A stretch of DNA of 64,000 nucleotides from Isoetes taiwanensis (taxonomy: Eukaryota; Streptophyta; Lycopodiopsida; Isoetales; Isoetaceae). Each line of letters opens with the position of its first letter. The stretch's first letter is position 1. This document shows positions 1-64,000 of the stretch, in pieces. The notes below the pieces were generated by a model, which did not search any database, was not told the DNA's origin, and saw nothing but the letters and a program-made list of their open reading frames with translations. Both the position numbers and the translations under genes were made by a program. The stretch covers positions 5,528,600-5,592,599 of the forward strand of contig JAJEKV010000058.1 of the NCBI GenBank assembly GCA_021234155.1, written 5' to 3'.

Positions 1-480
1 ATTCGATCCCGAGCTTTTGCAACAATATCTCAATGGTTGTTTTTCTCAAAAGATATGGGACCTTGATTACTTTGGCCCAAGTGAAAACGGGTCATTATCA
101 TGCACACATAAATCCCACCTTGGCACCGGGGCCCCAAGCTTATTTGCTTGCTTCATTGTCCAGAACAAGCTTGTAGCTATTGCATCAATTCGCGCACGGG
201 GTCCCACAAAGCTACTGTTTGATTGAGACAGTAGATGGGAGCGGCCGCGAATTGCCGCTGAGAAGCGAGACTATGTGCCTGTTGCCAGTTACAGGTTATT
301 GAAGATGAAAGCCATACTCTTCTGAGTTGCCCTGCTTTTGAGATAGTTCGGAATCATTTTTTGACCTTAGCATTCCATTCCACGCTTCCACAACTTCTCA
401 GAGCACCATCTGTGCATGACTTGGCATTATACATACTTGAGGTTCTAGATAAACGTCTGCAATTACTGAGCCCTCAGTAG
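1..480 (+). mobile_element. Decayed LINE 3'-end fragment (post-RT region)
   Basis: Translation of about 11-200 in one frame and about 290-470 in another gives the region downstream of a LINE reverse transcriptase. It matches two other copies in this window (33,600-34,130 plus and 52,832-53,356 minus) in the same order: a 'YLNGCF' block, then an 'ASIR' block, then the 'VIEDESHTL..CPAF' block. The last is the Cys/His-containing C-terminal motif of plant LINE ORF2. Several frame changes and stops separate the blocks, so it is a relic. The 5' part lies beyond the window edge. The family's usual 3' UTR and simple-repeat tail are not seen after 480, so this copy may be truncated at both ends. The relationship to the other copies is clear; activity is excluded. 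Confidence 0.62.
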
Positions 481-2480
481 TCATTATCAGAATAGAAGCA
501 AATATCAGTGAAGATGGTTATTGCCATACCTGAATCGCATGTATCCCCATCATACACACATGGTTATCCTATTTGTTGAGAACAGAAAAAAATAAACGAC
601 ATATGGCGTGCATGCGTTTTAGACATCAGAAACATTTCGATCCCAGCCGTAAAGACAATGCCTGGTCTGTCTACAATTAGGTACAGGTGACACAGGGCCG
701 ATGCAGTATAACACAAGGAGTCCAAAAATGAACTATTATAATAAACTAATATGAAATCATCTAAAAACCATGGTATATGTGGTTTTTTGTGCATGAATTT
801 ATTTGATAGTAGAAAACCACATGCCGCAGTGGTTTTTCAAGACTGATAATGGTTTATGGATGGTTATTGATGTTGGTTTTTGATAATATAGTGGTTTATT
901 AAAACTAATTGTGGTTTATGAGATAGTTTCATTTATATAATAGTGGTTCAATACCAAATTTAATGGTTTGTTAAAACTGTCCTGAGTTATGACATGGTTT
1001 GGAGGCTGATTTATTATATTCAATATTGAACAATATATATGGCATGCTTAATTTAGCTGACATAGACAATTGATTTATGGTATGTTCTCGGATTGAGCAA
1101 TAGGGCCCCCGGGGAGGAAGGCATGGAGGAATTTAAATTAAGTTAATGGAATTCTTGCATATACATATATATTTTTTTAGTTTAGCTCAAGGAGTTCAAC
1201 CATTTGTATAATTATTAGTACAAGAAATTTATCGCGGCGGCCAAGGCCGCCGCGAACATTTCTCTTTATCCACACCCTGTATCTAGAGAAGCAAACCACT
1301 CTTTCTATTTATCTTAAACATCTTATGTGTAATTGCATATCAATATTGAACATGCACGAAAGCACTTTATGATCCTGTGTTCTAGCAGCTGAACAATAGA
1401 TAGAAAGCTGTTGATCCTAATGACAAAAGATCCCACGTAATAATGATGTCACACATTCACTAAATTCAATATTTAATTTGGAAGATTAAGTTAAACCCAT
1501 CCCTTTTCACAAATGCTAAAACTTGGCATGTTAAAGACAAGAATATTGACCACGTTTAAGGAACCGATACCTACTCTAGCACCAAAAGCAATGCTTGCCC
1601 AACGAGTAATTAGGCTTCGAAAGAGCAAAAGGCCTGCAAAATTAGCAATATCTAAAGCATTAAAGTCGAAGAATGCCATTTTCCTTCTGCTTAAAAAATT
1701 CAATGGAACTTGGAAGGATCGTGTTTGAACTCAGTTATGGAAATGTCCAATGGTCAAGTTCACAACTCATGCAACTTGTGGCCAAAGAAATCAATCAGTT
1801 ATACATGGGGACGTCTATTGACCAAGCTTACTGGCAAGCTCCGCATAAAGTGTGGTAACGGACGCATGACAACAATCAATTTTAGAATTTATAGTGATCC
1901 CCCTCTTTTCTTTCTGAATTTTAATGATCCTCCATTCTTTTCTGTTTATTGTTTATAAAAGTTGGGATTTCTCTGCTTTTGTTGAACCGTGTTGTAAACT
2001 TGGCAACCGTTGTAACAAAATCCACAAGCTTGTCGACATAAGATACTCAACAGATTTACTCAGAAGATGATCAAGAGCACACTTAGTGGTCCTGTAAGAA
2101 AAGCTTGGTTAAAGGGTCTAAGAACAATAAAGAATCCAATTCCTAGTGCATTTAATCAAGGTGCCACTGTGAGTATAGCCATGACTTAGAATTCTAAAGA
2201 TATAAGAGATAACAACATGGAGTGGGGCTGGACATGGAATGACTTTGCAGATCCTAGGCAAATGATGGCTACTTCCAGAACAATAATTGGAAATTAGAGT
2301 GAACGAGTCATCTGGAATTATTGCAGAGCAAATATCAGTTGGAGAATGTAACTGCAAAATATCATGAGCAGACACACATCCCTATAAATGTTGCATTGAC
2401 AGAAATGTAGATGAACTGAATGTGCTCTATAGCAGCCATGCATAGGAGTTTAACCAAAAGGGATCTTGATGCAATAGGCT
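481..2480. other. Gene-poor AT-rich stretch with transposon-end debris
   Basis: No convincing gene. About 770-1010 is packed with variants of the word TGGTTTAT (some as GTGGTTT), as if it were subterminal motif repeats of a DNA transposon. A GC-rich palindrome at 1,219-1,265 is listed separately. Short ORFs here have no recognisable domain. Confidence 0.4.
1219..1265. repeat. GC-rich palindromic transposon-end motif, copy 1
   Basis: The site reads TACAAGAAATTTATCGCGGC, then a near-perfect palindrome of ten-base arms around AA (1,233-1,242 and 1,245-1,254), then AACATTTCTC. The same outer words, TACAAGAAATTTAT and its partner GAGAAATGTTC, flank a GC-rich core at about 23,357-23,400 and 24,790-24,832, there in the opposite orientation. 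TACAAGAAA resembles the end of CACTA-type termini, but the leading CAC is absent here. I infer a dispersed element terminus or small MITE. Confidence 0.5.
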
Positions 2481-2525
2481 GACATTTAGTCTCCTACTTT
2501 CGATACGATGATTATAGATGTTACC

Positions 2526-5102
2526 TGAAGTCCTTTTGAATGGTTTTCGAAAGCTACTTGTGTCACCTTTTTTTTCTTCGGCATAGACAAAACAGCTGCA
2601 AAGTAAATGTTGTTAGAAGTAATAATCGAGTTCAGTTCAGAGCAGATCTTTAAAGGCATGCCAAAGAACGTATTACAGTGCACAAAATTCATCTCGAACA
2701 TGCAAAGGATACATTATAATAGAATAGAATAGAATAGAATAGTTTTTTTAACGTCCACGGAGACCAATAGGTCATTGGACCCATACAATGGAGCGGAAGA
2801 TAGTTTGTGCTTGATAAAAGGAAGAGACTTGCAAGTAAACAAACTTGTTGGTTCACAATCAAATGCCCTACATCTAGCTCTTATTTTAGGACCAAATTAA
2901 ATGGCAAGCACGGACATAGAAAACTATTGTGGACATTTTTTTAGTATTGATCAAGCAATTAGATATGGTAGACCATCAAAGATACAAAGCCAATGTATCT
3001 CAAGCTGCTGGATTTGGGGCAAATGCATGCAGTTATTCCAACAAAGATATTAGAGAAATGATGATAAACATGATCATATATAACATTACTCCAGTACTCG
3101 TACCACATTTTGAATTATAACGCCTCGCTACATGGAAGGGCCATGAGGAATTTCTATAGTCTCACAATTTGCAATCATGTAATTACTGCAGACACATGGA
3201 AAAGATGCACACCCATAGCAGAAACCTCAACTTCTTATAACTTGACCAATATAAAAACATCATATTTCTAAAATGAACCTAAATGAGTTTTACCTTGATG
3301 AGTTTTAGGATCAGCTTCCATAACTTCTATAATGAACATTTAAAGCTTCAATGAAAACTTTAAACCCAAAGTCATGCTTATTCCTATTTGCAAAAGGATG
3401 CCAAGATAAAATCTTCATAACGCCAAGATTCTTGGTCTTCATTGCCTTGTGACTCTATCAAAGAAAGTTCAAGCATAAGATATTAGCTCCTGCTGTTTCA
3501 TGGTTTCATGGAAACATGTTTCTTATGTTAACCCATGGACTATCTGAAATCCAGCAAAATTAAAATGTTGAAGCTTGTTCATAACATTGTAGCTCTGAGG
3601 ACTCTAATTGGATGGAAATAGGACCATAGGTAAAGAATATAGCTTAAAAGAACAAAGCAGCAAATGATTTTTCCACAATCCTACTGAAGTGAGAAGCTAC
3701 CTATGTCCATCTGCAGTGCTTGAGGAATCCCATTCCCTAAAAGATGAAGGGTGGTAATAGTATCATTTCGTTGGAGCAACCCAATGAATGCATTGGCCCA
3801 ATTGCTTTCCACCTGAGATCTGCATAAAATGAAAGAGACGAAGTAATGACCTAATGGATCTACCTCCACCAAACCAAACCAATGCATGACGTTTCTGAAA
3901 TTTACTTTAGAAGATGGTGTTGCAATTTAACCAATAGCAATATGATACCATGTACGATTATATCGTAGTTGGATACAAATTGGTTTGCTGGACAACATAA
4001 ACTGCCGTAGTTACCAAGATTGCCTTAGAATTGAAAGTCATTATAGCAATTTGCTAGTATGACATAGTAAATTGTATCTGGATTAATTTTTACCGATATG
4101 CACGAAGTGCATTTGCCAATGACGCTGCAAATCTTGGACCAATTTTGTTGCTCTGTAGATCAACCTTCATCCATAGATTATCACCAACCATTTTTTATAA
4201 GGAAGGATGTTTACTCCACCTTAGAGAATAGAGAACTATGTCAATAAAAGATTTTGACGTATACCAATTAAGGTACATAACGAAGCCAACAACCTCAACT
4301 ACAGTCTCAAATATTCCCTTTCCATTGTAGAGTTAGCATTGTTGTAAAGCTTCAGTAGGATGACAAAACGTATCCAAAGTACATTAAAAAAAAAAGTTTC
4401 CAGTGTTTGAAATATCTAAAGAAGTAATAACCACAACGTAGAAAGCGCATACAACTGTGCCTACCTTGCAAAGACAGACTGATCTGTGCTGTGAGCAAAA
4501 GGGTTGTATTTTCCTCAATATGGGTTACTTCTGTTTGCAAACCAGACAGGAACTCCCCAAGCATTTCCAGTTCCAAAACTTGTGCTTGAAAACCGAAAAG
4601 AGCAAGGCCAAATGTACCGTCATAAAAGCAGGGAATATGATCTGTGGATTTTGGTTGGCTGTGAAAATTGGTTCGTGAGTTCGAAGCATATGCAGGACCC
4701 TGTAAATTCGCATTATTGCACACGCATCCTGTAAATTTGCCACATCTCAGCCTTCATTTCCAAAAGCACAAATCCGCCATATCCCAGCTTTTAATTTTAA
4801 AAACACAGAACCCAGAACGAAAAAGAAAAGAAAAAGAACAGAGAAAAGGGCTGCCATAGCTATACCTTGGGTGGTCTGACGCTTTCTTTGGTGCCAAATT
4901 CTATGCCGTAATCCCAGATTATAAGCTGGAACTTGCTTGCCGTAACTGAAGACACAATCCGCTTGCTCTGGTCGAGTTCCTCTTCATAAGTATGCTGGCA
5001 GAGCATTATGTCTACTACCTGCTCTTTGAGAAAAGTAGCTTCCAAGTCTGAATCTAGCACCGATCTGAAATTGGTCATGGCATCTCTGCCACAGAATTTC
5101 AT
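2526..5102 (-). CDS. Candidate multi-exon gene with ribonuclease-inhibitor-type LRRs (partial, possibly decayed)
   Basis: I piece this together from exon-like blocks. 5,102-4,868 opens with ATG, encodes about 78 codons ('MKFCGRDAM...') and ends in a GTATAG donor. 4,190-4,099 encodes a leucine-rich repeat of the ribonuclease-inhibitor type ('VDLQSNKIGPRFAASLANAL') ending before a GTAAAA donor. 3,835-3,703 follows a TGCAG acceptor and contains 'NDTITTLHLLGNGI', another such repeat. It seems to hold a frame slip, since its first codons fit the repeat consensus ('DLRWKAIGP') in a different frame. 2,598-2,526 lies between a TTTGCAG acceptor and a CAG/GTAACA donor and encodes a lysine-rich segment ('MPKKKKVTQVAFE'). 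LRRs of this kind bind proteins. The whole gene is not recognised and the exon chain is inferred. The frame slip suggests a pseudogene or a mis-assigned splice site. Confidence 0.4.
2736..2830 (-). mobile_element. LINE 3' UTR stub with (TATTC)n tail
   Basis: Read on the minus strand, this contains the family end signature (CCGTGGACG followed by a short A run) also found at about 24,188, 34,310 and 52,660. The tail is a pentanucleotide array (GAATA repeats at 2,717-2,741 on the plus strand). Only the last hundred bases or so of the element are present, so it is a severely 5'-truncated insertion. Confidence 0.55.
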
Positions 5103-5291
5103 CGCGGCCCTGTGTAACCTTGGCCACGGAATTTCATCGCGGGCCTGTGTAAGCCCAAGCTGCGTCTTCTTCCTTGTTGAGGTACCGAGCCATACAGCAA
5201 TGCCCGGAATGTCGGATAGCTGGCTATGGCACTACCAAACACATACGCAGGAGAGCTCTTTGGCCTTCTCGCCTAAAAACGTGGCTTCAGA

Positions 5292-5299
5292 TGACGTCA
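5292..5299. promoter_or_regulatory. TGACGTCA palindrome upstream of the LRR candidate
   Basis: A perfect eight-base bZIP (CRE/TGA-type) palindrome lies about 190 bases upstream of the ATG at 5,102 of the minus-strand candidate gene, in a locally GC-richer stretch. Placement fits a proximal promoter element. Chance occurrence is possible. Confidence 0.3.
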
Positions 5300-8200
5300 C
5301 TTTTTATTTTAATCCCAGTTATTATTTTCTAGGGACACGCGCCGCCGCAAATGTTTTCCTGGAACGGAAATATTACATCAAACAAAAAATCAAGCTGGCT
5401 TATATATGTTGTGAAAGGTGTGCTAACGCTTGGCATAAGTCGATATGTATATTAATGCAACCCTCATAGATGACATAGATGGAAAAGGAGGTGAAGGACA
5501 AAAGTATGCTGGTGGAATATAAAAGTAGGTGTCTGGACACATGCTGACAGCACTCATATATCACCCCGTATGGCAGCTTGTTTAGGGTGTTATCAGTACT
5601 AGCACATGGTAATTAGGTAATCAATATAAATATGTAATAGCTCCAATGAATGACAAGTGGAATACGATAATAGAATCGTAGGTGCAGGGTGTTGATCTAA
5701 GTGCTGGGGTCGCGTTTTCTTGTACCCCACCAACATACTTTTGCTCTGAATCTAAAATTTCAGCTCAACACCTTACGAAGTGGGATGATGATGTGATATA
5801 CGACGTAGATGCGGACTATGCTTGGATGTTGAACATGGATGCTTAAGTGCTTATGGGATGATTAACTGGCTTTGAAGCATTGTGTTTTCACAATTAGTTA
5901 CTAATATCACAAAAATGAAATGAGGATGAGTTTACATGAGAATGCATGATATATTCCAATGGAAACAATGGCAACGCCTCCAAACACACCCTTGTTATGC
6001 AAAAGGCATTGTTGTTTTGATTCGTACTTCTTTAATATCACAATATTAAAATTTGCAATATATATAACATAAGGTAATAAGATAGTATTTTAATGTCATG
6101 CCACTAGGTAACATCCAACTGGACATGTGACCACACACCACACTACATTGCTTGGTTTCCAACCACTTTACATTGCCTCCGTGGGTTTTTGACACCCAAT
6201 AATTCAGAGTGCGATTCTAGGCAGTCTCAAACTCGAGATCTATAGTTGCTAGACCTAGTATGTTACCACTAGACTAAACGTCCAAGATGCAAATAAAACA
6301 CTACAATGTTATAAAATAATCACATTTAGTTAATATTCTTAACATGCCCTAGGCCATTGATAACTACAATACTAGATGCATATAGATTCTTTCTCAAGCA
6401 ACATTTTTTACTTTGTACTGATTCTGTTGTTGCACATTTTTAACCTGCAAAGGCACCAAAGAACAAATGGCATTTTCATGTCTAGTTTGGTGAATATGTA
6501 CAGCCAAATTGAGGCTACAACTTTCATTATATACAATATTTGAGCAACATTTTCAAAAGTGGCCGCTACACACTTTTATACATCAAGGGGTGCGAGATAC
6601 AATATTTTGATTGAAGCACGTGGAGGTTCCTGCTAAAAGTAAGATGCATGTATACCTCAAGATGATAAAGGTAATTGTTAATGAAATGGCAAGATGAATG
6701 CATAGCTCCAAGCACACTCTCAAAAAATATCCAAGGGGCTCCAAGTATTCTCTGTAACTTGAAAGCACCCGCCAACATCCTTTTTCTCCATTGCAAATTC
6801 TTGCATTTCTAGTAATAGAGAATGGTTGCAAGTCTCAATAATCTTTTGCTACATCCTAGATAAGAACAAACTAAGTTGTGCTAAAATTCGATCAGGTAGT
6901 CACAAAGAAAAATGCTCTGTACACTATGAAAGAACAACGTAAAAATTAAACGACAAAGGGAACAATGATGTACATATAATAGAAGCCAAAAAGATAAACT
7001 TTACTTGTGAGAGCTAAATGCAATAGAGTTAGGTAGGGAAAATTGCATCTAAACAAATGCCTCCTGGAAAATTGCTTCTATCAGTGACCCAACTGGTATA
7101 TCCTATATAAAAGATGAGTTGGGCACACAAACACGCTACCATTGACATGCATTGCTCATAGACAACCAACCATTCCTTATAGTAGTGCACAATACAAAAA
7201 TTACTAGGCATCATAAACTTGCAATATTGAGTTTCGTATTGCGGGAGGACTTTTTCATGCATGGTTCGGACTATGATTCCTGGCACGTATTGTATGTAAA
7301 ACTGTATATTTTGCCATGTTTGAGCAGCTTAATTGCACTTAAAGGTCAAGTTTCCATTTTTCAATATTTTGGATGGGTTTTTTTTTGCAATGGTTCAAAG
7401 TAAAAAGGAAATGTTACGAATTTTAGAATCTGACTGGGTGCCGACACCGTGGTTTTGCTGCACTTCCATGCCGAACTAAAGATGCAAAATAAACACGTAA
7501 AGATGCAAAATAAATCCATAAAGATGCAGAATTACTAAGCATCATTAGTGCATACTATAAGGTTCCCAAAAGATCATTTTCCGTCCGGTTTTGAAGGGTG
7601 AGGGGGATTCTTTAATACCTTGTTTTTTTTGGACGAAGGTCCCAATTTAGATCTTTTTTTTTTTTTTTTTTTGTGTGCGATGGACTTCTTTTTCTGGCCC
7701 GATGGATTGGGGCCGATGAAAGGCTGTCGGTTTTGGCGATGAAGGATAGGGCGGATGAACTGGCCGCCGGATCAAGCTATGTGGTAGGTTCAAGGCAAAT
7801 CCATCCGACATATTCAATCCTGGAGAAATTGGATGTTTGATTGCATCTTCTTTGTAGATGCTGGTTTGGTTTCAGCGAGGTTGAACTCTCCAGCAAGTAG
7901 GTCTGGTGCAGGGCTATAGAACTACGAATTTGGCACTACGAATTGGGACGCTAATTCTTCAAACGTATTTTTTATTTCTTTAGCCATTGATTTGTGCATG
8001 TATTTGTACATTTTCTATTTGTGGCGAGCCTGATTTTCTTGCAGAGCAAAATGGAACATGGCTTTCTTGAAGAGCAGTTGAAAAGTTTCTTGAAGAGGGC
8101 TGCGATGGTTGTGCCATGGGGGCGATTCGGTCGTAGATGGCGATGGTGTTGCGCTGTTTCTTGTCATTAAATCAGATGTTTGTATGCTTCTTATGTGTAA

Positions 8201-8352
8201 CTGGTTGGTATTACCGGGGTTTGACTCCCCGGCCAGGAAATCTTCTGTATAGATAGTTGGTCCATTTATTTGTTGCTGCAGTTTCTTATTTCGGATTTTG
8301 TTCCAAATTTGTGTACACCTGATTCTGCTGTTGCTTCTACCTCCGGATGTTT
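5300..8352. other. Non-coding stretch with one SINE and simple repeats
   Basis: Apart from the SINE listed separately I see no gene. There is a 21-base direct repeat, 'AAAGATGCAAAATAAA' with variants, in about 2.7 copies at 7,479-7,537, and a run of about 20 T at 7,652-7,672. The segment 7,680-8,350 is more GC-rich than its surroundings and may be the disrupted target of the 9.1 kb transposon, but no protein family is recognisable in it. Confidence 0.4.
6081..6290 (-). mobile_element. tRNA-derived SINE, copy 1
   Basis: On the minus strand an A-box-like segment (plus coordinates about 6,251-6,280, reading TAGTCTAGTGGTAACA) is followed about 35 bases later by a B-box-like segment (about 6,220-6,240, CTCGAGTTTGAGAC). 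The body ends in TGGCATGACATTAAAATA. The same 3' phrase ends the SINE at 25,009-25,145, so the two appear to belong to one family or to share a 3' tail. It has no coding capacity and would depend on a partner LINE for movement. Confidence 0.5.
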
Positions 8353-8376
8353 GGGTAAAAGAAAGCTAGGGTGTCT
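8353..8376 (+). repeat. Left terminal inverted repeat of the 9.1 kb transposon
   Basis: Begins GGGTAAAAGAAAGCTAGGG and ends TGTCT. Its reverse complement occurs exactly at 17,438-17,461. Immediately inside, 8,375-8,400 holds the palindromic word ACATTTGGCCAAATGT. Confidence 0.8.
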
Positions 8377-8642
8377 TACATTTGGCCAAATGTAGAGTAA
8401 GAGATGTATCACATTTCAAATACATAACCGTTTTTTCAGTATGTACATAATAGCTATATTATGGAATCTTTTTTTTCGGAACTACTTGCCACGTCAATTA
8501 AAACGCAATCATGAAGCAGATTTCAATTCCCGGGCTTCTAACCACTCCAAGAAACGCCTGAACGTTAGGAGAATTTCCCACTTTCGGCTAAAACTTCGCC
8601 CAGCTCGAGATTTCCCTCCTTCTTGCCGTAATTCCTCCGCCT

Positions 8643-8651
8643 AACCCTAAA
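8643..8651 (+). promoter_or_regulatory. Telo-box upstream of the transposase start
   Basis: AACCCTAAA lies 38 bases before the proposed transposase ATG at 8,689. Telo-boxes of this sequence are common just upstream of plant start codons. The position is suggestive, but the word is short. Confidence 0.35.
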
Positions 8652-8688
8652 CCACGCAAGAACAATGATGAACAACGAAGGAACGTAA

Positions 8689-11600
8689 ATGGCGCAAGAA
8701 GATTGCAATATCGGGAATGTGACAAAGAAAATGAAGCGTAAGATTGATGAAATTTGTAAATTTATATATGATCGGGTTCAAGATTTACGCCCCAGGTGCA
8801 AAGGAGAGCTTTTAGCGCTGAAAACCGGGATGAAAGGTCGTACTTCTTTTTGAACTCGCCATTGGAAATCCAAATAGCAAGCAATTCGAAGGATACTATG
8901 CTAAAAAATATCCGCGGAAGGTCTGCGGGGAAGTGAAACAAGCAAATAGCAATGATAAATTAGCGACTAAGCATTCCCCGTTATCAATGATTGTTGGTGA
9001 GAATGGAAAACTCGTGCAAAAGGAGTAGCCTCCAGAATTCTTCAAGTGCAAGCAAGAAACCTCACAAAAGCTGCAATTAGAAGAAAGCGGATGTCATTAT
9101 CAGGTGCTAATATGTGGGCACTGGCAGGAAGGCAACCCAGGGCAGACATGCTTCCGGAATCAACCAAACAGTTGGTAAATGAGTTTTGGTTAACCCACAC
9201 AAAAACTTCTCCAAAGTACAGGGATGTCAGGAAGAAAAGGACACTTCCAATCCAGTTTTTGGACATGCCCCAGGTCAGTTTTAAGTCTTTTAATCCTCTT
9301 TTTTGCAAGCTTGATAGAAGCTAGCTTCTGTGCATCCTGGATAAGTTTAGTAATCCTATTTGCATTCCATGTAAGGGATGTATCTGATATACATTGAAGT
9401 ACATCCAACTACCGTAATTATATTTTTACACTTGGAGGTATTAAATGAGCTATGTTTAACAGGAAACGTACTAGGATGTACTTCCAATTACATCCAATGT
9501 GGCATAAGGCAGAAAATGTGTTGAAAGTCAGGCTGTGTTATTATAGTCTTGATTTTTGTAGTTTCCAAGTACATTACATTACATTTTAAGCTTTCCTGAT
9601 CTCAAGATAGTTTTTAAAGATAGGGTGATACATAAAAGTATTTAAATGTACTTCCGTCCATAACAAAAGTATGAAATACATACATCTATAATACAGTGAC
9701 ACTGTCTGTGACCTGGTTACATATTGAGTTTTTTATGTACATCTGGGAACTCTTTGGAGTACATTCTTTATACATTTATACATATCATGTACATGGTATG
9801 TACGATGTTGTGGTATAGTAGTTGAATGTATATCAAATCATGATCTGAGTGCCATAGAACTAATGGAATGTCTGCAACATCTTTGAATTCGTAAGTAGTT
9901 CTAATTTATATCTTACTTATACATGTCGCTTTTTTCCTTGCAGAGTGAATTGTATGAGATGTTCAAAGATGAACATCCTGAAGTGCAGATTAGCATCAGA
10001 AAGTTCGAGCTGCTTAAGCCTACGTGTGTGAGAAGGTTGAAAGAGAGGAACACATGCTGCTGCGTGAAGCATGAACAAGCTGATCTATACAGAAAAGCTT
10101 TTACCGTCCTGAGGAGCAAATTTCATGCCAATTGTACATGTTCTTGTGGTGTTTGTGCAGCAGATGAGAACAATGGCGCCTCGCTAAGCTCCTTCTAAAA
10201 CATTTCAAAATGTTGGTGCTATGTGGAGAGCTACGGCCCTGTGACAAGGAAGGCTAAGAGTGGCATAGTTTGGATCAGGTCAAGGGAGAGTGCCGGGTAA
10301 TCGAAAATATTCAAATCTGTCCTAAGGAGAAAAGAGTCGCAGAATGAGAACATTGAATGGCAAGTTTACAAGCACGTGAACTAACCTTCCAAAGTCGGCA
10401 CTTCAAGGAGGTTGAAGCTTGTTACCGAAAAGCGGGACTCGGTGCACATTGCTTGACAAGATGTTTCAAAGACCTTACAAAGTTCACTAGTACAACTTTT
10501 CAAAGAAGTTGGCGAGAGCAAACAATTCAGAAATCGATTGCAAAATTTGAGGGATGATTCTCGCTTTTGTCAAAGAATGGACTTTGCAGAGAACTACACT
10601 TTGCGACCATTCGGAGGAGGTTCAAATCCGAGAGCATTGGAACAATGACCGATAACTATTCTCGTGCATATAACCATGATGAAAGTCAATGGCGAAGCTG
10701 AAAAAAACCGTTCATTTGTATGTTTCGATGTTATGAAGCATGATGCTTTCTTTGTTCAGCCGCACTCAAGAAGCACCATATTTGGATGATGCAAAAGGTT
10801 TTGGCCACATCAAATACCATGTCATGTGGTCTGATGGGTGTCTTTGCTTTCGGTTTAAGTGTTCTCGAGCCTTTTATTTGAATGTGGCCCAATATTATAA
10901 CAGGTATAAAATTAGGATGCAGTGGAATTATTTTGGCTCAGGCCATGGAAAAGGAGAACATGATGGGCAGGCTGCTTTGGAGAAAAGGTTCCTAGCAGAC
11001 GAGCAAAGGAAAGAGAATGGTGTTCCGATTTTGGGTGCCAACTCTGCTTGCACTTTGCTGAGACAAAAGAAGTGCAAAATGGACAGAGTCATATGGGAGT
11101 TGATGGCAGAAGACATTAACAGGGACCCTCGTTCAGATTGTGAGACATTGCCTGGTACTCTAGCTATACATTTTGTGTCTGCTATTAATCCAGCTGACCC
11201 AACACTTGTCATGTATAGATCCCTGTCATGTTTTTGCAATGGTTGCTTGAATTTCAGATGGGGAGAATGTGAGAATCTCGAGCATTGTGGTGCGTGGAAG
11301 CTGCATAAACTGGAGCCTAGTTCGGCCCAGGTCGACGAACAAGAAGAGCTAGTTGGTTTTTATGCAGCTGATGAGCAAGAACTGTCCGATGTACTCCAAA
11401 TTGGAGACATATTTGCATCTTTTGCTGCTCCAGGGAATCATGAAAATGTTCCATACGCCGCCCTCCTTTTGCGTGAAGGAGATGCATATTCTTCAGGAAG
11501 ATGTGATTGACGACTATGGAAATAGAATGCTTGCTGGTGACAGGGTTATAGCTGGTCATTACTATCAACTGCTACAAGGCACAAAGCACAAGTACAAGTT

Positions 11601-11769
11601 GTTGGATGACAAAATAGTATTAGTACCAGCTGAATCTGTAATTGGAGCAAAGTTCACGATGCAGCAGGTCAAGCATAAGTTGAAGGGGGCACGTACAGCA
11701 TATATGATCACACGAGAGGTGCATGACATGCTTATATCAAGCCTACCTGAGATTGTTGAGTGCACATGA
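8689..11769 (+). pseudogene. DDE-type transposase relic of the 9.1 kb transposon
   Basis: The proposed start is ATG 8,689 (a basic N-terminal block to about 8,851). A well-supported intron spans 9,274-9,943, with CAG/GTCAG and TTGCAG boundaries and reading frame kept ('FLDMPQ' to 'SELYEMFKDEHPEVQ'). The exon after it has a Cys/His cluster ('CCCVKHEQADL', later 'CTCSCGVC'), probably zinc-binding. The catalytic core follows: DFAENY at 10,580-10,597 (first Asp), 'MWSDG' with Asp at 10,833-10,835, and 'HGKGEHDG' at 10,944-10,967 supplying the last acidic residue. The C-terminal domain runs on in another frame to the stop at 11,767-11,769 ('DDYGNRMLAGDRVI'). Frame slips occur at about 10,600, 10,650, 10,760 and 11,480, so the copy is inactive unless some are sequencing errors. 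The same motif order is known from animal transposon proteins; superfamily unassigned. Confidence 0.65.
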
Positions 11770-11813
11770 CTAAGTTCTGTACAAAGGAACTTTCATATTT
11801 GCCATCATCTTCT

Positions 11814-12375
11814 GTTATGTTGAGAAAACTAGTCGATTGCTGTAAGTTTTTTTGTTATTTACTTATTTTTTAATCTGAAGTGCATTTTGATACTTCAATT
11901 TCAGTATCACAGAATATCTTCTGTGATCAAGCAAAATGTATATCAGAAAGTACAAAATGTTTATCAATTATTGCATGAAGAAGTTAAACTAGTCTGTGTT
12001 ATGTTGAGAAAACTAGTCGATTGCTGCAAGTTTTTTCTTATTTACTTCTTTTTTAATCTGAAGTGCATTTTGATACTTCAATTTCAATATCACAGAATAT
12101 CTTCTGTGACCAAGCAAAATGTATATCAGAAAGTACTTAATGTTTATCAATTGTTGCATGAAGAAGTTAAACTAGTCTGTGTTATGTTGAGAAAACTAGT
12201 CGATTCTTCGCAAGTTTTTCTTATTTACTTATTTTTTAATCTGAAGTGCATTTTGATACTTAAATGTCAGTATCACACAATATCTTCTGTTTCCAAGCAC
12301 AATGTATATCAGAAAGTACAAAATGTTCATCAATTGTTGCATGAAGAAGTTAAACTAGTCTGTGAACTTGTTCTG
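11814..12375 (+). repeat. Three tandem copies of a 183-184 bp unit
   Basis: Units begin near 11,819, 12,003 and 12,186 with GTTGAGAAAACTAGTCGATT. They differ by a few substitutions, with the third most divergent. Each contains the palindromic word TCACAGAATATCTTCTGTGA or a decayed form of it. The array fills the gap between the 3' ends of the two convergent transposon genes. The 164-codon open frame through it (11,887-12,381) simply follows the repeat and is not taken as a gene. Confidence 0.8.
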
Positions 12376-12614
12376 TTATAATGGATATCAATAGCTTTTC
12401 TTTTGATTCATGAAACAAAGCAGAAAGTGGAACATGTATGGAGACAAAAACTCTTGTATTACATATCACAAGATATACACAACCTGGTCATATCGGATAT
12501 GATGCCAATATATACAAGTCGTTGTTCATGTTTTATATTAACATTAATTTACAATCAAAATCTGGTCACAAACCGATGTGAAGCCAAGACATACTATTTC
12601 ATTGTTTCAATATG

Positions 12615-13295
12615 TTACTTTCTTGCAGCTTGTCCATAGCCTGGACATGCCATCTCTGTCCTTGTAGCCCTCTGAAAGCATTTGCCTCCAAACAGCTGTT
12701 GTTAGTACATCGGATGGATTGCGTAAAGGATTCTGCTTCACATCTTCATTTGTGTCCGGTGCTATCAACAAACCCTCTAGCCATGGTTTCGAAGTGTCAA
12801 GAGACCGTGTGTCTTCAACATCACTTTCCCCGCCATGAAGGTGGGCATATGCAATTTTCGTTGGGATTGAAGAGCATCTTGTACTCAGAGTCGTCTACTA
12901 TTAGTGTGTTGCCGTCATTCCTGTCTGGATACTTCTCGTATATAAACTCAATTGGCTTCAGATACAAAGGTTTGTCTTCACTTGCTGCAATCCGGAAAGG
13001 CAACTCCAAACAGTGGCTTCCATCAAAGGTGAACCTTAAGTCCCTTATCTGCGTCATTGTGAGTATTTTATCCACTACTCTTGATAGGTTCCATGGAGCT
13101 ATTGATGACCATATTCCTACTTCAAAGTGTTCAAATACAAATTCCGTGAATTGCCTAGGTGGGGCCTTAAAAACAACACTTTCTTGCCTATTATGTCATA
13201 ATTTCCAACTAGCTGATCATCTGATACCAAAGTCCTATGTATTTGTTTTGCCAAAACATTATTGATATCAAATACTATCAACCTTTTCGGTACAC
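12615..13295 (-). other. NIF/FCP1-like HAD phosphatase domain of the accessory gene
   Basis: After a CATATCAG acceptor the frame reads 'VPKRLIVFDINNVLA', the HAD motif-I position of the NIF (CTD phosphatase-like) family. Further on come 'FVFEHFEVGIWSS' (motif II region), 'DKPLYLKPIEFI' with the motif-III Lys, and 'NTLIVDDSEYKMLFNP' with the paired acidic residues of motif IV. The C-terminal part 'PWLEGLLIAPDTNEDVKQNP' also fits the family. Motif I is Asp-Ile-Asn (nucleophile codon 13,267-13,269), not Asp-x-Asp; a similar DxN form is common in a plant NIF-like subgroup. Frame slips at about 13,190 and 12,825 break this copy. Assignment is from motif order, without a database search. Confidence 0.6.
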
Positions 13296-13442
13296 CTGAT
13301 ATGAAAGAACATGCAATTTATCAATAAAGTATGGTGGATTTGAATAAAAAGAGATTTTATTCATTAAAAATCAATGAAAAAATGTGTATTTTATAATCAA
13401 ATAGTGTTTAGCATTGACAATAGGGATAGGTCAATTTCTCAC
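13296..13442 (-). other. Intron joining the Ulp1-like and NIF-like exons
   Basis: The donor is G/GTGAGA after codons for 'TNKC' and the acceptor is CATATCAG/GTGTACC. The 147-base intron is phase 1 and the joined codon is Gly, giving 'KCGVPKRLIVFD' without a stop. Without splicing, the upstream exon would run on to a TAA at 13,408-13,410, so an alternative short product ending there is possible. Confidence 0.5.
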
Positions 13443-14563
13443 CACATTTATTAGTACCGTGTGGTCTAATAGTTTGGGTCGCGATGTGAATGTGGTCTAA
13501 CTCCTCGAAGTAGTGCTCGGGTGAGAACATCATGACGATCCTCTCAGATACTTTGGCAAGAACCAGCTTCGGGTAATCTGCAAATGTGACAACAATACTT
13601 ACATAATAAGTATTAAAAACCATTTGTTTGCATGACAAAAGAAGTGAGACACTCACATTGGTAGTTTTACCACACACGATTGTGTCTACAAACTTCTGCA
13701 TATAAGCTGCAACATATAGGCCACATGAATCCCCATCTTTCTGCTGTGGACACTTATGAATCTTCACAACTGGTGAAGGATTTTGTCCATGCTTCAAAAA
13801 AGTGGGACACTCGACACAACCGCGTGCCATAGTGAGTATGTGGAGCCTGCAAAAGACCAGATCTATTTTGTAGCAAATGAATGAAAAAAGCTGCTAACAT
13901 GGTATCCAATCTACTCAATATTAATAAAAGGAGATGTGAAATACAAAATACCTCTTAAGTGCAAGCATGTCAACGCCAATGTCCCGGCAGAATTGAAGAT
14001 CCGAATGTTGATGGTGTTCTTACTCTTAGTAAGTGCCATGTTGAAGATGGCCAAAGTGTGATGTTCAAGAACTCTACATAGCATTGGAATCATGATCCAT
14101 CCGCGACTTCAGCCAATTTATCCCCTCAGAAGAGCTACCTTTACAATATCTCTTCCACGCTTTCGGAGGCTGCCATAGATTTATCTTTTTCGCTTGCCTT
14201 GGCCCATGCCGCAGAAATTCCATGAAGCTGTCCGTTGGGAAGAACCGGACGTCGACCTTCTTATCATCATCCGGAACACGAGAGCTGCGGTACCTATAAC
14301 AAGTTGAAAAGGATAAAATTACTAACTTCACTTACACATACAAATGAACAAGTTCAAAGTCCAGTACCTGGCATACATATCCACATGCCGGTTGGAAAAT
14401 TTTCCCACATCCATGTCCAGACATCTTGTTCAAATAAATAACACTCCATTTCGTGCAAAGATCCGGGAAAATCCTTGCCTTCTTGAGCTTCATCATTCGG
14501 TTCGCACCAAGGCATCGTATGATGGCGTATTGATTCTGAATGCGGGTTCAATGACCAGTACAT
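13443..14563 (-). other. Ulp1 (C48) SUMO-protease-like domain of the accessory gene
   Basis: The exon at 14,331-13,950 contains 'CRVLEHHTLAIFNMAL', the Ulp1 His motif (His codon 14,061-14,063; the usual following Trp is His), then 'IFNSAGT', where the catalytic Asp is expected but Asn is read (13,992-13,994). The exon 13,846-13,657, between a TTTGCAG acceptor and a GTGAGT donor, holds 'QQKDGDSCGLYVAAY' with the nucleophile Cys at 13,723-13,725 and the oxyanion Gln before it. The exon 13,577-13,443 follows, with a GTGAGA donor. Ulp1-type enzymes process SUMO and SUMO conjugates. The Asp-to-Asn change could lower activity, though Asn or Gln at this site occurs in some cysteine proteases. The upstream block 14,563-14,354 ('WTWMWENFPTGMWICMPG') probably belongs to the same domain. 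Confidence 0.65.
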
Positions 14564-15813
14564 TTACACAAATCATCTACATTCGTCTACTACTATTTAT
14601 AGTATTTTAAAGTTTTTAACTTGGATACTAGATGTAAAAAAAAATGTAAGACATGTAGATCAAGTTACCAGAGAGATCATTCTTACGCTTTCTCGATATC
14701 GTTTTCTGAGTCAAGATCCATTTCCTTCCCTGCCTTTTTGGTTTCCTCACTCAGATTCTTATTAGGTCCAGAATCCTCGTCTTCAACCTCTCCTGATTTC
14801 TCATTGGCATGAAATTGGCGTCCTTTGCTATGTCGAAGCAATATTTGACACAAACTTAAAAGTATCCCCGCTCTACATCTTGATGCTGGAAGATTCCTCT
14901 TCATTAGGACCTGTAAAAGATAGGATGTCATGGATTTCTCACCTTTGTATTAATTGAAATAAAATGTTTTCTTACTGTTTTCTACCGCTTTAATTGTCTT
15001 CTTCGTGGCTTTTTAGCGTGGAGTTCTTCTTTGGAGTCACATTTTCTGCTGCTGCCTTTACTTTTGAAGATGTGGCCTTAGCCTGCTCCCTCAATCTCTC
15101 AAGTTCCTCGTCATAATCTGGAATGTCACCATGCAGACCTGAAGTGCCAGCCTCCTCAACCTGTATCACCGCAGGAATAGTGATTTTGCTTTTTCCTTCA
15201 ATCTTTGCTTTTTTCCCTCGGCTACATCTTGCACCTCAATTTTCTTTGGAACCTCCAAACTGTGGAAAACCGAACCAAGAATATGAAATTGCTTCCTCCT
15301 CGACACAATGCAAATTGAATTTGAAAACAAGCGCGACCTTGACCCGTGGTGTAATTTCGCCAAGTAGTAGTTTTTGGCACTTTGAAGCTCTGAAAATAAA
15401 TCACATAACAGTCAGATATCAGTCTCAAACTAATCAGTCTCTAACTGTTCTGTACATATCAATAGCTGTACATATTACTAGAACTGATCTACATTGAAGT
15501 ACTTTGAGTACATACACATGTAAACAGCTATTTATCTAGATGGAATGTACATGTAATGTACATGAATGTGCTCCAATGCATGCACATGTACACATCAGAC
15601 ATTACATAAAATACCTCTAAATGTTCTGCCACAAAACTCAGTACACAACTCCTAATTTTATGTATTTAAGTTCTACATTTAGGACCCTACACTGTGAATG
15701 TACAACATGTATGTAAGAAACACATATATGTATGACATGCAAGCCAAGGAACTATAAGTATAAAATAACCAGTACACTCCTACATGCTGTAGCAAAACCT
15801 TAAGTGCAGCAAT

Positions 15814-15864
15814 CTACATGTAAATGGATTCTACATGTAAATGGATTCTACATGTAAATGGATT
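15814..15864 (+). repeat. 17-bp tandem repeat, three copies
   Basis: CTACATGTAAATGGATT repeats three times head to tail at the edge of a region (15,440-15,780) dense in GTACAT and ACATGTAC words. A similar GTACAT-dense region lies in the transposase intron (9,330-9,870). Confidence 0.8.
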
Positions 15865-15966
15865 CTACATTGCAGTAATTCTGGGTGCAGCAAATTGAAC
15901 ATAAATCATGAAATACTGCTTACCTCCAGTGTACACACCCAAGGTCTTTGAAATGTTATCGTCCCA

Positions 15967-16095
15967 TTTGCATGCTCTTGGGCAGGATAGTCCAGCAGAA
16001 ATAGAATATGAGAAACAGAAGATATGAAATGAATGCTCGCATGGAGCAACTAGGATAGGTTCATTATTAGCAAAGCCATTACTGCAAAACACACA
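15967..16095 (-). other. RING-like zinc finger of the accessory gene
   Basis: The pattern is Cys-x2-Cys ('CVFC'), 13 residues, then 'PCEHSFHIFC', then 'CPRAC'. This spacing of Cys and His residues is that of a RING or RING-variant finger, which usually recruits E2 ubiquitin- or SUMO-conjugating enzymes. The exon ends at 15,924 before a GTAAGC donor. Whether all eight ligands are present is uncertain: the last pair is 'CPRAC' rather than the usual Cys-Pro-x-Cys. Confidence 0.55.
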
Positions 16096-16198
16096 TCCAT
16101 GCACAGATATGAATTTTTCTTCAGCTGGAGAGATCACTAAGCTTGTTTTGGGCTGAAGGAGAATTGCTGCAGAATGCATCATGTACTTATGCATATCA

Positions 16199-16549
16199 TC
16201 AAGCCGTCTCTGCGGCCTCAAATCGAACTTTGTGAGCCTCCTCAAGTTCTGCAATCCTCTTTTCACATAACTCCTTCTCCCGAATGGCTTTCTCCAATGG
16301 CTCCTGAATTCTCTTCAGCATTTCTTCCTTTCTGGTTCTATCCCTCATCAAAAGGTCAACCTCCTGCTGCACAGTCTTGATGTCTCTCTTATTCTGCTTA
16401 GCATCGTCGAGAACACTATTGATGTCTTCTTGTATCTGTGCTAGGTCCTCTTCATGTGCATCCTTTCTTCCTGAAATCTTATTTATATTGTCACGTAATT
16501 CTGTCTGCTGAATTTTCAGTTCTTCAACCTTGGATGTCTTTGCTAATTA
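16199..16549 (-). other. Coiled-coil segment of the accessory gene
   Basis: A 116-codon open stretch with no Met start is rich in Glu, Lys, Gln and Leu with clear heptads ('VEELKIQQTELRDNI', 'DIKTVQQEVDLLMRD', 'EKRIAELEEAHKVRF'). It ends at a TGA at 16,199-16,201. The frame of the RING-like segment takes over within a few bases, so a single slip separates them. It probably mediates oligomerisation. Confidence 0.65.
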
Positions 16550-17437
16550 ACTCTCCATGACACTTGCTTTGCCTTGAGTTTACGCAAATTCAAGCTCTTC
16601 CTTAGGGTAAAATCCTTTGCTGAAATTTAGGAACCTTGGATGTGGATTTAGAGGTCGCAATTTCTTTCGTAATAGCAGATTCTTTTGCTCCTCCCTTTGC
16701 CAAATCTTTGGCCAAAACTTTAAAAAGTATCCCAATCTACTTTTTTTACTGTCAATTGAAGGGCAAATGCACGAGCAAAGTACTCGTGTACATGGCGATT
16801 TGTGACCTCCCGCTTACCAAAAACAATTTCATAATGTTTGTAGAAGTTCTCGCCCACTCTCGCTTCACGCTAGATTCTTTGAACCCCCGTGATGTCTTTG
16901 GGCCCCCTTGCGCCGTCCATTATCTGTTGTAAATCTGGAAAAATTTCATCCGCATTTACACATCTTACATGCTTTGCTTCCACAACAATGGGTTCTTCAC
17001 AAATAAGTCTTTTTTTTGGCCCTGGTTCCTCGAAGTTTGAACCTTCCTCTTGTTTTTTCGGCTTTCTTGCTAGAATCGGCTATTTTCAAATTTTTGTTTA
17101 ATGGGTGACTTCCGGGAGGCAAAGGCGTCCATTGCTTGGATTTTGGGCAAGGATTTGAGGAAGAAGAATAGTTACAATTTAATTACTTCGTTGATCACTT
17201 TAAAACACGTAAAATGGAACGGCGGCAAATTTTTTTCCTAAACAGGAAACATTTCGCAATCTCCCTCCGAAAAATTGCAATGATTGTCCGTTCTGGTTGC
17301 CACTGCCACTCATAATTTTGAATTGCTGACGTGGCTACTCCTAATCATTACATATCCCAACTAACTAAAATTCAAAAAAATAACAAAAACGGTGCCTACA
17401 TGCCCTACATTATACATAATGTAAGGGCATTTTTTTT

Positions 17438-17461
17438 AGACACCCTAGCTTTCTTTTACCC
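17438..17461 (-). repeat. Right terminal inverted repeat of the 9.1 kb transposon
   Basis: Exact reverse complement of 8,353-8,376. Just inside, 17,400-17,430 forms a hairpin with 14- to 15-base arms (ATGCCCTACATTAT / ATAATGTAAGGGCAT, one bulged base). Confidence 0.8.
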
Positions 17462-20262
17462 GTTTGTTGCTTCGCGGGAGCTTTTCAGGTTGAAGCTTTG
17501 GGCCATTTGAATGCCCATATTTGGACGTCCTTGTGTATTTATTCATATTTAACAAGTCCAATGATTTATAATCCAATGATTTATAATCCAATGATTTAGC
17601 AAAAAAAATTCAATAAGATATGGGTTAGAGATAAGGTATGGGTTAGAGATATAAGGTATGGGAAATATGACCAAGAAAATGAGAGGCAATGGTCGAAGTT
17701 TCAAATGCGCAAATGCCAACGAGACAGGAGAAACATAGGGTTAGAGGCCTTTAGGGCAATCGTTTCGGCAGTAGACCAAAATGAGGTGCGGCTATGGCAG
17801 GTTATGGATCAATGCAACAGCGGCTGTGCGTGGATGAAGAATAGGAGGCAATATGCACATGGTTCTCTAAAAGCATTCGTTGGGTTGGCCCCCTGCATTT
17901 TGGTCACATCGGACGCAATCATCACAATAGCTTAGATCGGATTCTCAATCTATGTATTTGTTATAAGCAAGATTCAGAGCGAAAGGAACTTTGCCTCCGC
18001 TTTTAAATAACCCCAGGTAAACTTTGTATTATTTGCAGCTCAGTAAAAATATAAATAGGCGCTGATACGGATTCCAGAAAACTATATTGAATAATATAGA
18101 AGCCTAGCTCCAGATAGCACTTCAAACAGACTTGGTGCAAACGAGGCTTCCGAGTCAACACAGTGAGGTAAACTGTTTCTGTTTTATAAGATAAAACATT
18201 TTTTTGACTGTAGTGTAAAGTTCTATAATCTGTGCAGATTGTAGCCATTCTACATCTATATGTTTCTTTTGTTCAAATCTCCTTTTGGCTGAGCTTTTGG
18301 AAGTGTAAAATTGTTTCTGCTTTACCATGATTTATTTCTGTTTTTCTTCCTCCATTGTTTGCTTCATCAGCCTTATGTTCAGTCCGTCTTTACAAAAGTC
18401 AATGAATAGTTTCATCCTGTATGGAGTTTGCTGTGTATTTAATGACCTAGTTTAATGATTCACTTTTTTGCATCCAGTGGCCCTTAAACGTACATTTTGG
18501 ACATGTACATAGACAATGCAGAATCTACTCAAGAACTTGTAGTAGAACAGACGCTATCTGTTTTTGCAAAGTCTCTGCTACTGCAAAACCATTTTGGCAA
18601 CTTAGTGAAGTTCTATGAAATACCCTTGATGAATTGATGATCGATCTCTTCCTCCATGTTTGTTCTTTCAATCCTGGTCTATTTCACATGATCGAGAATT
18701 GTTTTTTTCAAATGGATTTAGCTATGTATTCTCGTATTATTTCTTTAGATCTGACTTGCACCATTGTATGAATGTTCTAGTTCTTAGACAGCCAATTTTC
18801 ATCCCATTGCATCTTTTACGTGGTTCATTATTACTTGAGTGATTCATGGTACCTTTAGTATATCCTTGCAATATGTAATGCAATTTAAAGAAGGATAGCT
18901 TGTGTGTGTACTATGTCCTTGCATGTTCCAATATTTGATCTCTTCAGTTCTTCTAATTTGTGCTTATTTTGAATGTCATACTTATTGAGGTAATGCATTT
19001 GACAACAAAGGTACATTACATGACTTTGAAAAGATGTAGGTTGAAAAAGGTATTTGATTAGCGCATTGGTTTGGCTGCCTTGTTGATGTGATATCACAGC
19101 TGGAAGAGCAGCAAACGTGGATGGTTGCACTCAGGTCTGGCTGCATGGGTGATTTTTGTTGCTTGCACTTGCTGGAGATGAAAGGCGTCTGCTCAGGAAA
19201 AATATAAATGCTGGTAGCCGTCTGCTATTTTAGGGCAAAACTCCATGTGAGTAGACAACATCAAGCATGGTAACGGTGAGAATTCTCCCACTGAAAAGCA
19301 GCAGGGTTCTGATAATGTAAATCTGCCATTAAACAACTTAATGAAAATTTTTGTAGGGCTATTTTGCTTGGTTGTTCTTTGTCTATTATACTATTTTCGT
19401 TCATAAAATTTAAAAGTTCTGATAACTAACTTATGAATCTTCTTAAAAGTTTATAGGGTTCTTCACCAAATGGAAATACCAGGGTTCAAATCCCTGATTC
19501 GCAATTATTATGACTTTATTAGTTTAAAATAACAACAAAATATTCATTGGACATTTTTTGTTGTATAAACAAATACTAATTACAAGACAAAAACATTAAG
19601 AACTTGATGCAAAAAGTATTGTGCAAACTCGTACCAATTCCAACAAAAACATTTAGAATTTAATGAGCATAAACCAATACTAGTTATAAAATGAAGACAT
19701 TAAGAATTTGATGGAGAAAGTGTCATCATTTAATGGGCATAAACCAATATGAGTTACAAAACAAAAACATTAACAATCGAATGGAGAAAGTGTCACTAAT
19801 TGAAGGAGAGAACATATAACAACAGTCTTAAAGATGACATTGGTTTCAACAAAAATATGGGAAGTGCTTCTAAGTCAAATCAATACTAATTGCATTGTCA
19901 AAAACACCATTTGTTTATCCTCAATATCTTAAATAGAACAACATTGGTTTATATAAAAAATATATAGACTTCATTGAAAAATATTAAAGCAAAAACTATT
20001 AGCAGTTTGTGTCCCAAATCATTAACTAGATGATAGACTTAAAGCACGTCAATAAATCACTATTAAGACCATGGCATTAAACCAAACAAATAAATTATCT
20101 TGAAAACCCATGATGTTGAACCATAGTAACAAACTATCTACTCTTATATAATTTATTCACACCAAGATTCGATTCCTTGATTCCCGAGTGGGGGAAAAAA
20201 TAGGAAGGAAAAAAAACGTTTCGTAAAAATTCCTACACCGACACAACTCGACACAACTGGCG
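17462..20262. other. Non-coding stretch with short repeats
   Basis: 17,558-17,600 has CCAATGATTTATAAT in three near copies, followed by duplicated GGTATGGGTTAGAGATA words. A 76-codon ORF at 17,705-17,935 has no recognisable domain. At 19,482-19,493 there is a perfect B-box/T-arm-like sequence (five-base stem CAGGG/CCCTG around TTCAAAT) without a matching acceptor stem, so it is a SINE or tRNA relic. Two or three degenerate copies of a roughly 70-base unit containing 'AAACCAATA' and 'ACATTAAGAA' lie at 19,555-19,815. Confidence 0.4.
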
Positions 20263-20382
20263 ATGGCTGCGTTTCGGAGCAATCCTTATCTCCTTCAATA
20301 CGCGTGGTCGGATTTAAGACTTCAAGCTCTAGGTGGCGATATGACCGTAGCCAGCATCTTTGGGATCTGTTTTTTTCCTGTC

Positions 20383-20390
20383 TATATAAG
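20383..20390 (+). promoter_or_regulatory. TATA box candidate
   Basis: TATATAAG in the context CTGTCTATATAAGCAGGG, about 40 bases upstream of an ATG at 20,429. It is well formed for a plant core promoter and lies upstream of the ferrochelatase exons, but no continuous coding path from here to those exons was found. Confidence 0.35.
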
Positions 20391-21685
20391 CAGGGCTTCT
20401 CTTATTTGTTTGTTCAGAGATCTGGGAGATGAATAAGGTGCGTTTCTATTCCGTTGCTTTTTGTTCAGTATTAGGTTTTTTCATTCTTCAATTTCCCAGA
20501 ATCAGAGCTCAACCAACCAGTAAAAAGAATTCGTCAAATTTTGCCAGTCAGGAATGGCCAGCGTGGTCTTCTTTTGCAAGGCTCAGCCATAAGTTTATTG
20601 TGGCCTTGCCTAGATTTCTCTTCCATCCAGGTTTTTTTTTGCCCCCATAGCTTGTGGCTAGGAATTTCTTGCAAAAAACTGTCAAAAAACTGGAGACAAG
20701 GGGCAAGGAAAAGAACAGAAGGCAGCGAAGTATCTTGACTCGAGTTTGGGTTCGTTGGTCCTGCAGACAGGGATTTCTGTGTTGATTCGGTAGAAGACGG
20801 CATGCATGTGAATAAGGGAGCCGAACTTATTAGATAGGAGACGGCAAATGCCAATATTGAAAGATTGATCTGGGAACAGAGATCTTTTGCAGAAACATAC
20901 TGATTCGTTCTCTTTGTCAGTATTGATCTTTTATTGATGCATTGTTATGCCCAGTGCTGACAAATTTTTTTCCACGCAGCGACATTTCTGCAAGGCTCGT
21001 GCCGGATGGCTATGCACCTGAAGGTATTTGAACGAATAATTCCGTCTCCAATGCATTTGCTTTTAAACTGGAAGACAGGAAGGGACGTATCCATATGTTT
21101 CAATGTGGTGAGTTATCACAAAGATTTATTCACAAGTTGTGGGGTGAAGCACTAGATAAAAAATGTGTTGTTCCTTATTCAACTTTTTTTTTCCTCTCAT
21201 GCAATGCAATTTGTGAAGAACAGAAAAATGGATAGGAGACTGTTTGTTTTCAATAGGTTTTATGGGAACAAATGTTTCAGTCCAGCAGCTATTCCATCAA
21301 CATAGTCTATCAATGCATTGCAGATTGTCTTAACACTGTGATGTGTACACAAGTTGTTTCACTTCTATATTTTGTTTGTTTTGCAAAATCTGCAACCAGC
21401 TTCTGCTCTCAGTTCATATCTACCTTCTTACAGAAGATGAAAGCCGCAGGTCCCAAGGTAAAGCTCCAGTTTCTAGGTGTAGCTTGGGAAAGAAAATACT
21501 ATCCGATTGTTTTGCCGCATTAAATATACATGCATTCCTCTTGCCCATTTTTTCTGCAAATCTAGGGCTATGTTTAAGGAGTTCCCCGCCTATGCTATGG
21601 GAGTTGGCAGTCCTCTGTTTCTTTCAAATCTTTATCCTCTGCTTTGTATAATATTTAATTGCTCTTATTATTTACCAAACTACAG

Positions 21686-22055
21686 GCTGCTGCACTAGGG
21701 CGAGCTCTTCAAATGAAAGATTTGCATGCATATGTCTATGTTGCCATGCGGTATTGGCATCCATTTACAGAAGAAGCTCTTGAACAGGTGCACACTAAGT
21801 TGTGCATGTTTTGTTACCACTGCTTAAGAATGATCTAATTTATCAGATTCTCCAGTTCTTTGAACTTCAGAAGTGATGGCATATTTTTGTGGCTGCTTAA
21901 TAGTTTAGTTGTGTTTGGTTCAATATAGGAAGGACAAATACCCTTCGCAGATGCCACATACAGTGATTCCATCATGGTACAGAAGAGGGGTATATGTGCG
22001 GGCTATATCGACGTTAATTTTGAACGAGTTTAACAGTTTTGAAAGCGCAAATGAG
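21686..22055 (+). pseudogene. Ferrochelatase fragment: two exons, middle exon missing
   Basis: Exon 21,686-21,787, with TACAG acceptor and CAG/GTGCAC donor, encodes 34 residues including '[18 protein letters not shown]', a highly conserved ferrochelatase segment. Exon 21,929-22,055, with TATAG acceptor and GAG/GTATAT donor, encodes 'RKDKYPSQMPHTVIPSWY' and 'VYVRAISTLI', the segment that normally follows about 35 residues later. The intervening exon ('PLYPQ...ST' region, which lines the porphyrin pocket) is absent from the 141 bases between them, and the two exons are in incompatible splice phase. No downstream exon with the catalytic His ('SAHG') was seen. Ferrochelatase inserts iron into protoporphyrin IX as the last step of haem synthesis in plastids. 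This is a broken duplicate. Confidence 0.75.
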
Positions 22056-22097
22056 GTATATAGGCCTTTGTTGTGTCCTTTTTTTTATGTAGTTCTA

Positions 22098-22290
22098 TCT
22101 ATCATGCATTGTTTGCATTAGCATTGTGTCAATATATTTATGAAATTAAAGTCCAGATAACTTTGCTTTCTTTGGATTAGATAGAACATGTTTGGAACAT
22201 GCACTATTTGCATTAGCATTGTGTCAATATATTTAAGAACTTAGGTCCATGTAACTTTGCTTTCTTCAGAACATGTTTGGTAGAACATTT
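22098..22290 (+). repeat. Tandem duplication of about 105 bp
   Basis: The phrase TTTGCATTAGCATTGTGTCAATATATTTA, followed by a shared AACTTTGCTTTCTT word and AACATGTTTGG, occurs twice, starting near 22,109 and 22,208. The copies differ at several positions. Confidence 0.65.
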
Positions 22291-23196
22291 CTAATTTACA
22301 TGTTCCTGATATTGGTTGCTCATTCCAGATTGGTTAAATTGTATCAGCTAATCTTAGTACCTTACATGCATTCTTAAGTCTGATTGACTAAGTCAGTTGT
22401 GGTAGCCACGGTCTTGCTATATTGCAGTTAGAAGACGTTTGGCAGTATCAAATGAGTGTCATGGATTGCCATGATTTTAGATCTGATTGTTGCTTAATAA
22501 TATTTTTCATCTGATGTTCTAAATATATTCCGGATGTTTCAGACATTTAAATAAGTTTTTTGGCTTATCTAAGTATAAAACCAAGTGTGTCTGTCGACTT
22601 TCTGATTTCGGGAAATAAAGTGTTCATTTATGTACACAAAGTAGGCTTCCAATTATATAGGAGATAAGTAACTAGAAACATGTTTGCTAAAAATCCATAA
22701 GTGATAGTCATACGTGAAAAAGTCTATATACACATTCTCTATAACACAACCCCAATGGGTTATGCAACAATTACGGTGCTTGCTGCAGTCCTATAGTGGC
22801 TTCTATGTGAGGAATGGCAACCAACAATGGATATAATATGTCGTTTTAGCTTTTGTTGCTTTGGTGAGCTACAATGGAATTGGAATTTTGAACTAGTTAT
22901 TTCAAATTGGTTGATTCAGTTTGTTTGCGACACATTTTGTCTAGTGGGCTATGCGGGGTAATAAAGTTGTTTTAACATGCATGGATAGGTCTAATGTGTA
23001 GATTGATTTCATGCTTTGTAAGGATGTTAAGAGTGCACAACTATTTCTTTTCATTCTTTTAGATATTCTTCCACCAAATTGATTACACAATAGCTCTTGA
23101 AAGCTCTTGAGAGAACTGAAGCATAAATATTTCTCTTTGATATTCAATGATATTCTAACACTAACATCAATGAGCTGTATGTTGGAATACTTTCAC

Positions 23197-23400
23197 TAGG
23201 TTCATGTCATGACAAAGACATGACATGGTTAGATTACTTTGGTTCGAAGGTTACACCAGGTCGGGAAAGAGAAATGTTTGCGGCGGCCAACTAGGTTCAT
23301 GTTATGACAAAGACATGGGCAGATTACGTGGGTTCGAAGCTGACACCAGGTCGGGAAAGAGAAATGTTCGCGGCGGCCCTGCCGCGATAAATTTCTTGTA
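23197..23400. repeat. Two tandem ~92 bp units ending in the GC-rich transposon end (copy 2)
   Basis: Two units with the words CTAGGTTCATG, ACAAAGACATG, GGTTCGAAG and ACACCAGGTCGGGAAAGAG each end in GAGAAATGTTYGCGGCGGCC. The second continues into CTGCCGCGATAAATTTCTTGTA, the reverse complement of the outer end found at 1,219. The layout resembles subterminal repeats behind a transposon terminus. The other end of the element was not found. Confidence 0.6.
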
Positions 23401-23927
23401 ACAATAAATCTTAAACAAGAACCACACGGCATAACTATTCATAGTTATTCAACATATTAACCCACAAAATAATATTGCTTTCTTATAGCGGTTTCATATA
23501 AAAAATGTCATGAAAAACTGACAACTGTTCTATTTTGGGGGCCTTGTGTAAAACTTTTTGGAAAATGCTTTGAACTCCTCTTATTCTGCTGAAAGGGTGC
23601 AAAATCCCTGCTCATGAAACTTCGGACAAACCAGTTAACAAAGAAGATGAGGGTAAGGCAATACCTGCTTCTTCATATGTAAGCCATATTGCATCACGAC
23701 CTTTTAAATGTCCCATGACCTTTTAATCAGTCTAGCTTTACTAAGAAATGATCTTTGAAATTTCTCAAAAAGGGGATGAGACAAACCTAAGGAAATATGA
23801 GAAACGACTGACACAGATCAATTACTATGTTGGTATTCTATCATAAAGTTGATTGTTATATCATTGTTGTTATCACAAACTCGAATGCTATATTATTGTT
23901 TTTGTATCCACCACACATGTTTTGTGT

Positions 23928-24010
23928 TTGATGGTGATACTCTAGTGGCCAAATTGTTGTGTATGGGTGTCTCTTATGCAAGGTTCAAAGCCCATCGAGT
24001 ATCATTGAAT
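23928..24010 (+). mobile_element. Possible tRNA-derived SINE head
   Basis: CTCTAGTGGCCAAAT (A-box-like, about 23,940) is followed about 40 bases later by AAGGTTCAAAGCCC (B-box-like, 23,980-23,993), the spacing expected of a pol III promoter of tRNA origin. No tail or target duplication was identified. Confidence 0.35.
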
Positions 24011-24165
24011 GACACTATTATATGGAATCTTATGGCCATGAGGATCAGAAACTTTCAATTGTACAAATACTAGAACACAAGGTCATAAAATGCATGTTCA
24101 AATCCTACATGTTTTATAACACCTAGATGTGCATTGAATTATTTTGCAATAACGATGCAATACAT

Positions 24166-24375
24166 GGAAGGAAGGAAGGAAAAATTTTTAACGTCCACGG
24201 AACCCAATCGGGTTATGGGACCAAGTACATAAGGGACCGAAGTTCTGGACCGAAGTCCAAACAAGAACATGGGCCGAAGCCCTTAAACCAAAGCACAACG
24301 TGAGCTAGAACACAGCCATCATGACCCGGATTAAAAACCACCTGGGAAAAAACCGTTGCCAGGATGACTATGGCT
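24166..24375 (-). mobile_element. LINE 3' UTR stub with (TTCC)n tail
   Basis: On the minus strand, the 3' UTR words shared with the LINE at 33,096-34,349 (CACGGTTTT-like, AATCCGGG, then CCGTGGACG) run to a tail of TTCC repeats (GGAA units at 24,168-24,181 on the plus strand). No ORF2 sequence is attached, so it is a strongly 5'-truncated copy. Confidence 0.6.
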
Positions 24376-24840
24376 GCTCACCGATCCAAAAATCCATGTT
24401 GTTGCACAAGCAACAAGCATACCTTCATACCTCCAGCAGGCAAAGCTTCACCAAGCAACTCCGAACCGTAACCTCTTCACAACTGGGTGCTGGAAAACAG
24501 ACGCCCCCAACGCCAATCGCCCAGACACGCAGGGAAGGCGACGCTCAGAAAAACCGCTCAGGGAAATCGCCCATCGGAGGTGCCTCCTCACCCATCCACC
24601 AGCCCTGCGCCAAGGCGCCAGCACCCCCAGGTATGCACGCAGGCGGACATCCACTCAGGCACACACAGGGGCGCCATCCTTCACTGCCGCTGCTCCAACG
24701 CCATCCGTCACTGCATCCGCTCGGGCAGGCCTCAGGCAGCGCCTCAGGCAGGCGCCAGGCGCCAGGCGCCAGGCGGAGGGAGATCGTCAAGAGAAATGTT
24801 CACGGTGGCCGCCGTGATAAATTTCTTGTACAATTTCACT
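24376..24840. repeat. GC-rich segment with CAGGCGC repeats and transposon-end motif (copy 3)
   Basis: The segment is far more GC-rich than its neighbours. 24,738-24,776 has CAGGCGC in several tandem copies. At 24,790-24,832 it ends in GAGAAATGTTCACGGTGGCC and GCCGTGATAAATTTCTTGTA, a CpG-decayed copy of the palindromic end at 1,219. A 181-codon open frame (24,321-24,866) has the composition of a GC-rich repeat and no domain. Confidence 0.5.
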
Positions 24841-24879
24841 TTTACTACTCAAAACAATTAACATGAAAAACATAGAGAG

Positions 24880-26513
24880 ATGCTCGAACTTTTAAGGATA
24901 TTTGTAATCACCTCAAAATAGAAGCAATATTTATTCTAGATAGGACGTAACATGTAAATAACAAATAAAGAAAGGAGATCACACAAATAAAGAAAGGCAA
25001 ATGTAAAGATAGATAGATAGATAATATTTTTATGTCATGCCACATTGGCAACATCTATGAGGATATATGACAGAACCCCAAGGTCTTGAACACAAGATCT
25101 CTTAAATGCTAACCCAATGGACTAGCCACTATACCGAACAAAGAACTTTATATTCTTAATTGAGAACTTTGTACCAACCAAAAAATAGCAAAAATGGCAT
25201 ATGTATAAAGGTTAAGTCTTGTCACCTTGTAGAGCTTTGCAATGAAGTGCAAGAATGGGTGCTGTCAGAGCTCTTCTTCTAATTGCAGTGAAGTGCTTGT
25301 AAAATGGATAAAAATGCTTCATAAAGCACATGAAAACATGTCACTTAAGCAGAATTGGTACAAAAGAAATTGTAAAATCTTGCTATTTCTTTATATCAGA
25401 CAGTGCTTTGATATATCTATGAACAATACTTAATGAAATTTATAGTACATGGAACTAAGAAAGCAAAACATGCTATCCATGTCTCAACAAGTAAAACTGA
25501 CACCGATTTATTTATGATTTTGCAGTAACATCTGCACCTTTGAACCTTTTGACTTATTAACGAAAGAAATGAAGGTAAAATAGGGTGACGATGAACATAG
25601 CTCTTTCTAATTCATTGGGCAAATTTGCTATTCATTTTGAACAAAGGGCATTATTCAAACCAGACAATGTTTTTGATTGGCTAGTAGTAACAATTCTAAG
25701 AATATTAGCCCAACCTCCATGCAAACAAGTGTTGATCTTTATAAATAACCCAAGAAGGCAGTAAAGGAGTAATTGTGAAGAAAATGGTTGTATTATTAAA
25801 GGCTAATTAACATTGAACGACAATGTTGTTTATGTGTTAACATCAACGACCTATCTAGCAATGATGTTTAGGGCAACTACTATGCTCTTTTGAGAATTGT
25901 AGTATACCTTATCAATATAATTGGCTGCCCTTTTCAACAATCTTCACAATCCTTAAACCAGTTGAATATTTAGGACTAGGAAAAAGTGTATAGTAATTGT
26001 GTGGAGTCTCATGTTCATGCTTTGTTAACCATTATACATGACCACAAAAAATGGCGAGCAAGAAGTTCTAAGGCACAAGTCAGAAATGCATAGTTGATGA
26101 TCTTCAAGTTCGCACGCTAATTAATTATGGGAACTTATATTCCAAATCCATTATCCCTCCCTTAGCCAAGGCTATGAGAAGGTCTTGGAGCTGATCATTT
26201 GATCAGATCGTTGAATATATCAAAGATACTAAAGCCTTAAAAAAATTAAGGAAAAAAGAAAAAATCAAAGATATTAAGCAATGTTAAAACATTCAAAATA
26301 AACCTTAAAAGATGCACTTAGTCACCTAAACACATGATTGATTGATCCGAGTATTGAAAAATTGTGTTGATTGAATATGTTCATATACATAGAGATATGT
26401 TTCCCAATCTTGAAGGAGTGAGAAGAGAATGCAGCATCAATAACCCTGTTGGTATTTCACAAATTTGTTGTACAACATATGTACAGGGTAACAATATATT
26501 TCTAAACTCTAAT
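24880..26513. other. Non-coding stretch upstream of the kinase stop
   Basis: Contains one SINE (25,006-25,145) and otherwise AT-rich sequence without a recognisable gene. It lies on the 3' side of the minus-strand kinase, whose 3' UTR presumably occupies the last few hundred bases. Confidence 0.4.
25006..25145 (-). mobile_element. tRNA-derived SINE, copy 2, with (TATC)n tail
   Basis: On the minus strand an A-box-like TATAGTGGCTAGTCC (about 25,121-25,135) is followed by a B-box-like TGTTCAAGACC (25,082-25,093). The element ends TGGCATGACATAAAAATATTA plus TATC repeats (25,006-25,024). The 3' phrase is shared with the SINE at 6,081-6,290. Confidence 0.6.
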
Positions 26514-27620
26514 TCAGCAGGCAATAGCACATGGCTTCACACCTTGCCATACTGCACTTGTTCTTTGGATCTTAGAAGAAACCATAGAAGCATCATTTTC
26601 GAAGGAGGGGCTTTTGCGTTTTGAACTTTGATGAGCCTGCATCAGAGCCTTCATTACCTTCTGCCTCTCACAAGCAACTGCACTAGCATAGTATTTAACA
26701 ATCCAGGGGTGTGATAAAATTTGCTCCAAAGAGATTCGTTCCTCTGGATCAGGCCACAACATAGCCAATACAAGGCTCTGCGCATCCTCTGACACCAACC
26801 CAACTGGCCATTTCAAATGCGAAGCGGCCAAATCCTCTCCATATAGCAACCTTTCTTCAATCTCCGATGTCTTCAAACCTGAGAAGTGATGCAACCCAGT
26901 AAGGGTTTTATACAGTATCAAACCTAAACCCCATATGTCAATCTCCTTGGAGTAATTTCTCTGCACAAGCTTAGGTGCGTAATATCTTGGAGTCCCGTGT
27001 TTGCGTTTTAAATTCGGAGTCCCAAATCCTGGAAACCGAGCCGACATGCCGAAATCTGAAACCCTAATATCAAAGGGTTTTGAAGCTGAAGGAACTAAGA
27101 TGTTGGCGGGTTTTAGATCTCGATGAATAATATTATTATTGTGAAGGTATTGGATAGCTAGTGCAAGATTTCGAATAAGGAGAGCTGATTCCATTTCGGA
27201 GAGCCGACCACGTTTTTTGATCAATTCAGTCAAGTTGCATTCGCACAGTTCCATGATGAAGTGCCAGAATCCGTGGTCTTGGATTACCTCGTGAAGATGG
27301 ACTACGCCAGGGGCACGGGATAATTTCTTCATGATTTCCATCTCTTCAACGAGGTCTGTGTATTCTACAGAGGCTGTGGACATTATTTTGCAAGCGAATT
27401 CCTTTTTGCTTCCCCCTTTACTCCGGCAAAGAAAAACCGTAGCATAGCCACCATTGCCGATCTTCTTGAGCAGATCATAGCGCTCCAACAGATTGGGATA
27501 TGAAGCCAAATAAGTGCAATTCAGAAGCTGTTCTTCCGTCTCCTCCATCTCTGTATCCATTCTGTCCTGTAATGCTAACACAATGGATTGTTGTGTAGTA
27601 TATAGAAGCGCACTTCGCAT
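26514..27620 (-). CDS. Ser/Thr protein kinase (CAMK-like), intact 368-residue ORF, copy 1
   Basis: One uninterrupted exon encodes a near-minimal kinase. A short acidic N-terminus (about residues 21-35; a second Met at 21 is an alternative start) precedes the domain at about 48-310. Visible motifs are the Gly loop 'IGNGGYATV' (54-62), VAIK-type Lys in 'FACKIM' (Lys78), an alpha-C Glu near 93, the catalytic loop 'HRDLKPANIL' (166-175), 'DFG' (189-191), an activation segment with 'HGTPRYYAP', and the F-helix 'DIWGLG' (228-233). The conserved APE motif reads Ala-Pro-Lys (215-217, Lys codon 26,970-26,972); copy 2 has Glu there. That Glu normally pairs with a conserved Arg and stabilises the lobe, so activity may be reduced. 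The C-terminus (311-368) is basic and Ser-rich with no EF-hands or other known domain. The nearest group is a CAMK-like plant kinase; no closer name is justified. Confidence 0.8.
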   Translation of the reverse strand: MRSALLYTTQQSIVLALQDRMDTEMEETEEQLLNCTYLASYPNLLERYDLLKKIGNGGYATVFLCRSKGGSKKEFACKIMSTASVEYTDLVEEMEIMKKLSRAPGVVHLHEVIQDHGFWHFIMELCECNLTELIKKRGRLSEMESALLIRNLALAIQYLHNNNIIHRDLKPANILVPSASKPFDIRVSDFGMSARFPGFGTPNLKRKHGTPRYYAPKLVQRNYSKEIDIWGLGLILYKTLTGLHHFSGLKTSEIEERLLYGEDLAASHLKWPVGLVSEDAQSLVLAMLWPDPEERISLEQILSHPWIVKYYASAVACERQKVMKALMQAHQSSKRKSPSFENDASMVSSKIQRTSAVWQGVKPCAIAC

Positions 27621-28781
27621 TTTCTCGAAATATCCTTTCCTGGCCCGAGCCTTTTTTAGGGACCTTTTTACTAAACATATCCCTTTCCCTTATTTAGGGA
27701 CCAATTCTACCCAATTGCAGCTTCCGCATCAGCGCAGTTCCAGGCCCAGCACTAGGATTTTCAGGCATATCACAGCATGTTAGCACTAGAATTTCTTAGC
27801 AACGGCTGACCCGATTTCATGACCTGCAACAGCTGATCTGCAAAGCTTCGGCCTCCTTTGCAAAACTTCGACCTCCTCTGCAAGAGCTCAGGTCTCTGCA
27901 ATTCTAGGGCAGCCTTTCAGGTAGAAGCAAGCGTCTGAAGCTGGTTTCAGGAGTCTTATTGTGTTTCATTACTTCTACTACACCTATTAGAATTTCGTTA
28001 TGCCATGTTAACAACTATGAATTTAGCATTAGTATTGATGGTCAATGGGAAGATGATTGGTGTTACAGCTATGTGTCTTCTCATATTGGGAATGAGTTGC
28101 AGAGCCCTAGCCATTTTAAATTTGCATTTTTGGACTTCTGAATGCATTTATTTTCCCTAGATAATAAAGGGAGGCTAAGTGGAATGTCAAATTTCATGCA
28201 GCCAAAACTTGAATTACTTGGTCAGTTTCTAGAGCTGTGTTTGAGCTTGGAATAAGCATGTGTAGTTTGATTTCACTCTATTGTAGTTCACGCATGGAGG
28301 TAAGACTGCTTTTTACTTCCTACGTGCAATGTTTAATGCAATGTTTACATTGTGTTTGAGCTTGCAATAAGCATGCTGGATAATCCAGAGCAAAAAATCC
28401 TGTAACACCAGGTATAGGTAAGTTCTTCATTTAAGTTCTTTTGCAGGAAAGGCTATGTATAATAGCTCTAAATGTTTTATTTTTTGCACCTCATTTCTCA
28501 TTTCCTTTCTATTTGCAGCACATAGATTCTTGAACTTTGGCAGGAGGCCAGACCAATGCACAGAATACAAGGCCAATGCCAAGGTCATAAAATAATCTTC
28601 TTGCTGAAGGCTAGCAGAAAGCTGCTTTTCGATGAATAAAAGACACTGCTGATATAGGTGTTGCAATGATCGTCTTGTAAATGCATATAATTTTGTCTAC
28701 TCTTTAGATAGCAATCCACTTCCCTTATCCATCTGTTACTCATTCTGCAGGCTTAAGCTAATTAGGTCAGCCACTTAACAT
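27621..28781. other. Intergenic region between divergent kinase and F-box fragment
   Basis: Upstream of the kinase ATG; presumably contains its promoter. Short GCAAARCTTCGRCCTCC repeats occur at 27,838-27,875. The phrase TGTGTTTGAGCTTG.AATAAGCATG occurs twice (about 28,230 and 28,350). An 79-codon minus ORF (28,427-28,666) is not recognised. Confidence 0.35.
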
Positions 28782-29260
28782 GTGCCAATGCATTATTTAG
28801 TAGCTGCTTTGAAGAGATACTTCGAAGCCAATGAAGTTGTACCTCACTTTGCTTGGAAGACAAGGTTCTCCAGGACATCAGGGAAGAGTTTTATTATGCC
28901 GCAGAATAGGGCAGATGTTTTGTACATTTCAGACCCTTTGAGAGCATCTAGATGTTGGTGGAGATGATATAGGCTTTTTTCGCGGAATCTTTTGCTCTTT
29001 TCGTATGCCTAGGATGTGCAAAATGCTGATTGAACGAGGTGCACAGCTTGAGCAGCACAGGGTTTGCCCATTTTGCAAGGCAAAAATGTGGAGCATGGCC
29101 AGAATGGTTCCAACCAGTGCTCAGAGAAGACTTGCAAGACTTGCATCGTATGAAAGTGAAGACAGCATCGAGTACTTTGTCTGCCTTAATGGACATTTGC
29201 ATGGAATGTGTCTGCTGCTACCCCTTTCAGATTGTAAAAATGATTCTGGTGAAGAATAGC
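28782..29260 (+). pseudogene. EID1-like (EDL) F-box protein C-terminal fragment
   Basis: The frame from 28,782 encodes 'HFAWKTRFSRTSGKSF' and 'ADVLYISDPL'. After a one-base slip at about 28,940 the frame from 28,942 encodes 'DDIGFFRGIFCSFR', 'RVCPFCKAKMWSMARMVP' (Cys-x2-Cys) and 'SIEYFVCLNGHLHGMCLL'. This order is that of the conserved C-terminal half of plant EID1-like F-box proteins, which form SCF ubiquitin ligases in light (phytochrome A) or ABA signalling. The N-terminal F-box is not found upstream, so this is a fragment. The frameshift and the duplicated tail just downstream support pseudogene status. Family assignment is from remembered motifs. Confidence 0.65.
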
Positions 29261-29388
29261 AAGATTGTATGCAAGTGAAGACATCATTTGGGTCGTACTT
29301 TTTCTACCTTAATGGACATTGGCATGGAGTGTGTCTGTTGCTACCCCTTTCAAATTGTGAAAATGATTCTGGTGAAGAATATCAAGAT
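29149..29388 (+). repeat. Tandem duplication of ~118 bp at the end of the F-box fragment
   Basis: The final coding segment ('YFVCLNGHLHGM' through the stop) is followed directly by a diverged second copy (29,266-29,388) that still reads 'YFYLNGHWHGVCLLLPLSNC'. Both contain ATGATTCTGGTGAAGAATA. The copies differ by roughly 10 to 15 percent, so the duplication is not recent. Confidence 0.75.
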
Positions 29389-29459
29389 GCTGAGGAAGAT
29401 CATGTACTATGCGCTGTGTTTGGAGTTGCTTTCACATATATTTTCTTTTCTACATAAAC

Positions 29460-31937
29460 AATAGCTTTAGGTGAACTAACTCTTGCTTTTGAATTTTGGA
29501 GGGAACAGGCAGATGCGTGGTTGTTTGTATGGCTTTAACCTGTATGCTGATGATGTTCGAACCCTTCCAAGTGATTCACTTTATCTAGTTGCAAAATATC
29601 TGAAGCATCAGGTGGAAGTTCGCAGTTATTTAATGATAAGACTAGGAACTCTCTTTCCCATCAACAAATACTACAAAGGCAATGACCAATGATGACAATG
29701 CATCAAAGATAAAATACTTACACAATGAGCAGGAAGGAGCAGTGCTTTTATCTTGCAGTACAATGGATTCCAAAATAAAAATTAAACACATGAAATAAGG
29801 GTATTAGACTTACAAAAGTAAACACAAGTTAAAAAATAAGCCAAAAAGACCTTAGCTCCTCAATGTGCTGATAAGCCTGGAAACTCGAATTGCATTGTAT
29901 AATTGTATTCAATTTTATATTACGAAACACCACCCACATCATAACCTACAATTTGCTATGCATAGTAATCAAACGTGCTTTGGACTAGTTTTTTTTTTTT
30001 TACATCCTTCTTATGCGGCAAAAGGAGAATTTGATTGGTTGCATTTTGATGTCACAATTTGTGGCAGGGTTTTTCCTAAAAGAAAATGGGACAGCAAAAG
30101 TTTACACAATGTAAATGAGACATGACACAAAAGTGTCCATGAGAAAGCTCTGGAGTCTTATTTGCTTAAGTGGCTCAATCAAACTTTGAAAAAATTAAGG
30201 ACAAACTTGTCGTGGACCTTTTCCCACCGCAACTACGTCTTCTTTTGATTAAATTTGGTTGGTCTACCTCAGCAAATAAGACACGATGGATTTTCCATGG
30301 CAAGTTCTGGGACATCGTGCAAACATCTTCCATGCCCTGGATTTTCCACGGCAAGTTCTGGGACATGGCGCAAACCTCTTCCTTGCCATGCGAATTCCGG
30401 AGTCGCATTTTCTTCCGAGGGATTTCTCCCGCCACACAATAAGATTGCAATCTAGCCCAACCAGGATTGGTTTCTTCCGGAATGTCTGCTTGTTTTAGCT
30501 TTCTGGAAGAATAGGTAATGCCGCTTCTTGGTGCTTCGCTTCCAGGATGCGTTGTGGTACATATCGACCTTAAAACAATGATCATGTGGATGTACGACCT
30601 GTTCACAATTTATTGAGTTCAAAAGCTTTGCAGCTATGAAAAACATGCAAAAGCTGGCTTAATTTTTGAAGGAGATGTGTTTTGAAACAAGGCTTTTTGT
30701 CTTGCCATTGGCTTAATTTTTGAAGGAGATGTGTTTTGAAACAAGGCTCTTTTGTCTTGCCATTTGCAGGAGATATGTGCTGGTTCTTGAATACTTGATG
30801 CCATATACTTTTATAAGAATAGAATCGAGTTCTTAAAGACTTGATGCCATATACTTTTATAAGAATAGATTCAAGTTCTTGAGTTGTACTTCAACGAATT
30901 GAAAAAAAAAAAAAAAAAAAAAAAAATCAAAACCCATTAGTCGTACTTTCCTTGCCTTGCTCATCATTAAACAACTAGCAAAAAGGCACGTCAGGGGCTG
31001 TTGCCAGGTTGCGCAATGCAATGAAGGTTTTTAAATAATGTTCTTGCATTTTAGGTATCAATAGTTGTTTTATGTCAATATATTTGCGACCGGTAAAAAC
31101 GTATTGTTTGAGATGTATAAGGTGTAGGGTTACGTAGGGTATGCAATCATAAGTTAGATCTATTATATTGAAAAACCATCTATTACGTATGTCACAAAGA
31201 CCAAATTAGCCATTGGCTCAAACAAACTAGCATAGCAAGGCGGATTAATCTTGGGTGTGTGCTAGCTCGGAGGTCTAACAATGACGGTTTAAGAGCGTGT
31301 TGAAGACCCTGAAATCCATTCACGATTCATAAGAAATAAGGGTATGTGTATGAATTCTTCTCTAGAAGTCTAAGTCTTCATTGCGATCTTTAACTTCTCC
31401 ATTCAAAGAATTGTATGCGCCATGATTAATGAAAAGTTGACATTAAACCATAGAAAGGCTTACGTTGGGTCAATTATAGAAGCAATAAACCACTATTCTA
31501 ATAATGGATAAGTTGTGGTGCACTAATTGTCCGGTTGAAATTGTAAATTTTTCGGTTAAGTTAATCTATTGTAGAAATTTTTAAGGCAAGCTTTTTCTTA
31601 TGATTTTCTATTTTAAACAATGTAAAACAGTCAGGTGCATTCCAGCCAACCGGAACATAGGGTAAAAGCTCGGAATGCAGGGTAGAAGCTAAGGTAGAAT
31701 CTTGACGACACAGTTTTTTTTTCATGTTAACATTCTTGCAAAAGAAATGCGCCATGTGGCAAGGCACAATTGGGGAATAAGGCTGCTTATGGCCATACAA
31801 ATTTCATTTGTTGCAACTTTTAATTAAAAAAAATATCCATATAACAATTATAATTTTGCTTATTCATTTCAAATCCAACAGTCGAGTAAACCCAACAGGT
31901 GATAAACACTCTTCATAACCTAGGAATGAGTAAACAA
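29460..31937. other. Gene-poor stretch with clustered local tandem duplications
   Basis: Duplicated units: about 54 bp at 30,288-30,395 (GGATTTTCCAYGGCAAGTTC twice), about 57 bp at 30,654-30,768 (GGCTTAATTTTTGAAGGAGA twice), about 50 bp at 30,785-30,888 (CTTGATGCCATATACTTTTA twice), then about 25 A at 30,902-30,926. An ORF at 29,483-29,692 looks coding ('YGFNLYADDVRTLPSDS') but is not recognised. Confidence 0.5.
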
Positions 31938-32866
31938 TCATAATGAAAATCTAGAAATGAAGACAACGTAAAAAAAATCTATGGTTACCTCTGGAACCAT
32001 AGCCCCTGAATCCAAGTTGTTTCTGCAAGACATCTGGTGGTGCCTCAATGGAAGCACTATCTGCACAAGAACTTGCTCCACAACGAGGAGTCTTTCCTCG
32101 CTGGTAGCATTTGGCAACAAGGCCCACTGGACCACCAAGGCTGCAGCCAGAGCTACTGCCCCTGTTACAACAACTGCAATAAGAGCTCCACACTTCTTTT
32201 TATGGTCATGAGCATTCATTGATCGAGGTTCATCATTCAAGGAGACTGCTTGACAAGATGATTGAGGCTGCTGGACCTGCAAACTTGTTGTAAAGCAGTT
32301 TCTGTCAAATATAATTGATTTTTTTGTGCTATTATGGGTGAACTCCTGCGGAAGTTTTCCAGAAAAATAGTTGGAGGAGATATCCAGCACAGAGAGATTT
32401 TTTCCAAGAGAAAGATTTGCAGAGAGGTACCATTTAAATGATTATTATTCAAAGAGGAGGACCTCCAAACTTGGTATGGCAAAGATGAATGCTGGTGGTG
32501 TTCCGCATATCAAGTTTGAAGACAGCTTCAAAACTTGCAAGTTTGTAAGGTTCCAATATGATTCTGGAATTGATGATGCTAACTGGTTCTTGCTGATTGT
32601 CACTATAGTAACCTCATTAGGAAGCTCTGGAAAATATGGCCCAAAAGCATTCTCATCCAAATTCACTACCTTGAGGGTCTTTATACCACTAAGAGATGGG
32701 ATGACTCCTGAGAGCTGGTTTTGAGAGAGGCTAAGGGTCTCCAGATACCTGACATTTGACAGAGAAGGGGGTAACGTTCCATTGAACTAGTTTTGTTCTA
32801 GACGAAGTGTTTTCAGGGAGCCGAAAAGCAAAATCTGGCTTGGAATTTGTCCCGAGAGACGATTAT
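31938..32866 (-). pseudogene. LRR-VI-type receptor-kinase fragment, copy 1, cut by a Gypsy element
   Basis: On the minus strand the 5' side starts at the Gypsy insertion point. Leucine-rich repeats ('RLSGQIPSQI', a TAG-broken repeat, 'LSLSQNQLSGVIPSLSG', 'VNLDENAFGPYFPELPN', 'NLTNLQVLKLSSN', 'FAIPSLEVLLFE') lead to a Cys-bearing cap ('DRNCFTTSL') and a hydrophobic transmembrane segment ('ALIAVVVTGAVALAAALV'), then a juxtamembrane stretch ending at a GTAACC donor near 31,990. The repeat wording is that of the plant LRR-VI receptor-like kinases (At3g03770-like). No kinase domain follows. Frame slips occur near 32,430 and 32,130. The inserted element's duplication ATTAT lies within the LRR coding sequence. 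Copy 2 is at 43,150-44,330. Confidence 0.7.
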
Positions 32867-34489
32867 TGTTACGAATCCAACTCAGAAATCAGCTAAGTTC
32901 TTATCCTAGCACACAGCAGGAAAAAGGCAGAACTCTCCACCCAACCATAGAATCCTCAGATTCACCCCCGAGCAGAGAGAGACAGCAAAAAGCCAATCGC
33001 CAAAACACACCTCCCTTCCTTCAACGTCCTTCCCTATTCATATGTCCACATCCCCTATTCATAAGTCCTCCTCCCTATTCATAAGTCCTCCTCCCATATC
33101 GGGGACAGCCTGTGGACGTCACGCCCACCTACAAGTACCTAGGGGTGGAGTTCCCCTCCTCGCCTCGGTTTGGGAGGCATCTATCCGCTATGGTGACAAA
33201 GCAGGCCGGAAAGCGCTTTTATGCCATGTAACAAAAACCACCGTGCAGAGCTATATGATTGGGGGCCATCAGTCACACGTTCTCGCACCGGTCGAGCCCG
33301 GCCCTTTCAGACGGGTCGAGGTTTAGTCCTGGTCTGCCTCTTTTGGCGCACTGAATGACTTGGAGCAGGTGCGTAAGGCATTTTTGGCACTGCACTTGGT
33401 GAAACCTTCAGTCCCCTATCGATTCTGCTGCAGAAATCGATTCTTGCCGCCACGGGCAAACCCTTGATAGACACATCGCCTATTTTCGTGAAAGTGGTTA
33501 CTATGGGTGATGCTCGCCCCCGCGACTGGCTTACACCAGGGCTATGAGTCCGCAGCCGCTTAGGGCCCGTTTGAGGGGTAAGAGAGACTGGTTCGCCAGA
33601 TGGAACGCGGCAGGAGCACGACAAATCAGCGCATACCGGGCGCAGCGCGGCCGATCGTGGGCCCAGCGGGAGTACCTAGATGCTTGTTTCCTTGGCAAGC
33701 TCGGGACCCCATTGCTCTAGAGCAGGTCAAAATGGCCCATTACAAGGAGCACATCAACCCGTGCACAGCCCGGGGCCCACTCTACCTCTGCGTTCCCAAC
33801 CGCCCGGAAAAGCGGACTCATTGCCTCCATTCGCGACGCAGTGCCCACCATCTTCGCGATCGAGGCAGGCAGGTGGATTGGGGCCCCCGCCAGGGTTCGG
33901 CTCGCCTTTGTCAAACGGGTGCCATTGAGGATGAGTCTCACACTTTCCAGAGTTGCCCAACGTGCGGTCGGATCCAGGGCCGATCACGCCCCTTAGTACC
34001 TACGGACGTGTTCTTGCATTTGCCGATGAACACACCGCAAGAGACGTGCCACGGGTCATACATCCAGAGGTACCGGACCGGCGAGGTCACCTTTGCCCCA
34101 CTGGCTGTCTCACGACTAGGCACTACGGGGTGGTGCATGATCAGATATATTGGGATGTTTACGCATTTTATATGATTAGCACGGTTTGTCGGCCAGGGTG
34201 ATTGTCGCCACGGTTTTCCCTCGAAAACCCTTCGGGGCGGGGGTTTTTTAATCCGGGCAGTAATCCGCTTGCTGCGTTTTTGTATTGGGTCCCATAGACC
34301 GATTGGTCTCCGTGGACGATAAAAGTACCTTCCTTCCTTCCTTCCTTCCTATTTATAAGTCCTCTTCTCTATTTATAAGCTGTGCTCTCTCTTTAGCCTT
34401 TTTCCCTCTGGCCTTAATTGGTTGTGCCCAATAAAGCATCCCTTAAGCGACTGTTACATATTTTTAGACTCTAGCTCAGAATCGTAACA
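32867..34489 (-). repeat. Left LTR (3' LTR) of the Gag-only element, split by a LINE
   Basis: Two parts, 32,867-33,095 and 34,350-34,489, total 369 bases and align end to end with the right LTR. The break falls within a run of CTATTTATAAGTCCTC repeats. Confidence 0.85.
33096..34349 (+). mobile_element. 5'-truncated LINE inserted in the Gypsy LTR, (TTCC)n tail
   Basis: It begins within the region after the RT domain ('TYKYLGVEF', 33,119 on) and continues through 'AGKRFYAM', 'NHRAELYDW' and the C-terminal 'AIEDESHTFQSCPTC' block. A 3' UTR with the hairpin CGAAAACCCTTCGGGGCGGG (about 34,215) and the terminal GGTCTCCGTGGACGATAAAA follows, then four to five TTCC units to 34,349. Frames change several times, so the ORF is broken. 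Right of the tail the LTR resumes at TATTTATAAG. A clean target duplication cannot be read because the target itself is CT-rich. Confidence 0.75.
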
Positions 34490-34543
34490 GCCCACCGGGG
34501 TAAAAGACAATTGTCCTCAGTTGTGCTTCCCAATGCCAAGAAT

Positions 34544-35281
34544 TGTGGGAAATAATTATGTTCATATCATAATCCAGGAGGTTATATTGGTTTCTAAACA
34601 GCCACAGATATTTGGTTCATACCTACCCTAGATTAACTGAGTTGACAGTGAACATTACATATGAAGCAAACAAGTGTCTATCAGTGTTGGGGATGCAGTA
34701 AGCTGTGCAGGTGACATGCGTATTCACAGTTGAAATAATGGTTAAACCTGTATGATAATGTACATAGTGAACATTATATTTTCTAAGGTTTCATATGGTG
34801 AAGTATAACCTAAGGTTATAAGGTTATATTTAAGAAACCATTGAAATCGAACGTGAATAGAAAGTTGACTCCAACGAAGGTCGGCCGAATTGTTTGGGAG
34901 GGAAAAAAAACAGTTGAATATGTCGGTCTTATCAGAGATCGACATGCAGCTCCTGTGTAGAGATCGGTCCGGCGAATAGGCCGTGACTGATCCTATAAGA
35001 AAACCTAAATTGTATAGATGGGCACCGGGCATTTTTGGAGTTCACATTGCAGTTCATATATCATTCCTTTGAATTCATAGGTAATGACTATTGAATATGT
35101 TTTTTGAAAGAGAGTAACATTAAATAATGAGATTGCTGGTTGTTGTGTTTCTATCATGATGGTATGAGTATATTTGTTGAAGTGAATTTGCAATTATATA
35201 TTGTAAGTGATTGTTGCAAATTGGATACTCAAAGGTGAAATTGTGATTTTGTTAGTTCATTATTGCTATAAAATCATAACA
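34544..35281 (+). repeat. 5' LTR of the Copia element
   Basis: 738 bases, TG...CA bounded, followed two bases later by the tRNA-iMet complement TGGTATCAGAGC. The pair with 40,093-40,829 is about 99 percent identical. Confidence 0.9.
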
Positions 35282-35309
35282 GTGGTATCAGAGCTAGCTT
35301 GCAGACAAC

Positions 35310-36782
35310 ATGTCTAGCAGATTCGGAGCAGGTTTATTGAATGCCATAGAGGTATTCAAAGGGGATTCTGGCTTCCAAGTGTGGAAGGAAAAAGTGAAGC
35401 ATGTGCTTCAAGTAGAAGATCTATGGGATCTTATTGTATCTCCAGAAGGAGAAACCAGTGTGCTCAGCTCCAGGAGGAGATTGACATCTGAGACAAATGA
35501 GGGAAGTTCATCTTCACCTGAAGAACAAGGGGAAGTGGCAGCAGCAGAAGTTAGTGTAACTTCTGGACTAGGAGGAGTGGCTGACAGTGCAAAATTTCGT
35601 GAAGCACAAGGCATCATAATGAGTAAAGTTAGTTCAGGGATTGTGTTGAAATTAAGGGGAATGACACCAAAACAGATGTGGAATTATATGATGAAAACTT
35701 ATGAGGCTAAAACTTCTTCACAGATTGATGTACTGGAAAATGAACTGAGGAGGCTAAAGTTTCATGATAAGGACAATGTGAATGAGTTTTTCCAAACCTT
35801 TGATAACATAATTGCAGATTTGGAGGGAGCTGGAATAGTCTATTCTCAACAACAGCAAGTGCTGGCTATTTCTAGAGCAGTCACAAGCTTGGGAAATATA
35901 GCAACATTCATTAGGACTATTGCCACCACTAGAATAGAAGCTGAGAGAATGCTCAAGACTGAGCTTGAGCAAAACAGGGTGCTTGAGGAAGAAGACACAT
36001 CACAGATCCTAATGGCAAAGGGGAAAGGAAAAACTGAAAATCGCCAAGGGGGAAAAGTGGGACCATGTTTTGGCTGCAATGAGTATGGTCACATCAAAGT
36101 TAACTGCCCAAAGCTTTCAAAAGACATTCACTGCTACAATTGTGGGGGCAGAGGCCATTATGCCACGAGTTGTCCATCTCCAAAGGAAAATTTCAGAAAC
36201 AAGAATAAAGGAGGAAGGGGAAATCAGAATTTCAGAGGCAGGGGAAGAGGAAGAGGTAGAAGATCAGGCCCTGAAGCTAACTTGGCAGAAGAAATTCCTC
36301 TTGAAGAGGAAACTGGTGATGAAGAAGAAGAGGTAAGTAATTCAGCTTATTTGTCATGTGAAGATAGATCTAATGGTGATGATATTCTCATTTTAGATAG
36401 TGGAGCTGAGAAAACCATTGCCTGCTCAACAAAAATCTTGAAAGAGTGTAAAGGAAATGGAGGTGGGCACATTCAAGTTGGTAATGGCAATTTACAAAGG
36501 GTTGAAGATGTGGGAGTGCTTGAGTTATTTGACCTAAAGGGAAGAAGAGTGAATTTACAAAATGTACTTTGTGTTCCTAGTTTAGTGAGGAATTTGATTT
36601 CCATTGCTCAACTAGTTGACATGGGATTCAAAGTTGTTTTTGAGCAATTACATTGTAAAATCTTTGAAGGCAATGAATTGAAGTTTTTGGGAAGACGAGT
36701 TGGAAATCTGTTTGGTATAAATCTTAATTGTTTTGGCAGTGTGAACTTGACAACGAAACCAAACATTGAATTATGGCATTAG
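35310..36782 (+). CDS. Copia Gag-protease ORF (490 residues, ends at premature stop)
   Basis: It opens 15 bases after the primer site. The Gag domain ('GDSGFQVWKEKVKHVL' onwards, UBN2-type) occupies about residues 15-230. Two CCHC zinc knuckles follow: 'CFGCNEYGHIKVNC' (253-266) and 'CYNCGGRGHYATSC' (275-288). A Gly/Arg-rich and then acidic linker leads to the aspartic protease motif 'LDSGAEKTI' (Asp363). The start of the GAG-pre-integrase motif 'LWH' is cut by TAG at 36,780-36,782; the frame continues 'RLGHTNI' after it. The protein would coat and process the particle. The stop removes integrase and RT from the polyprotein. Confidence 0.85.
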   Translation: MSSRFGAGLLNAIEVFKGDSGFQVWKEKVKHVLQVEDLWDLIVSPEGETSVLSSRRRLTSETNEGSSSSPEEQGEVAAAEVSVTSGLGGVADSAKFREAQGIIMSKVSSGIVLKLRGMTPKQMWNYMMKTYEAKTSSQIDVLENELRRLKFHDKDNVNEFFQTFDNIIADLEGAGIVYSQQQQVLAISRAVTSLGNIATFIRTIATTRIEAERMLKTELEQNRVLEEEDTSQILMAKGKGKTENRQGGKVGPCFGCNEYGHIKVNCPKLSKDIHCYNCGGRGHYATSCPSPKENFRNKNKGGRGNQNFRGRGRGRGRRSGPEANLAEEIPLEEETGDEEEEVSNSAYLSCEDRSNGDDILILDSGAEKTIACSTKILKECKGNGGGHIQVGNGNLQRVEDVGVLELFDLKGRRVNLQNVLCVPSLVRNLISIAQLVDMGFKVVFEQLHCKIFEGNELKFLGRRVGNLFGINLNCFGSVNLTTKPNIELWH

Positions 36783-36849
36783 AGGCTTGGACACACAAAT
36801 ATTAAAAATATAGAAATGATGATAAAACAAGGCTGGTTGGACTCAGCAT

Positions 36850-37430
36850 ATTTCTTATTAGCCAGAATGACTTTAGCTAAACTTGCTCGATATTAATCCC
36901 AAAACTTTCTGTGGTTTAGCTAAACTGTACACATTTTTTCTCTCATATTTTCTAGCGTTTAGCTAAACTAACTCAAACATCATCCTAAAACTTTCTATGG
37001 TGTTGCCAACAGAAAATATTAAACCAAATTACTATACCTTTTTTTTTCAATATATTCCACTTATTTTAGTCATTTTCTTTGTGAAAACATTCTAAAACAA
37101 TGCTAATTAGCAAAGTCTAGGACTCAAATTAATTCATAATGCTAGAGAAACTACTAATCATATATTTCATATAAACTAAAATGATGTTAGCTAAACTAGC
37201 CCGAAATTCATTCTAAAAGTTTCTACGGTTTAGCTAAACAATACAAAATTTCACTCTCTTACTTTCTGGCGTTTTGCTAAAGAGCTCCAGGACTGGTGCA
37301 GTCCCGAAAAACGTTAAGCTAAAATTATAATTTTTTTCCCAATTTTTTCCATTTACTTTAGCCAATTTTCTTTAAAAATGTGCTAAAAAATCGCCAAATA
37401 GCTAAGTTTAGCCCTTAAATTATTCCATGC
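36850..37430. repeat. Foreign segment with TTTAGCTAAAC repeats inside the Copia body
   Basis: The Copia coding sequence stops after 'NIKNIEMMIKQG' (about 36,830) and resumes at about 37,432 ('RLPFTKAKRKAKEIL'). The intervening AT-rich sequence is a diverged direct repeat: 36,871-36,970 matches 37,184-37,283 at a spacing of 313 bases. The palindromic word GTTTAGCTAAAC or variants occur at least six times. The zinc-binding part of integrase is missing, so it replaced rather than simply interrupted coding sequence. It could be a MITE insertion plus deletion, or transduced sequence. Confidence 0.6.
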
Positions 37431-37431
37431 A

Positions 37432-40104
37432 CAGCAGGTTGCCATTTACAAAGGCAAAAAGGAAAGCAAAGGAAATTCTAGAACTGATTCATACGGATAT
37501 TTGTGGACCCCTGAATGTCACAGGAATATCAGGCAAACGATATTTTATAACATTTGTTGATGATTAGTTTTTTGTCTCAAAACAAAGGATCTTGCATTTG
37601 AAGCCTTTAAAAGGTTTGCTGCTGAAGAAGAGTGCTCAACTGGAAGAAAGATCAAGTATGTTCGATCTGATAGAGGAGGTGAGTACATGTCTTCTAAATT
37701 TGTAAGTTTTTGCATAAATAAAGGAATCAAGAGGCAATATACCTGTAGTTATACCCCACAACAAAATGGAGTAGCTGAAAGGATGAACAAAACCATTTTA
37801 AATGCAACTAGATCCATGCTTAAGCATGCTGGCCTTCCTAATTTTCTTTGGGAAGAGGCTGTAAAGACAGCTGTGGAAATGCATAATGTTTTGCCCTCAA
37901 GGGCTATAAATGGGAACACCCCAGAAAAAATGTGGTCAGGAAAGGAACCAAGCTATGAGAAATATAAAGCATATGGCTGCCTGGGTTATACTCATGTCCC
38001 TGAAGAACTAAGGCAAAAATTGGATAACAGATCGACCATAAGCTATTTAGTTGGATATGATGAAAATACTAAGGGGTTCAGAATGTATAATCCAGCAAAG
38101 AGGAATATTCTGATGAGCAGGGATGTCACTTTTGTGGAAAACCAGCTATACAAACCTATGGTCAATTGGAAAACAGTCAATGAGAAAGATGAAACCAAAG
38201 GAGTTGAAGAAACAATAGAGAAGGTGACAGAAAAAGGAATATCAGAAAATAAGTTAATGGTTGACTTGGATGAAGACAAAGAAAAGGGGGAAAATACTAT
38301 AGAGCAGAATATTGAGAATGGATCAGAAAAAAGAGCCATTAGAGAAGAAATAGGGGAACAAGTTACAACTGAAAATAAAGGTAAGAAAAGGAGAAGTGAA
38401 GCAGAAAGGCTTAAAGAAGAGTTAAAGTTTGATGTAGATACATATGGGAGAAAAGAAGATGGCAAAAGTGGGAGAACAGATAGATCACTTGAAGATACAT
38501 CAGAAGCATTGATTATACTAGAAACTGGAGTGCCAGAGGATTTTGAGGATGCAATAAATAGGCATGACAGTGAAAATTGGAAAAGGGCCATGATGGAAGA
38601 AATGGAATCTTTTGAAAGAACCTCAACCTATGAGATTACAACTTTGCCAAAGGGGAAACAAGCAATTGGAAATAAATGGATCTTCAAATTAAAACAAAAT
38701 GCAGATGGTTCGGCCAAGTACAAGGCAAGATTAGTGGCTCAAGGATATTCTCAACAAAAGGGGATTGACTTTGAAGAGACATATTCGCCTGTAGTAAAGA
38801 TGACTAGTATCAGAATGATTATAGCTATGGCAAATGCATTAAACATGGAATTACATCACATGGACGTATGCACAGCATTTTTGAATGCTGAGTTGGAAGA
38901 GGAAGTATACATGAGGCAAGCACAAGGATTTGAAAATGGTAAGGAAAATGTATGGAGATTGAAGAGAGCAGTCTATAGCTTAAAACAGGCCCCTAGACAA
39001 TGGTATAAATGTATTGACAGTTATCTGAAAGAGCAGGGACTTAGAAAGCTTGAAAATGATGGGAATGTATATATTTTAAAAGAGGGAAAAGGTGTGTGCA
39101 TTGTAGCCATTTATGTTGATGATTGTGTGCTAGCAGCAAGCAACATGGAGATTCTTAATCAATGCAAGGAAATATTGAAAGAAAAATATAAAATGACGGA
39201 TTTGGGGGAGTTGTCTAAGTTTTTGGGAATTGAAATTAAAAGAGACAGGGCCAATAAAAGAATATTCATGTGTCAAGAAAAGTACATTGATGCAGTGTTG
39301 GAAAGATTTAATATGCAAAGTTGCAATCCAGTGAAAATACCATTGACTGCAGGGGAAAAGTTGTCCAAACATATGTCACCAAAGACTGAAAGAGAAAGAG
39401 AAGAAATGAGAAAAATACCTTACAGGCAACTAGTTGGAAGTTTACTACATGTTGCAAATCACACTCGGCCTGACATAAGCTACATTGTAAATGTGTTAAG
39501 TAGGTATAACAGTGATCCAGGTAAACATCATTGGTTGGCAGCAAAGAAAGTCTTGAGATTCCTAAAGGGAACAAAGACAAGAGGGATTGGATATTATGGA
39601 GATGATTTGGAATTAAAGGCATATGCAGATGCTGATTGGTGTGGTGATGTAGATGAAAGGAAGTCAACCTCAGGCTATGTACTAATATTTGGTGGTGGTC
39701 CTGTATGCTGGAGAACAAAGAAACAGTCAGCCATAGCACTATCCACAGCAGAATCTGAATATGCTGCCACAACACTTGCAAGCAAAGAAATAATTTGGAG
39801 CAGAAGATTTCTGAGTGAATTAGGGATCATACAAACCAAGGGAACAACATTATTTTGTGATAGCCAAAGTTGTATAGCAATGTGCAAAAATCCAGTTATG
39901 CATGAAAGAACAAAACATATAGAGATGGAGATGCATTTTATCAGAGAAATGGTGAATCAGGGTATTGTTGAACTTAAATACATTTGTTCTGAGAAACAAT
40001 TGGCAGACATATTCACAAAGGGTTTAAGTTGTAGCAGATTTTCAAAGCTGGCAGAAGAAATGAATTGTAAGGATTATGATCTGAAAGGGGAATGTGGGAA
40101 ATAA
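37432..40104 (+). pseudogene. Copia integrase-RT-RNase H frame (open from 37,687, 805 codons)
   Basis: The integrase core begins at about 37,480 ('LIHTDICGPL') but 'FVDD' is followed by TAG (37,564) and a slip. The open frame from 37,687 includes 'QQNGVAERMNKTI' (integrase), a low-complexity Glu/Lys linker, and the RT with 'KWIFKLKQNADG', 'KARLVAQGY', 'MDVCTAFLNAEL' and the catalytic 'YVDD' at residues 476-479. RNase H has 'ADADWCGD' (from about 647) and 'STAESEYAA'. RT and RNase H look intact. Because the N-terminal half is broken, the polyprotein cannot be made from this copy. A 182-codon minus-strand frame at 38,043-38,591 is its shadow. Confidence 0.85.
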
Positions 40105-40829
40105 TTATGTTCATATCATAATCCAGGAGGTTATATTGGTTTCTAAACAGCCACAGATATTTGGTTCATACCTACCCTAGATTAACTGAGTTGACAGTGA
40201 ACATTACATATGAAGCAAACAGGTGTCTATCAGTGTTGGGGATGCAGTAAGCTGTGCAGGTGACATGCGTATTCACAGTTGAAATAATGGTTAAACCTGT
40301 ATGATAATGTACATAGTGAACATTATATTTTCTAAGGTTTCATATGGTGAAGTATAACCTAAGGTTATAAGGTTATATTTAAGAAACCATTGAAATCGAA
40401 TGTGAATAGAAAGTTGACTCCAACGAAGGTCGGCCGAATTGTTTGGGAGGGAAAAAAACAGTTGAATATGTCGGTCTTATCAGAGATCGACATGCAGCTC
40501 TTGTGTAGAGATCGGTCCGGCGAATAGGCCGTGACTGATCCTATAAGAAAACCTAAATTGTATAGATGGGCACCGGGCATTTTTGGAGTTCACATTGCAG
40601 TTCATATATCATTCCTTTGAATTCATAGGTAATGACTATTGAATATGTTTTTTGAAATAGAGTAACATTAAATAATGAGATTGCTGGTTGTTGTGTTTCT
40701 ATCATGATGGTATGAGTATATTTGTTGAAGTGAATTTGCAATTATATATTGTAAGTGATTGTTGCAAATTGGATACTCAAAGGTGAAATTGTGATTTTGT
40801 TAGTTCATTATTGCTATAAAATCATAACA
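40093..40829 (+). repeat. 3' LTR of the Copia element
   Basis: 737 bases. It starts immediately after the end of the RNase H frame: the stop TAA at 40,102-40,104 lies inside the LTR, so the coding region overlaps it by a few bases. Confidence 0.9.
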
Positions 40830-41244
40830 GGAATCACACAAGAAATCTGTCTCTAAGTTCCTCGAACTTAGACAAACTGCAAAGGGCAAAGGAAAGTGAC
40901 TGGACTCGCCACCTATCACCTTTCCTTTCTGCCTTTATCCCATCATCTTTTGGCCGAAAGACAACGTACAAAGGTCAGCGTATGTTTGGGGTCATGACTC
41001 CCAACCCATACGGCCTATCCATCAGGTTACCAACTGATGCAACGTCCTCTTGGACTCTTGCCTATTCAAGGCACAGTGTACACTGCTAGTATTAGTCTTG
41101 CTAATACCTCTTGGGGATTAGACTCCTCCCAAGGCTGAGCATCATGCTCCTAGACCAGTTAACTTGGTCCTCGACCTACCAGGCCGGAGATCTGTCTACA
41201 CAAATCTTGGTGGCTACCCACCGGGAAAAAAAAAACAATTGTCC

Positions 41245-42603
41245 TCAATTGTCAGAAGCTTCCGCAGCTTCAGAGCCCCGAACAGATCTTCGGCTGTCTT
41301 CTTTATTGCCACCTCGTGGACGTGGGTACCGATCAGAGCGTGGATGCTTAGCATTATGAGTACAATCCCGAGCGAAGTGCCCAGGTTTACCACAATTATA
41401 ACAATCAAAAGAGTGGAATTCCCGCTTGCCCAAACAGTCAGATGTTGAATTGTGTTGTTTGGAATCTTGTGGAAGCTCAGCTTTTGAAGTCATCACCTGA
41501 GACCTATATTGGGACTCTTGAGACCTGTATTGGGACTCTTGCCACCTCTTATGGGACTCGGATTGTGCCCGAGTGTTGTGAGCCTCATGAGCTAAAGCCA
41601 TCGTGCGAGCTTGTTGTAAAGTTTTGGGCCGCAACAACTTAATAAAAGAAAATTCCTTTCGTAAAGCCATAAGGAATCGTACCCGCCGATCATGAGAAGA
41701 AATCCCTGGAAGAAGACTGAGCAAGGAGTTAAACCGACTCGTAAAATCTTTCACTGTTTCATCCCCTCTCTGACGTAAAGTTTGCCACTGATATTTAAGA
41801 TCATCCTCAAAATCATCGGGAAGAAATTCCCACTTGAGCAATTTCTGCATACGCGCCCAAGTAACAACAGGATATCCTGCATCACGTTCTTCCTTCAAAA
41901 CAGTAGACCACCACAAGACTAGTTCCCCCTCCAATTGACAACGGGCCCAATACAACTTCCGCTCCTCTGAATGACCATGTTCTTGAAAGAAATCCTCCAT
42001 CTTGGTAATCCACCACAACAGCGAGACACCATCACGTTCGCCCTTAAAGAATGTAGGAACTTCCTTAGGATCTTTCGGAAACTTCTTTTTAGCAGCTTGC
42101 TTTTTATCCCTGTCAGAACCACCAGAATTATTCCCTCCATCTGGAGAACTCCGATCAGGCGAGGAATCTCGAGACACTGAATCATCGCTATTGGTTGGCT
42201 CATCATGTCGGGGTCGACGTGCTACCTTATGGCTGTTAAATTTTGTGCTCTCAGAGACCTTTCGATCATTAAACTTTTTGATCTCAGCTGACAATTCTCG
42301 CATTGTCCTTTCCAACGAATCCTCCTCATCACCAATCGGAGCACCCTCTGTGTGCCCACGACCCTTTCGAGCATCGAACATCAGAGAATCTTGTAGAAAT
42401 CCTTCACTTACCAGTGGAACTTGATTTTTTGAAGCATCTAATGCCATCTCAAGCTTTTTCTTCTGTTTTTGTAAACCAGACCCATCGGGCATACCATTTC
42501 CAAGGCCATCATCCTTTTCTGGCAGAACTTCCAAGGACAGTCCTGACGACTTCTTAAAATGTCGGCGTGAAGCGCTCGACCCCTCACCAGCAGGTAAATC
42601 CAT
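41245..42603 (-). CDS. Intact Gag ORF of the Gypsy-type element (452 residues)
   Basis: The ATG lies about 60 bases inside the 5' LTR/primer site on the minus strand. The N-terminal third is charged and Ser/Asp-rich. A Ty3/Gypsy retrotrans_gag domain follows ('VPTFFKGERDGVSLLWW', 'EGELVLWWSTVLKEE', 'QRGDETVKDFTSRFNSL') at about residues 190-350. One CCHC knuckle 'CYNCGKPGHFARDC' sits at 401-414 (41,403-41,362), then an Arg-rich tail to the stop. There are no stops or frame slips, in contrast to the decayed elements around it, which suggests constraint or recent arrival. The product would form the particle and bind RNA. No pol gene is present in the element. Confidence 0.85.
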   Translation of the reverse strand: MDLPAGEGSSASRRHFKKSSGLSLEVLPEKDDGLGNGMPDGSGLQKQKKKLEMALDASKNQVPLVSEGFLQDSLMFDARKGRGHTEGAPIGDEEDSLERTMRELSAEIKKFNDRKVSESTKFNSHKVARRPRHDEPTNSDDSVSRDSSPDRSSPDGGNNSGGSDRDKKQAAKKKFPKDPKEVPTFFKGERDGVSLLWWITKMEDFFQEHGHSEERKLYWARCQLEGELVLWWSTVLKEERDAGYPVVTWARMQKLLKWEFLPDDFEDDLKYQWQTLRQRGDETVKDFTSRFNSLLSLLPGISSHDRRVRFLMALRKEFSFIKLLRPKTLQQARTMALAHEAHNTRAQSESHKRWQESQYRSQESQYRSQVMTSKAELPQDSKQHNSTSDCLGKREFHSFDCYNCGKPGHFARDCTHNAKHPRSDRYPRPRGGNKEDSRRSVRGSEAAEASDN

Positions 42604-42666
42604 GTCTTCCGCTCAGATTGTGTGCAGACTTCGCTTTCAATTACCAGCTCTCAGTGAAAGCACCAC

Positions 42667-43035
42667 TGTTACGAATCCAACTCAGAAATCAGCTAAGTTC
42701 TTATCCTAGCACACAGCAGGAAAAAGGCAGAACTCTCCACCCAACCATAGAATCCTCAGATTCACCCCCGAGCAGAGAGAGACAGCAAAAAGCCAATCGC
42801 CAAAACACACCTCCCTTCCTTCAACGTCCTTCCCTATTCATATGTCCACTTCCCCTATTCATAAGTCCTCCTCCCTATTCATAAGTCCTCCTCCCTATTT
42901 ATAAGCCCTCTTCTCTATTTATAAGCTGTGCTCTCTCTTTAGCCTTTTTCCCTCTGGCCTTAATTGGCTGTGCCCAATAAAGCATCCCTTAAGCGACTGT
43001 TACATATTTTTAGACTCTAGCTCAGAATCGTAACA
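42667..43035 (-). repeat. Right LTR (5' LTR) of the Gag-only element
   Basis: 369 bases beginning TGTTACGAATCC and ending CGTAACA, followed by the target duplication ATTAT. It carries several CTATTTATAAG-like words that on the minus strand could serve as TATA-like elements. Confidence 0.85.
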
Positions 43036-43149
43036 ATTATTCAATAAAAACTTGCAAAGGCTTACTTGCAAAGGCCAAAATAAGATTCTAAAATACATGT
43101 TGGACGTGCTTAAGAAAACAAAAAGAAGAAATATTACATACTTGCATTA

Positions 43150-44330
43150 GATGCGACTTCTGGTGGTGCCTCAATGGAAGCACTATCTGCACAACAACTT
43201 GCGCCACAACGAGAAGTCTTTCCTTGCTAGTAGCATTTGGCAACAAGGCCCACTCACCAAGGCTGCTGCCAGAGCTACTGCCCCTATTACAACACCTGCA
43301 ATAAGAGCTCCACGCTTCTTTTTATGGTCATGAGCATTCATTGATCGAGGTTCATCCTTCAAGGAGACTGCTTGACAAGATGATTGAGGCTGCTGGACCT
43401 GCAAACTTGTTGTAAAGCAGTTTCTGTCAAATATAATTGATGGTTTTCTGCCATTATGGGTGAACTCCTGTGGAAGTTTTCCAGAAAAATAGTTGGAGGA
43501 GATATCCAGCACAGAGAGATTTTTTCCAAGAGAAAGATTTGCAGGGAGGGTACCATTTAAATGATTATTATTCAAGAGGAAGACCTCCAAACTTGGTATG
43601 GCAAAGATGAATGCTGGTGGTGTTCCGGATATCAAGTTTAAAGACAGCTTCAAAACTTGCAAGTTTGTAAGGTTCCGATATGATTCTGGAATTGATGTCG
43701 CGAACTGGTTCTTGCTGATTGTCATTATAGTAACCTCATTAGAAAGCTCTGGAAAATATGGCCCAAAAGCATTCTCATCCAAATTCATTACCTTGAGGGT
43801 CTTTATACCACTAAGAGATGGGATGACTCCTGAGAGCTAAAGGGGGTAATATTCCACTGAACTGATTATAGACGAAGTGTTTTCAGAGAGCCAAAAAGCG
43901 AAATCTAGCTTGGAATTTGTCCCCAGAGATGTTAGTTTGATAAAAACAATGTACTAAGGTTTGGAATGACATTGAGGAAATCTGGAAATGCTCCAGTGAG
44001 CATGTTATCATTTAAAGCAAGAGATTGCAAGCTACCTAAGGCAGAGTACCTGTCAGGGATATCACCAGAGAAGAGATTGTTGCTAGTATTAAGAACTTGA
44101 AGAGATCTGAGGTGGTCGAGATTGACAGATAGCACTCCCCATATCCCCAACGAGACCAAGCTCAAAATTGGAAACTTGAGCAAATTGTTTGCAAGGGCTG
44201 AAGAAGAAAAGCCATCTGAAAGAGTACATTTGCTTCAGTATAATTGGCACTAAACTTCTGCTCCACAGAGGCGTTGGCCTTGTCTTCAACAATCTGCAAG
44301 ACAATCAAGGTGTTGTCGGTGCTGCAAGAA
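43150..44330 (-). pseudogene. LRR-VI-type receptor-kinase fragment, copy 2
   Basis: Tandem partner of the fragment at 31,938-32,866. From the 5' side: a capping segment, 'HLRSLQVLNTSNNLFSGDIPD', 'LQSLALNDNMLTGAFPD', a decayed junction, then an open 201-codon frame (43,788-43,183) with 'NLDENAFGPYFPELSN', 'NLTNLQVLKLSLN', 'GKNLSVLDISSNYFSGKLP', the Cys cap 'DRNCFTTSLQ', a basic stop-transfer 'HDHKKKRG' and the transmembrane segment 'ALIAGVVIGAVALAAALV'. Compared with copy 1, about 60 bases encoding one LRR are missing near 43,840 and a stop lies there. No kinase domain follows. LRR-VI receptors are plasma-membrane proteins, several with inactive kinases. Confidence 0.7.
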
Positions 44331-44381
44331 TTAAGTTAGCACTATAAAACACAAAGGTCATCCACCAATCTTGACACAAAA

Positions 44382-44597
44382 TTATATTCTTATCATTGAA
44401 ATCTTCCCAAAACCGTACCATAGCTTTGCCATAAGAATCCTTTGGAAAGAGACCGAGACGTCTGGCCAAACATCATTTATGTATTCTACAATAATGAAGG
44501 ATTCACAGATAGGCTTATCATTGTGAATAAGGACAGGAACCTTTCCGTAGACGGAATTAGAAGCAAGTAGAAGCTCTCTCTTGCACCAATACAACAT
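44382..44597 (-). pseudogene. Tau-class glutathione S-transferase N-terminal fragment
   Basis: The 71-codon frame reads 'KRELLLASNSVYGKVPVLIH', then 'KPICESFIIVEYIND'. This is the glutathione-binding half of the thioredoxin-fold domain of plant tau GSTs, with the cis-Pro ('VPVLIH') and the Glu-Ser pair that contacts glutathione. The start of the domain with the catalytic Ser and the alpha-helical C-terminal domain are missing. It sits between the LRR fragment and a local tandem duplication, so it is taken as a gene relic. It could also be an isolated exon of a gene with large introns, but no partner exon was found nearby. Confidence 0.65.
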
Positions 44598-44812
44598 AAT
44601 GTCAGACTTCTTCTTCTACCAGTCCTTCTGCTCATGAAAAACAAGGATACAGAAGAGTCTACTCATAATAGCCAAGAGCAACATCATATTGTGGACGGAA
44701 TACAATATAATATCAGACCTCTTCTTGTACCAAGTCTTCTGCTCATGAAAAACAAAGATACAGAAGAGTCTACTCATAATAACCAAGAGCAACATTATGA
44801 TAACTAGGAGCT
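44588..44812. repeat. Tandem duplication of ~113 bp
   Basis: CTTCTGCTCATGAAAAACAA followed by GATACAGAAGAGTCTACTCATAATARCCAAGAGC occurs at about 44,623 and 44,737. The first copy abuts the end of the GST fragment. Confidence 0.7.
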
Positions 44813-44849
44813 CTGTCAGTTCTGTCAACACAATAGGCAATAGCAACAT

Positions 44850-45790
44850 GTATAAAAGATGGATTACACCATAGGCAATATCAACGTCGAAGAAAAATAC
44901 AACAACGAAGTCTTCTTAACTCTGCCACAAAATGGTGCAGGTGCTCATATGAAGTTTTGGGACAAAGGAGGATAATCATGGTAACAAATGCAATTTAGAG
45001 GAAATTTGAGATCTCATTTCATCCCTATAACAATCCTCCAATGGAATGGCTACCCTCTATTAACTGCAATTAATGCAGCACCAACAACTTCATTGCTGTC
45101 GTTTTTCCCCAATAACTTTTGATCCACTTGTCAAAATGTTGCGGCGTTTGTTGCATTAGATGCGGAATGAAAAGATCTTTCCAATGATATATGGTTATGA
45201 TGTATTTCAATATGGTCATATGCGTTAACCTTAAAAAAATATGATTTTTTTCTTATTTCTTATATATTTATATCGTAAAAGATATATGAATGGGTTATCA
45301 CTAGATAGATCTTGTGAAGACGAACCCATTGCTACAAAAAGTTTTTGAATCGGAGTTCTGGATCAAAAGTTATAATGAAAAAATGATACTACAGCAGTTA
45401 GTTGCAGCTGCATTAATTACAGGCTGCCACATAATACTGGAATGAGATATACTGGAGCTCTTCTCTTATTGGACAGTTTAAAAAGCTGACATGGCATTTT
45501 AAGCATCCCTTAATGGGACAAAATGTGATCTCATTTTTCGTCTAATGATTGTTGGGACATCCAGTCCCAACAATCCAATTGCATTGGCAGATTTGGAAGG
45601 CCTTGTGAAAATATCCTATTGACATTTTTTAGAGATCAGCAAAAGTCCATGAAATAACCTTATGCTGGTGTATGGTCTACAAAGCTTAAGCTGAGCTGAG
45701 GGAGACTCTACCTTCTAAAGCTATAATAGAGTCATTTGTGCCGTCTTAGGCCACTTCAGCTTTATTACAACACTAAAATAGAAGATATAT
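44850..45790. other. Non-coding stretch
   Basis: AT-rich with no gene, element or repeat that I recognise. Confidence 0.35.
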
Positions 45791-46082
45791 GTTGTAACAA
45801 GGTGATGTGAGCATCCTTGATGCATGTGTTGATCAGACTCATAGCATTCTCAAGATGGGCTATTGTTTCAACGAATGGAGTTATTTATTGGAGGCTGCCT
45901 CAGGTGCGCCCTTTTCTGTGCACATTTCGAAGCGTAAATAAGCAGAAAACAGAAGCTTAAGCATTTTCTTAGAACAGAGCAACATAGTCATTGGCATGTA
46001 CAGCAAGTGTGGTCATTGGATTTATAAATATGGTATTTGTGCAGTGTGGTCAAGTAAGGATGCACATAGACTATTCAATTAG
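45790..46082 (+). pseudogene. PPR-like relic, plus strand
   Basis: Short blocks in two frames resemble pentatricopeptide repeats: 'VSILDACVDQTHSILKMGY' at about 45,808 and 'NIVIGMYSKCGHW' at about 45,985, then 'DAHRLFN'. Stops intervene. PPR proteins bind organellar RNA. The relic lies head to head against another PPR-like relic on the opposite strand. Confidence 0.35.
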
Positions 46083-46700
46083 GCATTGAACTGAATTACT
46101 AATATTTCACTAATACATCTTGCCAAAAACCCAACATGCATCATGCAAGCTGCCACACTTGCTACACATGTTAACCAGGCAGTTTCGACAATAGAGTCAT
46201 GTTCACTATTAACTGTGTAAGCACGGATAAACATGCCATGTCCCCAATCTGATATGCTCGTACATGCATCAAGAGTTCTTACAATCGTAACTTTATCTGG
46301 CTTCACATATTCATCTGCCATGTCATGTCCCATTCCCATTCTGGGCGTATGCCATTATCAATGCAGTATATGTGATCACATTTTGCTGACTCATATGCAT
46401 AAACAAAGCAAATGCACCTTCTAGGCAACAACTTGTTCCATACATACAATGCAGTCTTTGTGCACAAGGGCATAGAAGCCATGGCCACGTCTTCTTGGGT
46501 TCCTGAGAGCTTTGGAGATAAGTGGCCAAGCTGTGAGGTATCCATATGAAAAACCTTCAATAGATCATGAACCAACATGAATAATTTATGCTTCATATAA
46601 TTCAACGTCTGGAGATGTCTTATTATCAAACAAAAACTCGTAATGCCAAAAGGAGGCCACACAGCCAACTTGCTATGTCATTTGCTGCAGAATGTTGAGA
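46083..46700 (-). pseudogene. PPR (PLS-type) protein relic, minus strand
   Basis: Overlapping frames contain 'ALFMHMSQQNVITYTALI' plus 'MAYAQNG' (a PPR helix pair), then 'YVKPDKVTIVRTLDACTSI' (an L-type repeat start). Frame changes near 46,330 and 46,500 break the gene. Such repeats occur in organelle-targeted RNA-binding proteins. Too little remains for a closer assignment. Confidence 0.5.
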
Positions 46701-48587
46701 CAATGAGAAATGGTGATTCACAAGGCAAGATATCATTATTAAGTTAAGGAAATCTGAGCCAGTATCTCTGGGATGAATGCATGGAAAGAAGGGCCATAAG
46801 TGTAGTGGGATCCATGCTTTAAAAGACCAGACTAATGCCTTGCAAATTTGACAGATAATAGATAATGAAAAATGTGTATCATAAACATAACAAATAACAG
46901 AAAGACGAAACTCTAACCTGCACGCTGCCAGTTTTGAAATTCAAAGCGATGATGAAAGTTTTACTCTGTACCAACGAGGCAATCGGAATGGGAAAATTCT
47001 TCTGCTTTGGCTGAATCAAATAACAAGAGCCTAAATCAAAGCCAATGGAAGGAGTTCTACTCCGTTCGACAGCAAACAATGAAGAAATAACTCTCCTTTT
47101 CTAATTTCCTAAGCTCTTGAATCCAGAATGGATATCGAACGGCAAAAGGTAAGTCCCTAAAAAGTCATTTTGTTCTTGCAATGTTATGGTATGCTACAAT
47201 TACGGCTTGGCTTAGTGAACAAGAACAAATTGGGTACGGAGGAGATAGGAAGAATTGAAACTTTGCTCGATGGAAAGAGGAAGTTATTTCGCGACCTTCT
47301 CCATCTCCGTGCCATTTTTAGCCAATTTTTTGATTTCTTTGGCCATTGATTTGTAAAAGAGTGGATCTAAAGGTGCAGGACATGCCACCTCATATTTTGG
47401 TGAGGTGCAGGTGCTACGTGGATAGGCTAGAATTGCAAGGAAGGCTGTAGGCTTGGTTAGGCTGGCGTGCTAAAAACCAAATTTTGGAAAAAATTCTGCC
47501 ATATATTCTGCAACAGCTATCTTGCATCAAAGCCCTCTTCAATTCATTCCATGGTTTTTGCATCTTCAACAAGACTGTGAACCTTGTTGCAAAAATGTAA
47601 GAAAAACAAGAAGAGAGAGAAGTGAAAAAGCGGAATGGGAAGAGGGCCATGCCCTCTAGTACTGGTTGAGTTAAAGGCGGACGCTCATATCTTTCTGTTT
47701 GTGAAGAGGAAGAGGTCAAGATTGCTTTGACCATAGTACAAAGACATCATCTTATGATGGCCTCCAGCATGGTGATTGCTTCAAATGTGCTAATTCTTCC
47801 TACTAGATCCATACGGGATTTTGTGCTTAAATTATTCCTATCAGGCCTATTGTGGAGCCTCAAATCATTCACTATTAATATAAAAATCTTACCCTAAAAA
47901 AAATAAAATAAAAAAAAGCAGAATTTATGAGACATGATGTATATTACAAGTCAGGCCTTGATAATTGATAACGAAGTAGTGAAAAGGTAAATTTGATAAG
48001 ACATGTCCAAGGATGACATGTCATCACAAATGTTGTTGTATACTTATATGATAGTCATGTTTTAAGCCAACCGACCCCCTCAACAAATATGAATATCGAC
48101 TTTCCTGGAGCGCCTGTGCCAGCATGAAGCTAGATATATATAATAGCAAAATCTTACCCACATTGCCAGACTATAGTTAAAAATATATAACGGACCACAA
48201 ACTATTCATAGTGGTGGTGGTTGATATATATTAGCAAAACCTTACCCACGTTGCCGGGCTATAGTTGAAAACATATAACTGACCACGGATTATTCATAGT
48301 AGTGGTGCTTGAGAAGGGCATTGCATGTTTTATATAGAAGACTTAGTGCATTAGACCTATCCCTATTGTTGTTGAATCTTATTATTGCATTATAACCGTT
48401 GGATGAGGGCATATTCTATAGCATATACCCTCATATTCCATCCAAGCCATACACATAGTCGATTGACGGGGTCAATTGTTTATGTGGCTCTATAATTGAG
48501 GCTTTGATGACCATTAGGTAAAATAAGAATACAAATTGGACTTTTTAATAGACACTTCCAATTGAATAGCAAGTTTCTTTTCATCCT
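46701..48587. other. Gene-poor stretch with a ~95 bp tandem duplication
   Basis: 48,130-48,313 holds two diverged units sharing TAGCAAAAYCTTACCCACRTTG and ATTCATAGTRGTGGTG. A 106-codon minus ORF at 47,414-47,734 is not recognised. Confidence 0.4.
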
Positions 48588-48792
48588 TGCAATAGACACT
48601 GGACGTGGACGTCCAGATAGGGGTTGCATGCATCCATAAAGGGGTTGCATGCATCCCTAAGAGGTTGCATGCATGCATGGAGGGCTGCTAGCTATAAAGA
48701 GGCTCGGGGGAGAGCTCAAGGGGCGTTCAGTTTTCTGTGCTGAGCTCGTGGTTGGGTGGTGAGTATAGCTAGCACGTCATTTGTGCGTTTCA
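48588..48792 (+). repeat. 5' LTR of the 2.6 kb chromovirus derivative
   Basis: 205 bases. It contains a TATA-like CTATAAAGAGG (about 48,692) and three GGTTGCATGCAT repeats upstream of it, probably its promoter region. Confidence 0.9.
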
Positions 48793-48816
48793 GTGGTATC
48801 AGAGCTTCAAGTTGTG

Positions 48817-49600
48817 ATGGACCAATCTGCTGGGGAAGTGGATCGGATAATGGAGTTGGAGACCGACAATGCGATTTTGAGCGAAAAGTTGGAAGCTGCT
48901 TTAGCTCGCATACAGGAGCTTCAGGACATGGACTCGCTTCGGGCCGAAGTTCGGCAGTTGAAGCTGTCGCATGATGCAGGACATCCACGTGTCAGTGGTA
49001 TTAAGACTGGCGCGAATGTGAAAATTGAGTTCAAACCTTATTTGGCAGCCACGGATGATGCGGAGGAACTCTTTGCATGGTTGCGGATCACCGAACTCAT
49101 ATTTCGCCAAAACCAAAGATGATGATGACACTCGCCTTTATTTTGTGAACGTCACTTAGGAGGGGTCGCTAAGGATTGGTGGCTTGATCTACTCAAGCAC
49201 CGACCCAAGGAAACTCCGATCACAACATTTGCAGAGTTTGAGACACTCATTAAGGAAAGGTTTCTGGGTCATAACTGGGAGCGGGATTTGCTCGCCGAAT
49301 GGAACCAGTTGACCCAGCAAGACAAGGAGTCCGTTCGTGATTTTTCGGCAAGAGTCTTGAAGAAAGGTCTCCAGCTTGGCAAAAATGATGCAGAGAAATC
49401 TGACCGGTTGATGGGCAGTGTCCATCGTTGGATCCGAGCCAAGTTGGATCTTCAAGCTGCAAACCTTTCTTTGGGGCCCCTCGCAAAAACCAGCGAGAAA
49501 AAGTTGAAGAGGAGGGTCTTTCATTAACTCAGCCATCAATGCACAAAGGGGGTTTAAATCTATGTCGATGATTCCCACGCTGGTCATTCTCACAAGTTTG
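48817..49600 (+). pseudogene. Decayed Gag of the chromovirus derivative
   Basis: ATG 48,817 opens a frame with a Leu/Glu coiled coil ('MELETDNAILSEKLEAALAR') and 'FKPYLAATDDAEELFAWL', the beginning of a retrotrans_gag domain. It stops at 49,122. The domain continues in other frames ('LAEWNQLTQQDKESVRDFSA' from about 49,292). At least three slips are needed to follow it. No intact CCHC knuckle was found. Confidence 0.65.
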
Positions 49601-49989
49601 TTAAAACGTGCATCGTGAAGAGCGCACCAATGGAGATCATGTTCCTCCTATTTTCGTCTTAGGGTCGGGTGCAAAGCGTTTCGGGAGGAGGATAAGTCTT
49701 CGCCAGAGAGGGAGCCTAAAGAATCCTATATGGTTTCGGAAGAATCGCCCGGCCGTGAGCATAAGTGTTTTATTTGCTCTAGTCCCCGACCATAAATTTT
49801 TTGAATGTTCGTGTACACCCCAAAGGAAAAAGGGGATTCAAAATCGATACATCTAAAGTTCCACCGGAATAAGAAAGAAAGCGGGACAAAAACGGTGGCT
49901 TTTGTGGGTCATTCCTATACACTAGACCATCCCAACATAGTCGCCTTTTTTGCTTTTTGGTTAATCGTCCGGATCGAAAGTGCATGCTC

Positions 49990-50380
49990 TTTTTGATCCG
50001 GTAGTGAGTTTGATGTGATTTTCGACGGCGGGTTAGTGAAGGCGTTGGACTTGTCCACTCTTCCATTGACAAATGCGATGGATTTGTCGTCCGCTGCGGG
50101 TCAAATTTCACCTTGCGCCTTGGTTGTTAAAGATTTGGAATACTCCATTCAAGGTTTTAACGCCAAGCGTACTTTTTTGGTGGCTGACCTTGGCAGTGTG
50201 GATCTTTTGATTGGGATGCCCTGGCATCAAGAGTATAATCCTTTGGTTGACTGGGTTTCTGGTACTCTTTTGTTAGCCTTGGATGGAGGGAAAAGGACCT
50301 TTAAGTTGGTTAAGGATCTTGTGATTGGCCCCATTCCAATGGTTTCTGTTGTCAATTTCAGTGCATGGGCACCAAGCTGA
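49990..50380 (+). pseudogene. Protease-like region of the chromovirus derivative
   Basis: A 121-codon open frame (50,015-50,380) has 'MDLSSAAGQISPCALVVKDL' and 'FLVADLGSVDLLIGMPWHQE', the C-terminal flap and 'LIGMPWL'-type hallmark of Gypsy aspartic proteases. The catalytic D-S/T-G triad expected upstream of 50,015 is not readable in this frame; the preceding bases are decayed ('SEFDVIFDGG'). Confidence 0.55.
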
Positions 50381-50667
50381 GATTAAGCGCCAACTTGCTG
50401 AGTTACTTCAAGCTGGTTTGATTCGACATAGTTATTCACCTTTTGGTGCACCGTTTTTTATTGGTCAAAAAGGAACAATTCTTGGCGTATGTGTATTGCA
50501 AGTCTTTGGAAGAATACTATTTGCATTTGCAGTTATTATAGACAAGTTTGTTAAGAATTTTGCTAGCATTGCTCTCGGAAGAATAATATGATTTGGACAG
50601 TTGTAGATTGTTTGACTAAGCAAGCCCACTTTAGTCCTTGTTCAAACAACTTAAAAACTTATGATGC

Positions 50668-50952
50668 ATGCAAATGACTTTTAAGGAATGTGATTGGGTA
50701 TGGATGAGGATTCACAAAGGCCACTTTAAGAAGGACGCGCGCAAGAAAGACCTTAAGTTGGCGCCTCGATTAATGTTTCAGTTGAATGATAAATCCACTA
50801 GTGGTTCTAAGCAATATTTGGTTAAGTTTGCCAATCGGCCTTTGGAGGACGCTTCATGGGTTCGTGGCAATTCCGGAAGGCACAAGACATTGGGAAGGCT
50901 TCTAGTAGCCGGCCTAAAAGAGGGCCAAGACAAGATTATGCTAAGATGGTAA
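50668..50952 (+). pseudogene. Chromodomain end of the chromovirus derivative
   Basis: The C-terminal part of a 94-codon frame reads 'KQYLVKFANRPLEDASWVRG', the core of a chromodomain (the 'LVKW..L...ATWE' consensus) that targets chromoviruses to histone marks. The integrase core that should precede it is gone; only 'ECDWVWMRIHKGHF' remains from the region just upstream of the chromodomain. Confidence 0.6.
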
Positions 50953-51006
50953 AAGGACTCTAGCCCCTTGCAGCAGAGGACTGCTGCGATGTCAAGGGGG
51001 AGGGAA

Positions 51007-51211
51007 TGCAATAGACACTGGACGTGGACGTCCAGATAGGGGTTGCATGCATCCATAAAGGGGTTGCATGCATCCCTAAGAGGTTGCATGCATGCATGGA
51101 GGGCTGCTAGCTATAAAGAGGCTCGGGGGAGAGCTCAAGGGGCGTTCAGTTTTCTGTGCTGAGCTCGTGGTTGGGTGGTGAGTATAGCTAGCACGTCATT
51201 TGTGCGTTTCA
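51007..51211 (+). repeat. 3' LTR of the 2.6 kb chromovirus derivative
   Basis: Identical to 48,588-48,792, preceded by the polypurine tract and followed by ATCCT. Confidence 0.9.
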
Positions 51212-51216
51212 ATCCT

Positions 51217-52640
51217 GCAATAAACAAGGGAGTGTCATTATGTTGAAGTTCATTCTCAATATAGGAGCCAAACGCGATGCTCAGATATTGTAGGCCTGGA
51301 TATTCGAACACCATATGCAAAGCACAATTCCAAAATTGTCTAGCCTCATGCATATGCAGAATCAAACTCAATGTCTTCCACATGACATCTTTGAAGAGGA
51401 TCTGGAGCATCAGAACAATCCCAGGAATAACTTCCACATCTGCACAACATGAAACCCTTGCATAAAAATAAAAGGCAAGAAACAAAAATGCCTCTAAATG
51501 GTTATGCATTTCTACAAGAATTCCTGTTCATGCACATTGTATATGTTCATGAACATTGCATATGTTCATGCCTTACCTGTTTAACAAAGAACCAAAGAAA
51601 AAGAACAAAGTATGGACTAGAACTAATTTTTGGCTCTGCATATTGGCTACACATGAATAGATCATAAATGAAGTCGTATTATATTATACAACAAGCATGA
51701 GTTACAACAAGGGCCTGCACAAAATCGGCATGAAGGAATCTACAAAAAGAATCCACTGCCGAAAAATAAAAAGAAGCTCTTCATACTTAACATCTCCGGA
51801 TATGCTCCATAAGAACAAACAAGTTAAGATGCAAATACACAAAACACACACATGTGCAGAAAAATCTGGATATGGGGATGCAGAAGACCACAATAGGAAT
51901 TATGGCGATGCAGAAGCCAAATATACAAAATATTTGTGCTCCTGCAACAACGCAACAACCGCTATTACGGGCTCCTGCATCAAACCTACGAAATCTAATC
52001 TTAAGAAAAAAAAAACTAACAAAGAGAAATTGTAAGATGCCAAACTTGCTCATTTATCTACATATTTATACGAATGAATACCCACTTTGCTATTAACAAT
52101 CTTAGGTTATTTTACAAACAATATTGATGCATGAGGAAACTTGTAACTTAATACACTTTCAATTGTGTTCTTCATTTGTACTAGTACTAGAGCTCCTTTA
52201 GAATTGGAGATTTCACCATGTTCATTATTGCCAAATGCAAAATGGCATGTCATGCCATTCTAGCACATTTTTTTTTTTTTTAACAAACTAGTGTCATATC
52301 ATTTCATGTTGTATGATCCGTTCCACAAGTAGTTATTGCAACATCGCCTTTTTTTTTAACAAACTAGTGTCACATTTAAGCCATCGAAACCAATAAAAAT
52401 TGAACTTATATACACCCTATTATTTATACACAGAATAGCCCTAGGCCCTGAAGGGGCTAAACTATTTTTTAAACCCATGCACTCCCTATTATATATAAAT
52501 ATTATATTAACACAACAGGTCAGCACTAGTTTATTTCTTTCATTGATGATTTTTGTAGAAAAGGGATGTTATTGCCTAGCCAAAAAAAGATCATGCATTG
52601 GAATATTTCAAGTTATACGTGAACCAGATGAATGAGAATG
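51217..52640. other. Non-coding stretch
   Basis: No recognisable gene. TATGTTCATG words repeat at 51,541-51,570, and a T-run followed by AACAAACTAGTGTCA occurs twice (52,268-52,297 and 52,348-52,372). Confidence 0.4.
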
Positions 52641-52644
52641 ATAA

Positions 52645-53810
52645 TGATTTTTTTATCGTCCACTGAGACCAATCGGCCTATAGGACCCAGAAGGAGCGCA
52701 TCAAACTTATTACTGTCCGTGTTAAAAAACCCCCGGCCCGAAGGGTTTTCGAGGAAAAACCGTGGCAGTAATAAGAATGCTGTCAAACTGTACAAGTATA
52801 CATCATCATGAAATAAATGTATATATACATGTCAAGTGTGTGCCCGAGGACATAGCTGATCTCGCATGTCCATAACCTCCTGAAGGTATGATCCCAGCAC
52901 CCGTATGGATGCTGTGTTCAATGCCACATGTAACGGCTGGCCAGGCCTGACCAACTCAGCATAGCGCGTCCAGATTTGATCATATGCTGGGCAACTTTGA
53001 AGGGTATGAGATTCATCCTCAATGACTCCCATTTGGCAGCATTGACAGAGCCTGTCCTAGCGTGGCTCACCAATCCATCTACCCGTCTCAATTCGAAGAT
53101 GATGTGCCCCGGTGCGAATGGAGGCAATGAGTCTGCGCCTTTTCATGGGCATGTGGGTACGCAAGTAGCATTGTGGGCCTCGTTCCAATGTGGGATTTAT
53201 GTGGCGCTGGTAGTGTGTTGCCTTGACATGTTCAAGGGCATTGGCATCCCAAAGCTTGCTGAGGAAGCAAGCATCAAGATATTGCCGCAAGTTATGGCGA
53301 TCTGCCTCCGTTTGCACATGTATGCACCTGTGCTCCTGCACATTCCATCTAGCCAACTATTGAGCTCTCTTTTCCCTCCAGCAGGCCTTGAGACACTGCG
53401 GCCCCATTGCCATGATATAAGCTAGTTTAGGGAGACGAGCATCGTCCATATTGACCATCTTTTGAAAATAGACAATGTGGCAATCAAGGGCCGCCCTCTG
53501 AAGAGGCAAGGATCCTGTCTCCTGCAGTAGAATTTGATATGGGATTGTGGACTTCACCCGTAATCCTCGTACTAAGAAGGCTTTCTGCACCTGCTCCAAG
53601 TCATTCCAAGTAGCGAGGGATACTACTGGGCCCCATACTTCAACCCCGTATAAAACGACAGGCTCCACTAAGACCTTGAACAAGTGTGACTGATGGGCCC
53701 AATCATACAACTCCGCTCTATGACTATTGTTTTGCATTACATATAGTGCCTTCCAACCCGCCGTCACTCGTAGCCGTATGGATGTGTCCCAGTGCATAGT
53801 AGAAGGAAAC
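52645..53810 (-). mobile_element. LINE 3' half (thumb to 3' UTR), minus strand
   Basis: On the minus strand from 53,810 the order is 'FPST' and 'AGWKALYVMQNNSHRAELYDW', then 'LVEPVVLYGVEVWG', 'RQYLDACFLSKLWD', 'RRRLIASIRTGAHHLRI', and the C-terminal 'VIEDESHTLQSCPAY' block. The 3' UTR with the shared hairpin (about 52,730-52,762) and end signature (52,655-52,670) follows, with a tail of ATTCTCATT-like repeats (52,628-52,648). The 146-codon frame at 53,357-53,797 is open; slips follow. The 5' half of the same element appears to lie at 58,262-58,880, separated by a Gypsy insertion. Confidence 0.75.
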
Positions 53811-55454
53811 TGTGATGCTCCCTGCTAAACATACGGCGCCCGGCCGTACACTCGGCAGGAAATCCCCCGTCCGGCTCAACAACCGCACAGGCCCTCCGTC
53901 TATCCCGCACTATGGAACTCCCGTAGTGCGGAAAGGGGACACGAAGGTGTCTTGCGCGCCCTTCCCCCATGGGCTCCTATCACAGCGGAAGCATAAACAA
54001 CGTCAGAACTAGCAATAACAATACAACATACTACCTCGAAGGGTAGTCCATCACATATCCATATGAGCAAAGAAGATAATCATAAACCATAAAACATGAG
54101 AGCTCCTACCCATGGCTCCGACTCATAAGGAGGTAGACTGACTGGATAGGTCTCAAGATAGAGCAGACCGAGTCATAACAATGGCGAGGGCTGGCATAAG
54201 ACAATGGCTAGGGTTGACCACTCCATCCGCCCCTCCCATTGCATACTTTGCGGATGGGCTAAATCGCCTGCTCGCATGACTCTAGCCTTGGGACACGCAA
54301 TCCCATGGCATCACCCATCGGGACTACTCTAGGTTGCATCTCCCTGGTCCGATGAGGCAGGAAGGGTTGCATCTCCCCTTCCTAGGGTCTAGAGGTTCCG
54401 TGGGCGGCTAGAGAATCGTGGCGACACACGATCTGCACCGACTTAACCCCCCAAAAAACGAGCCGCGCCGACACTTGCAGCTCTCGAGAGGCAGGGCGGC
54501 ACCATTGCCCCAGGAGGTGTCGGACCCATGCTCGGCCCACACGAAGTGACCGACCATAAGCCTAGCCCACTATGGGATCCCCCGAAGCCCCCACTCGGCA
54601 GGGATCCTCCCTCCACATTCCCTCTAGCCCCGTTATGTGGTGCTGAGTCACATCATAGCCTCGATAGCCTGGTGGGCTCCTATGCACAGGCCGCATCTAA
54701 TAGGAACTAAGGGATCTAAACTAGGAGCATACTACATATGGCTCTAGGTCTCTACCCCCCTTCCCAATACAAGAGGAGCAAACATAATCAACCAATCATC
54801 ACATAATCATCATATCACGAGAATCATCATAAGAACATCTTAACCTAATCATACAAATCTAACTTACAGTTAGGGTTCCTTGATTAGGGTTCAAGATGTT
54901 GTATGAGGATTCTAGGATGGCTCTACTCTAGATACAAGATACTAGCACATCTGGAATGCTAATTCCAGATGAGCTATCACAACTACTACCCTACATACCT
55001 GCTCCTGATGCTCTCCCTCCAGATCCGTGTGCCTCCATGGTCTTCGACTCACGTGATGTTTGCTCTTGCTCCAAGAACGAGTCTACCTCGGGGTCTTTGC
55101 ACCAGTCTATGCCACGACAAGCGATGTTCAAAGCGGGGTTTTGAACGAGTAGATGAGTCTCACGGGGTGCTAGGGCTGGAAAGAGGCCTAGGGTTAGGGT
55201 TCCAGCCTATATAAGTTAGGTCCACCTAAGATGCCACGTGGCACCAATCGGGTGAGTCTCGTGTGGCGGTTGCCCAATAGGTTAAGGCCACGTGGAAAAT
55301 GGTCTTAACCTAAGGTTGGCTAAGTTATATGAATAACTTAGTCATGCCCCCTAGTGCCACAATCTATGGTATACAAGGCTATGAAGATAGACTTGTATAG
55401 TGACGGGTCCAGGAATATACGTATTCATAGCGTATATTCCCCTGGAACGTCACA
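53811..55454 (-). repeat. Long 3' LTR (1.64 kb) of a chromodomain Gypsy element
   Basis: On the minus strand it starts TGTGACGTTCCAGGGG and ends GGGAGCATCACA. It is immediately preceded by a polypurine tract (AAGGGGGGGAGAA, plus 55,455-55,467) and the word GAGGACAGCATTGTCC typical of chromovirus 3' ends. The left flank is LINE sequence. The 5' LTR is missing, so ends were inferred from TG/CA and the tract. Confidence 0.6.
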
Positions 55455-58262
55455 TTCTCCCCCCCTTAGGACAATGCTGTCCTCAGCATTGCGCTAAGGT
55501 GACTAACCTACCTTATGCCTGCAAAACAATATAACATACTCTTTAATTCAATTTAAACGGTCAACTTCCTATTAAAAGTTAATTGTCAAAATTTAGGCTA
55601 TATTTGTACTTATACAAAATTATACAACCTTAACAAGTTACTTCTTATAATAATTAGGAAATATTACTATAAGAGTTATTAGGGTTCATAATCTAAATTA
55701 TGGCTCCCCCTATCCTCTCGTAATGCGCCCCTCCTCGATGCCCACCTCTTACTTGCCTGCACAAGGAGCACATTACATTAGTTTAATTAATAAATTTGTG
55801 GTTTTAGGGGACCACCCCCCTTACCTACCTCCTTGAGCCGAACTACTAGCTCAAGGTTACCCTACTACCTTGCACTCGATCATGGCCCCATAAGGATTTG
55901 AGCTTAAGGACCATTTAAGATGATCCTATCATCGCCCATGATCAAGTGCTACCTTGTACACGATCCCCCAGATTGAGTACACCCCAGTGCATCATGCCCC
56001 AAGGGTTTTAAGCTAGGGAACGTCTCACGATCCCATCATCGCGCATGATCACTTTCACCTTCACCATGACCCTCCTACGGCCAGGTGTGCGTCCCCCGCA
56101 TCGCGGCATAGAGAGCATCCGATCGATGTCTCATCATCGCCCACCATGCCTCATTCCTCACTCACATGACCCTAATGGTCATGCGCACCTCTTGGTGCGT
56201 GTTGGCCTAGAGAATGCCTTAAAGGCGTATCCCATCATCGCCCACTACGTTCAAGATTACGCACATGCACTCTACTAACTAGAATACATGAGCGTAACTT
56301 AAAACTAACTAAGAAACATACTAAGCTAACCTCCTGGCAAGTCGACGTCGATTAGTTCGGAGACGACTCGCCCATCAAACTCCTTCATAAACTCTGGGTA
56401 TTGCTTCTCCAAATCCTGCTTCAATACCATGTCGCGTCTTCCACGGGCAAGTGCTTCCACTTGACCAAATGCTGGAGGAATTGAGACCACCTAGTCCTCT
56501 TGAATGACTTATCAAGAAGGAATTCAGGCACTATTTCAACTTGATCCTCTGTCATTTCCAACAAAGTTGGAGTATCCAAAACCTCCTCGGGGTTAGGATC
56601 GTGCCTTTTCAATAAACTCACATGGAAGACCTTAAGGTGGGCCAAGGGATCCAACTTGTAGGCTTGAGAGCCCACTCTTCTCCAAGATCGTGAACGGACC
56701 GGCCCACCTAGGGGCGAGCTTCTTACAATTGCCGATGCGAAGCTTCCCTTGCCTAACCTTTACTTGAGCCAACTTTATCTGCCACAACAAAACAACTCTC
56801 GAGGAGTTTTATCTCTATTTGCTAGACTCTTCAGATGTGCCCATGCTGATTGAAGATATTCTCACACTTCTACCAAAAGCTACCGCATATATGCTGTTGT
56901 TGTTGAGAAACTTCCACCTTGGGTCAAGCATTGATAACTGTAACTGATCATGGGGGAGACATCTTCGATGACTCTTGCTTCATATTATTGTACATAATTG
57001 ACCAGGTGGATGTACTCGGCCCATTTGGATTACTTGTTCCAATCATAGTTTCTCAACGTGCTCTCCAAATTTGTGTTGGTGCGGTCCCTTTGCCGATTTG
57101 ACTGCAAATGATGAGCAAAACTCATCAACAAGTTGGTGCAGCTCGTGTTGAAGAAGTCTTGCTAAACGTCGCTAAAGAACTTCGGATCTCTATTGGTGAT
57201 GATCGACCTGTGCCTTCCATGCAGCCTAAAAGAACTCTTATTTAGACCACACGGCTAGGTCCAAGGCGGTGTATATGGTGTGGCATGGCAAGTATGTGCC
57301 CTTTTGATAAACTATATACCACAACCATCAAGGCTTCAAAGCTTCTTGTTGTCCTTGGAAGGCCAACTATAAAACCCATGCTGAAGACTTCCCACTTGGC
57401 GTCTGGCACCGTCCAAGGTTCCAAAACTCCTAAAATTCGAAGTTGTTCCGCTTTGTTTGTCTGGCTGATGCCATCGACATTCTTGGATATATCGACCATC
57501 CGCTTCTTCATGTCCGGCCAGAAGTAGCTACTTCTAATCTTGAAGTAGGCCTTTATAAATTTTGCATGGCCGGAAATAGGGCTATTATGCGTGTCCTGGA
57601 AAATTTTTCTTACTCCTTAGGCTTTGAGTATAGTTGTTCTTTGATATTAAAGATTACCTTCCTTTTTTAAAATATTTGAAGGTTTCTCTTTCTTAATCCG
57701 TTCTTGCACTCTTGTAAGGACTAGCCCATCATGTGCTTGAACTCCATGTTGGGGAAGATGGCTTCTTCTATCTTCTTGCCGAATTCGCTTGCCGAAGTGG
57801 AGATGGCATTGCAAATTGCTGCTTCAAAAGCTTGCCAATGAGTGGCGGCGTCTTAACATCTCCACGGCTGCATGCTCTTCCATTGATTTGCTGTAGATCA
57901 CGATGTCGTCGAAGAGAATTGATGAAGAAATCATCCAAGGAATCTTCGAAGACGTCGTCCTCAAATGCATACGAGTTGGTGGAGCATTCCATAGACTCAA
58001 GGGCATCACTGTGAAGTGATAGTGCCCATACCAAGTTCTGAAGGAGTCTTATAATTATCTTCCCCCTTCATCCTTATTTGCTGATTGCCCGAGCTTAAGT
58101 CGATTTTGTAGAAGAATCCTGCTTTTTGGGGCTGATCCATTATGTCGTTGCTTGTTGAGCTGCCCATGGTTGATATACATCTTTACACTTCCATCTTGGC
58201 CGAAAGGATCCCCAAGTTGATCAACTCCTACAACTGCTTCTTGAGCTCTGCTAGCTCGGAAG
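55455..58262 (-). pseudogene. Degenerate chromovirus pol: RT, integrase, chromodomain
   Basis: Fragments in order on the minus strand: RT start ('SELAELKKQL', about 58,240), 'HGQLNK' (about 58,170), the RT palm region with 'DDIVIYSKSMEEHA' (about 57,900), the integrase zinc-binding/core start ('NKAEQLRILGVLEPW', 'WEVFSMGFIVGLPRTT', 57,440-57,370), and a chromodomain frame (56,675-56,421) with 'HLKVFHVSLLKRHDPNPEEV' and 'LVKWKHLPVEDATWY'. RNase H is largely deleted and every junction carries slips. 55,468-56,340 is AT-rich 3' untranslated sequence. No Gag, protease or 5' LTR is present. Confidence 0.7.
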
Positions 58263-58880
58263 TTCGCAATGTGAAGATGTGGTCAATGGTTGAGTGCCGA
58301 GGTCTGAATCCTGCCTGGGTGAGGGCCCGCACCTCTGCTGCCTCTGCCCAGCCCGTCAACTGCTGCTTGAGAATCCCAGCAAGCAGTTTTGCAAACACTG
58401 AACTGACCATGATTGTTCGGTAATTGGCTGGGCAGTGTGGGTAACCTGCCTTATATATGGGAACAACTCTGCTATTGGTCCACTGCAGCGGGAAGCCTTC
58501 CTGTAATGCCTTGTTGAACAAGGCGGCCAACACTGGTATTATGGATGGCCATGGCCACTTAAACAATTCTGCCTGCATACCATCCAAGTCTGGGGCTTTC
58601 CCATTGGCAAGACACTGCAAGCCTTGTTCCACGTCCGAATCTGTGATTTCCAGCACTGGGCCTTCTTGCAGGGGTAATGCTGCATGTGCACCCTGAGGGG
58701 TTGTATAGTTGTTGCAAGTATTCGCCGACTGCTAGAACTCCCGTTCTTCGACTTTGGTTGGCTCTGCTACCCGTACTGTATAGTTGTTGCAAGTATTGCC
58801 TCCACTGCTCGGGAGTGATATTCCCTGTGGGCTGTACTGGCTTTCTAAGAACCCTTCGCCAGAAGGTCCGAGAGGAAAAT
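58262..58880 (-). mobile_element. LINE RT N-terminal part, minus strand
   Basis: The 142-codon frame (58,656-58,228) reads 'VEQGLQCLANGKAPDLDGMQ', 'WTNSRVVPIYKAG', 'NYRTIMVSSVFAKLLAGIL' and 'QAGFRPRHSTIDHIFTLR', RT blocks 0-3 of a plant LINE, and then runs directly into Gypsy RT sequence. Upstream, 'FWRRVLRKPVQPTG' is the linker before RT. The phrase TATAGTTGTTGCAAGTATT is duplicated 70 bases apart (58,709 and 58,779), which disrupts the linker. Blocks 4-7 with the catalytic Asp pair are absent. Confidence 0.75.
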
Positions 58881-61122
58881 AGGTAGAAAATTGAAATTGT
58901 CTTAGGGTCTAGATTCGGGATAGCCTACAAGACAATCCTCCATGAGGATCTTAGTGTCAACAAAGAGGCAAATCCTCAGCAATAGAATGTCGCGGGGGAT
59001 TTTGCTAAAGGAAGAAACTAGAAATCACGAACAAATGAACTGAAGAAAAGAAATAGAGAAACGATATGCCAAGAGAAAAATTTTTGAGTGTTCAAAGAGA
59101 ATACATGAGATCTCCCAAGCAGGAGATAAGACAACAAAAATAACAGGACTTGTCTAAGCTTCTAAGTCTAAGCTTCTGATATATATATAGTACAACGGCC
59201 TTGGGTCCAAAAATAACCAGAAGTCCATCATTTCAGATCTCAGTTACCTATTTTCAAAATCTCCACTGACAGAGCGGGTATATCTACCATGATATTCGTA
59301 GTCATAATTGTCGTAATTCGTGTTGCATGATATTTATGCTCCAAGATGGTCGCGTGTTCCTTATGATGTGGATTCTCGAGGTCTCTTCTTCTTAGTTGGC
59401 GTGGTCTTGGCACCTAATGTGGATGCAGGGCCCTTGCCCTTAGACTCCTTCGTGTACATTAGAAATAGTTTTGTGCCTTTGGGCATGGGACTAACGCTCC
59501 TCCTACCAAAGAACACTTAGAGGAAAGAAAAATAGACACAGCCTCTAGGGGAGGAAAATTCTCAAGCTCATCTGCATCATCCTGGCGGCTGTGTGGTCTG
59601 ACCTGATTATAATAGCCAGCAATCAGCTTCTGACATTGTTGGAGGGCATCAAGCGTGGCCTACCCAAGAACTGGCATGGCCTCAATAAGGAACCTAGTTT
59701 GAACCATTTCTTCTAAAGCATGATGGGCTGCAATGGGGACAGACTGGCATTCCATAAGCAAAAGAGTTTCCAGGCTAAAAGCATTGACACTAGCATTTTG
59801 ATTGCAGTGAAAATGGGGCACCGAAGGTTCAAGGAACTCATGAGAACACATCGCAGAGCAACACAGAAGCCAGCCTGCATGTGGACAGTAGGAAAAAAAA
59901 ACACATGGTAACAGATAGATTTAGATAACCACATAAGAATATGAAATTAGTTTAATAAAAAAATTACTACTGACAGGACATGAGGCTTATCCATAGTGAC
60001 AAAGCTAGAATTGGTAGTTTTCATTTTGTATTAGGAAATGAAGGGGATGCTTCGAGCGATGTATGATGTACACTTCCATATCTTGTTAGACTGTAGAGAA
60101 TATGAGTGCAAAGCTAATGCTATAAGGTTTTCTATTTTCAACAAAACTAGAAACGTGCCTTGCTCTATGAGTGGTTGTGACATGAATGATTGTAACAAAC
60201 ATAGTTGATTTTATTATAATGATTGCTTGCTCTAGAACGCAAAAAGTAGAAGTTTGAAAGTGAAACTTGCAGTGGGAACCAATGTCACCCTAGAATGCAA
60301 TCTCAAATTTGTCAAGCCAAATTTGAACTAAACTAAAGTTGTCAAGATAAAACTGAAGATGTTCAAGTCAATGTCAATCCTAATGAGTGAGGTCAAATCA
60401 AATAAATATGAATTAAACTAAAAGAGTTGAACTAAAATTGAAGAAGTCAGTCATAGTCAAAGTTTAACTCGTGGAAGGCGAATTCATGTTATACACTAGA
60501 AATGGAGCTCAAAATTAACATCTCAGTAAATTCTATGATCCCACAGACTCTCTAAGATTCTATGAAGATTTCCTTTAAGTTTCATATAGATTCCTTTAAA
60601 ATCCCCCCAATATTATATTGATTCCTAAGGATCCCCCTAGATTCTCTCGTATCATATGAGGATTCTTTTGGATTCCCTTAGGACTCGCTAAAATCCCCTT
60701 CAGATTATATTGTGTGTGTAAATCTAGTGGTCTTGCCATATCTGACAAAGACATCAATTGTCTTGTCTAATCTACAATGTCAGTGAGAACTACTTTTGAA
60801 TTCAATGGGCCAAAAGCCTTACATTACATTTTGTTGGTTTTCGCTTGATAGATTTAACCCCCTTTTTTGTTTAGGGTTTTGGGTTTACAATAGGTGGTTG
60901 GCTATCTCAATTTTTACAACACTGCAAATAGGAAGCACGCACATTCGACTGTCTCAACTTTAGCATACTATCAATACAACATTGTAAATAAGAGGCACCC
61001 ACATTTGATTGGATGTTTTTACTTTGGCATATACTATATCATTACACGTTGTAGAAGATCTGCCTTGTCAAAATGCTTATTGACTCAAAATAAAATGATT
61101 ATCATATTTAGTTATCCCCAAC

Positions 61123-61450
61123 CACTATAAGAGAAGGGGTCAATTAGTGTCACTGATTGTGTCAATTCCTGGCCTAAAATTGCAATTCAACATTTTTTTT
61201 AAGCCGACGCTATAGGTGTCAAAGCCCGTTGACACAAATGCAGCAGCGAGAACGTCACGTATAATGTCATCGCAACTATCACCTATAATGTCAGTCACCA
61301 TGTCACCTCTGCAGCAGCGAGAACATCACATATAATGTCAGCGCAGCTTTCACCTGTAATGTCAGTCACCATGTCACCTATAACACCACACTAATGCCAC
61401 CTGTAAACTCGCATTTAGTGTCACTTATAAAGTTAACTATACTGAGAAAC
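61123..61450 (+). repeat. Possible CACTA-type terminus with subterminal repeats
   Basis: CACTATAAGAGAAGGGG (61,123) is a plausible CACTA-like end. It is followed by an array built from 'TCACCTATAATGTCAG' and 'GCAGCAGCGAGAACRTCACRT' in two roughly 75-base units (61,237-61,385), like the subterminal repeats that bind CACTA transposases. The matching far end and a 3-bp duplication were not identified. Confidence 0.4.
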
Positions 61451-61915
61451 ATAAGGGCATTGACAGCACCAACCGTTACGTTAAGAATTTTGTCACAAAT
61501 AAAGCCACACATATTATCTCTATTACCAGTTTTAATGGCGCGAAATCCATAAATAATACCATCCATCTCCTCAATATCAATGTCATCTAAGCTTGTTGTT
61601 GGGCGAATTCCCCATATCCACCCAGCATAAGGGGGTGTGGCAAACACAAAATTTTACTTCTGGAACAGAGAATAACGAAAGAAAATCTAGAACCAAGAAC
61701 TTAAATTGGTGCACCAAAAATTAACTCTTTTGATAACAAGGAGGAATACAAAGCTTCGGGCAGATTTGGATGTGGAGGAGGCTCTCACCCTCCACCTTGA
61801 GCTCTACCACTAAGCCCATATAGGTTACATTCTGCCACGAGCCTGAGAGGGTTTTTTTATTTTTCATAATATTTATACAACATAAAGTTTAATCTAAGCC
61901 ATTTAATAGCACCTC

Positions 61916-62075
61916 ATAATCTCAACCTTCCATTGCACCACTTAATCTCAACCTTCCATCTCCACCACTTCATCTTGACCCTCCATTTGCACCACTTAAT
62001 CTTGGCCTTCTACCTCAACCACTTCATCTTGACCCTCTATTTGCACCACTTAATTTTGGCCTTTCATCTCAATCA
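61916..62075 (+). repeat. Minisatellite of ~25 bp units
   Basis: CACCACTTAATCTYRRCCTTC and CACCACTTCATCTTGACCCTC alternate about six times. The 77-codon ORF over it is a His/Leu-rich translation of the repeat, not a gene. Confidence 0.75.
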
Positions 62076-62099
62076 TACAATTTTAACCATTGCCCAAAC

Positions 62100-62350
62100 A
62101 ATTAAGTATATGATCTCACACATTATGGTGCCACTGTTGACAAGTTGCCTTCGACACAAGGTTTAATCTCCCCATGTTCCCTCTTGCAACTGGTCTAACT
62201 TTCACCATAAAATCTTAGCATTTATCACTATCATTTACCATTGCTCAGACAATTATGTGGTCTTTAACATTATGGTCTCAACGTTGACGAGTTGCCTTCA
62301 ACACAAGGTCTAATCTCCCCATGTTCCCTTTGCAACTAGTCTAACTTTAC
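62100..62350 (+). repeat. Tandem duplication of ~150 bp
   Basis: Two diverged units share ACATTATGGT, TTGACRAGTTGCCTTC, ACACAAGGT and AATCTCCCCATGTTCCCT, near 62,118 and 62,267. Confidence 0.65.
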
Positions 62351-63516
62351 TGCCACAAAATCTAGACCATTACATCATTGCCCAAACATTAAAAATAATG
62401 GTTTCTTAATGTTGGCCAAATGTGCCAACATTTGAGCCAACACTTGTCACTATCAATGTCATTTATTTTATTGATCCACTTTTGTGTGTATTTATTGGTT
62501 GACTATCATGCATGATTGTCACATACAATGTACTACTTAGAGTTCAATAATATAGTAGATAATTGAATGTGTCACTTGTAGGATAACTCGATTGTGTTTT
62601 ATCAAATTACCAATGATTTCAATATAAACAAAAGCTATTGATGATATATATTAAAAATTCCAAGAAGTTAACCATTACAGTCTTCTAAATCAATACAAAA
62701 TCATGTCAAATAACACAATCAAGGCTCATCAAAACTACTTCAAGTATGTACTTATCATGTTTGGTTTTACTCAATTTCTACAGCTTGCAATAGTGTTTGT
62801 GTACCTACAACACTAAAGGTTGATAATGTAAAAGATTCTGTAAACATGAAGCCTTTGGCCCGTTAGATTCAGCTGAATGGAGACAGTTTCCAATACATCA
62901 ATTGCATACGTATTCTAGAGCATGCAAAATCTTGTTTCCATATACTTGGTGGGCACTTGCAGAAATTATGTTGTTCCAAGATGAAGAACCTAGGCTCCAT
63001 AAGGTACGACAAATGAATGAAGTGACTCTGATTTTATGAAACACAAAGCTCTAAGTAAATAACAATTCTGTCTCTTCTATGCTCCCACCATAAGATAGTA
63101 CATGAGATCTTGAAGGTTGCACAGGATCACAATATTTGACTTAAGGACGTGGCATTGATGTCATCATAATTACATGGGTTGTGCATGCTTTCTGCAGCGG
63201 CCTTGCATGAAGCAGTGCAGATAGATATCTCCTCATAAAATGTATTTTCTCCATCAATGAAATCAACGACTGCATAAGCAACACCATATAAGCAGATGCG
63301 AAAAAAGCCTATAGAAAGTCTGTGACATAAGAATCCATGTGGCCTACATCTTATGGAGGTGTACACTCGAGACCAAAACCGACTCCTATTTTTTATATCT
63401 ATGTGTACTAAGTTTTGTCAGTTTTTCTCCAATTCATCTGCATCTACCCATCCTTGCACCCTGCATTTTTTTTCCTAAAATAATCTGAAAAATATAAACG
63501 ATATTTGTTATCTAAG

Positions 63517-64000
63517 TTAGCAGACAGCAAGAGATTTGTAGCCGCCTACAACTGTTGCCTTCATTACCTTCTGCCTCTCACAAGCAACTGCACTGGCATA
63601 GTGTTTAACAATCCAGGGGTGTGATAAAATCTGCTCCAAGGAAATTCGTTCCTCTGGATCAGGCCACAACATAGCCAATACAAGGCTCTGTGCATCTTCT
63701 GACACCAACCCAACTGGCCAATTCAAATGCGAAGCGGCCAAATCCTCTCCATAAAGCAACCTTTCTTCAATTTCCGATGTCTTCAAACCTGAGAAGTGAT
63801 GCAACCCAGTAAGGGTTTTATACAGTATCAAACCTAAACCCCAGTTGTCAATCTCCTTGGAGTAATTTCTCTGCACAAGCTCAGGTGCGTAATATCTTGG
63901 AGTCCCGTGTTTGCGTTTTAAATTCGGAGCCCCAAATCCTGGAAACCGAGCCGACATGCCGAAATCTGAAACCCTAATATCAAAGGGTTTTGAAGCTGAA
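63517..64000 (-). pseudogene. Protein kinase copy 2, truncated at both ends in this window
   Basis: About 97 percent identical by eye to 26,637-27,090 of kinase copy 1 (roughly a dozen differences over 440 bases). It covers the activation segment to the end of the kinase domain. It keeps the canonical 'APE' (Glu codon 63,880-63,882), where copy 1 has Lys, but reads 'DNWGLG' for 'DIWGLG'. Homology stops after 'KVMKA'. Copy 2 then reads 'TVVGGYKSLAVC' and stops, so the basic C-terminal tail of copy 1 is missing or lies in another exon; the shared word AAG/GTAATG could be a splice donor. The 5' part is beyond the window, so its status as gene or pseudogene is undecided. Confidence 0.55.

Follow-up and report, generated by a model that had tools for sequence, protein, structure and literature searches.

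A stretch of 64,000 nucleotides of the Isoetes taiwanensis genome (the window) is, overall, best explained as carrying one copy of a large DNA transposon family with two convergent genes, a reading that we consider probable. The transposon occupies positions 8353-17461 of the window (~9 kb), and we hold with high confidence that it is a two-gene element which has retained, opposite its transposase gene, a gene for an accessory protein (Table 1).

Table 1. Features of the transposon copy in the window (positions in the 64,000-nucleotide stretch)
Feature	Position	Strand	Remarks
Left target-site duplication GTTT, 4-bp	8349..8352	.	other copies also have 4-bp duplications
Left terminal inverted repeat, 24-bp	8353..8376	+	
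Transposase exon 1	8665..9273	+	start codon 8665 or 8689; donor CAG/GTCAGT; frame broken in window copy
Transposase intron, GT...AG	9274..9943	+	
Transposase exon 2 with catalytic core	9944..11769	+	frame broken in window copy
Transposase D codons	10580-10582, 10833-10835, 10962-10964	+	within exon 2
183-bp tandem repeat in the intergenic region, three units	11848..12396	.	1, 2 or 3 in other copies
Accessory last exon, NIF/HAD domain	12607..13295	-	Pfam stretch 12830-13156 in window copy
Accessory C48/Ulp1-like region, several exons	13447..14520	-	His and Asn ~13951-14099; Gln-Cys stretch 13684-13785
Accessory charged linker exons	14686..15389	-	
Accessory intron, GT...AG, separating linker and RING exon	15390..15923	-	
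RING-like finger	15979..16095	-	
Coiled coil	16200..16546	-	read by eye; profile matches weak
Accessory N-terminus, basic nuclear-localisation-like stretch	16583..17132	-	read by eye; start codon 17132-17130
Right terminal inverted repeat, 24-bp	17438..17461	-	
Right target-site duplication GTTT, 4-bp	17462..17465	.	

The left and right terminal inverted repeats (TIRs), which the initial annotation had described as perfect, are indeed 100% complementary over 24 bp, with the ends GGGTA, and the 4-bp GTTT flanks that it had reported are present on either side of the window copy. The element's first 648 bases gave 524 first-look candidates in the genome, and the best 40 of these, including the window's own locus, were scored and found to be 92-100% identical, indicating that the element is not a chance structure. 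Identical 4-bp flanks were seen in 15 of 16 copies in which both TIRs were read (the window included, L026 being the exception), and in 8 of 10 copies of a further set read at both TIRs (exceptions L032 and L046). Overall, a perfect 4-bp target-site duplication (TSD) accompanies 23 of the 26 copies with both ends read, at varied target sites; the 23 copies represent 22 distinct sites, the one at L011 being found again at L016. Further copies with TIRs and 4-bp TSDs, the check proposed together with the initial annotation, thus exist, and accessory sequence was found in all 20 long copies. An Rfam scan of the window at the gathering score gave no match, and no plasmid match was found.

On the plus strand lies the gene for a transposase whose core is RNase-H-like and whose triad is DDD. 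The transposase and its strand are as originally proposed, whereas the triad is not of the DDE type: three Asp residues lie at RNase-H-fold positions in the model of a 36%-identical homologue. A Foldseek search with the model of the transposase found nothing at E 0.001; the fold is supported by a VIA second look.

Mutator-like elements, Kaonashi included, have TSDs of 8-11 bp, mostly 9 bp, and were ruled out by the 4-bp TSD found here. Ginger1, which has TGTNR ends and 4-bp CCGG-type TSDs (PMC2836005), was ruled out by the GGGTA ends and varied TSDs found here. Kolobok, for which the descriptions consulted give TTAA as the TSD, was rejected on its TSD only, the duplications here being 4 bp and varied; KolobokP, described with TSDs of 3-5 bp, is compatible with 4 bp. 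The C/DxxH motif that Kolobok has after its second Asp and before the final acidic residue was not seen in a by-eye reading of the transposase alignment. Sola elements are described as having a DDD transposase, a 4-bp TSD, TIRs of at least 11 bp and a length of mostly 2-9 kb (PMC10741241). The present element shares the triad, the TSD (in the 23 of 26 copies) and the possession of TIRs, and its 9 kb lies about at the top of Sola's common range; from TSD and triad, set against Sola by description, we lean towards Sola membership. Sola2 is known to acquire extra genes, such as Fanzor1 (PMC3627910), although a RING/Ulp1/NIF protein is not mentioned in the Sola descriptions consulted. It is possible that the element represents instead an undescribed superfamily, in keeping with a transposase that no Pfam model matches at E 0.1 and with a comparison made to Sola's description, not to a reference sequence; the agreement of triad, TSD, TIRs and length with that description (PMC10741241) argues the other way.

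The accessory gene lies on the minus strand, convergent to the transposase gene, and is interrupted by introns. Its protein runs from a basic N-terminus through a coiled coil, a RING-like finger and a C48/Ulp1-like region to a NIF/HAD domain. The initial annotation was right about the convergent gene, whereas the coiled coil that it placed there was read by eye and matches profiles weakly. As for the three modules it had named, NIF scores 29.3 bits in the window, above the Pfam cut-off of 21.8, whereas the RING-like finger (24.3 bits, cut-off 27) and C48 (19.5 bits, cut-off 20.7) stay below theirs. In L027, a single natural copy whose NIF exon reads without a stop, NIF reaches 65.6 bits (E 5.3e-18). 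The RING-like finger has its best PDB RING match at E 1.1e-4, and its final Cys pair is spaced by 3, not 2. By sequence, the closest solved structures to the NIF exon are UBLCP1 and CTD small phosphatases (E 1.1e-5, 1.4e-5), from which the domain differs in its motif I and in being fused to RING-like and C48-like parts; predicted alone, the exon gave a pLDDT of 40.5 and the model was set aside. Searches with 4741 and 409 candidates returned no homologue of the accessory protein elsewhere at E 0.001 or better, and so traced the NIF domain to no host gene.

The catalytic set of C48 (Ulp1) proteases is His-Asp-Gln-Cys. Its His and Cys are retained here, and Asp is replaced by Asn, the residue used in papain-type triads, in 20 of 20 copies aligned; the Gln is read in the window and in the consensus, at a messy variable cluster that is clean in only about one-third of copies. 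Motif I of NIF/HAD phosphatases is DxDx, with a second Asp, which is Asn here: the motif is D-I-N in all 19 copies aligned, compared with D-L-D of CTDSPL. With these two catalytic positions altered, protease and phosphatase activities of the accessory protein are not safe to assume from its sequence.

To what extent the accessory gene accompanies the transposase could be read from the best ~150 matches of each, out of more than 5000 first-look candidates. Among the matches listed, 57 of the 98 transposases with at least 58% identity have a convergent NIF match less than 3 kb away, and 52 of these 57 pairs, in a fixed convergent layout, are spaced 470-1100 bases apart; in contrast, none of the 52 more distant transposase matches listed (<58%) has a NIF match within 3 kb, so that the accessory gene looks like a lineage-specific gain. 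In the accessory gene, codon positions 1 and 2, as assigned from a stitched reading of the exons, are depleted of shared variants, but the signal is no longer significant when only variants present in at least 4 copies count (p 0.20, 0.37). No comparable pattern is seen in the transposase (1, 2 and 0 variants at positions 1, 2 and 3; intron 12/358). The 18-row alignment was used minus L009, L010 and L018, and the test left out sites covered by fewer than 12 copies and those at most 4 columns from CG or from any column holding over 2 gaps; the CG/indel analysis also went without L016, L022 and L023 and without the final chunk of the alignment. The frameshifts noted initially are present, but largely at CG sites, where indels may partly be assembly error.

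Presence in every long copy, co-localisation and codon-position depletion together argue that the accessory gene is part of the element, and the originally proposed two-gene transposon with a RING-like, Ulp1-like and NIF protein gains support from many copies. Transposase-only copies or a TIR-free host gene, which would have spoken for another reading, are mostly not what we found, with several exceptions: 4 of 19 further copies lack an accessory-gene match in the stretch read, 41 of the 98 near transposases have no NIF match within 3 kb, just as no transposase match lies near 89 of the 150 NIF matches (both among the matches listed), and L069, one of four added NIF loci, has no transposase in the adjoining 1.5 kb. 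At L072, a 77% identical NIF copy adjoins its transposase; at L071 (C1001:424071), a 50% identical one adjoins a different putative transposase.

We think it unlikely that the accessory gene was taken up from the host and simply travels with the element, contributing nothing to transposition, as do the transduplicated gene pieces of Pack-MULEs. Such a passenger would fit the altered catalytic positions, the missing NIF at the distant transposases listed, the fragility of the selection test and the fact that ULP-like genes are recurrent cargo of plant transposons (PMC2528002), but it sits poorly with a gene found in every long copy, persisting beside transposases down to 58% identity, still adjoining its transposase at L072, and showing variant depletion at the first two codon positions. 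Chance nesting of a host gene or another element in one ancestral copy is very improbable: the unpaired NIF matches and L071 would suit it, but many partners among the >5000 candidates went unscored, and the layout of the pairs is fixed.

For an element that retains its accessory gene, we propose that the transposase would pair the 24-bp ends, excise the element and join it at a 4-bp stagger, in a Sola-like manner. The accessory protein, which mild purifying selection would maintain in source copies, would enter the nucleus, dimerise through its coiled coil and edit marks of SUMO or ubiquitin type, carried by the transposase or by the element's chromatin. Its Cys-His-Asn set could act as an Ulp1-like cysteine protease and the RING-like finger as an E3 or docking surface, while NIF may be less a full phosphatase than a binding module, whose targets could for example be phosphorylated tails like the one of RNA polymerase II. 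This specific function, mark editing with NIF binding, is a tentative reading of sequence. Doubtful is the wider proposal of a transposon regulator that would combine de-SUMOylation or de-ubiquitination with RING-like and polymerase-tail binding activities, be selected for countering host silencing or for activating the transposase, and have its NIF-bearing module moved between unrelated superfamilies of the same genome (C1001).

A RING-like, Ulp1-like and NIF combination on a transposon was not found in the top-ranked open-licence papers, and the three-domain fusion and its host superfamily look new. To this extent the claim that no plant element of such architecture has been described holds, but ULP genes on transposons are already known, as had also been stated, including on Kaonashi Mutator-like elements, where the ULP/C48 gene is likewise opposite in orientation to the transposase, and on other Mutator or CACTA elements of plants (PMC2528002, PMC6117577). 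Unlike these, the present element has a 4-bp TSD, perfect short TIRs and another transposase family, and its C48 region forms one protein with a RING-like finger and a NIF domain. Ginger1, in which ubiquitin-type proteases are tied to transposition, shares the 4-bp TSD and an Ulp1 or OTU domain, but its transposase is integrase-like, with Ulp1 fused onto it (PMC2836005).

ULP-like genes recur on several unrelated transposons. Here an abundant element, whose copies contain many open exons, unites in one gene modules that resemble a SUMO protease, a RING finger and a CTD phosphatase, and transposon editing of host SUMO/ubiquitin marks thereby becomes testable. Sola is given as uncommon in flowering plants in the guide consulted, moss and pepper are cited in a review, and Sola repeats are annotated in the fern Ceratopteris; the present element, if of Sola type, would add an abundant example from a lycophyte.

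The window copy has the perfect 24-bp TIRs and the GTTT flanks of the initial annotation: the two arms are fully complementary, and GTTT repeats enclose both of them. We searched the genome (1,658,258,908 bases, 1110 contigs) with the first 648 bases of the element and obtained 524 first-look candidates, the best 40 of which (the window among them) were scored and showed 92–100% identity. Twenty of the 39 other scored copies were taken as ~10-kb stretches, picked by their 5′ end only, and the remaining 19 as a 2.6-kb distal and a short proximal piece. Identical 4-bp flanks were found in 15 of 16 copies with both ends read (window counted) and in 8 of 10 of a second such set, where a random match would be expected at ~0.004 per copy, base composition being assumed. 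Two copies, L011 and L016, have the same flanks and represent one site. Since the TSDs differ among copies (TACT, TTTT, TACA, CACA, AAGG, ACTA, AGGC, TTTA, ATGA, and further TAGA, TATA, GGAA, TCAA, TTGG, GCTA, TTCT, TGTA and TGAT), the element has no fixed target.

Features of the element and its surroundings (window coordinates)
Feature	Position	Strand	Remarks
TIR pair	8353-8376 and 17438-17461		24 bp
Accessory gene	start 17132, end 12607	-	order: basic N-terminus, coiled coil, RING-like finger, charged linker, C48/Ulp1-like region, NIF/HAD domain
183-bp tandem repeat	11848-12396		between the two genes; 1 to 3 units among 21 copies examined
Protein kinase-like open frame	26514-27689		391 aa, by eye
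Copia-type polyprotein frames	35298-40104 and 41245-42612		494 and 846 aa, by eye
Gag-like frame	35298-40104 and 41245-42612 (jointly with the frames above)	other strand	455 aa, by eye

Accessory sequence was present in 20 of 20 long copies; among the 19 others, with 2.6 kb examined in each, it was present in 15 and unmatched in 4. An internal deletion in L016 removed the NIF domain and most of the Ulp1 part, L022 is without 15432-15659, and L009, L010 (which has an insertion) and L018 gave no match to the accessory gene start within the stretch examined.

Genome-wide searches yielded 5303 first-look candidates for the NIF exon (best 150 scored; matches listed 50–100% identical, many stop-free), 1626 for the Ulp1 part (145 scored) and 6125 for the transposase C-terminus (150 scored); because only the best ~150 were scored per search, the following co-occurrence counts, all among the matches listed, are lower bounds. 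At least 57 of 98 transposase matches of ≥58% identity had a convergent NIF match within 3 kb (spacing 470–1100 bases in 52 of the 57 pairs), whereas none of 52 matches below 58% had one, even within 20 kb (Fisher p 8e-15). In the reverse direction, at least 61 of 150 NIF matches had a transposase match, and at least 78 of 150 had an Ulp1 match upstream. Three of four NIF loci taken from the genome search had the element's transposase within the adjoining 1.5 kb, the fourth, L069, having none in that distance; at the locus L072 a 77%-identical NIF copy adjoins a transposase 77–91% identical. The wider transposase family has many long open frames with no nearby NIF match among the matches listed, e.g. 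629 aa at 55% identity; the matches at 47–57% identity, other families of the same transposase, include frames of up to 629 aa open, with no NIF match listed within 20 kb. Since NIF pairing is confined to transposases of ≥58% identity among the matches listed, the accessory gene appears, from these sequence matches, to be a property of one clade within the wider family.

A 50%-identical NIF copy lies elsewhere, at C1001:423403-424071, where its convergent neighbour is not the element's transposase but a pair of open reading frames (346 and 282 aa; L071, C1001:420400-423400). These frames, which had no Pfam match of note, may encode a different, putative transposase. The first has abundant relatives (917 first-look candidates genome-wide), and the second ends in a Cys/His motif, SWIM-like by eye. 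No Ulp1 match was found at this NIF copy among the matches listed (145 scored of 1626). A relative of the putative L071 transposase (84% identical, C1044:4250911-4251726) lies at L016:8809-9666, just outside that internally deleted copy of the element.

Of the modules initially assigned to the accessory protein, NIF passed the Pfam cut-off of 21.8 bits (29.3 in the window, 65.6 in the natural exon of copy L027), the RING-like finger (24.3 versus 27) and C48 (19.5 versus 20.7) fell below theirs in the window, and the coiled coil is assigned by eye. In sequence comparison with solved structures, NIF came closest to UBLCP1 and CTD small phosphatases, the finger came closest to RING-H2 fingers (best E 1.1e-4), and the C48 part had a single match (E 0.14). 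The basic N-terminus is nuclear-localisation-like, and L022 reads stop-free from there into the coiled coil. GT and AG could be placed at the seven junctions inspected, with the donor near 14290-14368 unclear.

Ulp1 proteases use catalytic His, Asp, Gln and Cys. All 20 copies aligned keep the His and Cys and have Asn at the Asp position; the window and the consensus show the Gln, at a variable cluster that reads cleanly in only about one third of copies. NIF/HAD phosphatases rely on the Asp residues of motif I and on a Ser, a Lys and a later DD pair. Motif I is D-I-N in 19 of 19 copies, the second Asp being replaced by Asn, and the L027 exon has the Ser, the Lys and the DD pair. With these Asp positions altered, the predicted protease may still work with Cys-His-Asn, and the predicted NIF domain would be expected to bind more than cleave.

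Among 15 copies, substitutions relative to the majority reached 11.9% at ≤2 columns from CG and 1.7% at >6, and indels 4.3% versus 2.1%, although CG columns were picked from the same copies, which favours variable columns. Non-CG states at CG columns were TG or CA in 824 of 1316 cases and indels or other bases in 492; deamination accounts for the former, not for the latter. Given that the published Isoetes taiwanensis assembly (204 scaffolds, 909 contigs; 1658.30 Mb) is described as built from nanopore R9.4.1 reads (PMC8566536), we suspect from these CG-bound indels and transversions that basecalling errors at methylated CG lie atop deamination in the window copy and L009-L028. The copies may thus be younger and more intact than apparent.

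With sites close to a CG or a gap excluded, and counting variants common to ≥3 copies, we found 2/457, 3/468 and 11/471 at accessory codon positions 1, 2 and 3, and 11/627 in accessory introns. Positions 1+2 differed from position 3 (p 0.0056) and from introns (p 0.037), likewise with variants in ≥2 copies (p 0.001 and 0.017) and not in ≥4 (p 0.20 and 0.37), p values that are indicative only, because the codon-position reading is stitched and the copies are kin by descent. In the transposase, whose codon positions 1, 2 and 3 held 1, 2 and 0 variants and whose intron had 12/358, there was no third-position pattern.

Published descriptions give Sola elements a DDD transposase, 4-bp TSDs, TIRs of 11–1124 bp and a length of mostly 2–9 kb, and report them from moss and as uncommon among flowering plants (PMC10741241); capture of Fanzor1 genes is on record for Sola2 (PMC3627910). 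The element matches these descriptions in the features tested. The earlier statement that Ulp-like genes occur on Kaonashi and other DNA transposons agrees with published accounts: Mutator and CACTA elements are established carriers of ULP genes, which in KI-MULEs run opposite to the transposase, as here (PMC2528002, PMC6117577), and Ginger1 carries Ulp1 or OTU (PMC2836005). A weak OTU match (E 0.0069) occurred in 1 of 15 transposases scanned, by eye P0010, a relative of the element's transposase. No element with this accessory architecture was among the matches listed in literature searches. ULP-carrying transposons are thus a known kind; what looks new is the fusion of three domains and the transposon that hosts it.
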